This document shows, piece after piece, positions 1 to 37,281 of a DNA stretch of 37,281 bases; the stretch's first letter is position 1; every line of letters begins with the position of its first letter. Position numbers and translations under genes: made by a program. The stretch is from Ruminococcus sp. (GTDB lineage Bacteria > Bacillota > Clostridia > Oscillospirales > Acutalibacteraceae). The notes beneath the pieces are model-generated. The model was not told the DNA's origin, did not search any database, and saw only the letters and a list, made by a program, of their open reading frames with translations. Location of the stretch: positions 1 through 37,281 of the forward strand of contig JAMPDR010000017.1 in NCBI GenBank assembly GCA_023665555.1, given 5' to 3'.

Positions 1-122
1 GGTGCTCCAAGATGTCCGCAGGACATCGATACAGACTTACCGTTATATGTAATGTGAAGTTTTAGTTGAAACAAGGAACTACGATGGTGTTTCCACAAAC
101 TGAAAATTAAACCGCAAACCGC

Positions 123-160
123 AAAACAGCCGCGGCAACAACGCACCGCAGCTGTTTTTT
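123..160. terminator. Terminator hairpin downstream of the DUF6273 gene
   Basis: The arms AAACAGC and GCTGTTT enclose a further CGG/CCG pairing. A run of six T follows on the + strand and a weaker T-rich stretch follows on the - strand. It lies just past the stop of the leftward gene that ends at 183, so it may end that transcript or one entering from the left edge. Confidence 0.55.
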
Positions 161-182
161 CTATGGGATGTGTATATGCGAA

Positions 183-2933
183 TTAATAGTGTGCCACACC
201 GCAAGAGCAAGTCTTGTTGATTCCAAACAACTTCCAGAACAGACGAATTATCTTGTAGATGAAGCCTGCAAAGCCGCCTTTGTGGCAGATGTGGTCACAG
301 GTGTCTGATGGGTTAGATGCTACAATGTCAGAACCGCAAATGTCACACTTGCCGTCGTTGTTGTTGTCGGTGTGGTTTAACATCGGCGGAATCACTTCTG
401 TGTATGTATCTCCGCAAAGTGAGCAGGTGTAAGTTGTTTCACCTTTTTCTGTGCAACTTGGTTGTTTTGTGATTTTCGAAGAATAAGAATGTTGATGTGG
501 AATTTCATTATATATAATATCAATATTCTTATCATCAATACCATCTGTTTCAGTTTCGATGTGAGTATTTATACTATCAGCTTCAATTGTAGATGAATCA
601 TCATCTTTAACAGACAGCGATAAAGTGTTCCCATCAATAATATTACTCTGTACCTTAACAGCATAGTCCGCTTCAATATTTTGAGCCGCAATTTCAATCT
701 TGTCATTTGAGTTATCTTTACAAATTGCTGTAATTGTTGCTTCATCAAAATCAAATATAATCTCTGCATTATTAGGTTGTGCCGAGAAAAATGTCTTTTC
801 ACTCATTGCAAGAACTTCGGAATCCTCTGAGATAACTTTTAATTTTGTGTAATCATCTGTATAGAATGTGCCTGATGTTATATTATTTTCAAAGTTACTG
901 TTAAACCTAACTTTATATTCACAGTTATCGGCTATATATTCAACTTCTCCATTTGTAATTTTCAATAATGTTTTATCATTGGTTGAATCCAATACTTTGA
1001 TATTTGAACCAAAAATATTAAGTTGTATTTTTTTATACCACAAATTTAAAGTTGACGTAAAATATGATTTATCAAGAAGAGATACATCATAAAACCAAAT
1101 TGATCTTCCTGTCAGATTACCCGTACCAACCTGTAACAAAGCATGGTATTTTGAACCAAATTGAATTTTATCATTTGCATAATATTGCCACTCAGTTGTA
1201 GTTGGATTTATTAATAAATATGAATCTGAACGTTTATATTCTTTAGTTGGGTTTGAAAGTTTATCACTGTTCTTTGGTGAATTTGAATCATATGCTGACA
1301 GACAATACCAGCCATCACCAATATCTTTCGGTTTAAAGTCGTTCGTTAAAACCATCGTATGACCATCGCCGGTTGATGCCATATTGACGATAATAGGACT
1401 GCCTGTTCCGTTTGTAAAGTGTTCAATTAGCTTTGAATAGTCTGAATTATTTTCAAAAACTTCACACTTAGAGAATTCAACTGAATCTTGAGATATAAAT
1501 GCATTTTCAATAGTTTCTATTATTGCTTCATTTCCCTCTACGCTAAAGCACTGTTCATTACTGTCTGTTGTATGTATTTTTTCATAGCCATAATCGTATA
1601 AGTATTTGCCACTGTTTGAAAAATATGTTGATAAATCAATAAGCCCATAATAGTTTGCCGCAGAAAGAAGCGCTAAGCCAAAACAGTTTCCGTTCCATGG
1701 TTTAATTTGACTTAATGGTGTTGTTACAAGCGAGCTTATATTATATCCGTATAGATCAAAATATCTTGACCATGGTATTCTGTAATTCTCAGGATATCCA
1801 TATGAGTATGAATCGTTTGTAAGGCACCAACCATATGTTTCTGAATATGTATCATCTTTCTCATCTTCACTACTAACCCATTCACTCAATTCAGTGTCAG
1901 ATTTCAACTCGGCAAGTTTGCAAGCCGGCCGAACGCCATCACAAGTACTGCTGACAATATTGGCGTTATTAGAGTAGCCATAGCTAGTGACTTCGCACGC
2001 ATAATCAGAACTGTAATTAGGCGAACGGAGCCACCACGGAGAATTTCCGTTATAGGTTGAACTTGAACTTGAACTTCTATACACATAAAGTCCTTGGCAC
2101 TTTGCATAATCTGTTCCCTGTGCTCTTCTGGCTATGTCATATGTTAATGCATTTGAACTAAATCCGTATGCACTTGTTTTTGCTTCATCATGTGAAAGAA
2201 GAAAGATTTTATCTTTTGTTGATGCTGAGTTATATTGTGGATATGATGAACTATAACAATCATTATTAAGCGTTGTTGTTTTTATGTTTGATTTTTGTCC
2301 TGCACTGAATACTGTGTTATAAAAATCATCATTAAGCCAATCTCTGATTGACGATTTCGCATAATCATTTGCATAGGTTGTTTTTGTTGTATCTTGATAG
2401 TAATAATTTGAGTAATAATAAACCGTATTCTGATATGCCTGTGAATCTATAATACTTTCGCACATTATCAAACCTGTGCTTGGGTCAAGTACCCGCCATT
2501 TTAACGGCTCATATTTAAACCAATATGTATTGTTTACATAATAATCATTATCATCTTGATAACTGTTTACAGATGAATGTGTATAACCAGTCCAATATGG
2601 TCTATATTGTGTAAACTTTACTGCTCTGTATCTGCTTGAGCCGAGATCAACATCTCGATACTGCATATAATCTGACGGCTGCATTTTGCCGTCAGACAAA
2701 TTGCCTGTGCCTGAGTAATAGTTATATGATATCCACGGTGTACTCGTCGCATTGAGTTGACTTATAAGAGCACCATACACTCTACTCTGTGGATAATTAC
2801 CAAACTCAATGATGTCGCCAACCTCATAATCCACCGCACTCGCCTTTGTTCCAATTTCACCCACAGGCAAACCGCAAACGCACATCACAACAACGACCAT
2901 ACATGCAAGAGCCCTTTTAAATCTTTTTCCCAC
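183..2933 (-). CDS. Secreted DUF6273 protein with cysteine-peptidase-like domain and CHKGGF...HY tail
   Basis: This 916-residue protein is predicted to be exported: a basic, hydrophobic signal peptide spans about residues 1-33. Residues about 36-345 resemble DUF6273 (VGDIIEFGNYPQS, the YEPLKWRVLD box, SIRDWLN, KIFLLS), a domain of unknown function common in Clostridia surface proteins. A second domain at about 390-560 has a papain-like order of candidate catalytic residues: Cys417 in GNCFGLA, His525 in DGHTMVL and Asp549 in AYDSNSP. This triad is inferred, not shown. Near the C-terminus lies a Cys-rich ribbon (CTEKGETTYTC..CG, then CDICG). The last 38 residues (879-916) form a tail with CHKGGF, GFIYKI, FWKLF and terminal HY, shared with the 1701-residue protein at 25558-30663. 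The start is GTG at 2933, with GGAGGT nine bases upstream. It is transcribed alone and is divergent from the XRE gene at 3346. Confidence 0.85.
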   Translation of the reverse strand: MGKRFKRALACMVVVVMCVCGLPVGEIGTKASAVDYEVGDIIEFGNYPQSRVYGALISQLNATSTPWISYNYYSGTGNLSDGKMQPSDYMQYRDVDLGSSRYRAVKFTQYRPYWTGYTHSSVNSYQDDNDYYVNNTYWFKYEPLKWRVLDPSTGLIMCESIIDSQAYQNTVYYYSNYYYQDTTKTTYANDYAKSSIRDWLNDDFYNTVFSAGQKSNIKTTTLNNDCYSSSYPQYNSASTKDKIFLLSHDEAKTSAYGFSSNALTYDIARRAQGTDYAKCQGLYVYRSSSSSSTYNGNSPWWLRSPNYSSDYACEVTSYGYSNNANIVSSTCDGVRPACKLAELKSDTELSEWVSSEDEKDDTYSETYGWCLTNDSYSYGYPENYRIPWSRYFDLYGYNISSLVTTPLSQIKPWNGNCFGLALLSAANYYGLIDLSTYFSNSGKYLYDYGYEKIHTTDSNEQCFSVEGNEAIIETIENAFISQDSVEFSKCEVFENNSDYSKLIEHFTNGTGSPIIVNMASTGDGHTMVLTNDFKPKDIGDGWYCLSAYDSNSPKNSDKLSNPTKEYKRSDSYLLINPTTTEWQYYANDKIQFGSKYHALLQVGTGNLTGRSIWFYDVSLLDKSYFTSTLNLWYKKIQLNIFGSNIKVLDSTNDKTLLKITNGEVEYIADNCEYKVRFNSNFENNITSGTFYTDDYTKLKVISEDSEVLAMSEKTFFSAQPNNAEIIFDFDEATITAICKDNSNDKIEIAAQNIEADYAVKVQSNIIDGNTLSLSVKDDDSSTIEADSINTHIETETDGIDDKNIDIIYNEIPHQHSYSSKITKQPSCTEKGETTYTCSLCGDTYTEVIPPMLNHTDNNNDGKCDICGSDIVASNPSDTCDHICHKGGFAGFIYKIIRLFWKLFGINKTCSCGVAHY

Positions 2934-3248
2934 CTTGTTTTTACCTCCAAAATTTTAAATTTGCGAACTCCCCTTTTCCCTCTTGCGGTTAGACGTCATA
3001 CGCAAAAGGTAAAATAAAAAGTGCGCCAACAACGCGACGCACCGAAAAATGCATCTCGTTTTTTGTTGTCACACAAACTAACTTGAACACTTAAAGGGTA
3101 TAGTTAATTAGAGGATGCACTTTTGCCAAAGCGACCCTAAAAATGTTCATTTATTCAGTTTATGTGACGCATCTACTATATCACATATTGCGCAAAATTG
3201 CAACACAGCAAATGCTTTTTAATCAGTTTTATTTAACCATTTATCATT
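2934..3248. other. Divergent intergenic region between the DUF6273 gene and the XRE gene
   Basis: No gene is seen here. It holds the GGAGGT ribosome binding site of the leftward gene (2943-2948) and a small hairpin GTGCG/CGCAC near 3021-3044. The rest is AT-rich leader sequence. I found no convincing consensus promoter for the leftward gene. Confidence 0.4.
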
Positions 3249-3300
3249 ATAAACCAAAATGGTTTATAAGTCAATATACCATTTTGGTTTATTGTATAAT
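3249..3300 (+). promoter_or_regulatory. Promoter with two palindromic operators for the XRE gene
   Basis: Two copies of the same palindrome stand in tandem: AAACCA-AAA-TGGTTT at 3251-3265 (arms extend to eight bases, 3249-3267) and its near copy at 3276-3292. The second copy fills the spacer just upstream of a perfect TATAAT at 3295-3300. The -35 (about 3271-3276) is poor. A repressor bound here would block RNA polymerase, so autoregulation by the downstream helix-turn-helix protein is the simplest reading (inference). Confidence 0.7.
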
Positions 3301-3345
3301 TTATAATGAAATTCTAAATAGAACTGATTGACGGAGATGGTTGAA

Positions 3346-3570
3346 ATGTATGAGCGCATCCGAGCATTGAGGGAGGATAAAGACCTGCTGCAAAAGGACA
3401 TTGCAAAATACCTTAACTGCACACAGGTCGCCTATTCAAGATACGAACTCGGTCAGCGTGACATACCAACCCAAACCTTGATCTCCCTTGCCAAGCTATA
3501 TAACACCAGCATTGACTATCTGCTGAATCTGACAGATGAAAAAGACGCATACCCAAGAGGAAAACAATAA
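3346..3570 (+). CDS. Small XRE-family helix-turn-helix regulator
   Basis: This 74-residue protein is almost entirely a Cro/C1-type HTH domain: helices over about residues 2-62, with the pattern QKDIAKYLNCTQVAYSRYE for helices 2-3 and the usual SIDYLLNLTD end. No second domain is present, so it probably dimerises through the HTH itself. The ATG at 3346 is chosen because GGAG at 3333-3336 lies nine bases upstream. The longer TTG (3328) and ATG (3337) starts lack a ribosome binding site. The twin palindromes directly upstream suggest it represses its own gene and perhaps the divergent secreted-protein gene. A terminator follows the stop codon immediately. Confidence 0.85.
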   Translation: MYERIRALREDKDLLQKDIAKYLNCTQVAYSRYELGQRDIPTQTLISLAKLYNTSIDYLLNLTDEKDAYPRGKQ

Positions 3571-3610
3571 CAGCAGACAACGCTTGAAATAACGTGTCTG
3601 CTGTTTTTAT
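3571..3610 (+). terminator. Rho-independent terminator of the XRE gene
   Basis: The stem CAGCAGACAACG pairs with CGTGTCTGCTG (one bulged A) and is followed by TTTTTATTTT. It begins one base after the stop codon. Confidence 0.85.
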
Positions 3611-3624
3611 TTTATCTGCTTCTA

Positions 3625-3740
3625 CTTTCGTCCGTTGCCGCTTCGCTTAACGGACTTTGTTTTTTCTTTTACTGCTTCGCAGTAACGCTCGCCGCTTGGG
3701 CATTACTTTCTTGAAAGAAAGTAATCAAAGAACTTCGCCT
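3625..3740. repeat. Intergenic repeat remnant with perfect 24-base palindrome
   Basis: Short inverted pieces (CGTCCGTT...AACGGAC, ACTGCTTCGCAGT) precede a perfect palindrome at 3702-3725 built on ATTACTTTC/GAAAGTAAT. The same TTACTTT..AAAGTAA hairpin type occurs in the B repeats at 8817 and 37115, so this is probably a decayed relative. It sits downstream of the DUF2804 gene and could also stop its transcript. Confidence 0.5.
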
Positions 3741-3751
3741 TTCTCCTCCAC

Positions 3752-4813
3752 TTAGAATCTAAGGCTCTTGTCCTCGCCAATGGCGCTCATACCATCAAGA
3801 ATGTATTTATTGCCGTCAGGGTCGCAGACGTAGCCTGTCAGTTCACCGAAAGTGATGTGATAGTTGATGTCAATCACACCGCCGGGCACGCGCATGAGGA
3901 AACGATCGCCGATATCAAAAATGATATCAACCATGCCGTAAACATCTTTGATTCTCCACTTGTTAAACTCAAGATGTTCAAATCTGACAGGAGTGAGCAG
4001 GGTTGTTTTCCCCTCAAACCAAATCAAGTTTTCGTTGTAGTCATTCTGATTAATGGACTGATTTCTTGTCAGGTTGAAACCAAAATACTGACTCTTTCCG
4101 TCAATCTCTTTCTTGCCCATGGTGGTTACCCAATCATAGTGAGATACATACGGATAGTATCCGCGGTGGTCATCTATGATTGCGGTGCTGTTCTCGTCAG
4201 CCTCATATCTCTGACCGTTGATCTCAACATATCCGGTTACCTTGAACAAATCTTTTTGAGAATAAAGCGGACGATTGTCACCGAACGGAATTGAAACGAT
4301 ACTCGGCAGTGAAACTCTTTCAAGCGAAACATCATAGCCGATAGTGCCCTTTTTGCTGTCGGTTGCGGTACCCGTCACAAAAGCCTTGCCCTGCTCAAAA
4401 TGGTTAACGCATTTCAGCTTGACTTTTTTGCCGAGTGACTCTGTGGTGTCACCGTTGAGAAGCGTTGATGAAATTACTGCCTTGCTCTTCGGAAACATAT
4501 CCTGCCAATATGTAACCTTTTTCGTGTGCTTGTCATAACAAATAGTAAGTGCAGTGCCAAAAAGCGCCATGTCGCAAACAGCTGTGAGCAAAACGATATC
4601 TTTAAGGTTAACTTCGATTGCCTCCCAAAGTGTAAGTTTCATTTTGTTGAGCGCGTTCGGGAACTTTGACGGGCGATCAATGCTCAAAAAGTCCATTCGC
4701 TCAAATTCTTTGTCAAATGTTCCAAAATATGCCCTGCCGCTTGGGTCAACAATGTTGTTCGGCGTCGGCACAGCTTTTCTTTTTTCAGAAAGTACATCAT
4801 AAAATGTTTTCAT
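3752..4813 (-). CDS. DUF2804 family protein
   Basis: This 353-residue protein has no signal peptide. It resembles DUF2804, a family of unknown function whose members are typically 330-370 residues. Features that fit are the N-terminal LNKMKLTLWEA segment, the central HYDWVTTMGKKEIDG motif, and the C-terminal half with FGFNL, then NENLIWFEGKTTLLTPV. The family assignment comes from recalled motifs and is moderately sure. The ATG at 4813 is preferred because AAGGGAG lies eight bases upstream. A longer frame reaching 4876 runs into the promoter and is rejected. It appears monocistronic with a strong sigma-A promoter. Confidence 0.7.
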   Translation of the reverse strand: MKTFYDVLSEKRKAVPTPNNIVDPSGRAYFGTFDKEFERMDFLSIDRPSKFPNALNKMKLTLWEAIEVNLKDIVLLTAVCDMALFGTALTICYDKHTKKVTYWQDMFPKSKAVISSTLLNGDTTESLGKKVKLKCVNHFEQGKAFVTGTATDSKKGTIGYDVSLERVSLPSIVSIPFGDNRPLYSQKDLFKVTGYVEINGQRYEADENSTAIIDDHRGYYPYVSHYDWVTTMGKKEIDGKSQYFGFNLTRNQSINQNDYNENLIWFEGKTTLLTPVRFEHLEFNKWRIKDVYGMVDIIFDIGDRFLMRVPGGVIDINYHITFGELTGYVCDPDGNKYILDGMSAIGEDKSLRF

Positions 4814-4874
4814 AGATAAATCTCCCTTACGTTTCGGCGGATATATCAGCCACTGTTTATACAATATTAACCAC

Positions 4875-4903
4875 ATTATACAACATTGTCAATTTTGTGT
4901 CAA
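4875..4903 (-). promoter_or_regulatory. Sigma-A promoter of the DUF2804 gene
   Basis: Read on the - strand: TTGACA (4898-4903), a 17-base spacer and TATAAT (4875-4880), a perfect consensus in all positions, about 60 bases upstream of the chosen ATG. Confidence 0.85.
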
Positions 4904-4941
4904 TGCTATTTTATTAATATGTGAAAAATGTACAAACCAGT

Positions 4942-5081
4942 ACTGCGTACGGGTACTTGCGTACGGCTAATATTGCGGGGAAGATTGTACCTACTGAAAG
5001 GTTCAGTCCGCAGAGGAAGAAACAATCAGGTTTTTCCTTCTTTTGCGGACTATTACTTACCATTAGTACAATCTTCCCCGC
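4942..5081. repeat. Family A inverted-repeat element, complete small copy
   Basis: A perfect 16-base inverted repeat (GCGGGGAAGATTGTAC, 4975-4990, and its complement at 5066-5081) encloses a second, inner inverted repeat AGTCCGCA/TGCGGACT (5005-5012 and 5044-5051). It is preceded by the phrase ACTTGCGTACGGCTA found beside other A copies at about 8590, 33220 and 36796. The nested palindrome suggests a small non-autonomous mobile element or its scar. It accounts for most of the gap between 4813 and 5187. Confidence 0.75.
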
Positions 5082-5143
5082 ATCATAGGAATGTACATGC
5101 AACGATAAAATATTTCTTCTCTTCCAAGCAGTTATACAAACAA

Positions 5144-5170
5144 AAACCGCCGCAAAACTGCGACGGCTGA
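5144..5170 (-). terminator. Terminator of the secreted Cys-rich gene
   Basis: On the - strand GCCGTCGCA pairs with TGCGGCGGT (one G-U pair) and is followed by TTTTTG. It lies about 17 bases past the stop of the gene ending at 5187. Confidence 0.75.
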
Positions 5171-5186
5171 TTTTTAATTGTTCCTA

Positions 5187-5669
5187 TCAGATTTTGATGT
5201 CAGGGAAAATTTCGCCAATTCTCAGGAAATCGAAAATTGCCTGGAAAAGACTGTCAAATGCATCAGCAAATCTCTTGATAATGTTTTGGAAAACCATTGT
5301 TAAGGTCTGCTGCTGGCCGGGTGTAAGAATCGGATCACCGTTGTTCTTATCAACTACTTCTTTAGTGTTGCAACAATCATGACCGCATCTGCACGGCCAA
5401 ATGCCTGTACATTCATCACAGCAAAATGAATTTTCAAAATCAATATTGCCCTTGCTGTCAACTACAACGCAATCTGTCAGATATCTTTTGTCAAGATATT
5501 TACAATAAATGCAGCAATGACATGCGCCTTTTTCTGCTATGCAATCCTCGCAGCCGCATGTGCACTCATCTGCTACTGCGGTTGTTTCTTCAGCAAAAAC
5601 ACCAAGACTCACTGCAAAGCATGAGAACATCATCATAACGGCAAGAATAACTGCCAATGTTTTTTTCAT
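5187..5669 (-). CDS. Small secreted protein with 16 cysteines
   Basis: This is a 160-residue protein of no family I recognise. Residues 1-26 are a clear signal peptide (MKK, hydrophobic core, cut near VFA-EE). The exported part carries sixteen cysteines between residues 36 and 100, in clusters CTCGCEDC, CHCCIYC, CCDEC and CRCGHDCC, mixed with His and Asp. Such spacing could bind metal or form many disulfides. Residues 124-160 contain no Cys and form a hydrophobic amphipathic segment (VFQNIIKRF..FQAIFDFLRI). The AGGAGG site precedes ATG 5669 by eight bases. It has its own promoter and terminator, so it is a single-gene transcript downstream of icd. The role is unknown; a surface metal-binding protein is one guess. 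Confidence 0.8.
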   Translation of the reverse strand: MKKTLAVILAVMMMFSCFAVSLGVFAEETTAVADECTCGCEDCIAEKGACHCCIYCKYLDKRYLTDCVVVDSKGNIDFENSFCCDECTGIWPCRCGHDCCNTKEVVDKNNGDPILTPGQQQTLTMVFQNIIKRFADAFDSLFQAIFDFLRIGEIFPDIKI

Positions 5670-5702
5670 ATGTAACGCCTCCTGTAACTTATATATAATT
5701 TT

Positions 5703-5731
5703 ATTATAGTTAATTCATATTTAAAAGTCAA
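5703..5731 (-). promoter_or_regulatory. Sigma-A promoter of the Cys-rich protein gene
   Basis: On the - strand: TTGACT (5726-5731), a 17-base spacer and TATAAT (5703-5708), 34 bases upstream of the ATG. Confidence 0.8.
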
Positions 5732-5758
5732 CACAAAAACACAAATATGAACAACAAA

Positions 5759-6964
5759 TTACAGATTCTTTTCAAGCTCAGCCTTGATTGCTTTGATGAA
5801 TTCATCTGTTGAAAGTGCGGTTGCTTCACTGCCCTGCCACAAACCTACAAGGTCCTTCGTCATTCTGCCGCTTTCAATAACATCGAGCGATGCCTTTTCA
5901 AGTTTATCTGCAAAGCTCATCAAATCTGCATTGCCGTCAAGTTCACCGCGTTTTCTGAGTGCGCCCGTCCATGCAAAAATTGTTGCAATCGGATTTGTCG
6001 AAGTGGTTTCTCCGTCAAGATAGCGATAGTAATGTCTTGTAACTGTTCCATGAGCAGCTTCATATTCATAGTTTCCGTCAGGACTTACAAGAACACTTGT
6101 CATCATTGCAAGTGAACCGAATGCGGTTGATACCATATCACTCATAACGTCGCCATCATAGTTTTTGCATGCCCAAATGTAACCGCCCTTTGAACGGATA
6201 ACTCTTGCTACAGCATCATCAATAAGGGTATAGAAATATGTGATACCTGCTTTTTCGAAAGCATCTTTATACTCATTTTCATAGATTTCCTGGAAAATAA
6301 GTTTAAAGGTCTGATCGTACTGCTTTGAGATTGTATCCTTGGTTGAGAACCAAAGATCCTGCTTGGTTGAAAGCGCATATTGGAAACATGAGTGTGCAAA
6401 GCTTCTGATTGAAGAATCCTTGTTGTACATGCCCTGAATTACACCGCCGCACTCAAAATCATAGATTGTTGCTCTTTGCTCTTCGCCGCTCTCGCTTGTG
6501 AAAACAAGTTCAGCCTTGCCCTTTTCGGTGGTTCTGAATTCGCTTGCTTTATATACGTCACCGTAAGCATGACGAGCGATTGTGATCGGCTGTTCCCAGT
6601 TTCTGACAGCCGGCTTGATACCGCTTACAAGAACAGGTGTGCGGAAAACAGTGCCGTCAAGGATCGCTCTGATTGTGCCGTTTGGACTTTTCCACATCTT
6701 CTTAAGTTTATATTCCTCAACACGCTGAGCGTTCGGTGTGATAGTTGCACACTTAACACCAACATGATACTTTTTGATGGCCTCGCCTGCATCGATACTT
6801 ATCTGGTCGTTTGTTTCATCACGGTGAGGCAGACCGAGATCATAATACTCCGTGTTAAGTTCCACATACGGAGAAAGCAGTTCATCTTTAATCATCTTCC
6901 AGATGATTCTTGTCATTTCGTCGCCGTCCATTTCGACGATCTTACCCATTTTTATTTTTTCCAT
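5759..6964 (-). CDS. icd: NADP-dependent isocitrate dehydrogenase, eukaryotic-type subfamily
   Basis: This cytoplasmic enzyme converts isocitrate and NADP+ to 2-oxoglutarate, CO2 and NADPH; in a fermenting anaerobe it mainly feeds glutamate synthesis. The 401-residue length and motifs match the homodimeric IDH1/IDH2-like subfamily rather than the E. coli type. Substrate-binding residues are in place: Ser93, Asn95 and Arg99 (KSPNGTIR), Arg108, Arg131 (TIARHAYGD) and Tyr138. Also present are Lys209 (FSTKDT), Asp249 (LIDDAVA), the metal-binding NYDGDVMSD region near 268-276, and the NADP-binding [10 protein letters not shown] (303-312). AAAGGAG precedes the ATG. It has its own promoter and no citrate synthase or aconitase gene beside it in this window. 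Confidence 0.97.
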
Positions 6965-7014
6965 CAGTCAAAACTCCTTTATCTTAACGATAATTTTATT
7001 AAATACCAAGAATA

Positions 7015-7043
7015 ATTTTATCAAAAAATTTTTTTGCGGTCAA
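7015..7043 (-). promoter_or_regulatory. Sigma-A promoter of icd
   Basis: On the - strand: TTGACC (7038-7043), a 17-base A/T-tract spacer and TAAAAT (7015-7020), about 50 bases before the ATG. Confidence 0.75.
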
Positions 7044-7096
7044 TATATAAATCGACCATGCTTAGAAAATAAATACAGATTTATTTATGCAATATA

Positions 7097-8452
7097 TCAA
7101 TCCCCAAGTAAGTTAACGCACTCTTTGAACATGTTTCCGCGCTGCTGATAACTTTTGAACATACCCCAACTTGCACAGGCGGGTGACAAAAGAACACAGT
7201 CGCCATTTTCTGCATTTTCAGTTGCTGAATTAACAGCCTCTTGCATAGATTCAACAAAGCGATATGCCGTAAATCCCGCCTTTTCACATGCTGCGGCAAT
7301 ATTTTCCCTTGTCTGTCCCATGAGAAGAAGCAGTTTACATTTGCCGGACAAATGACTTATCCACTCTGTATAGTCCGAATTTTTGTCATATCCACCTGCA
7401 ATGAGTACCGTCTGTGACGGCATTGCATCAATTGCCTTGATTGCGGCATCGGGATTTGTGCCCTTTGAATCATTATAATATCTGACACCGTGCTTTTCGG
7501 TAACAAACTCAATTCTATGCTCAACAGCAACAAATTTTTTTGTAACTTCACGAATGATATCAAGCGATACCCCTGCACTATGTGTTATTGCAACGGCGGC
7601 CATGATATTTTCATAGTTGTGCATACCGACAAGATTAACATCACGGACATTAAGCACAACGGTCTTTTCGCCGTCCTCATCAATGATTATATCACCGTCT
7701 TTATAATAGATACCGTTTTCAATTTCATGAGTACTGCTGAAATAAACAACCTTACATTTAAGAGTTTTGCCAAACTCACGAAGAACGCTGTCCTCATAGT
7801 TGAGCACACAAAAATCATCTTCGGATTGATTTTTCACAATAGACTTTTTCATTTCAATATAGTTTTCCATTGTCTTATGTCTGTCGAGATGATCGGGAGT
7901 GATATTCAAAATTGCCGAAACATGCGGCTTAAAACTTATCATTGTTTCAAGCTGGAATGAACTTATTTCAGCAACGGTGTATCCGCCCTCGCATGAATCA
8001 AGCGCAAGACCTGTATAGGGAATTTCGATATTGCCGACAAGCAATGTTTTATCATTTGCGGCCTTCATAATTTCATAAGTCAGCGAGGTTGTTGTAGTTT
8101 TTCCGTTTGTGCCCGTAATTGCAAGTACCGTGCCTTTATCGTACCTGTAAGCAAGTTCAATCTCACTCCAAATTGGGATATTTCTTTGAGCAATTGCTTT
8201 CATCACAGGCACTTCAAGCGGCACACCGGGACTTACAACGCAAATATCAACATTGTCAAGTGCATTATCAAAATCATCGCCGAGAACAAACGGTATTTTC
8301 TGCGATGCTCCGATTTGCTCAAGAATCCGATCAACATCAAGTGCCTTGTTACCGTCATAAATAACAATACTTTTCCCAAGGCTCATTAACATTTTCGCCG
8401 CAGCAATTCCGCTTCTGCCTGCACCGACTATCATATAAATTTCTTTACTCAT
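7097..8452 (-). CDS. murD: UDP-N-acetylmuramoyl-L-alanine:D-glutamate ligase
   Basis: MurD adds D-glutamate to UDP-MurNAc-L-Ala in the cytoplasm, using ATP, the second amino-acid step of peptidoglycan precursor synthesis. The 451-residue length is normal. The N-terminal Rossmann-like UDP-binding domain begins with MIVGAGRSGIAAA; the ATP P-loop GTNGKTTTTS lies at 114-123; SSFQLE (164-169), NITPDHLDRH (183-192) and a candidate carbamylated Lys near 202 follow. The C-terminal domain has NDSKGTNPDA (327-336) and AGGYDKN (352-358). The ATG at 8452 follows GGAGG. Unlike in most Firmicutes, it is not beside mraY, ftsW or murG; it has its own promoter. Confidence 0.97.
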   Translation of the reverse strand: MSKEIYMIVGAGRSGIAAAKMLMSLGKSIVIYDGNKALDVDRILEQIGASQKIPFVLGDDFDNALDNVDICVVSPGVPLEVPVMKAIAQRNIPIWSEIELAYRYDKGTVLAITGTNGKTTTTSLTYEIMKAANDKTLLVGNIEIPYTGLALDSCEGGYTVAEISSFQLETMISFKPHVSAILNITPDHLDRHKTMENYIEMKKSIVKNQSEDDFCVLNYEDSVLREFGKTLKCKVVYFSSTHEIENGIYYKDGDIIIDEDGEKTVVLNVRDVNLVGMHNYENIMAAVAITHSAGVSLDIIREVTKKFVAVEHRIEFVTEKHGVRYYNDSKGTNPDAAIKAIDAMPSQTVLIAGGYDKNSDYTEWISHLSGKCKLLLLMGQTRENIAAACEKAGFTAYRFVESMQEAVNSATENAENGDCVLLSPACASWGMFKSYQQRGNMFKECVNLLGD

Positions 8453-8495
8453 AACACAGCCTCCGAAACTGTTTTATTAATAATATATCCAATTA

Positions 8496-8524
8496 ATTAT
8501 ATCATTGTGCAGCCGCACATTCAA
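8496..8524 (-). promoter_or_regulatory. Sigma-A promoter of murD
   Basis: On the - strand: TTGAAT (8519-8524), a 17-base spacer and TATAAT (8496-8501), 43 bases upstream of the ATG. Confidence 0.75.
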
Positions 8525-8650
8525 GGAAAATCTTGGTTATATTAAAAAAATTACAAACAAGTGCTTGCGCACAACTATGATGGTACTGCGTACGGCTATG
8601 ATGCGGGGAAGGTTGTACCTATCTAAAGATTTAGTCCGCAGAGGGAGAAA

Positions 8651-8803
8651 AATGAGGAATGAGGAATGAGGAGTTAGGAGTGAGGAACGGTGGTCGCGGT
8701 GAAATTGTCGGCTGATTTTAAGTGTTTCTCCGCGAAGTAAGATAGTGGTTCTGACTTTAGGCTTTATATTACACTTCTTCACTATTCCCTATTACTTATT
8801 ACC
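8651..8803. repeat. Family C element with purine-rich iterated end
   Basis: The left end is a series of seven-base variants (GAGGAAT, GAGGAGT, TAGGAGT) running into GGTCGCGG. The right end is the ACTATT/TTACTTATTACC series found also at 15564-15582. The stretch 8658-8689 recurs exactly (32 bases) in reverse complement at 35372-35403. Confidence 0.7.
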
Positions 8804-8816
8804 TGTGCGTAGCACT

Positions 8817-8982
8817 GTCCTCATGCCGGACTGGCAGTTACTTTTTCTGCGTTCAGAAAAAGTAACCAAAAAGAAACTCTGACGTACGCAAAAAACGGCG
8901 AAAAATCGTTCCGATTTTTGCCGTAATTTGCTATAGGTAAGTTTGTACTAACTCCCATGTCCTTTGGACGCCGTACAATAAT
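8817..8982. repeat. Family B repeat, copy 1
   Basis: It begins GTCCTCATGCCGGA, contains hairpins built on TTACTTTTTCT...AGAAAAAGTAA and CGAAAAATCG...CGATTTTT, then GACGTACGCAAAAA, and ends CCATGTCCTTTGG. The same order occurs at 37115-37281. Confidence 0.75.
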
Positions 8983-9343
8983 GACGAAATACGTTCGGCT
9001 ATAGTAAGTCTGTTCACCATAACCATAGAGATTCAAAACGGCCGGGGCTTTGTCGGCTGTCTTTATTTATAGTCTTATTGGAAGATCGTTTTAATCATCA
9101 TTTATTTAAAAATAATACAAACGGTAAGGTTGTAAACTCCATAACTTAATGTAATGACATTGCCCTATGAAATAGCTGCGAACGCAGTGAGCAATTTCGC
9201 TTGACGCAGTCAAATTTAGTTGCGTAAGCAATTTAGCTATGCGAAGCATAATTTAGCTGCTTTAGCCTTCTCTGCGAACTATTGCTCACGATAAGCACAA
9301 TTTCCCACCGCAATTACGCATTAAGCATTACGAATTACGCATT

Positions 9344-9369
9344 AAAAAAGCAGCCGCTTGAGCAGCTGC
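9344..9369 (-). terminator. Terminator of peptide gene 1
   Basis: On the - strand GCAGCTGC-TCAA-GCGGCTGC is followed by TTTTTT. Confidence 0.9.
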
Positions 9370-9391
9370 ATGGGTATACGTGGTAGTTCGA

Positions 9392-9535
9392 TTACCATCT
9401 GATACCAAACTTGTAAAGAAGCTTTGCAAGAACTACTTTGAGTCTTTCAATAAGCTCTACAAGCCATTCGGGTCCGTTAATGCTCGGAGAGGTGAAGCCC
9501 TCGTCGATTACAAGATCTGTTGTTGTTTCGTTCAT
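9392..9535 (-). CDS. Short amphipathic peptide, paralog 1 of 4 (47 residues)
   Basis: This is the most divergent of four paralogous peptide genes. The N-terminal half is polar and acidic (begins MNETTTDLVIDEG). The C-terminal half starts at Trp24 and forms a predicted amphipathic, basic helix ending AKLLYKFGIRW. Conserved with the other copies are the Trp followed by a hydrophobic residue, LI three to four residues later, KLL-x-K-F-G and a C-terminal basic residue. AAAGGAGA lies nine bases before the ATG. It has its own promoter (9584-9613) and terminator (9344-9369). There is no signal peptide and no recognised family. It could be a leaderless bacteriocin-like or phenol-soluble-modulin-like peptide, or a signalling peptide; none of these is shown. 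Confidence 0.8.
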   Translation of the reverse strand: MNETTTDLVIDEGFTSPSINGPEWLVELIERLKVVLAKLLYKFGIRW

Positions 9536-9583
9536 CGTAAGAATCTCCTTTCCTAAGTCAGCCGACTTAATTTTTATGATTCA

Positions 9584-9613
9584 AGTATACCCCGATAAAG
9601 CGACACATGTCAA
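9584..9613 (-). promoter_or_regulatory. Promoter of peptide gene 1
   Basis: On the - strand: TTGACA (9608-9613), an 18-base spacer and TATACT (9584-9589). Upstream is CTTTTAATTTGAC, shared with peptide gene 2, and a further upstream TTAATATAATTGAA block. Confidence 0.85.
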
Positions 9614-9684
9614 ATTAAAAGTAATTCAATTATATTAAGCGATTATACAAACCTATTAAAACTTTTTAATTCAGCTGAGCATCT

Positions 9685-9721
9685 CTAAAAAATAACAGAC
9701 CCGCATCACTGCGAGTCTGTT
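9685..9721 (-). terminator. Terminator of peptide gene 2
   Basis: On the - strand AACAGACTCGCA pairs with TGCGGGTCTGTT, followed by ATTTTTT. The hairpin is nearly identical to that of peptide gene 4 (10312-10347), which points to gene duplication with the terminator included. Confidence 0.92.
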
Positions 9722-9736
9722 ATGTAAGCTTTTTAA

Positions 9737-9862
9737 TTAGCCAAGTTTGATACCGAACTTGAGGAGAAGCTTAGAAATAACCTTCATGATCTTAGCGATA
9801 AGCTTTGTGAACCAATTCATTTCTACTACTTCTTCTTCTACCGGATTTGTTGTTGTTGTCAT
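9737..9862 (-). CDS. Short amphipathic peptide, paralog 2 of 4 (41 residues)
   Basis: The N-terminus is polar then acidic (MTTTTNPVEEEVVE). From Asn16-Trp17 a basic amphipathic helix runs to the end, finishing SKLLLKFGIKLG, with Lys spaced every three to four residues between hydrophobic ones. The core is closest to paralog 4: the segment LIAKIMKVI is identical in both. AAAGGAGA precedes the ATG. A TTGACT-18-TATACT promoter and a strong terminator make it an independent transcript. It is too short for most automatic gene finders, but the promoter, ribosome binding site, conserved paralogs and terminator together argue that it is expressed. The function is unknown. Confidence 0.85.
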   Translation of the reverse strand: MTTTTNPVEEEVVEMNWFTKLIAKIMKVISKLLLKFGIKLG

Positions 9863-9896
9863 AGTACTAATCTCCTTTCTATAATTTAGTAATTTA

Positions 9897-9926
9897 AGTA
9901 TACGCTATTAAAAGCACTTAAGTCAA
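9897..9926 (-). promoter_or_regulatory. Promoter of peptide gene 2
   Basis: On the - strand: TTGACT (9921-9926), an 18-base spacer and TATACT (9897-9902). CTTTTTAATTTGAC overlaps the -35 as in gene 1, and TTAATATATCTGAA lies further upstream. Confidence 0.85.
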
Positions 9927-10010
9927 ATTAAAAAGAGTTCAGATATATTAAAAACAATTAATTATATTTTTTAATTATATTAAAACGCTTTTAAAAACTA
10001 AAAAACACAT

Positions 10011-10043
10011 AAAAAAGGCGAACCCACTTACTGTAGATCCGCC
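10011..10043 (-). terminator. Terminator of peptide gene 3
   Basis: On the - strand GGCGGATCTAC pairs with GTGGGTTCGCC (G-U pairs and one mismatch), followed by TTTTTT. Confidence 0.85.
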
Positions 10044-10064
10044 GTCTAAGCAACTTTGTAAAAC

Positions 10065-10205
10065 TTATAAGCCAAGTTTGAAACCGAACTTAATAAGAAG
10101 CTTCATGATAACCTGTCTGAGTCTTGCAATAAGTTCTGTGAACCAGTTTTTCTCTGTGAGATCAGCCGGTGTGAGTGTTGCGTTTGTTACGCCTGTTGTT
10201 TCCAT
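10065..10205 (-). CDS. Short amphipathic peptide, paralog 3 of 4 (46 residues)
   Basis: It starts METTGVTNATLTPADLTEK; the METTGVT start is shared exactly with paralog 4. From Asn20-Trp21 the core reads NWFTELIARLRQVI then MKLLIKFGFKLGL, keeping the WFT-x-LIA and KLL-x-KFG positions but with Arg in place of Lys. GGAGA precedes the ATG. The gene has its own TTGACT-18-TATACT promoter and a terminator. The conserved N-terminus with a variable middle and conserved helix suggests a leader-like part and a core part, although no common cleavage motif is visible across the four copies. Confidence 0.85.
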   Translation of the reverse strand: METTGVTNATLTPADLTEKNWFTELIARLRQVIMKLLIKFGFKLGL

Positions 10206-10238
10206 TTCGTAAAATCTCCTTCCTTATTTGGTAATTTC

Positions 10239-10268
10239 AGTATAATCTATTACCATCTGAAAAGTCAA
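10239..10268 (-). promoter_or_regulatory. Promoter of peptide gene 3
   Basis: On the - strand: TTGACT (10263-10268), an 18-base spacer and TATACT (10239-10244). CATTTTAATTGAC overlaps the -35, a one-base-shorter form of the block in genes 1 and 2; GCTTAATAAAC lies upstream. Confidence 0.82.
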
Positions 10269-10311
10269 TTAAAATGTATTTTTGTTTATTAAGCAAAATT
10301 AAATGATGCTA

Positions 10312-10347
10312 TAAAAATAACAGACCCGCATTTACTGCGAGCCTGTT
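10312..10347 (-). terminator. Terminator of peptide gene 4
   Basis: On the - strand AACAGGCTCGCA pairs with TGCGGGTCTGTT, followed by ATTTTTAT. It is nearly the same hairpin as at 9685-9721. Confidence 0.9.
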
Positions 10348-10361
10348 ATGTAATGATTAAA

Positions 10362-10493
10362 TTAGCCAAGTTTAATGCCGAGCTTTGTGAGAAGCTTTAC
10401 AATAACCTTCATGATCTTAGCGATAAGATCTGTGAACCAATTACCGCCTTCTGCCGGCTCAAGAACTGCAGCTGTTACGCCTGTTGTTTCCAT
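10362..10493 (-). CDS. Short amphipathic peptide, paralog 4 of 4 (43 residues)
   Basis: It starts METTGVTAAVLEPAEGG, followed by the core NWFTDLIAKIMKVI and VKLLTKLGIKLG. This is the only copy with Gly-Gly directly before the conserved Asn-Trp. That resembles a double-glycine leader junction, but the other three lack it, so cleavage there is doubtful. AAAGGAGA lies before the ATG. It is the copy nearest the XRE regulator and has the best promoter of the set. No transporter, immunity gene, modification enzyme or protease gene is in the immediate surroundings. Its function is unknown. Confidence 0.85.
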   Translation of the reverse strand: METTGVTAAVLEPAEGGNWFTDLIAKIMKVIVKLLTKLGIKLG

Positions 10494-10549
10494 TGTAAAA
10501 TTCTCCTTTCGTAAATTTTTGAGTTTCAGATTACTCTGCCTCTGATTAA

Positions 10550-10578
10550 ATAATAGTACAAAAATTAATAAATGTCAA
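10550..10578 (-). promoter_or_regulatory. Promoter of peptide gene 4
   Basis: On the - strand: TTGACA (10573-10578), a 17-base spacer and TATTAT (10550-10555). A CTTAATAAA stretch sits just upstream of the -35, as near gene 3. The 5' leader is about 50 bases. Confidence 0.85.
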
Positions 10579-10632
10579 GATTTATTAAGAAAAAATTAAA
10601 AAATATATTTAAATTTACTCAACATTTATCAG

Positions 10633-11034
10633 TTAGTCAACATCTTCACTGTCAAAAAGGCCCTTGCAGCGTTCTTTTGTGAAATTTCTGACATATTCAA
10701 TAAGTTCAGAACGGCTGTTGTTATCAAGAATGCGACAGCACATAAGCACTGTTTTTTCTTCCTTACCAAGATAAGCAATCGGATCAACACATGCCGCAAC
10801 CTTTATTTCACTATTCGTATCATTGTTTATCTCTCTTACATCAGAAACACCAATCAAATAATCAACTGAAACATTATATAACTTTGAAAGTATGCGCAGG
10901 CTGTTTAAAGTCGGATTTGAGGTACCCTTTTCATAAATTGTATATGTTGTTCGATCAACACCTAATGTAGCTGCAACATCCTTCTGTGTAAATTTACGTT
11001 CTTCTCTCAATTGACGCAAGCGCTCACCAAGCAT
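10633..11034 (-). CDS. XRE-family regulator beside the peptide genes
   Basis: This 133-residue protein has an N-terminal Cro/C1-type HTH domain (about residues 3-60; FTQKDVAATLGVDRTTYTIYE, LYNVSVDYLIGVSD). A C-terminal region of about 70 residues has no recognised fold (ends RSELIEYVRNFTKE and an acidic tail). It is too short to carry the TPR repeats of Rgg/PlcR-type peptide receptors. The ATG at 11034 is chosen because AAGGTGG precedes it; the longer frame to 11133 runs through the promoter. It lies upstream of, and on the same strand as, the four peptide genes, with no clear terminator between it and gene 4. It is the obvious candidate for their control (inference). Confidence 0.88.
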   Translation of the reverse strand: MLGERLRQLREERKFTQKDVAATLGVDRTTYTIYEKGTSNPTLNSLRILSKLYNVSVDYLIGVSDVREINNDTNSEIKVAACVDPIAYLGKEEKTVLMCCRILDNNSRSELIEYVRNFTKERCKGLFDSEDVD

Positions 11035-11086
11035 TTTATATTCCACCTTCCATAATATTTTTAAATAATTTGTCATTTTTAATATT

Positions 11087-11115
11087 ATAATATCATATTT
11101 ACAGCGTTTAATCAA
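11087..11115 (-). promoter_or_regulatory. Promoter of the XRE regulator gene
   Basis: On the - strand: TTGATT (11110-11115), a 17-base spacer and TATTAT (11087-11092). Between the -10 and the ribosome binding site, ATAATATT and AATATTAT form a spaced inverted repeat that could be an operator. Confidence 0.7.
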
Positions 11116-11174
11116 TACGGCAAAGTAAAACATTTTTCACATTATCATAGTTAATTATATAAACTCAGTTTAAT

Positions 11175-13019
11175 TTACTGCTTCTTTTCACTGAAATACT
11201 CAACAATATTTTTTGCATCCTTTTTTGAAATACCTTTAATAGCTGACAGTTCATCTTCTGTTGCCGTTTTAATTTTCGTTACTGTCTTAAGTTCTTTAAT
11301 AAGAAGTCTTGCTTTCTTCTCGCCTATACCCTCAACCTCTGTAAGTTTTGAATAAATTGAAGATTTGCTATGCTTTTTTTTGTGATAAGTAATTGCAAAA
11401 CGGTGCACCTCTTCCTGAATGGAGGAAACCAGCGTAAATACTCTTCTTCCGTCATTGATTGCAATTTCATGTCCCTCTGCCGCAATAGCTCTGGTTCTGT
11501 GCTTGTTATCCTTAACCATACCGAATACAGGTATATCAAACCCGAATGCTTCAACAACCGGCAAAACAGCATTAACCTGTCCCTGTCCGCCGTCAAGAAG
11601 AATTAAGTCCGGAAGTCTGCCGAATCCCTCGCCGCTGTCTTTTTCCTCAACATATCTGTTAAGTCTGCGGCTGATAACCTCACGCATCGAACCATAATCA
11701 TCTTGACCGTCAAAACCCTTAATTGCAAAACGACGGTAAGCCGACTTATACGGCCGTCCATCCTTAAACACTACCATACCCGCAACATTATCTGCACCTG
11801 CGGTATGCGAAATGTCATACGACTCAATAAATTCCGGAACTTTTTTCAGTCCGAGCAGTTTTGCCAATTCATCAAGTGCGGCGGTTTCATTACCTTTTCT
11901 GCCGATATACATACCGAGTTTTTGCGATGCATTGCTCAGGCACATATCTGATAATCTTGCTGTTTCACCCTTTTGCGGCATCATAATTTCAACTTTCTTT
12001 CCGCGTTTTTCTTCAAGGAAACGAATCAACAACGGCTCATCGGATACCTCACCATCAACAATAATTTTCGGCGGTATCTCCCTGTTCATCGAATAGTAAG
12101 ACATCAGCAGCTGACGTCTTGTATCCGGCAGATTTTCCGATGCATCAAAGATGAAATGATCTGTTCCGCAGAGCAATCCATTATTAAAGTTAAGCACAGC
12201 AAGGCAAGCTTTTTCACTGCTTTGTGCAATTGCAAAAACATCCTGTTGCTTTGCATTTTTGCAAACAACCTTTTGCTTGCTGCCGATTTTTTCAATCGAC
12301 TTTATCCTATCTCTCAACTTCGCGGCTTTTTCAAATTCAAGGTTTTCAGCAGCCTGCTCCATCTGCTTTGTTAATTTAGCAATAGTATCGCGGCTTCCGC
12401 CTTTGATAAATTCAACAGCCTGTGACAGATTTTCTTCATACTCCTGTCTGCTGATTTTTCCCGCGCACGGAGCACTGCATCGTGAAATAAAGAAATTAAG
12501 GCACGGCCTGCTTTTTTTTATATCTCTCGGAAACTGCTTTGCACATGTGGGCAGTTTAAAAATCTCTTTCGCCTGTTCAACAGATTGCGTCACAGAGTAA
12601 TTCCCGGTATACGGTCCGAGATATGTCGCACTTTCATCATCCTTGCGAAAACATGCACTGATGTTTCCCCATGGATTCGGCGAAATTTTAATATAGCTGT
12701 ATCCCTTATCATCCTTAAGTAAAATATTATACTTCGGCATGTTCTGCTTGATCAAGCTACATTCAAGCACAAGCGCTTCAAACTCACTGTCAGTCAGAAT
12801 ATAGTCAAAATCGTCAACATTTTCAACCATTTTTCTAACCTTGGCATTGTGACCGTTCTGCGAACCGAAATATTGACTTACGCGGTTTTTCAATGCCTTT
12901 GCTTTGCCGATATAAATAATTTTTCCGCTTTTGTTTTTCATTATATAAACGCCCGGTGTAAGCGGCAGCTTCATTGCTTTTTCACGCAGTTGGCGCATTT
13001 TAGGGTTTAACGGCATCAT
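11175..13019 (-). CDS. uvrC: Excinuclease ABC subunit C
   Basis: UvrC makes both incisions around a DNA lesion in nucleotide excision repair, after UvrA and UvrB load. The 614-residue length is standard. In order: the GIY-YIG nuclease domain (GVYIMKNKSGKIIYIGKA, about 23-40, through 97); the UVR motif that binds UvrB (EFEKAAKLRDRI, about 225-236); the RNase H-like nuclease (YDISHTAGADNVAGMVVF onward, about 400-540); and C-terminal helix-hairpin-helix motifs (VEGIGEKKARLL and IKGISKKDAKNI). Two adjacent ATG codons (13019, 13016) follow AGGTG; the second has slightly better spacing. No uvrA or uvrB is in the window. It appears to be a single-gene unit. Confidence 0.97.
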   Translation of the reverse strand: MMPLNPKMRQLREKAMKLPLTPGVYIMKNKSGKIIYIGKAKALKNRVSQYFGSQNGHNAKVRKMVENVDDFDYILTDSEFEALVLECSLIKQNMPKYNILLKDDKGYSYIKISPNPWGNISACFRKDDESATYLGPYTGNYSVTQSVEQAKEIFKLPTCAKQFPRDIKKSRPCLNFFISRCSAPCAGKISRQEYEENLSQAVEFIKGGSRDTIAKLTKQMEQAAENLEFEKAAKLRDRIKSIEKIGSKQKVVCKNAKQQDVFAIAQSSEKACLAVLNFNNGLLCGTDHFIFDASENLPDTRRQLLMSYYSMNREIPPKIIVDGEVSDEPLLIRFLEEKRGKKVEIMMPQKGETARLSDMCLSNASQKLGMYIGRKGNETAALDELAKLLGLKKVPEFIESYDISHTAGADNVAGMVVFKDGRPYKSAYRRFAIKGFDGQDDYGSMREVISRRLNRYVEEKDSGEGFGRLPDLILLDGGQGQVNAVLPVVEAFGFDIPVFGMVKDNKHRTRAIAAEGHEIAINDGRRVFTLVSSIQEEVHRFAITYHKKKHSKSSIYSKLTEVEGIGEKKARLLIKELKTVTKIKTATEDELSAIKGISKKDAKNIVEYFSEKKQ

Positions 13020-13109
13020 ATCACCTACTGTCAGATAAAGTAATTCATATCTCTATTTTATCATAAGTGAATCGTTTTCGCAAGGCTAATGTTAATTATA
13101 CCAATTACA

Positions 13110-13259
13110 ATGAATTCAATGCATAATTCGTAATGCTTAATGCGTAATTGCGGAGAAGATTGTACCAAACGAAAGATATAGTCCGCAGAGGAAGATAACG
13201 CAACTAAATTATGCTACGCACAGCTAAATTGTTCACTGCGTTCACAATTCTCGCGCAGG
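13110..13259. repeat. Family A fragment between uvrC and the M23 gene
   Basis: The phrase ATAATTCGTAATGCTTAATG leads into a family A left end (GCGGAGAAGATTGTACC ... AGTCCGCAGAGGAAG, about 13150-13195). Short inverted pieces (CAACTAAATTATGC, GCTAAATTGTTCACTGCG) follow, resembling those at 9200 and 23000. No gene is seen. Confidence 0.65.
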
Positions 13260-13288
13260 TTGCAAATTAATCAATAATATGATACAAT
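13260..13288 (+). promoter_or_regulatory. Sigma-A promoter of the M23 peptidase gene
   Basis: TTGCAA (13260-13265), a 17-base spacer and TACAAT (13283-13288), 29 bases before the ATG. It starts exactly where the repeat block ends. Confidence 0.75.
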
Positions 13289-13317
13289 ATTTGTAATTTA
13301 CTCACGGAGGTGAACTG

Positions 13318-15288
13318 ATGGATACGGATAATTCAAAGCGGAATGATAAAAAAATGATGTCAGTTTCTGACTTTACTGATGATTATTTTTTTGAAGCAGA
13401 TGATTTTTCCTACCCTGCCTATCAGCCAAGCGAGGCAGTCGAAATTATTATCCCAACTGAATTTTTGTCTTCTGCTGCAGATGATAACACCAAACGAGAA
13501 ACAAAAAAGCCTGCCAAAAAACAGTTTCATCTTAACGATATTTTGGGTGTTATTGCATCATTTATCATTTCTATCCCTTCACTTATTGAAAAAACAGGCA
13601 GCATTACTGTCAATCTCATCACCTCTTTTATTGAAAAATACGGTCATCGACTTGCAGTTCCCTTCGTACTGCTCGGCCAGGCATTAAAAAAAGGATTTTC
13701 GAGCATTAAAACAACAGTTGCAAACACTCCGAACCATTTTGCACATGACTTGAAAAACATGCACTATGAACTGAAAATCATCAGAAAAAAATCCATGGCT
13801 CTGCAAAGCAAACGTTTTTCTTCATATATAACTGCACTGAGAAAATATTTTGTACTATCATTTTCAAGACACAGCACATTTTGGAAAACTGTTTTCAACA
13901 CGGCCTTCCCTATCGTCATGATTATTGCGGTTGTGCTCACAATTAACTATAACAGCAAAAAGACCTTTGCACTTGACGTTATATACAACGATTCTCATCT
14001 TGGCTTTGTTGAAAGTGAGGATATCTTCGAAAGTGCAAAAGCCGAAGCAATGAAATTGCTGCCCGAAAATCTCGGCACTGCATCAGGCGGCACTTTTGAC
14101 GCATCTCCCATTTATAAATTAAGCCGTGTTTTACCAAATCAACTCAGCAATCAAAGTATGATTACCGAAAACATCATTGCCGCTTCTGAAGTTTCACTTG
14201 AAAGAGCGTGCGGCATTTATATAGACGGTGAATTTCTTTGTGCCGTGAAAAACGAATCAGATGCCGTTTCTGTGTTCAACAGTCTGCTTGCTCCGTCTAA
14301 GAAAACCGCAAGCAGCGATTCAATTGTGGCTTTTGTTGAAGAAATTGATTATGTCCAAGGACTGTATCCGACAGAATCCGACATTATTTGGGATTCACTC
14401 AAACTTAAAGAGGTTCTCAGCAAGCCGAAATCAGCGGCTAAATACCATAAGGTAAAAGCAAACGAAACTGCAAAATCAATTGCAAAAAAATATTCCTTAA
14501 CTGTCAAGCAGCTTAAAACATTCAATCCAAAAGTTAATTTTGACGAACTTAAAGAAAAAACAAAACTTCTTGTTGAAGCCGAAACAGATTACGTAAGAGT
14601 GAAGGTCATGAAAACAAGAACCAAAACTGAAACTATTCCCTATGAAACAATCAGGCGTGAAAACTCTTCTATGCTTAAGGGAACAACAAAGATATCACAA
14701 AACGGTGTAAAAGGCAAAAGAGTCATTACCGAACTTGTCACATATATCAACGGTCAGGAAACATATTCAACTGTTGTTTCGACAAAGCAAACCAAAGCCG
14801 CGGTAAACCAAATTATCCAAGTCGGCACAAAGAGCGCAACATATCAAAGCAGTGTACCGGCCGCATCATACAGTACTTCATCCGGTTTCATTTGGCCTGC
14901 AAGAGGGGCATATTCTCTTTCATCACGCTACGGCTACAGAAGTGCATCCATTTCGGGTTGGAGTTTCCACGGCGGTATAGATATCGTAAAACCGGGCGGA
15001 CATTCAACGGGAACTCCCGTTGTTGCCGCAGGAGCAGGCACTGTTGTCATTGCTTACTCAGGTTATTCAGGTTACGGCCACACAGTTGTTATAGACCACG
15101 GCAACGGACTTAGAACACGTTACGCTCATATGCAGCCCGGCTCAATCGCTGTTCGCGTCGGTCAGCGTGTATATCAGGGTCAGCAAATCGGACGAATCGG
15201 TTCAACAGGTAATGTCACAGGCCCTCACCTGCATTTTGAGGTACTGAAAAACGGCTCAAAGGTCAATCCGCTAAGTTATATAAGATAA
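13318..15288 (+). CDS. Membrane-anchored LysM-G5-M23 cell-wall endopeptidase
   Basis: This 656-residue protein probably cuts peptidoglycan cross-bridges or docks other wall factors. Its N-terminal about 190 residues are unusual: polar at first, then hydrophobic patches (about 75-90 and 110-125). A single strong membrane segment follows at about 195-213 (FPIVMIIAVVLTINY). A LysM-like segment lies at about 375-422 (YHKVKANETAKSIAKKY). A G5 domain follows at about 427-508. The LytM/M23 domain covers about 535-656, with zinc ligands His551 and Asp555 (HGGIDIV) and His604 and His639 (YAH, HLHF) present, so it is likely active. GGAGGTG lies before ATG 13318. A promoter is just upstream; downstream is a repeat and then tetR. 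Confidence 0.93.
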   Translation: MDTDNSKRNDKKMMSVSDFTDDYFFEADDFSYPAYQPSEAVEIIIPTEFLSSAADDNTKRETKKPAKKQFHLNDILGVIASFIISIPSLIEKTGSITVNLITSFIEKYGHRLAVPFVLLGQALKKGFSSIKTTVANTPNHFAHDLKNMHYELKIIRKKSMALQSKRFSSYITALRKYFVLSFSRHSTFWKTVFNTAFPIVMIIAVVLTINYNSKKTFALDVIYNDSHLGFVESEDIFESAKAEAMKLLPENLGTASGGTFDASPIYKLSRVLPNQLSNQSMITENIIAASEVSLERACGIYIDGEFLCAVKNESDAVSVFNSLLAPSKKTASSDSIVAFVEEIDYVQGLYPTESDIIWDSLKLKEVLSKPKSAAKYHKVKANETAKSIAKKYSLTVKQLKTFNPKVNFDELKEKTKLLVEAETDYVRVKVMKTRTKTETIPYETIRRENSSMLKGTTKISQNGVKGKRVITELVTYINGQETYSTVVSTKQTKAAVNQIIQVGTKSATYQSSVPAASYSTSSGFIWPARGAYSLSSRYGYRSASISGWSFHGGIDIVKPGGHSTGTPVVAAGAGTVVIAYSGYSGYGHTVVIDHGNGLRTRYAHMQPGSIAVRVGQRVYQGQQIGRIGSTGNVTGPHLHFEVLKNGSKVNPLSYIR

Positions 15289-15296
15289 CAATGATG

Positions 15297-15370
15297 CGTG
15301 TAAGGCTGTGCCTATTGATAGATTCAGTCCGCAAAGGAAAATTAATGAGGAGCAGCTGCTACGCAGAAGT
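15297..15370. repeat. Family A fragment downstream of the M23 gene
   Basis: A degraded A left end (GTAAGGCTGTGCCTATTGATAG, then TTCAGTCCGCAAAGGAA) is followed by GAGGAGCAGCTGCTACGCAG, which contains the perfect palindrome GAGCAGCTGCT-like core. No terminator for the M23 gene was recognised. Confidence 0.5.
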
Positions 15371-15374
15371 AATA

Positions 15375-15582
15375 GGTAATAAGTAATAGTGAAAAGGTTG
15401 GTCGCGGATAAAATCTCTGACAACTTAACCTTATATCCGCGGAATTCAGTAACTGTTAATTTATAGATTTTTAATTTTAACGCTGTTTTAAATCGTTACT
15501 TTTCTCCGCGGATGAAAATTTTCATATTATAACAATCTTATTCGCGACCGTACCTATTACTTATTCACTATTACTTATTACC
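15375..15582. repeat. Family C element with 19-base terminal inverted repeats
   Basis: GGTAATAAGTAATAGTGAA at 15375-15393 is exactly inverted at 15564-15582. Inside the ends are GGTCGCGG (left) and CGCGACC (right), and the interior holds TCCGCGGA-type palindromes. Ends iterate near-identical six- to seven-base units. It fills most of the 315-base gap before the TetR gene, about 20 bases upstream of its start. Confidence 0.8.
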
Positions 15583-15604
15583 TAAAATATAAGCGAGGTG
15601 CATC

Positions 15605-16198
15605 ATGGGCAGCAAATCATCAAAAGCAACCAAAAGTAAAATCGTTACAGCAGCATGGAAGCTGTTCTATGAAAACGGATATAACGACACAACCGTTGAC
15701 GAAATTATCGCTGAAAGCGGAACATCGAAAGGTTCATTCTATCACTACTTTGACGGCAAAGATGCACTTCTCGGATCATTGGCTTATCTGTTTGACGAAA
15801 AATATACCGAACTTTCTCAAACGATTGACGAAACCATGAACAGCATTGATGTGCTTTACATGCTCAACAGAGAGCTTTTTGAAATGATTGAAAATCGCAT
15901 AGATATTGACCTGCTTACCCGACTTTATTCGACTCAGCTTACAACAAAAGGTGAAAAGCATCTGCTTGATCATCATCGTGTTTACTATAAGCTGCTTAGA
16001 AAAATCGTGATTGACGGTCAGCAGAAAAATGAAATCACATCAAAAAAGACTGTAAGCGAAATTGTTAGGCTTTATGCACTGACTGAAAGAGCCTTACTAT
16101 ACGACTGGTGTCTTTGTGATGGTGAATACTCGCTGAAAGTCTACGGTCAATCTGTGATGGGCATTATTCTTGAGTCGCTTAGAACGGCATCGGAATAA
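15605..16198 (+). CDS. TetR/AcrR-family transcriptional regulator
   Basis: This 197-residue protein has a typical N-terminal TetR DNA-binding domain: residues about 10-56, with KIVTAAWKLFYENGY, then TTVDEIIAESGTSKGSFYHYF, the signature helix-turn-helix, followed by KDALL. The remaining about 140 residues are the variable ligand-binding, dimerisation domain. The ATG at 15605 follows GAGGTG at four to five bases. The next gene starts 25 bases after its stop, so the two are probably co-transcribed. No transporter, the usual TetR target, is adjacent; the ligand is unknown. Confidence 0.92.
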   Translation: MGSKSSKATKSKIVTAAWKLFYENGYNDTTVDEIIAESGTSKGSFYHYFDGKDALLGSLAYLFDEKYTELSQTIDETMNSIDVLYMLNRELFEMIENRIDIDLLTRLYSTQLTTKGEKHLLDHHRVYYKLLRKIVIDGQQKNEITSKKTVSEIVRLYALTERALLYDWCLCDGEYSLKVYGQSVMGIILESLRTASE

Positions 16199-16222
16199 TT
16201 GTAGTTATTTAAGGTGGCTTCT

Positions 16223-16897
16223 ATGGATGTAATTAAGGCTATTTTCAAAAATAAAAAGGTTAATTTTGACAAACTGATAACCTACGGCTTTACTGAATCG
16301 CCGAACGGATTTTGCTATGCACAAGCTTTATCGGCTGACGGATTCATTATAAGCATCAATGTTTCGCAGTTTGGAGATATCTCTGCTCAGATTATTGACA
16401 CCGAGATGAACGAGCCATATACACTTCACCTTGCTGAGGATGCAGTCGGCAGCTTTGTGGGCAAAATTAAATCCGAATATGAAGATATACTGACCGACAT
16501 AGCAAACAACTGCTGTGAACCTGATATATTCAAGGCAGAAATGACAAAAAAACTTATCAGATATGTCGATGAAAAATATAACGACGAACCGGAGTTTTTA
16601 TGGCAGAAGTTTCCCGACAACGCAGTTGTGAGAAGAAAAGACAACAAGAAATGGTATGTTCTTTTCTGCACGGTATCACGCAGAAAAATCGGGTTCGATT
16701 CAGATGAAAAAGTTGAAATCATCGATATAAGGCTGACTCCCGAGAGAATCGAAAAAGAGGTTGATTCAGAGAAATTCTTGCCGGGATATCACATGAACAA
16801 AAAGCACTGGATAACTATTGTGCTTGACGGCTCGGTTGAGTTTGACGAAATCTGCCGAAGGATCGACGAAAGTTATGAACTCGCAAAGAATAAGTAA
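16223..16897 (+). CDS. MmcQ/YjbR-family protein with N-terminal extension
   Basis: This 224-residue protein has a C-terminal half (about 105-222) matching the YjbR/MmcQ, CyaY-like fold. The matching features are WQKFPDNAVVRRKDNKKWYVLF, then ERIEKEVDSEKFLPGYHMNKKHWITIVLDG. This fold is often annotated as DNA-binding, although a molecular role is not established. The first about 100 residues form an extra domain of unclear function. The ATG at 16223 is preferred because AAGGTGG lies five bases upstream; the GTG at 16214 is inside that ribosome binding site. It is likely in an operon with the TetR gene and is followed by a terminator shared with putP on the other strand. Confidence 0.85.
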   Translation: MDVIKAIFKNKKVNFDKLITYGFTESPNGFCYAQALSADGFIISINVSQFGDISAQIIDTEMNEPYTLHLAEDAVGSFVGKIKSEYEDILTDIANNCCEPDIFKAEMTKKLIRYVDEKYNDEPEFLWQKFPDNAVVRRKDNKKWYVLFCTVSRRKIGFDSDEKVEIIDIRLTPERIEKEVDSEKFLPGYHMNKKHWITIVLDGSVEFDEICRRIDESYELAKNK

Positions 16898-16907
16898 ATA
16901 ACAAAAC

Positions 16908-16948
16908 AAATCCGCAAAAGCCACGAAAACTTTTGCGGATTTAATTTT
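16908..16948. terminator. Bidirectional terminator between the YjbR-like gene and putP
   Basis: A perfect 13-base stem, AAATCCGCAAAAG and its complement (16908-16920, 16930-16942), with T-rich flanks on both strands. It serves two convergent genes. Confidence 0.85.
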
Positions 16949-16961
16949 ATTATATTACAAA

Positions 16962-18464
16962 TTATTCTGCATCAGCATTTTTTGCTGTTGCCTTGTTGAA
17001 AATTGCAATAATTTCATCTGATGGTTTCTTGTCGATAAGTGAAACAACAATGCAGCAGATAAGACCAACGATAAAGCCGGGGAAGATTTCATAAATACCT
17101 GTCTTTTCAGTCAGGAAGATGAGCCAGAGAACATCTGTTACAGCACCGCCGACAACACCTGCAATTGCACCCTTATAGGTTGCACGTTTCCAGAACAGAG
17201 AGAGGATAACGACAGGTCCGAATGCGGCGCCAAAGCCACCCCACGCATTTTCAACCATGTCCATAATTGCCTGTGCACCCTGTCCTTTACTGCTTGCAAT
17301 GAAGTAAGCAACAACGGAAACAACGACAACAACAAGACGGCCAACCCAAAGAACCTCTTTATCAGATGCGTTCTTTCTGAAAACAGGCTTATAGATATCA
17401 CTTGTGAATGATGACGATGCAACCAAAAGCTGTGAGTCAGCTGTACTCATTGCAGCGGCAACGATTGCCGAAAGAAGAATACCTGCAATAAAGCCCGGGA
17501 ACAAATCACGAACAAGTCTGATGAAAATTGTCTGTTGAGCACCTGCGTCAACAAGTTCCTGACCGACAAGCATACGTCCGAAGATTGCAATGCAGATGGA
17601 TGCGCCGATTGAAAGAATAACCCAAACGATTGCAACGATTGATGAAGTTTTGATCATTGACGGCTTTTTGATAGACATGAATCTTACAAGGATATGCGGC
17701 ATACCAAAGTATCCGAGTCCCCATGAAAGTCCTGTGATAATTTCCTGCGGTGTTGCGCTAAACGGGTTTGAGTTGAACATGTTTTCAACACCGTCTGCAC
17801 CTATCAGAGTAAGTTTAGCAGTGTCAAGGTCCTTCATAACAAGGATGATGATGGGCACTGCAAGCAACGCAACGAGCATCATAATACCCTGGAAGAAGTC
17901 TGTCCAACAAACCGCTTTGAAACCGCCTGAGAATGTATAGGCGATGATGATAAGAGCAAAGATAAGCAAAGCAATGCTCTCTTTTCCTGCAAGCTGAGGA
18001 ACAACCGTTGTGAGAACCGTTGCACCCGCAACAAAGCTTGATGCAACATAAAGTGTGAAGAAAACGAGGAATACAATTGCACAGATAATCTGAAGTGCAC
18101 GGTTGTTTGCTGAGAAGCGGTTATTAAGATACTGCGGAAGTGTGATCGAATCGTTTGCTGCTTTTGAGAAGTTTCTCAATCTCTTTGCAACAAAAATCCA
18201 GTTTGCTATGGTGCCAAGAGCAAGACCGATACCGATCCATACCTGACCCATTCCGAATGCGAGAATACTGCCGGGGAAACCCATAAGCAACCAGCCGCTC
18301 ATGTCTGATGCCTGGGCGCTCATTGCTGTTACCCACGGACCCATTGAACGTCCGCCGAGGAAGTATTCTTCTTCACCGCCGCCTCTTGACTTAAACATAA
18401 AGATAAGTCCGATTCCGAGAACAACGGCGAAATAGAAAATAAATGCTAATAATTCCGGTGTCAT
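16962..18464 (-). CDS. putP: Sodium/proline symporter, solute:sodium symporter family
   Basis: PutP imports proline with sodium across the cytoplasmic membrane. The 500-residue length and about 12-13 hydrophobic segments fit the family. Family motifs seen are FLGGRSMGPWVTAMSAQASDMSGW near 34-58, RLRNFSKAANDSITLPQYL, YTFSGGFKAVCWTDFFQG, and AAMSTADSQLLVASS in the sodium-site region. Substrate preference for proline is inferred from overall similarity. The ATG at 18464 follows AAAGGA at a rather long spacing. Upstream are a good promoter and two palindromic operator candidates, so expression is probably regulated. No proline catabolic gene is adjacent. Confidence 0.93.
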   Translation of the reverse strand: MTPELLAFIFYFAVVLGIGLIFMFKSRGGGEEEYFLGGRSMGPWVTAMSAQASDMSGWLLMGFPGSILAFGMGQVWIGIGLALGTIANWIFVAKRLRNFSKAANDSITLPQYLNNRFSANNRALQIICAIVFLVFFTLYVASSFVAGATVLTTVVPQLAGKESIALLIFALIIIAYTFSGGFKAVCWTDFFQGIMMLVALLAVPIIILVMKDLDTAKLTLIGADGVENMFNSNPFSATPQEIITGLSWGLGYFGMPHILVRFMSIKKPSMIKTSSIVAIVWVILSIGASICIAIFGRMLVGQELVDAGAQQTIFIRLVRDLFPGFIAGILLSAIVAAAMSTADSQLLVASSSFTSDIYKPVFRKNASDKEVLWVGRLVVVVVSVVAYFIASSKGQGAQAIMDMVENAWGGFGAAFGPVVILSLFWKRATYKGAIAGVVGGAVTDVLWLIFLTEKTGIYEIFPGFIVGLICCIVVSLIDKKPSDEIIAIFNKATAKNADAE

Positions 18465-18508
18465 AAATTTTTTCGTCCTTTCCTTTCAATTGAAAAATTT
18501 TACAAGTA

Positions 18509-18537
18509 ATAATAACACATCTTAATCTGAAATGCAA
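18509..18537 (-). promoter_or_regulatory. Sigma-A promoter of putP
   Basis: On the - strand: TTGCAT (18532-18537), a 17-base spacer and TATTAT (18509-18514). Directly upstream the ten-base unit TTGTTCTATA occurs twice. Confidence 0.75.
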
Positions 18538-18563
18538 TATAGAACAAAGTATAGAACAAAACA

Positions 18564-18631
18564 TAGACTACAGTCTAAAAAAATCCGATTTGCACTTATA
18601 TTGCAAGGATTTTCCATTAGACTGTAGTCTG
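18564..18631. promoter_or_regulatory. Nested palindromes upstream of putP, including a terminator hairpin
   Basis: The palindrome TAGACT-AC-AGTCTA (18564-18577) recurs in reverse complement as TAGACTGTAGTCTG (18618-18631). Between them an inner hairpin (AAATCC..TTGCA / TGCAAGGATTT) followed on the - strand by TTTTTTTA forms a terminator for the gene ending at 18684. The outer pair is a candidate twin operator 30-100 bases upstream of the putP promoter. Confidence 0.65.
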
Positions 18632-18683
18632 TAATTTAAAATGTACGAAAAATAAAATTTTAGTTAGTGCAAATAATAGTTCT

Positions 18684-20399
18684 CTATCTTCGCCTTGCCA
18701 AACGTTCACATACACCATGTATTACACTCAGCACTGTTCCGCCTGCGGCAAACGTCAGCCACCACCATGGCGAATTTACCATCTCGAAGAACGAGCCTAT
18801 GTCGTCCATTGCAATACTGAACACCAACATTACTACGGTGAACACAAGTGCCATGGAAAAGCCCCAAAATAAGCCCATGAATATCGCCGAATCCACAACA
18901 GAAAACATAACGCCCGGCATAACATTATAAAGTTTTCTCTCAACTTTTGTCAGTTTTCTAAGTTCTGCCTTTTTAGCTGCCGCCTCAGCAAACTGCTCAA
19001 CCGTGCACCCTGTTTCGGATTCATAGAAGATTCTGTAAATTTCATCATATTTGAAAAAGTTGCTTGCACTGTGAAAAATTCTTCTGCCATCTGCATTAAA
19101 GCAACAGTCAAAAATATCATTGCAGTGCTCGCCTTTCTTAAGCTGTGAACATCCGTCAACAGCAACCAGGCAAAGCTGGTTGTCAACAACATACTCAAAA
19201 AAGCTGACGGCATTCACAACTTTTTTCGCAGGGCCGACAAAATACGTCTTACCATAAGGCATTTCAAGATGCACACCGCTCAGCCTGCCCTCTTTATAAA
19301 AATTCGGGTATGTTCCGCTGTAGCCGAGATATCTCATTTTCTGCTGAACAGAGTTTCTCATAACATTAATATTCTTCACCTGCTCTTCCGCAAGGCTCGG
19401 ATATGGCTTTTGCGACTGCTCAACCTTATAATAAATATCGTGCCACAAATCGGCATATTTCAGTCTGTTCAACTTTTCAACCAACTTTGCAATCACTGTA
19501 TAGTTACCGTTTTCTATTCTTTCTGCAAACGTCGTCAATTCATTATAACCGTACTTCTCAAACTCAGCTTTCAAAAGCGGTAACGAGCAAGGAGTATATT
19601 CTCTGTACTCTTCAAGCTGTGTTACCTCGTAAAGTAGCGGCAGCAGATTCTTTTCATCTTCATTCGGTTTAAAATTCGGAAATTTTGCTCTGTCACAAAT
19701 CTCACAAGCCATTCCGATAAGTAAATCCCAAGGGGATTCAAGTCCCCAACTCATTCCTGAACGGTAAAAGCCGTTTAAAACTTCAGCGTCACTGAAAACG
19801 AGTGAAATTGTTTTTTCATCAGTTCTTGAAAATTCATCATTATATCTGTAATAACATGCATCAAGACAATAGTTGTCGCCGGCTCTTCTCAGTTCAAAAT
19901 CAGAAAACGGAGGCTCTCCCAAATCATCGGGAACATTTTCCACACCGCTTAAAATCAGTGTTTTGGTGTGTGAAATTGTTTCACTCAATTCAAAATATGC
20001 CTTATCATCACAAATTTTGAGTTGCCAATAATAATCTTCAATATCATGGATCAATTCATCAAATGCCGCTTGCACCTCAAACGGAAACTCTTTCAAAATC
20101 TCCGTTTCTTCATTAGATTCAACCGCCGTATATTCCTCATCATGTATTGCATAATAGCTGAACTTTTTCATCATGTTCCAAAATTCACCTGCATCAATAT
20201 CAAAAGAAAATATATCTGCAATTTCCTGCGGAAAATTTTCGTCAGCAATATCAACTTCTTTGTTCAGCCATTTTCTCATTTCTTCCTGCTTGACGAGTTC
20301 AACATTTTCAGGTTCGCACTTAAAGTTGAGTTTTGTCATGGTATATAAGTTGTGAAGTTTGCAGATGGTTATTCTATCAAGCTTTTTGATGTCTATCAT
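18684..20399 (-). CDS. Unrecognised protein with C-terminal membrane segments
   Basis: I do not recognise this 571-residue protein. The first about 490 residues are soluble-looking, acidic and rich in aromatic residues, without a signal peptide and with no obvious catalytic motif. Repeated local sequence such as EYREYTPCSLPLLKAEFEKY suggests an alpha-helical fold. The C-terminus has two or three hydrophobic segments (about 494-532 and 545-563) and ends in a basic ARRR, so the bulk should stay in the cytoplasm attached to the membrane. GAGGTG precedes ATG 20399. It lies downstream of lysS but is separated from it by a terminator. It might belong to a DUF3878-like group; I am not sure. Confidence 0.8.
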   Translation of the reverse strand: MIDIKKLDRITICKLHNLYTMTKLNFKCEPENVELVKQEEMRKWLNKEVDIADENFPQEIADIFSFDIDAGEFWNMMKKFSYYAIHDEEYTAVESNEETEILKEFPFEVQAAFDELIHDIEDYYWQLKICDDKAYFELSETISHTKTLILSGVENVPDDLGEPPFSDFELRRAGDNYCLDACYYRYNDEFSRTDEKTISLVFSDAEVLNGFYRSGMSWGLESPWDLLIGMACEICDRAKFPNFKPNEDEKNLLPLLYEVTQLEEYREYTPCSLPLLKAEFEKYGYNELTTFAERIENGNYTVIAKLVEKLNRLKYADLWHDIYYKVEQSQKPYPSLAEEQVKNINVMRNSVQQKMRYLGYSGTYPNFYKEGRLSGVHLEMPYGKTYFVGPAKKVVNAVSFFEYVVDNQLCLVAVDGCSQLKKGEHCNDIFDCCFNADGRRIFHSASNFFKYDEIYRIFYESETGCTVEQFAEAAAKKAELRKLTKVERKLYNVMPGVMFSVVDSAIFMGLFWGFSMALVFTVVMLVFSIAMDDIGSFFEMVNSPWWWLTFAAGGTVLSVIHGVCERLARRR

Positions 20400-20412
20400 T
20401 TTTTCACCTCTT

Positions 20413-20462
20413 TTATATAAAATAAAGACTGTTTTCAGACTTAGAATAAGCTAAAAACAGTC
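20413..20462 (-). terminator. Terminator of lysS
   Basis: On the - strand GACTGTTTTTAG pairs with CTGAAAACAGTC and is followed by TTTATTTTATA. Confidence 0.85.
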
Positions 20463-20471
20463 AGTTGATTA

Positions 20472-21962
20472 TCAATCCAGCGACTTCATCGTCGGGAACA
20501 AGAGCACATCTCTTATCGCGGCTGAGTCAGTAAGCAGCATCACCATTCTGTCAATGCCGAAACCGATACCACCTGTTGGCGGCATACCGATTTCAAGTGC
20601 ATTGAGGAAATCTTCATCGGTGTGTTCTGCTTCATCATCACCTGCGGTAAATGCTTCTTCCTGAGCAGCAAATCTTTCTCTCTGGTCAATCGGATCATTA
20701 AGTTCCGAATAAGCATTTGCCATTTCCCAACCGTTCATGAAGAACTCAAAACGTTCAACATAATCAGGATTTTCAGGTTTCTTTTTCGTGAGCGGTGAAA
20801 TCTCAATCGGGTGATCCATAACAAATGTTGGTTGAATGAGATGTTCTTCTACATATTCTTCAAAGAACAGGTTTAGGATATCGCCCCTTTTATGTCTGTC
20901 CTCAAATTCAATATGATGCTCTTTTGCAAGCGCCTTTGCCTCTTCAGCTGTTTTTATTTCGTTGAAATCAACTCCTGCATATTTCTTAACAGCGTCAACC
21001 ATTGTGATACGTTCAAACGGCTTGCCGAGATCCATCTCAATGCCATTGTAAACGATCTTTTCACTGCCGCAAACTGTTTTTGCAAGATGTCTGTAAAGAT
21101 TTTCAGTAAGATCCATCATGCCGTGGTAATCAGTATAAGCCTGATATAATTCCATGAGAGTAAACTCAGGATTATGGCGGGTATCAACACCCTCGTTGCG
21201 GAAAACCCTGCCGATTTCATATACTCTTTCAAGACCACCGACAATAAGACGTTTCAGATATAACTCAAGGGAAATGCGAAGTTTAACATCTTCATCCAGT
21301 GAATTATAATGGGTGAAGAACGGGCGGGCAGCAGCACCGCCTGCATTGTGAACAAGCATAGGAGTTTCAACCTCCATAAATCCCTGACTGTCGAGATAAG
21401 AACGAATCGTGCTGAGGATTTTTGAACGTTTCACAAATGTTTCCTTAACATCCTCATTCATGATAAGGTCAGTATATCTCTGGCGATATCTCATATCCGT
21501 GTTGGTAAGACCGTGGTGTTTTTCGGGCAAAATCTGAAGGCTTTTTGAAAGCAGAGTAACCTCAGTTGCATGAATAGAGATTTCACCTGTTTTAGTTTTG
21601 AACACTTCGCCCTTGATTCCGATAATATCACCGATATCGAACTTTTTAAAATCCGCATAAGAATCTGTTCCGATATTATCTCTTGCAACGTAAGCCTGGA
21701 TATTGCCGTTTAAATCTTGAACATTGCAAAATGAAGCCTTACCCATAACACGCTTGAGCATCATACGGCCGGCAACCGAAACCGTTTTGCCTTCCATCTC
21801 GTCAAAGTTATTCTTTATATCCATGCTGTGATGAGTAACATCATATTTTGTGATTTGAAACGGGTCTTTGCCGTTTGCCTGTAAATCTGCCAGCTTTTCA
21901 CGACGTACTTTCAAAAGCTGATTTATGTCTTGAACAGGAGCTGCCTTTTTCTCTTCTGACAT
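20472..21962 (-). CDS. lysS: Lysyl-tRNA synthetase, class II
   Basis: It charges tRNA-Lys with lysine in the cytoplasm, using ATP. The protein is 496 residues from the ATG at 21962, a normal length. The N-terminal OB-fold anticodon-binding domain (about 55-145; [18 protein letters not shown]) is followed by the class II catalytic core. That core has motif 1 near 180-210 ([20 protein letters not shown]), motif 2 [15 protein letters not shown] at about 252-266, and motif 3 [13 protein letters not shown] near 465-477. A GTG three codons upstream is possible, but AAAGGA fits the ATG. It follows greA on the same strand, the usual clostridial greA-lysS pairing, with a 240-base gap holding an inverted repeat. 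Confidence 0.97.
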
Positions 21963-22038
21963 ATGAAACACGTCCTTTCAAATATATTTTATATAGTCTG
22001 CTAAGTTACAAATTAAATGAATTATAAATCATAAGACG

Positions 22039-22192
22039 ATACTGTATAAAGATTGTAGTACAGATACGCAGTCAGATTTTTTGTCAGATTGTCTGAAAAC
22101 CTCAGTTAATACTTTGTGTATCAACGAGGGTTTCGGGCAAAAATGGCGAAAAACATGCAAGTATCTGTGCGACAAAGACTTTAGTACAGTAT
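22039..22192. repeat. Long inverted repeat between greA and lysS
   Basis: ATACTGTA at 22039-22046 pairs with TACAGTAT at 22185-22192. The next pieces, TAAAG/CTTTA and CAGATAC/GTATCTG, continue the symmetry with small internal loops. A further inner pairing, AAAACCTC/GAGGGTTT, lies at 22097-22133. Transcribed from greA it would fold into a 150-base hairpin. It has no T-box sequence. It may be a mobile-element scar or a structured leader for lysS. Confidence 0.6.
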
Positions 22193-22204
22193 GGCCGTCA
22201 GCCT

Positions 22205-22687
22205 TTATCTTGAAATTTCGATAACTTCATATTTGATAATACCGTCGGGTGCTTCAACTTCAACGATATCACCAACCTTATGGCCGATGAGAGCCTTTGC
22301 AACGGGTGATTCGTCGCTTGTGAGATAGTCCTCACCTTTATTTTTTGAGGTTGATGTTGAGTTGATGATCTGATATTTATAAACGTCACCGTATTCGATA
22401 TCTTTGATTGTTACCTTTGAACCCATTTGGATAACATCGGTGCTCAATGAATCTTCATCGATAACCTTTGCCATTGAAAGGATTGTTTCAATCTCGCTGA
22501 TTCTTGCTTCGAGTTTACCCTGGTCATTTCTTGCTTCGTCATACTCAGCATTTTCCGACAAGTCACCGAATGAAAGTGCAAGCTGAATTTTTTCTTTGAT
22601 TTCCTGACGGCCTACGACTCTAAGGTGTTCGAGTTCCTCTTCAAGTTCTTTTATACCGGCTGTGGTAAGCAAAATTTCCTGTGCCAT
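22205..22687 (-). CDS. greA: Transcription elongation factor GreA
   Basis: GreA rescues backtracked RNA polymerase by stimulating cleavage of the nascent RNA 3' end. The 160-residue length is typical. The N-terminal coiled coil (about 1-75) carries ELEEELEHLRVVGRQEIKEK and the acidic tip region LSENAEYDEARNDQG with the conserved Asp/Glu pair. The C-terminal FKBP-like domain has the SPVAKALIGHKVGDIVEVEAPDG pattern. GGAGGAG precedes the ATG. A perfect-consensus promoter lies just upstream and probably drives lysS as well. Confidence 0.97.
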   Translation of the reverse strand: MAQEILLTTAGIKELEEELEHLRVVGRQEIKEKIQLALSFGDLSENAEYDEARNDQGKLEARISEIETILSMAKVIDEDSLSTDVIQMGSKVTIKDIEYGDVYKYQIINSTSTSKNKGEDYLTSDESPVAKALIGHKVGDIVEVEAPDGIIKYEVIEISR

Positions 22688-22731
22688 GATTATTACTCCT
22701 CCAGTTAAATTTTGTTATAAAGTTACTCTTT

Positions 22732-22760
22732 ATTATATAAAATATTGATGTCGGTGTCAA
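22732..22760 (-). promoter_or_regulatory. Sigma-A promoter of greA-lysS
   Basis: On the - strand: TTGACA (22755-22760), a 17-base spacer and TATAAT (22732-22737), identical to consensus. Confidence 0.88.
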
Positions 22761-22859
22761 TAGATAGAATTGTCAATATTTTAATAATTCATGATAATTC
22801 AATTGAATTGACAGGCTGATTGGTATATAATAATAAAAATGATGCGTTTTGATTTTGTA

Positions 22860-23121
22860 ACTACTATTAGGATTCAGCCCGCAGAATTAAATTGTTCCTA
22901 TCTTTTAGTTTATCCCAATGCCGGACCGGCAGTTCCTTTTTTCTGCGGGCTCAATCTTTTGACAAGAACAGCCTGTCACACAATCAGCTATTCACGCAGT
23001 GAATAATTTAACTTGCGAAGCAAATTTAGCTGCGTTAGCCTTCTTTGCGGACTATATCTTTCGACAGGCACAATCTCCCCCGCAATTACGCATTAAGCAT
23101 TACGAATTACGAATTAAAAAA
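22860..23121. repeat. Repeat mosaic upstream of the M20 peptidase gene
   Basis: The 446-base gap between greA and the M20 gene holds a piece of family B (ATGCCGGACCGGCAGTTCC at about 22920), an inverted pair CCCGCAGA/TCTGCGGG, and short GCTATTCACGCAGTGAATAA-type palindromes. A family A right end (TTGCGGACTATATC...CACAATCTCCCCCGC, 23045-23083) and the ATTACGCATTAAGCATTACG phrase complete it. The repeat stops 14 bases before the ATG, so AAGGAG is the first non-repeat sequence. Confidence 0.7.
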
Positions 23122-23134
23122 AGGAGAATTTACC

Positions 23135-24610
23135 ATGAAAAAATCAACAATCGCAATCGGTGCAGCTGCCGCCGTAGGTTTGGTTGGCAACGCTGTTCAT
23201 GCCGCTTTATACAAGCCGAAAAAACAAGTTGTGCCGAAAATCATCGAAGAAAGCAACAACATAGAACGATATCGTTCCAACCTTTCAAAGGCAATTCAAA
23301 TCAAAACCATTTCAAATGTAAATCCTGATGATACCGACTGGGAACAGTTTGGCAAGTTTCATGAGTTTCTCGACAGTGCGTATCCGCTCATCGCAGAAAA
23401 GCTGGAAAAAGAAATCGTACCGCCTGCCAATCTGATATATCGTTGGAAAGGCAAAAACTCAAAACTTGATCCTGTTGCTCTTTGTGCACACCAAGATGTT
23501 GTACCTGTTTCTGATGGCACTGAACAGGATTGGACTCATCCTGCATTCAGCGGTTTTGACGATGGCGAGTTCATTTGGGGCAGAGGTGCTCTCGACATGA
23601 AAAACCACCTCATATGCGTCATGGAAGCTGTTGAAACTTTGCTTGCAGAAGGATTCCAACCGGAAAGAGATGTTTATCTTCTGTTCGGCGATAACGAGGA
23701 AATTGTTGCAAGCAAAGATAACGGTGCAACAGCAATCATGAACGTACTCAAAGACAGAGGTATTCACCTTGAATCGCTACTTGACGAAGGCGGCGCAATG
23801 CTCCCGGTCAATATAAAAGGCGTTATCAACAATAAATATCTTGCAGGCATCGGTGTTGCCGAAAAGGGCTATGCTGACATTGAAATCACACTTTCGGCTA
23901 AGGGCGGACATTCCTCTCAGCCGCCAAAGCACACCGCTTTAGGTAAAATGGCCGATGTCATTAAGGACCTTGAAAACAACCAATTCAAAGCAAGTTTTTC
24001 AAGTAGCATGAAGTCTTTGTTTGACTCAATCGGACGCAACTGCACCTACCCTGTCAGAACAATAACATGCAATCTTCCACTGCTCTATCCTGCGTTGCTG
24101 CAAATCTGCAAACTGATTCCGCCTGCCGCGTGCATGACGAGAACTACAACAGGCATTACGATGGCGCAAGGCAGTCCTGCCGCAAATGTCTTGCCGCAAA
24201 GAGCCTCTATCACAGTCAATTTCCGTGCAATGCCCGGCACTTCGGTTGACGATATTGTTCAACATGTAAAAAAAGTTGTCAAGAACAAAGACATTGAAAT
24301 TAAGGTACTCAAAAGTAAAGAGGCATCACGTTTTTCTCCCACTGATTCACGCGCTTTCGGTGTGATATCTCGCTTGTGCAAAGCAATTGAGCCAAACTCA
24401 ATCATTGCTCCGTTCCTTGTCATGGGCGGCACAGATGCATATTTCTATGAGCCGATTTGTGAAAACATTTATCGCTATGCTCCGTTCAAGGTTGACACAA
24501 GCATGTTGCTTTGCACCCACGGAACAAACGAACGCATCCCTATCAAGGCAATGTCTGGTGCACTTACGTTTTTCAAAAATTATATCCGTGAGATAAGTAA
24601 TGAACTTTAA
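23135..24610 (+). CDS. M20-family metallopeptidase with N-terminal hydrophobic anchor
   Basis: This 491-residue zinc-dependent carboxypeptidase or aminoacylase-like enzyme is of the M20 clan (carnosinase/PM20D1-like). Metal and catalytic residues are present: His119 and Asp121 (LCAHQDVVPV), Asp154 (GRGALDMKN), Glu188 and Glu189 (GDNEEI), the Asp217-Glu218 pair (DEGG), and His462 near the C-terminus (THGTNERIPI). The dimerisation insert follows GGHSSQPP (about 248-255). Residues about 3-24 are hydrophobic and Ala/Gly-rich, probably a membrane anchor or signal. The ATG at 23135 is chosen for its AAGGAG site. The frame extends upstream to 23045, but that part is repeat sequence. The substrate cannot be told from sequence. 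Confidence 0.93.
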   Translation: MKKSTIAIGAAAAVGLVGNAVHAALYKPKKQVVPKIIEESNNIERYRSNLSKAIQIKTISNVNPDDTDWEQFGKFHEFLDSAYPLIAEKLEKEIVPPANLIYRWKGKNSKLDPVALCAHQDVVPVSDGTEQDWTHPAFSGFDDGEFIWGRGALDMKNHLICVMEAVETLLAEGFQPERDVYLLFGDNEEIVASKDNGATAIMNVLKDRGIHLESLLDEGGAMLPVNIKGVINNKYLAGIGVAEKGYADIEITLSAKGGHSSQPPKHTALGKMADVIKDLENNQFKASFSSSMKSLFDSIGRNCTYPVRTITCNLPLLYPALLQICKLIPPAACMTRTTTGITMAQGSPAANVLPQRASITVNFRAMPGTSVDDIVQHVKKVVKNKDIEIKVLKSKEASRFSPTDSRAFGVISRLCKAIEPNSIIAPFLVMGGTDAYFYEPICENIYRYAPFKVDTSMLLCTHGTNERIPIKAMSGALTFFKNYIREISNEL

Positions 24611-24617
24611 TATAAAC

Positions 24618-24650
24618 AAACACCGCAGATTTTCACAAGCTGCGGTGTAT
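24618..24650. terminator. Terminator between the M20 gene and the Lgt-like gene
   Basis: ACACCGCAG and CTGCGGTGT form a nine-base stem between two convergent genes, with T-rich sequence on both sides. Confidence 0.8.
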
Positions 24651-24653
24651 TAT

Positions 24654-25466
24654 TTATGCCTTTTTCTTTTTGCGTTTCTTCTTTTTTGCTTTTTCAAGCT
24701 TAGCTTCTTTTTCCATCTGCTCGATTGCTTTTTCCTTTGCAATATCCATTTGTTTAACCTTGTCAGAATGTAATATAACAATCAGAATAACAGAAACTAC
24801 AAACACAATAATGCAACAAATTTGCCATAAAGATAAGCCTAAAAACAGATTTTTCATTCTGTCAGACGAATAGTAGCGCGCCTCTTCCCATAAGAAACGG
24901 GTCACACTATATACGGCCGCAGTTATCGGATAGGCTGTTCCTTTGACATATCGCTTTGATTTTTTGAAATAAAGCTGAGTCAACACAATCACTGCAATCA
25001 TGGTCACAACTTCAAAAATCTGCACGGGGAACACTTTTTCATCGATAGCAGGGTTATATATTCCGTGCTCCCAAACAAAGCCTGCACAGCATCCGCTAAA
25101 GAAACAACCGAATTTTGCACATGCAAGAATGATGAAGATTCCGGGAGTGAGCATGTCCATGTTGCGTCTGACATCGCTTTTTGAAAGCATAAAGATGATT
25201 ACAAGTATGATCGGGGTGAACATTACTGCGCCGAAAATTGCAACTCTGCCGGTATAGTTAATGCCAACAGCTTGGGCAACTGCCGTATATATTTTTCCCA
25301 TTAACATTGCGCCGACAACACCGGCAACATAAGTATAAAGGGTATAAATAACTGCATTTTTCTTTTCAATTTTATATCGTCCGCAATCCTTGATATTCAG
25401 AATCATCATTATTGCAAACCCGACAAGGTACATGCCGTAATAAACATATTGACTTCCATCGAACAA
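24654..25466 (-). CDS. Lgt-like membrane protein, divergent, with Lys-rich tail
   Basis: This 270-residue protein has about seven hydrophobic segments and resembles prolipoprotein diacylglyceryl transferase (Lgt). Lgt transfers diacylglycerol to the lipobox Cys. Seen: the AKFGCFFSGCCAG box (117-129), matching the Lgt GR-G-C-F-NG-C-G signature, and RFLWEEARYY (190-199), matching RF..E..R. Differences: Lys stands where Lgt has an essential Arg (Arg143 in E. coli), and the HGG/GG loop is replaced by GRVAIFGAV. Activity is therefore doubtful. Residues 236-270 form a cytoplasmic, very basic tail ending in KKKKRKKKKA. The start is TTG at 25466, with GAGGTG seven bases upstream. It lies downstream of the 1701-residue secreted protein, possibly in the same transcript. 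Confidence 0.75.
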   Translation of the reverse strand: MFDGSQYVYYGMYLVGFAIMMILNIKDCGRYKIEKKNAVIYTLYTYVAGVVGAMLMGKIYTAVAQAVGINYTGRVAIFGAVMFTPIILVIIFMLSKSDVRRNMDMLTPGIFIILACAKFGCFFSGCCAGFVWEHGIYNPAIDEKVFPVQIFEVVTMIAVIVLTQLYFKKSKRYVKGTAYPITAAVYSVTRFLWEEARYYSSDRMKNLFLGLSLWQICCIIVFVVSVILIVILHSDKVKQMDIAKEKAIEQMEKEAKLEKAKKKKRKKKKA

Positions 25467-25486
25467 TTTTATTCACCTCATTCAAA

Positions 25487-25516
25487 ATTTCAGCCGCTGC
25501 CTGAGCAACGGCTGAA
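25487..25516 (-). terminator. Hairpin downstream of the 1701-residue protein gene
   Basis: TTCAGCCG and CGGCTGAA form an eight-base stem, followed on the - strand by ATTTTGA. The T-run is weak, so some read-through into the Lgt-like gene is plausible. Confidence 0.55.
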
Positions 25517-25557
25517 TTGCTTATTTATTCAGTTTTTACATGAACAAATGATTTTGA

Positions 25558-28500
25558 TTAATAATGCTGAGCACCGCATGCACAAGTCTGATTGATTCTG
25601 AAGAGTTTCCAGAATACAAGAACAATCTTATAAATGAAGCCTACAAAACCGCCCTTATGGCACATATGTGAGCAAGTGTCCGGTGTAACATCATCACCCG
25701 GATCCGGCTGCGGATTCATAGCTTTGTTCAATTCATTAAGAATTGACAATGCATTATCAATATATTTCTTGACATCTGATTTTGCAAAGATATTGAGAGC
25801 CTCTTCAATTGCTCCTGTGATCAAAATCTTGAGCGGAACTCCGGCTTCAACACCGGTGTTCAGTCCGTAGAATACGTAGTAGAGAACTTTAAGAATCTGA
25901 TCGGGAACTGCAATTTCAGCAAGAGCATGGAGCGTTTCTGAAATGTTTTCAATCTGAGCATCTGTAAGTCTTTCGTTGTTAGCTACAATATATTCCATAA
26001 CCTTATCAACATTGTCTGCAAAAACAACTGTGCTGATTACTGTTCTGAGAAGAACTGTGATAAATTCAGGTGTCAGTGCTTCGTCAACAGAAATATATGT
26101 TGCTGTCTTACCATTTGCTGATGTGTATTCAGTTGCTGTGCCAAGAGCCTTAATTGCTGTTTTAACTTCTGAATAGCCGGCCGGAGTAAGACCCTTACTT
26201 GCCAAAGCATCGCTGAGAATCTGATCAAGGTTGAGGTTGATCGTAAGATCAAGGTCATAGATCGGACGGATAACATCAAGAACTACATATACAGGTTCAA
26301 GAATGTTGTTAACTGCAATCTGAAGTCCGCCGAATTCAATGAAGTAAACGATGTTCGGAAGTAAACCGACGATACCATTGATCGGATCATCTGAAATCTT
26401 GTCAATGAGTGCAAGAATCGGATTGAGAACAGCCTTAATCATTGCTTCATCATCGAGTTTAACGAAGTCAGCATACTTTGTGATGTTTGCAGGGTCACAG
26501 CCGATTGCTTCGAGAATCGGAATAAGAGCGTTGTCATATCCGTTGTAGCCGAGGATTTCGATTGCGTCAGCGATTACAAGTTCGCTGTTATCTGCGCTGT
26601 CAACAAGGAGAAGCTTGAGAACAGGAACGATCGGAGCAACATATTCAACAACTGCGTTTACAAATGCATCTCTGTCGCCGTCCTCAAAATCGGGAACTTC
26701 ATAACCTGCGAGAGCTGCAAGTGTATCCTTAACGTCGATATTAACGAGCGGATCAACGATGTCGATAATTGACTTGATGGTTGCGTTTTCATCAACCTTT
26801 GCAAGAAGTCCGTTAACAAGGTCAACAAGGCTAACGAGATTTGCCTTTGTGTAAAGGTTTGAAAGAAGATTTGCAACAACATCGCCAACTTCATAACCAA
26901 GAAGATATGCAAGGTTAACTACGAAGGTATCAAGATTTGAAGAAACATATTCTGCATCTTCCTTTGTCCACCAAAGTGAATATTGAACTGCCTGACCGTA
27001 ATTCGCTTCGTATTCTTCAAGTTCTTTAAGCTGCTCAGGTGTAAGCTGAGTACGGTCGATGTCTGCGAACGGATCACCTTTTTCAACCGGAACAAATTCC
27101 TGATATTCAAAAGTTTTCTGTTCATATTTTTCTGCGTTGATAAGTTCAACGAGAGAGGCAATTACATCACCAGTTGACTTAATGCCAAGAGATGCAATTG
27201 TTGAAGTAATATTATTAACTGTTTCTTCGTTGCTTATAAACTTAGCAAGAAGAGTCTTAAGAGCATCTTCATTCTTAAGAAGTTCAACAACATATGTGAG
27301 AACATAGTATGCAACACCTGCTTTATCCGCTGCAACTGTGTATGCTTTGCCATCTGCAAGGTCAAGTTTTGAAGTGTCATAGATGTAGTCACTTCTCTGA
27401 GTATCGATTTCTGCAAGAGAACCGAGGGTTGCAACTGTGATTGCATCAATTTCCGGAATCTGAATTCCAACAAGGTCAAGGATTCCCTGAAGGCCCTTTG
27501 AAAGATCAACACCCATTGATTTAAGGTTGATCATGTCGCCAACATTGATGTCAATTGCATCTTTAAGAACATCTGATGCAGTACCGCTACCTTTTACAAG
27601 GCCTGCTGCGCTATAGCTGTAATCAGCCTCTGCTGCGTATGAGATGTTGGTCTTGAGCATTCCGAGAAGCGGAGTAACCATGTCGGTTGAAAGCGCATAC
27701 ATGAGATTCGGAAGGATCGAAAGAACTGTATCAACCGGAGCCTTAGCAACCTTAGTCAAAAGAGCTTCAACAGGATCAAGGAGTCCTTTTTCAACGAAGT
27801 CAGCAACTGAAGTGAATGTGTTACCGTTCGGAGCGGTTACACCAAGTGCTTCAAGAACAGGAGCAACAAGGTTGTTGTAGCCTTCGTTTGCACTTGCTGT
27901 AAGTCTGAGATTAACAGCAGAAATCGAAATGTTAACGTCAACCGTAATTAAAACAGTAGCTGTTGCGCCCGAAGCTGTTGCATCACCGATTTTTACACCA
28001 TTATTATCAGGATTCATTGCTTGATTGCTGAGAAGAGCAAGAAGAAGAGGTTCCAAGCCTGAAAGAGCCGCATCTGCTGCTGCAATAAAGGTTTCCTTAT
28101 CTTTTACGCCCCATTTAAGAGCAAGTTTACCATTCTCATCGCAGATTGCTGAATCTTCCCAAGGATTGTTCTCAGCTGTTGCTGCGCTTGTTGCTTTTGC
28201 AAGTGTTGCTGCAACCTCAGGATAGCTTTCCTCAAGGTTCTTAGCAAGGGTTGACGGGAACAGAGCAAGCCCCATGCTCTGAGTTGCTTTTTCAACAGTG
28301 TCAAGGTTAAGTTTGATTGTAACAATATCATTATTCAGCATATCATTGAGGCTTTTACCTTCCATATACATAGTAGGATCGATGCCATCCCAAACCTTAA
28401 TGAACTCATTTGCAATGAGAGGATAGAGGTACTGAACGATAAGGTTAATGATATCGTCACTGTAAACCATATCGAGAACGCCTGTAATTGTTTTACCAAG

Positions 28501-30663
28501 GTCGATACCGGCAAGGTCAGCGAACTTATCGCCTGCGAGGAATGAATCAAGCTTTGTAATTGTATCAAGAAGTTTATCTTCTTTTACATCATACTTTTCA
28601 GTTTTAACCTGATCGTTTACATATACGTCACGTGATGCATATGTAAGTTTTGTTGTTACAAAGTTGCTCAAGCCGAATGTAGCTTTGAATGTTGAATAGC
28701 TTGTAAATGCTTTGTTCTGCAAGTATTCATATTTTTCAATTGTTTCAGCTGAAAGCAAATCGCCCTTTGATGTATCATTGAGATAACCGTAAATAGCATC
28801 TTCAAGGTTATCAAAAGCTCCGCTGAGTTTTGAATAATCTTTAAGTGAAAGGTCAGTCGGCTCACCAAGAGCAACATAGAGATCATAAGCGAAGTTTACT
28901 TCTGCTGTGAAACGAGCAGCAAGTGTATCATAAAGATCAGCGGCAACTTCTGCTGCTTCTGCAACAATAGCACCAAGAAGTTCTTCTGCTCTTTCTTCGC
29001 CTGAATCTTCTGCAAGAGCAGCCTTGAATGCATTAAGTCCTGCAAGTTTTTCAGGATCTGCGTTGATAGCTTCAATGATTGCATCAGTTGACATATCAAC
29101 ATAAGATGAGTTTGTAAGTTCTGTGTAATAAACAACATATTCATTAACTACGCAGAAGAGTTTTTCCTGAAGGTCAAGAAGATTATCATATCCGTCAGGA
29201 TAGATTGTGTTTACAACCTGTTCGCTGTAGGTTCCGATTGAGTTAACGTAACCACAGATAAGTGAATAAGCTGCCTGCTTTTCGATTGTTGTAAAGTCTT
29301 GATATGTGTCAATTGTTGAACTGTAGAAGTCAGAAGCCTTTTCTGCTGTTGCAGCAAGATCATAAACCTTAACGTTATCCGTGAAATTATTATAATAATC
29401 AAGGCTGATGTTGCCGTACTTGTTGAGGTAGTTGAGAAGTTCGTTACCGCCTTTCTCAAGCTGTTTATAGATTTCCATGAATTCATGATATGCAGCAAAC
29501 ATTGAATCATATTCATATTCGCCGTAGTCGTAGATACCATAATTCGGATATTTATCAGTGAAAGCTTTCCACTGTTCAGCTATTTTAAGATATGTTTCAG
29601 CGTCCATTGCGCTTTCGCAGGATTTGATCAACTGATCGATCTTCTCAGTGTAATCTCCGAAAAGTGTGTTGTAAGTATCATCACCGCCAACATATTCAAC
29701 TGCTGCTGCAACAGTTTTTGTGAACTCACCGTAGTAATTACCCATGGTATTAGCCAATACCATGTTGAGCAATTCTTCATAGCTGATGCCGAAGTTAACA
29801 CCTGCAAGATAAGCAGCATGTTCATCGATCTTCTGCTTTGCTTCAGTATTGGTTACGGTTCCGACTTTAACAGCAATATCATCTGCATTGTTTTTATTCA
29901 CTACGTGATGATAATAGTCAGTATTTTCACTGCCGCATTGAGTTTTTGTTGTAATTCTATAATAGCCGCGGCTCATGCCTACCTGATAAGCTGAAGTCAT
30001 ATCAATTGACTGAGCAACTTCTGTGTAAGAATCCAAAGTTGCAAGATAGCCTTGATAGTCATCAGTTGTAACAACCAATGTATTGTAAAGCTTATTAGAA
30101 ACACCGTTTTCCTTCGTCGGCAAAGATTCAGTTTCTGTATGGATACGAGCATGTGACATATTGAACAGAATACCGAACAATGTTGCAACCTGATAATCGC
30201 TCATTTCAGCAGAAGTCATTGCACCTGATGATGTGAGAGAAGAAGTGATCTCCTTTGAAATATCTTCAAGGTTTTTACAGCCACCGGCAATTTCACACGA
30301 AGCGCCTGAAGCCTTATATGACTCTGAACCTTTGACAGCATTGTCAATCTTCTTCATGAGGTTAAGAATTTCAGTATACTGTGCATAGTCTTTTGCAGTA
30401 ACTGTCGTGGTGTACGTTTCTTCTAAGTTAGCACCGTTGCCGCTTGTCGTTCTCACCGGATTGGTGTGAGTACCATTGGTATAAGACGTCAAATTTTTAA
30501 CGGTGTCGCTTTTGAGTGCTGCGCCGAGTTCGGCAATGGCTGTGTTGTAATCAATTTCTTCAGCCGAAGTCATACCAAAGCACACAGAAACGCTGGTCAT
30601 AATCATGAGCATTGCAAGAACAACACTCAGGATTTTCTTGGACCTGATTTTGGTCTTTTTCAT
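25558..30663 (-). CDS. Giant secreted protein with internal repeats and CHKGGF...HY tail
   Basis: This 1701-residue protein is of no family I can name. The signal peptide is clear (about 1-33; IRSKKILSVVLAMLMIMTSV, then CFG). The body is acidic, Ala/Leu/Asn-rich and mostly helical. A block of about 90 residues occurs twice, near 925-1015 and 1368-1460. Shared positions are GY-[ND]-N..[AV]P[IV]LEA[LI]G, ..[TK]Y/VADFV, LP-N-[LI]-[MV]-Y, and a following [TVI]-x-LEP/LLG segment. The C-terminus has a Pro/Asp linker (PDPGDDVTPD), then the 38-residue tail (1664-1701) shared with the protein at 183-2933. ATG 30663 is chosen because AAGGAG precedes it by 12 bases and MKKTKIRSKK begins a normal signal peptide. 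A nearer ATG at 30675 overlaps the ribosome binding site. It is probably a cell-surface protein. Confidence 0.9.
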   Translation of the reverse strand: MKKTKIRSKKILSVVLAMLMIMTSVSVCFGMTSAEEIDYNTAIAELGAALKSDTVKNLTSYTNGTHTNPVRTTSGNGANLEETYTTTVTAKDYAQYTEILNLMKKIDNAVKGSESYKASGASCEIAGGCKNLEDISKEITSSLTSSGAMTSAEMSDYQVATLFGILFNMSHARIHTETESLPTKENGVSNKLYNTLVVTTDDYQGYLATLDSYTEVAQSIDMTSAYQVGMSRGYYRITTKTQCGSENTDYYHHVVNKNNADDIAVKVGTVTNTEAKQKIDEHAAYLAGVNFGISYEELLNMVLANTMGNYYGEFTKTVAAAVEYVGGDDTYNTLFGDYTEKIDQLIKSCESAMDAETYLKIAEQWKAFTDKYPNYGIYDYGEYEYDSMFAAYHEFMEIYKQLEKGGNELLNYLNKYGNISLDYYNNFTDNVKVYDLAATAEKASDFYSSTIDTYQDFTTIEKQAAYSLICGYVNSIGTYSEQVVNTIYPDGYDNLLDLQEKLFCVVNEYVVYYTELTNSSYVDMSTDAIIEAINADPEKLAGLNAFKAALAEDSGEERAEELLGAIVAEAAEVAADLYDTLAARFTAEVNFAYDLYVALGEPTDLSLKDYSKLSGAFDNLEDAIYGYLNDTSKGDLLSAETIEKYEYLQNKAFTSYSTFKATFGLSNFVTTKLTYASRDVYVNDQVKTEKYDVKEDKLLDTITKLDSFLAGDKFADLAGIDLGKTITGVLDMVYSDDIINLIVQYLYPLIANEFIKVWDGIDPTMYMEGKSLNDMLNNDIVTIKLNLDTVEKATQSMGLALFPSTLAKNLEESYPEVAATLAKATSAATAENNPWEDSAICDENGKLALKWGVKDKETFIAAADAALSGLEPLLLALLSNQAMNPDNNGVKIGDATASGATATVLITVDVNISISAVNLRLTASANEGYNNLVAPVLEALGVTAPNGNTFTSVADFVEKGLLDPVEALLTKVAKAPVDTVLSILPNLMYALSTDMVTPLLGMLKTNISYAAEADYSYSAAGLVKGSGTASDVLKDAIDINVGDMINLKSMGVDLSKGLQGILDLVGIQIPEIDAITVATLGSLAEIDTQRSDYIYDTSKLDLADGKAYTVAADKAGVAYYVLTYVVELLKNEDALKTLLAKFISNEETVNNITSTIASLGIKSTGDVIASLVELINAEKYEQKTFEYQEFVPVEKGDPFADIDRTQLTPEQLKELEEYEANYGQAVQYSLWWTKEDAEYVSSNLDTFVVNLAYLLGYEVGDVVANLLSNLYTKANLVSLVDLVNGLLAKVDENATIKSIIDIVDPLVNIDVKDTLAALAGYEVPDFEDGDRDAFVNAVVEYVAPIVPVLKLLLVDSADNSELVIADAIEILGYNGYDNALIPILEAIGCDPANITKYADFVKLDDEAMIKAVLNPILALIDKISDDPINGIVGLLPNIVYFIEFGGLQIAVNNILEPVYVVLDVIRPIYDLDLTINLNLDQILSDALASKGLTPAGYSEVKTAIKALGTATEYTSANGKTATYISVDEALTPEFITVLLRTVISTVVFADNVDKVMEYIVANNERLTDAQIENISETLHALAEIAVPDQILKVLYYVFYGLNTGVEAGVPLKILITGAIEEALNIFAKSDVKKYIDNALSILNELNKAMNPQPDPGDDVTPDTCSHMCHKGGFVGFIYKIVLVFWKLFRINQTCACGAQHY

Positions 30664-30999
30664 TTGGGTTTGCATCTCCTTTTCATTAAATAAGCGTGTA
30701 TCGATAAAAAATTCACGGTTTTCTTCATACGACACTCCACTGTTATGGTAATTATACACAAAGGGTTTATACTTTGATTTCTGTTTTAGAATTAAATATC
30801 ACAAATGTTACTTTAAAGAAGATTGTTTACAATTTGTTATTTATTTGATAAAAATTTATTAGCATTTACAGCCGCACGAAAATCAACATTTAGTTAACAT
30901 TTGTCGCATAATAGGTATTTGTATATTTTACACAAATGTTTTCCACGCAAAATGCGAACAACCCCGTTTCTTTTTCATTATAATATATATATTGTGTAT
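30664..30999. other. Upstream region of the giant secreted protein gene
   Basis: No gene is seen. It is AT-rich and likely holds the promoter: TATAAT occurs on the - strand at about 30751-30756, with no convincing -35 at the right distance. The rest carries no recognisable structure. Confidence 0.4.
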
Positions 31000-31002
31000 G
31001 GA

Positions 31003-31330
31003 CGACGTCCTTGACGTCCCGAGTAAAATCTATAAATTAACCTGTAGGGTCGCCGCTTGCTGCGACCGCTGCGGATTTAAAAATCAGTATATCCTATTAT
31101 TAAATGTGTTTTATTGGTCGTTGTTCAGGCGCCCATACAGGGGCATCCCTACGAAATTGTACATTTAATTTAAAATATGTACAATAGGTAGGTTTTTTCG
31201 GACGCAGCAAGCGGCATCCCTACAGCATGATTTAATGGTTTTGCGATTTAAAATTTGGTTATTCACGGGACGTCGAGGGTGCCGTCCCCTACAATTACCT
31301 CTATCTCCTTCTGCGGACTGAATTTTTCCT
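31003..31330. repeat. Family D repeat mosaic (GTAGGG/CCCTAC type)
   Basis: Outer ends GACGTCC...GACGTCCCG (31005-31021) and CGGGACGTCGAGG (31265-31279) are inverted. Within are four GC-rich units reading TGTAGGGTCGCC, ACAGGGGCATCCCTAC, GCAAGCGGCATCCCTAC and GGTGCCGTCCCCTACA in alternating orientation. A TGCGGACT family A end follows at about 31311-31320. The base composition is clearly richer in GC than the surrounding DNA. No gene is seen. Confidence 0.65.
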
Positions 31331-31421
31331 TCGCACACACGCTCGCCCGCATACCGTCAAAAAATCATGGCAAGTGTGTGACTGATAAAATTACACACTG
31401 TTAACAATTTATTTAAAACTC

Positions 31422-31450
31422 TTGAAAATTCGAGTTGTATATGTTATAGT
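31422..31450 (+). promoter_or_regulatory. Sigma-A promoter of the GH3-family gene
   Basis: TTGAAA (31422-31427), a 17-base spacer and TATAGT (31445-31450), 54 bases before the ATG. Confidence 0.72.
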
Positions 31451-31504
31451 TAAAATTGATAAAATATCATTCGGTTGTTTTACCGAATATACGGGAGGTA
31501 CATT

Positions 31505-33214
31505 ATGTCTTTCATCACAGATTACGGCGTTTTTCTCGGCAACATGGTATTCAAAGGATTTGAGCATTACACAAGCGCTGCTGCTGAAACGCAAGAAGCC
31601 ACTTTGAGAAAAATTATGAAAAAAAATGCCGATTGCGAATACGGCAGGAAATATGATTTTGCCAACATCCACTCAATCAAAGAGTTCCAGGACAAAGTTC
31701 CTCTTTCAACATTTGAAGACTATGCTCCGCTCATTGACAGAATGGTTGAAAAGAACGAGAGTAATATCATAACTTCCGATAAGGTTATCCGCTACTGTTC
31801 ATCTTCGGGCAGTGTCGGCAAGCCGAAACTTCAGCCTAAAACTTTCAGAGATCTCTGGAACATGCAGTGCATGGGCTTTGTTGCCACTCCTGCATGCGCT
31901 TCAAGATGGTTCAAAAAGCAGGGCACATATAAAAAGCTGCCAACCCAGATGGGTCCGCTTGTTGTTTCGCTTAACGGACACAAACTTGAAAACGGCAAAC
32001 AGTGCAACGGTGCCGCCCAGGTTCCGTTTACATATCTCAAACCTATCCTCAAATTTTTCACAACCACACCGCTTGACATTCTCTTCCCTGAGGATCAGGA
32101 AAACACCAACACATCATATTTCCAGGCTCGTATGGCTCTTGAATGCCGTGATGTCACTTATATCGGTTCAATTGTTGTTACACTGCTGACAACAATGCTT
32201 GAATATATGGAGAACAACTGGGAACTGCTTTGCAATGACATTGAAAAAGGCACAATCGATCCAAGCGTTCAGTGTCCGCCTGCCCTCAGAGCAAAATATG
32301 AAAAGAAGTTCAAACCGAACCCGTCAAGAGCCGCTGAACTCAGACGCGAATTTGAAAAAGGATTCGACACGGAAAAACCGATTGCACAGCGCATTTGGCC
32401 TAAACTTTGCTGGGGTTATGGCATGTTTGGCTCAACACTTGCAACATACGTAAAAAAACTCAGAAGATATGTCGGCGATCTCCCTCTTCACAACATGGGT
32501 TACGGTGCATCGGAAGGTTTCCTGGCAATGCCGGTTGAACTCAACGCAAGCGACTATGTTCTTCTTCCGCGTAGCCTTGTTTATGAATTTCTGCCGCTTG
32601 ATGCAGAAGAAGGAACGCGTCCGCTCACAATCAGTGAACTTGAAGTCGGCAAGGATTATGAAATCATCGTAACCAACTTCTCCGGTCTTTACAGATACAG
32701 AATTCTCGACGTTGTTCATGTTACAGGTATGTATAACAATTCTCCGAGAATCGAGTTCCTTTACAGAACAAACATGGGAATGAACCTTGCAAATGAAAAG
32801 ACCACCACTCAAATGCTTGACTGGGTTGCTGAAAAAACCGAAGAAAAATTCGGCATCAGCTTCAAGGGTTACAGTTTCTATCCCGAAGCACAGTGCGAAA
32901 CACCGCATTATTGCATGCTTGTTGAAACAGAATCAGACTTGCCGATAACTCAGAGAGATGAGATAGAAAAATTCATTGACGAAAGTTTCCGTGAGTGCAA
33001 CGAGAAATATGACAAATACAGAGTATGGGGCATGATTCACCCTGCAAAGCTGTTCCAGCTTGAGGACGGCGCATATGACGATTACAAAAAAGGTTTGCAG
33101 GCACAAGGCAAAGTTCTAAACCAGATCAAGCCTGTCACTGTTATCAACACACCTGAAAGGGAAGAATTCTTCTTTTCGCATGTTAAAAACGGTGAACCTG
33201 TGAAGGAATCATAA
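31505..33214 (+). CDS. GH3-family acyl-adenylate/amide-forming enzyme homolog
   Basis: This 569-residue protein is of the GH3 family, named after plant auxin-responsive proteins. Plant members adenylate carboxylates such as indole acetate or jasmonate and join them to amino acids; bacterial members mostly lack a known role. Visible motifs are the ATP-binding loop CSSSGSVGKPK (98-108), GYGASEGFLAMP at about 331-342, and YRYRILDVVHVTGMY at about 395-409, which correspond to adenylation motifs 1-3 of the family. The C-terminal lid has KGLQAQGK near 540. GGGAGG precedes ATG 31505; a start ten codons upstream lacks a ribosome binding site. It is monocistronic with promoter and terminator. The substrate is unknown; no peptide-synthesis or transport gene is adjacent. 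Confidence 0.9.
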   Translation: MSFITDYGVFLGNMVFKGFEHYTSAAAETQEATLRKIMKKNADCEYGRKYDFANIHSIKEFQDKVPLSTFEDYAPLIDRMVEKNESNIITSDKVIRYCSSSGSVGKPKLQPKTFRDLWNMQCMGFVATPACASRWFKKQGTYKKLPTQMGPLVVSLNGHKLENGKQCNGAAQVPFTYLKPILKFFTTTPLDILFPEDQENTNTSYFQARMALECRDVTYIGSIVVTLLTTMLEYMENNWELLCNDIEKGTIDPSVQCPPALRAKYEKKFKPNPSRAAELRREFEKGFDTEKPIAQRIWPKLCWGYGMFGSTLATYVKKLRRYVGDLPLHNMGYGASEGFLAMPVELNASDYVLLPRSLVYEFLPLDAEEGTRPLTISELEVGKDYEIIVTNFSGLYRYRILDVVHVTGMYNNSPRIEFLYRTNMGMNLANEKTTTQMLDWVAEKTEEKFGISFKGYSFYPEAQCETPHYCMLVETESDLPITQRDEIEKFIDESFRECNEKYDKYRVWGMIHPAKLFQLEDGAYDDYKKGLQAQGKVLNQIKPVTVINTPEREEFFFSHVKNGEPVKES

Positions 33215-33262
33215 AAGTACTTGCGTACGGCTATGATGCGAGGAAGATTGTACTAAAATAAA
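33215..33262. repeat. Family A left-end fragment
   Basis: The phrase ACTTGCGTACGGCTATGATG runs into GCGAGGAAGATTGTAC directly after the stop of the GH3 gene, as at 4955 and 36796. Confidence 0.65.
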
Positions 33263-33270
33263 ATAACACA

Positions 33271-33309
33271 CCGCAGAGATGGCAATGTTGCTGTCTTTGC
33301 GGCTTTTTT
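33271..33309 (+). terminator. Terminator of the GH3-family gene
   Basis: CCGCAGAGA pairs with TCTTTGCGG and is followed by TTTTTT. It lies behind a small repeat fragment, about 57 bases past the stop. Confidence 0.75.
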
Positions 33310-33503
33310 AATGAAGAGTGATGAATAATTATTGGTTGCGTGATAAATCAGTAAGCAAATTTAAATCATTCGTCCGCGAAAAGTAACAGGATGCTTCAGT
33401 TAGAGATTTAAATATAAAATAGTTACTATCTATCTTTGCGGCTAAAAAGCCGACATATGCAATTGCTTACACGTGACAATCGTTCCTCATTTCTAATTCA
33501 TCA

Positions 33504-33803
33504 CTATTTAATTAGTTCATTCACGCAATCCACAAAATATGCAATTGTGCCAAACGGTGTCAGTGAGATATATCGTTTATATTTACTCATGCTGTTTAGC
33601 AAGCTTTTATTGAATGTAAAATCACTTTCGTCAACCTGAACAGTTATTGTATTGTCACTGCTTTCAAGCATAACAGATTTATATTCTGTTCCCTGCATGA
33701 TTTTTTCGCCCTGCTGTTCAGCAGTAACTTTGCCGCACAAAATTATTGTAACAGCGGCTATGACCGTAACCGCTATACAGAATTTATCGAACAGTCGTTT
33801 CAT
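33504..33803 (-). CDS. Small secreted or membrane-anchored protein of unknown function
   Basis: This is a 99-residue frame from the ATG at 33803 (a second ATG four codons upstream at 33815 is equally possible). Residues 1-32 look like a signal peptide or anchor (MKRLFDKFCIAVTVIAAVTI, then LCGKVTA). The remaining about 67 residues are mixed polar and carry no known motif (SDNTITVQVDESDFTFNK). No good ribosome binding site is visible before either ATG, which lowers confidence. It sits 80 bases downstream of spoIIP on the same strand and may be expressed with it. Its end lies at the edge of a repeat block. Confidence 0.55.
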   Translation of the reverse strand: MKRLFDKFCIAVTVIAAVTIILCGKVTAEQQGEKIMQGTEYKSVMLESSDNTITVQVDESDFTFNKSLLNSMSKYKRYISLTPFGTIAYFVDCVNELIK

Positions 33804-33896
33804 ACTAATTGTCATTTAAATTGTTATACGATACAGACTATCACTCAAAAAGAAATAAAACGCTTTGTTTGAGCGCTGTATCGCTGCCTCCTTATC

Positions 33897-35066
33897 CTAC
33901 GAAACATATTTTGCCATCAGCTGTGCAAGTGATTTTCCAATACACTTACCCGTGAAATATGCTTCTTCAAGTGTATTTGAGTCGCTTCCGATTTCAAGAA
34001 GCAGTGATGTGTGAGTCAGATTCATATTGTAGCGTCTTGGACAGAAGAAAATCGGACGTGTCAAACCGGGAAAAGTTTCCTCCATCTCTTTTTGGAGATG
34101 TGTTGCAAAAACAAGGTTATAGCGCCAATCGGCAAAATTTTCAATGCCGTTGCCTTTTTCCTGACAGCCGCTGATGATCATAACCTGCGCCGCCTTTTTT
34201 CCGTTGATTGTTGCGGTCGGCTTAATTTTTACCCCATTTGTCTGCTGAATTGCATCACGGTGTATGTCAAGTGTAATCTGAATTGTCGGATACTTTTTCA
34301 GATATTCAACAACGGTTGCACGCGAGCGCTCATATGCCCCATTATACTTGGCATCGTGTATCGTTTTGTCATGCAGAACCACAAAACCCGCTTTTTCAAG
34401 CTGTTCACAGATTGCATCCCCCACTCTGACCATATTTCGGCTTTCATCCGTGTTCCGCGAAACATATCCCGTGGCATAGAAATTTCTGTCAATATACTGA
34501 TATGATTCCGTTGTGTGGGTGTGATAGATAAGCACAGCAGGCTTTGACTTATCTATACTCAAATCAACTTTTTCACTGAGCATTTGCTTTATATCAATTT
34601 TTGTGTCATTGGTATTTTTCACCTTAACACTTCCGTATTTATCGGTTACACCCTCGTTGACATATTGCTTTTCATAAATTGTGCCGTCCTTTTTGTCATT
34701 CTTTGTATTTTTCTTTGCCTGCTCAATCATTTTTTTAATATCATCCGGTGTTGTATAAAAATCATCATCCGTACTTTGCTTAGATGCTTTTACTGTTGTT
34801 TCGGCAGATTGCTTGGTGGTTGTTTCTTTGGCTTTGGTCGTATCTTCTTTTTCAGTTGTATTTTCGGTGTCACTTTTCTCGTCAGTCTGAGTTTCATCAT
34901 CAAAGGTTACCACTGCTGACGGCAGTAATCTTGCCGCACTCATAACAGCGATTTTTGCAGATGCACGCATAAGCTGACCGCTGAACCTAACCGTCAGCAA
35001 AACACAAATCGAAGCCAAGACAACTACGGCAGAAATCTTCAAAGCAAAGTTTTTTCGTTTATTCAT
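33897..35066 (-). CDS. spoIIP: Stage II sporulation protein P
   Basis: SpoIIP is a peptidoglycan amidase and endopeptidase that works with SpoIID and SpoIIM to thin the septal wall during engulfment of the forespore. The 389-residue protein has an N-terminal membrane anchor (about 8-28; LKISAVVVLASICVLLTV) and a long polar Thr/Glu/Lys-rich linker (about 55-105). The catalytic domain then has His182, His184 and Glu187 (YHTHTTESY), His269-Arg270-Asp271 (LDIHRDAI) and Glu366 (LLLEIGSDSNT). It follows gpr on the same strand, as in many Firmicutes, with a repeat in the 370-base gap. An AAAGGGC site precedes ATG 35066. Confidence 0.95.
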   Translation of the reverse strand: MNKRKNFALKISAVVVLASICVLLTVRFSGQLMRASAKIAVMSAARLLPSAVVTFDDETQTDEKSDTENTTEKEDTTKAKETTTKQSAETTVKASKQSTDDDFYTTPDDIKKMIEQAKKNTKNDKKDGTIYEKQYVNEGVTDKYGSVKVKNTNDTKIDIKQMLSEKVDLSIDKSKPAVLIYHTHTTESYQYIDRNFYATGYVSRNTDESRNMVRVGDAICEQLEKAGFVVLHDKTIHDAKYNGAYERSRATVVEYLKKYPTIQITLDIHRDAIQQTNGVKIKPTATINGKKAAQVMIISGCQEKGNGIENFADWRYNLVFATHLQKEMEETFPGLTRPIFFCPRRYNMNLTHTSLLLEIGSDSNTLEEAYFTGKCIGKSLAQLMAKYVS

Positions 35067-35129
35067 TTTAATTGCCCTTTCTTTGTTTTATCCACTAACA
35101 TATTTATGAAAGGACAAGCGCAAAAATGA

Positions 35130-35410
35130 TTGACAGATGAAATTAATAATGGACTTTAATTCAATGATGGCTTGATGAATTAGGAGTGAGGAGTGAGGAA
35201 TTAGGAGTTGCGGTCGCGTTATAAATATCAATAAATTTTTAATTATTAGTCCGCGAAATTAAGTTATATCTGATGGCTAGAGATTTATTATAATAACAAA
35301 CTCTAAAATAACTGCTATCTATCTCTGCGGTAACGGAACTGATAAACTGTTGCTCATTTCCCCGCAACCTTCGTTCCTCACTCCTAACTCCTCATTCCTC
35401 ATTATATTAA
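35130..35410. repeat. Family C element between gpr and spoIIP
   Basis: The left end at about 35178-35218 iterates TAGGAGTGAGGAGTGAGG and reaches GCGGTCGCG. The right end at 35364-35403 is its reverse-complement counterpart (CCCGCAACC, then TCCTCACTCC...). The stretch 35372-35403 is the exact reverse complement of 8658-8689. It fills the gap between the two sporulation genes. Confidence 0.75.
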
Positions 35411-35434
35411 CTCCACTCTCCATACTGTCAAAGT

Positions 35435-36325
35435 TCACTTCACAATTGCCAATATATCCTCTGTTGAAAGATTCGGCTGCATTGCACGGTTTATACCGAG
35501 CGCAATAAACTGAGCCGCCCGCTCTATCACAAGGTCAATTTCTTTTGGTGTAACCATCATTGAGCCTTCTTTTCTGAAAGCGGTTTCATTTTCAAGTTTT
35601 GATGTGTCTATCCCCTGCTTTTCAAGCAAATCGCAAGCCATTGTCGCTCCGTCAACAACGGTCGGCACTCCGATTGCAACAACCGGAACACCGAGCGTCC
35701 TCTCATCAATTGCACTTCTCATGTTGCCTACTCCCGAACCGGGTGAAATGCCACTGTCTGTCATTTGAACAGTTGTTCCGAGCCTTGACAGCTTTCGCGA
35801 TGCCAGCGCATCAATAATAATGACAGCAGACGGTTTGATTTTTTTCACAATGCCGTCAATTATTTCTGAAGTTTCGATTCCCGTCTGACCGAGCACACCA
35901 GGTGAAATTCCTGCAACGCTGCGAAGAGTGCCAAGTCCAACAGACTTCGCAAGTTCGCTGTCAATATGCCTTGTTGCAAGCAGCAGAGAAATACATCTCG
36001 GTCCGAGTGCGTCGGGTGTGATTCTTTCATTTCCCAAGCCTGCAACAAGAACCGTTCCCTCACGCGGAATCAGTTTGTTAATCTCGCGCGACAAAACATC
36101 GATATATTCATCGGATATATCAGATGATTTTGTGAAGGGTTTCACTTCAAGGGTAATATAACGTCCTTTGGGTTTTCCAAGTACTCTTTCTCCGCTTTCG
36201 TTGATGACTGTTATAGTTGTAACTTTAACTCCATTTTCGTTTTTTTCTTCTGACAAGATTCCGTCAATTTCCTTTTTTTCAATATATTCTCGCCTTTCAA
36301 GGGCAAGATCTGTGCGAAAATTCAT
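35435..36325 (-). CDS. gpr: Germination protease
   Basis: GPR degrades the small acid-soluble proteins that protect spore DNA, during germination. The 296-residue protein is somewhat shorter than the better-known 325-370-residue forms. The family start FRTDLALE lies at residues 3-10, next to where autoprocessing removes a propeptide. LVAGLGNERITPDALGPR (93-110) is the conserved core with a candidate catalytic Asp. ISPGVLGQTGIET and VIIIDALASRKLSRLG follow and are typical. The ATG at 36325 follows GGGAGTG; the longer frame to 36409 lacks support. It is divergent from rpsT and upstream of spoIIP, the conserved Firmicutes order. Confidence 0.95.
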   Translation of the reverse strand: MNFRTDLALERREYIEKKEIDGILSEEKNENGVKVTTITVINESGERVLGKPKGRYITLEVKPFTKSSDISDEYIDVLSREINKLIPREGTVLVAGLGNERITPDALGPRCISLLLATRHIDSELAKSVGLGTLRSVAGISPGVLGQTGIETSEIIDGIVKKIKPSAVIIIDALASRKLSRLGTTVQMTDSGISPGSGVGNMRSAIDERTLGVPVVAIGVPTVVDGATMACDLLEKQGIDTSKLENETAFRKEGSMMVTPKEIDLVIERAAQFIALGINRAMQPNLSTEDILAIVK

Positions 36326-36416
36326 TTTTTCACTCCCAAACACTTGCAAAATTAATAAATTTATAGTATTATTGTTGTCACTTCTGAAAAAGTATATCCA
36401 AAGTTGCAAATTTTAC

Positions 36417-36445
36417 TTGCAATTTATTTTAGAAGATGTTATTAT
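36417..36445 (+). promoter_or_regulatory. Sigma-A promoter of rpsT
   Basis: TTGCAA (36417-36422), a 17-base spacer and TATTAT (36440-36445), 34 bases before the ATG. Confidence 0.75.
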
Positions 36446-36479
36446 ATATGGCGTAAATCTTTAAGGAGGTGTAACACTG

Positions 36480-36737
36480 ATGCCGAACATTAAATCTGCT
36501 AAGAAGCGTGTTCTTGTTAACGCAACAAAGGCTGCTCGCAACAAGTCAACAAATTCAGCACTCAAGACTGCAATCAAAAAGGCTAATATCGCTATTGAAA
36601 CAAATGCAGAGGACAAGGAAGCAGTTGTTAAGGCTGCAATCAAGAAGATCGACCAAGCAACAGCAAAGGGTCTTCTTCACAAAAACAACGCAGCAAGAAA
36701 GAAATCAGCTCTCACTTTGAAACTCGCTGCAAAATAA
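36480..36737 (+). CDS. rpsT: 30S ribosomal protein S20
   Basis: S20 binds 16S rRNA at the base of the small subunit body and is one of the primary assembly proteins. It is 85 residues, Lys/Ala-rich and helical, starting with the typical PNIKSAKKRVLVNATKAARNK after the initiator Met and ending in LALTLK-like LTLKLAAK. AAGGAGGTG lies nine bases before the ATG. It is a single-gene transcript with its own promoter and strong terminator. The divergent neighbour gpr is the usual partner in spore-forming Firmicutes. Confidence 0.97.
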   Translation: MPNIKSAKKRVLVNATKAARNKSTNSALKTAIKKANIAIETNAEDKEAVVKAAIKKIDQATAKGLLHKNNAARKKSALTLKLAAK

Positions 36738-36760
36738 TTCAATTAAGCTTTGTGCACTTT

Positions 36761-36789
36761 GAGATGAGGACAACCTCATCTCTTTTTTT
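36761..36789 (+). terminator. Terminator of rpsT
   Basis: The perfect stem GAGATGAGG-ACAA-CCTCATCTC is followed by TTTTTTT. Confidence 0.93.
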
Positions 36790-36791
36790 GT

Positions 36792-36912
36792 ACTTGCGGT
36801 ACTGCGTACGGCTAATATTGCGGGGAAGATTGTGCACAAGGTAAGATATAGTCCGCAGAGAAGGCTCACTGCGTGAATAGCTGTTTTGCAGTACCTTGTT
36901 TCAACTAAAACT
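36792..36912. repeat. Family A left end plus 20-base unit shared with the window start
   Basis: ACTGCGTACGGCTAATATTG leads to GCGGGGAAGATTGTGC and then TATAGTCCGCAGAGAAGG, a family A left end. At 36893-36912 lies the exact reverse complement of AAGTTTTAGTTGAAACAAGG, found at 58-77 near the start of the window. Confidence 0.7.
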
Positions 36913-37114
36913 TTACTTTTTTAAGAAAATAAAACAGCAATACAACCAACTTAAAGATAGTGCAGACGGTTTGATTGTAAACTCCTTTCGTCAAAAATGC
37001 TGCGCATTTTCGCCACCTTCCTCAGTGAGCAATGTTGTCAACTTAAGAGAAAACAGGTCATTTAATATCTTACAGTGTTATTCTCAATTTATATAATGAT
37101 GCAGCTGTTAGTTT
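36913..37114. other. Intergenic stretch without recognisable genes
   Basis: AT-rich sequence between two repeats. No frame here has a ribosome binding site or family similarity. A short GCTGCGCATTTTCGCC-type unit near 36999 resembles pieces of other repeats. Confidence 0.4.
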
Positions 37115-37281
37115 GTCCTCATGCCGGACAGGCACTTACTTTTTCTTTTTCTAAGAAAAAGAACTAAGTAAGCAAAAAGAAAAAGTCTGACGTACGCAAA
37201 AACAGCGAAAAATCGGGGCGATTTTTCGCCGAATTTGCTAGAGATAAGTTGAGTTACTGACTTCCATGTCCTTTGGGTGCC
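37115..37281. repeat. Family B repeat, copy 2 (runs to window edge)
   Basis: It has the same order as 8817-8982: GTCCTCATGCCGGA, a TTACTTTTTCT..AGAAAAAG hairpin, GTCTGACGTACGCAAAAA, a GCGAAAAATCG..CGATTTTTCGC hairpin, and finally CCATGTCCTTTGG. It continues beyond the window. Confidence 0.75.

What the first reader, a model, noticed from the sequence alone, without database searches (positions are those of the whole stretch)
9344..11034. Cassette of four paralogous short amphipathic peptide genes next to an XRE regulator
Four genes of 41-47 codons stand in a row on one strand, each with ribosome binding site, promoter and terminator. All share the pattern W-[FL]-x2-LI-[AE]-[KR] ... KLL-x-K-[FL]-G-[IF]-[KR] in the C-terminal half, while the N-terminal halves vary in length and sequence. 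Copies 3 and 4 share METTGVT at the start; copies 2 and 4 share LIAKIMKVI. Conservation of protein pattern with divergent flanks, plus full expression signals, argues for real genes under selection. The adjacent XRE gene suggests a regulated peptide system (signalling, bacteriocin-like, surfactant-like or toxin). I know of no described family with this pattern.
Basis: partly seen in the sequence, partly recalled or inferred. Interest (0 to 1): 0.92.

Follow-up and report, generated by a model that had tools for sequence, protein, structure and literature searches.

The report
Genus-specific amphipathic surface peptides, four-gene cassette
An uncultured gut bacterium carries four neighbouring genes for tiny helical peptides that look made to stick to membranes; they belong to an apparently undescribed family that our searches found only in its genus, and a similar helix caps some of the enormous secreted proteins of these bacteria.

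Summary
Four leaderless 41-47 aa genes lie on the minus strand, each with its own SD site, consensus-like promoter and terminator, next to XRE and uvrC. They are real genes: a profile finds 23 members in 16 of 34 genomes of the genus (E <= 0.01) and none in 294 other sampled genomes of the order (E <= 0.001). The helix is under purifying selection (pN<pS in 91 of 91 non-independent pairs). No library match reached a curated cut-off where cut-offs were shown.

In six species the homolog starts with a Sec-type signal peptide, so the family works at or outside the membrane. The uvrC-XRE locus is a genus-wide site for small secreted proteins (24 of 27 loci), but 7 of 16 peptide-bearing genomes keep the peptide elsewhere without a detected XRE, so XRE control is unproven. 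The helix also resembles the extreme C-terminus of giant open frames (8-11.5 kaa in 16 of 34 genomes).

Best reading: envelope-acting amphipathic peptides that work like phenol-soluble modulins but are not members of that family. The mechanism is inferred.

The parts
9392..9535 (-). p1, leaderless peptide gene, 47 aa (acidic N segment -5, helix from W, net +3)
   Evidence: homologs
9737..9862 (-). p2, leaderless peptide gene, 41 aa (N segment -4, helix +6)
10065..10205 (-). p3, leaderless peptide gene, 46 aa (N segment -2, helix +4)
   Evidence: the open frame is only 52 codons, so there is no room for a signal peptide
10362..10493 (-). p4, leaderless peptide gene, 43 aa (N segment -3, helix +4)
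9584..9613 (-). promoter-like site of p1 (TTGACA-18-TATACT, 11 of 12)
9897..9926 (-). promoter-like site of p2 (TTGACT-18-TATACT, 10 of 12)
10239..10268 (-). promoter-like site of p3 (TTGACT-18-TATACT, 10 of 12)
10550..10578 (-). promoter-like site of p4 (TTGACA-17-TATTAT, 11 of 12)
9350..9369 (-). intrinsic terminator of p1
9692..9723 (-). intrinsic terminator of p2 (near-copy of that of p4)
10017..10043 (-). intrinsic terminator of p3
10317..10349 (-). intrinsic terminator of p4
10633..11034 (-). XRE-family regulator (HTH_3), 133 aa; orthologs lie beside uvrC across the genus
11175..13019 (-). uvrC, the conserved neighbour that marks the locus
5187..5669 (-). small Cys-rich secreted protein (family C) ending in an amphipathic helix; homologs lie downstream of XRE in congeners

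Best explanation
This is a genus-restricted family of short peptides made of an acidic, often Thr-rich, probably disordered N segment and a C-terminal cationic amphipathic helix that opens with an invariant Trp and carries Lys at i, i+4, i+8. Shown: real conserved genes; four tandem single-gene transcription units here; no signal peptide here but a Sec-type signal in six congeners. Inferred: the helix inserts into the membrane interface (Trp at the interface, Lys against anionic lipid) at the outer face, where the peptides coat the envelope and associate with each other and with secreted proteins that end in a similar helix. That is a surface-retention or surfactant role, working like phenol-soluble modulins. 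In this species the peptides would reach the outside by an unknown non-Sec route. XRE control is possible but not shown.
For: Conserved Trp and Lys ladder (W21, V32, K35, K39 invariant, K43 at least 90%). Acidic N segment plus cationic helix: helix charge positive in 23 of 23; N segment acidic in 20 of 23, the other three (G027b, G033b, G008) having a net-neutral stub of one or two residues. Purifying selection. Six signal-bearing versions with an AxA-type site, judged by eye and pattern, not by a signal predictor. Four separate promoters, SDs and terminators suggest high dosage. The uvrC-XRE locus carries other small secreted proteins (24 of 27), with SD-led leaderless peptides of other sequence types in 6 of those loci (L129-L131, L135, L137, L138). 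Resemblance of the helix to C-terminal tails of giant open frames: hhalign score 30.0, against a maximum of 24.4 in 200 pattern-keeping shuffles and 11.7 for the reversed tail. Precedent: LspU, a leaderless 21-aa amphipathic peptide that traps lipases at the cell surface (PMC12607899, abstract and discussion read).
Against: No export route for the leaderless forms was found: no ABC exporter among the 21 larger window proteins scanned, nor recognised beside the congeners' copies (read from ORFs, not annotated by profile; in G033 the two copies do lie beside two ABC ATPases of branched-chain amino acid importer type, name recalled). 18 of 34 genomes lack a match at E <= 0.01 (some are incomplete), so the function is dispensable. 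Amphipathicity beats shuffles in only two of the four window helices. The tail match was found by searching with this profile, so its score is inflated by selection. In contigs not chosen for tails, amphipathic C-tails were rare among roughly called secreted proteins (1 of 18, against 8 of 152 soluble). Sortase is present in 34 of 34 genomes, so tails are not a substitute for a missing sortase. No expression data.
Confidence: 0.45

Rival explanations
1. Leaderless (multi-peptide) bacteriocin: cationic helical peptides, active on translation, that permeabilise competitor membranes.
For: Length, cationic helix, Trp, no leader and several peptides together match the class as described (PMC6131525 passages; PMC11580447 passages).
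Against: No ABC exporter, PH-domain or Yip1-like protein among the 21 larger window proteins scanned with Pfam. No bacteriocin family match for p1, p2, p4 or p1-p4 in Pfam; the BLB8/JUQZ-1 bacteriocin model touches only the signal-peptide end of some signal-bearing homologs, far below its cut-off. Six homologs carry a Sec-type signal, which leaderless bacteriocins by definition lack. Each gene has its own terminator rather than forming an operon. The long acidic segment lowers net charge (whole p1 is -2, from -5 and +3). PH-domain partners are not present in all known clusters (PMC11580447 passage), so their absence is not decisive.
Confidence: 0.25
2. Type I toxin of a toxin-antitoxin pair: small amphipathic peptides that depolarise the producer's own membrane, held down by an antisense RNA.
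For: Short leaderless genes, tandem copies, and stand-alone copies in seven congeners. Two + strand promoter-like sites in the window point at the 3' ends of p2 (9607-9636, 9 of 12) and p3 (9856-9885, 11 of 12) and could in principle give antisense RNA; G028 has two weak ones (9 of 12) so placed.
Against: Signal-peptide versions at the same locus make no sense for a cytosolic self-toxin. No antisense-strand promoter-like site in the 700 bases around the gene in G009 or in G021, nor any placed to read directly into the 3' end of p1 or p4. The region is AT-rich and such sites are expected by chance (8.8 per shuffle). No Rfam match over its gathering score. Strong SDs and consensus promoters do not look like a silenced toxin.
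Confidence: 0.1
3. Peptide signal sensed by the neighbouring XRE regulator (quorum-sensing-like).
For: XRE and uvrC lie near the peptides here and in seven other species with the peptide.
Against: The XRE's matches over the curated cut-off are helix-turn-helix models only, with no TPR-type peptide-binding domain. XRE is conserved beside uvrC where the peptide is absent, and the peptide occurs without XRE. Amphipathic 28-49 aa helices under purifying selection are unlike short hydrophobic signals (recalled).
Confidence: 0.08
4. Free-standing copy of a C-terminal targeting or retention helix, acting as a competitor or adaptor for tail-bearing secreted proteins.
For: Helix profile resembles the tails of giant open frames beyond the amphipathic pattern; in the 18 loci where my pattern found the tail near a stop, it ends 3-4 residues before the stop.
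Against: Selection effect in how the tails were found; one search printed only matches within 60 residues of a stop; no shared locus; direct binding untested.
Confidence: 0.2

Closest known systems
Phenol-soluble modulins of staphylococci, including LspU (PMC12607899)
   Same: Leaderless, under 50 aa, amphipathic helix, several tandem genes; LspU retains secreted enzymes at the surface
   Different: No PSM model among the Pfam or NCBIfam matches (which PSM models the libraries hold was not checked); signal-peptide homologs exist; no ABC exporter among the window proteins scanned; acidic N segment and invariant Trp
Leaderless bacteriocins, aureocin A53/lacticin Q and enterocin L50 groups (PMC6131525, PMC11580447)
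   Same: Leaderless, cationic, helical, Trp-bearing, sometimes multi-peptide
   Different: No exporter or immunity neighbours found, signal-peptide homologs, one transcription unit per gene, no family match
Type I toxins such as TisB and Ldr (recalled)
   Same: Short, leaderless, multi-copy
   Different: No consistent antisense promoter; signal-peptide versions exist
C-terminal amphipathic membrane anchors such as that of PBP5 (recalled)
   Same: Amphipathic helix at the extreme C-terminus, as on the giant proteins here
   Different: Here the helix also occurs as an independent gene

Membership tests
Phenol-soluble modulins | sequence match to a described PSM family | tested here: not met
   No Pfam match up to E 1 for p1-p4, no PSM family among the matches of 18 members, none in the PDB chains; which PSM models the libraries hold was not checked
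Phenol-soluble modulins | no signal peptide | tested here: inconclusive
   Met by 17 of 23 members, not by 6 of 23 (judged by eye and pattern)
Phenol-soluble modulins | amphipathic helix | tested here: inconclusive
   p2 and p4 beat shuffles, p1 and p3 do not; structure prediction could not be run
Phenol-soluble modulins | dedicated ABC export and surfactant or biofilm activity | not testable with these tools
   No exporter among the window proteins scanned; activity needs the bench
Leaderless bacteriocins | no leader or signal | tested here: inconclusive
   True in the window (frames of 52-70 codons, with the SD at the short ATG), false in six congeners
Leaderless bacteriocins | exporter, PH-domain or other immunity partner nearby | tested here: not met
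   None in Pfam scans of the 21 larger window proteins of my list; not a strict requirement of the class
Leaderless bacteriocins | antibacterial activity | not testable with these tools
   needs synthetic peptide
Type I toxins | antisense RNA overlapping the mRNA | tested here: inconclusive
   Candidate sites opposite p2 and p3 and, weakly, in G028; none in G009 or G021; consensus scans only
Phage or plasmid cargo | relatives on phages or plasmids | tested here: not met
   No match of p3 in phages or plasmids; no confirmed relative in IMG/VR

The most novel reading that the evidence does not exclude
The peptides are free-standing versions of a modular C-terminal helix that this genus uses to hold very large secreted proteins (open frames of 8-11.5 kaa) at the cell surface. 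Tail and peptide co-assemble on the membrane, and the leaderless versus signal-bearing forms and the uvrC-XRE locus form a fast-evolving kit for tuning that surface layer.
Probability: 0.25. Interest if true: 0.8.

Novelty: new variant of a known kind. Interest (0 to 1): 0.58.

Why it matters
It adds a clear, selected, multi-copy small-protein family to an uncultured gut lineage, where such genes are easily missed. If the tail link is real, it would suggest how giant secreted proteins are held at the surface without a sortase signal, and that small peptides can be the detached form of such a signal. It is directly testable with synthetic peptides and reporter fusions in laboratory Bacillus.

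Tried and rejected
Homology to known families: Pfam, NCBIfam, PHROGs, PADLOC and PDB gave nothing usable for the peptides. The member tallies do list matches (best PF23379, 3.4e-5). Scanned one by one, five of the six signal-bearing members show that all Pfam and NCBIfam matches lie below the curated cut-offs and nearly all start within the signal peptide. Mobile origin: none found in IMG/VR, plasmids or phages. RNA element: no Rfam hit over its gathering score. Shared XRE operator: no common inverted repeat or motif recognised beyond the promoter itself; the resemblance of the p1-p3 promoter regions may simply be duplication. Tails because sortase is missing: rejected, sortase in 34 of 34 genomes. 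Amphipathic tails as a general mark of the secretome: overstated. A sample partly chosen for tails gave 19 of 40 signal-bearing proteins (soluble 3 of 100, membrane 1 of 27); contigs not chosen for tails, with a slightly stricter but still noisy signal caller, gave 1 of 18 (soluble 8 of 152); controls gave 0 of 18 (same family) and 1 of 15 (same order). Leader gain and loss: the tree of 23 helices (26 columns) needs two changes but has one strongly supported branch, so it settles nothing. The automatic peptide tag found 0 because my pattern was too strict; the 6 of 27 is read. One search also lists a leaderless ORF in L124 that I did not count. In one search only matches within 60 residues of a stop were printed (18 of 40 loci), and its pattern for the second tail type found nothing. 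One search scored at most 19 candidates per genome. Structure prediction was never run because the queue was full. Rows dropped: the weak hits at E > 0.01 (L021-L027, L031-L033, which are tails or chance) and L005; G024's short candidate (L022, E 0.03) was left out of the family. Papers: search listings only, except PMC6131525 and PMC11580447 (passages) and PMC12607899 (abstract, outline, discussion). That the family is not in print rests and the library scans only.
Full report
CHECK OF THE OBSERVATION. Each unit is complete: promoter TTGACA/T-17/18-TATACT or TATTAT, short 5' leader with a GGAG-containing SD, ORF, hairpin terminator. p2 and p4 have near-identical terminators and p1/p2 share promoter-region sequence (72% over 67 bases), so whole units were probably duplicated. 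A strict scan of the window for SD-preceded 20-110 aa ORFs outside 21 larger genes gives 8, four of them these. The frame of p3 (52 codons in all) cannot hide a signal peptide.

REALITY AND RANGE. A profile of the four (A1) and then of 18 members (A2) finds 23 members in 16 of 34 genomes of the genus at E <= 0.01. Of 295 genomes drawn from the order only the window's own matches at E <= 0.001, with at most 19 candidates scored per genome. The phage and plasmid collections gave no match for p3 and IMG/VR no confirmed relative. Named records found with the giant protein's C-terminus, not with the peptide, are all metagenome-assembled Oscillospiraceae or Clostridia; 11 of 17 titles name rectum or caecum of roe deer, cattle, buffalo, sheep or goat, and seven of the contigs have exactly the length of contigs of this genus. 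Among 14 of the 23 helices pN is below pS in 91 of 91 pairs (not independent); G009/G021 has dS 0.34, dN 0.03. The library scans named no family; matches of five signal-bearing members lie below the curated cut-offs and nearly all begin in the signal peptide.

ANATOMY. W21, V32, K35, K39 are invariant and K43 nearly so in alignments of 18 and 16 members. N segments are acidic in 20 of 23 and net neutral in three that have only one or two residues there; helices are cationic in 23 of 23. Seventeen members are leaderless (28-49 aa). Six, in G001, G010, G012, G016, G026 and G030, have a signal peptide (by eye and pattern), an AxA-type site, an acidic linker (-4 to -11) and the same helix. G026 has one of each kind. 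So the product acts at or beyond the membrane; which state is older is not resolved.

LOCUS. XRE orthologs were followed in the genus: 27 of 29 XRE loci read adjoin uvrC, and in 24 of 27 at least one small signal-bearing protein follows (the three without are L116, L124, L142). In 6 of 27 the present family follows (L117-L119, L125, L126, L136; read); the other 18 have family B (signal, acidic linker, Lys-rich amphipathic core) and several also family C (Cys-rich, ending in an amphipathic helix; the window's 5187-5669). Six loci also hold SD-led leaderless peptides of 29-48 aa of other sequence types, all six net negative by my count (L129-L131, L135, L137, L138). The cassette is thus one form of a genus-wide site for small amphipathic proteins. 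But 7 of 16 peptide-bearing genomes have the gene elsewhere, with no XRE or uvrC in the fetched stretch (G002, G003, G005, G008, G026, G030, G033; G026 lies at a contig end), and G028 has uvrC but no XRE detected. XRE control is therefore possible, not shown.

THE TAIL LINK. Weak hits of A1 at E 0.02-0.09 fell largely on C-termini of very long frames. A profile of these tails (A4, SLNWFQRLIKKIKEFFxKIF) has some match in 33 of 34 genomes at E <= 0.1, many of them weak; in 16 of 34 genomes a match lies in a frame of 8,291-11,580 codons (counted from its table). In the 18 of 40 loci where my pattern found a tail within 60 residues of a stop, it ends 3-4 residues before the stop. The same tail sits on a second, unlike protein (L021, L027). 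Profile comparison of A2 and A4 gives score 30.0; 0 of 200 shuffles that keep the hydrophobic pattern reach it (best 24.4), and the reversed tail gives 11.7. The caveat is that A4 was collected with A1, so this is inflated. A different tail type (CHKGGFxGFIYKI...FWKLF...CxCGxxHY) ends the two large secreted proteins of the window and occurs at 18 places in this genome and in 5 of 100 family genomes including this one. Tails are not shown to be general: 1 of 18 roughly called secreted proteins in unselected contigs.

MECHANISM. Shown: genes, selection, architecture, signal-bearing homologs, locus. Inferred: interfacial helix, outer-face action, abundance, association with tail-bearing proteins, unknown export of leaderless forms. 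The closest working analogue is the PSM group, notably LspU, which is leaderless, amphipathic and retains lipases at the surface (PMC12607899). Membership fails on sequence, and signal-bearing homologs are foreign to it. The leaderless-bacteriocin rival keeps 0.25: size, charge and Trp fit, but no exporter or immunity partner was found among 21 larger window proteins and the acidic segment offsets the charge. The type I toxin rival has two candidate antisense promoter sites here, opposite p2 and p3, but none in G009 or G021 and only weak ones in G028.

VERDICT. A real, genus-restricted, apparently undescribed small-peptide family; biologically plausible as envelope-active PSM-like peptides; the link to giant-protein tails is the most surprising and least certain part.

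Noticed in passing
L076 (G000 contig C43, near 27840-27917) and L056-L068, L071, L072, L075, L077, L080: In 16 of 34 genomes of the genus a profile of NWFQ-type amphipathic tails matches inside an open frame of 8,291-11,580 codons; where read, the tail ends 3-4 residues before the stop.
   Followed up: partly
window 183-2933 and 25558-30759 (C-termini): Two large secreted proteins end in the same CHKGGFxGFIYKI...FWKLFxINxTCxCGxxHY tail; 18 places in this genome, 5 of 100 family genomes.
   Followed up: partly
L129-L131, L135, L137, L138, downstream of XRE: Other SD-led leaderless 29-48 aa peptides, net negative and amphipathic-looking, alike in two groups of three species at the uvrC-XRE locus.
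   Followed up: partly
L114-L141, downstream of XRE: Family B and family C small secreted proteins at the uvrC-XRE locus; family C carries a Cys-rich N part.
   Followed up: partly
L155 6744-6869: Leaderless 41-aa Trp-rich peptide between family C and uvrC in G028.
   Followed up: no
window 3349-3546, strand +: A second, shorter XRE-like frame in the window.
   Followed up: no
window 9607-9636 and 9856-9885, strand +: Promoter-like sites pointing at the 3' ends of p2 and p3, possible antisense starts or chance in AT-rich DNA.
   Followed up: partly
window 9189-9259, strand -: Weak match to Gut-1 RNA (25.9 bits, gathering score 50, E 0.038) in an intergenic stretch.
   Followed up: no
window 33897-36409: SpoIIP and germination protease genes: the organism probably forms spores.
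   Followed up: no
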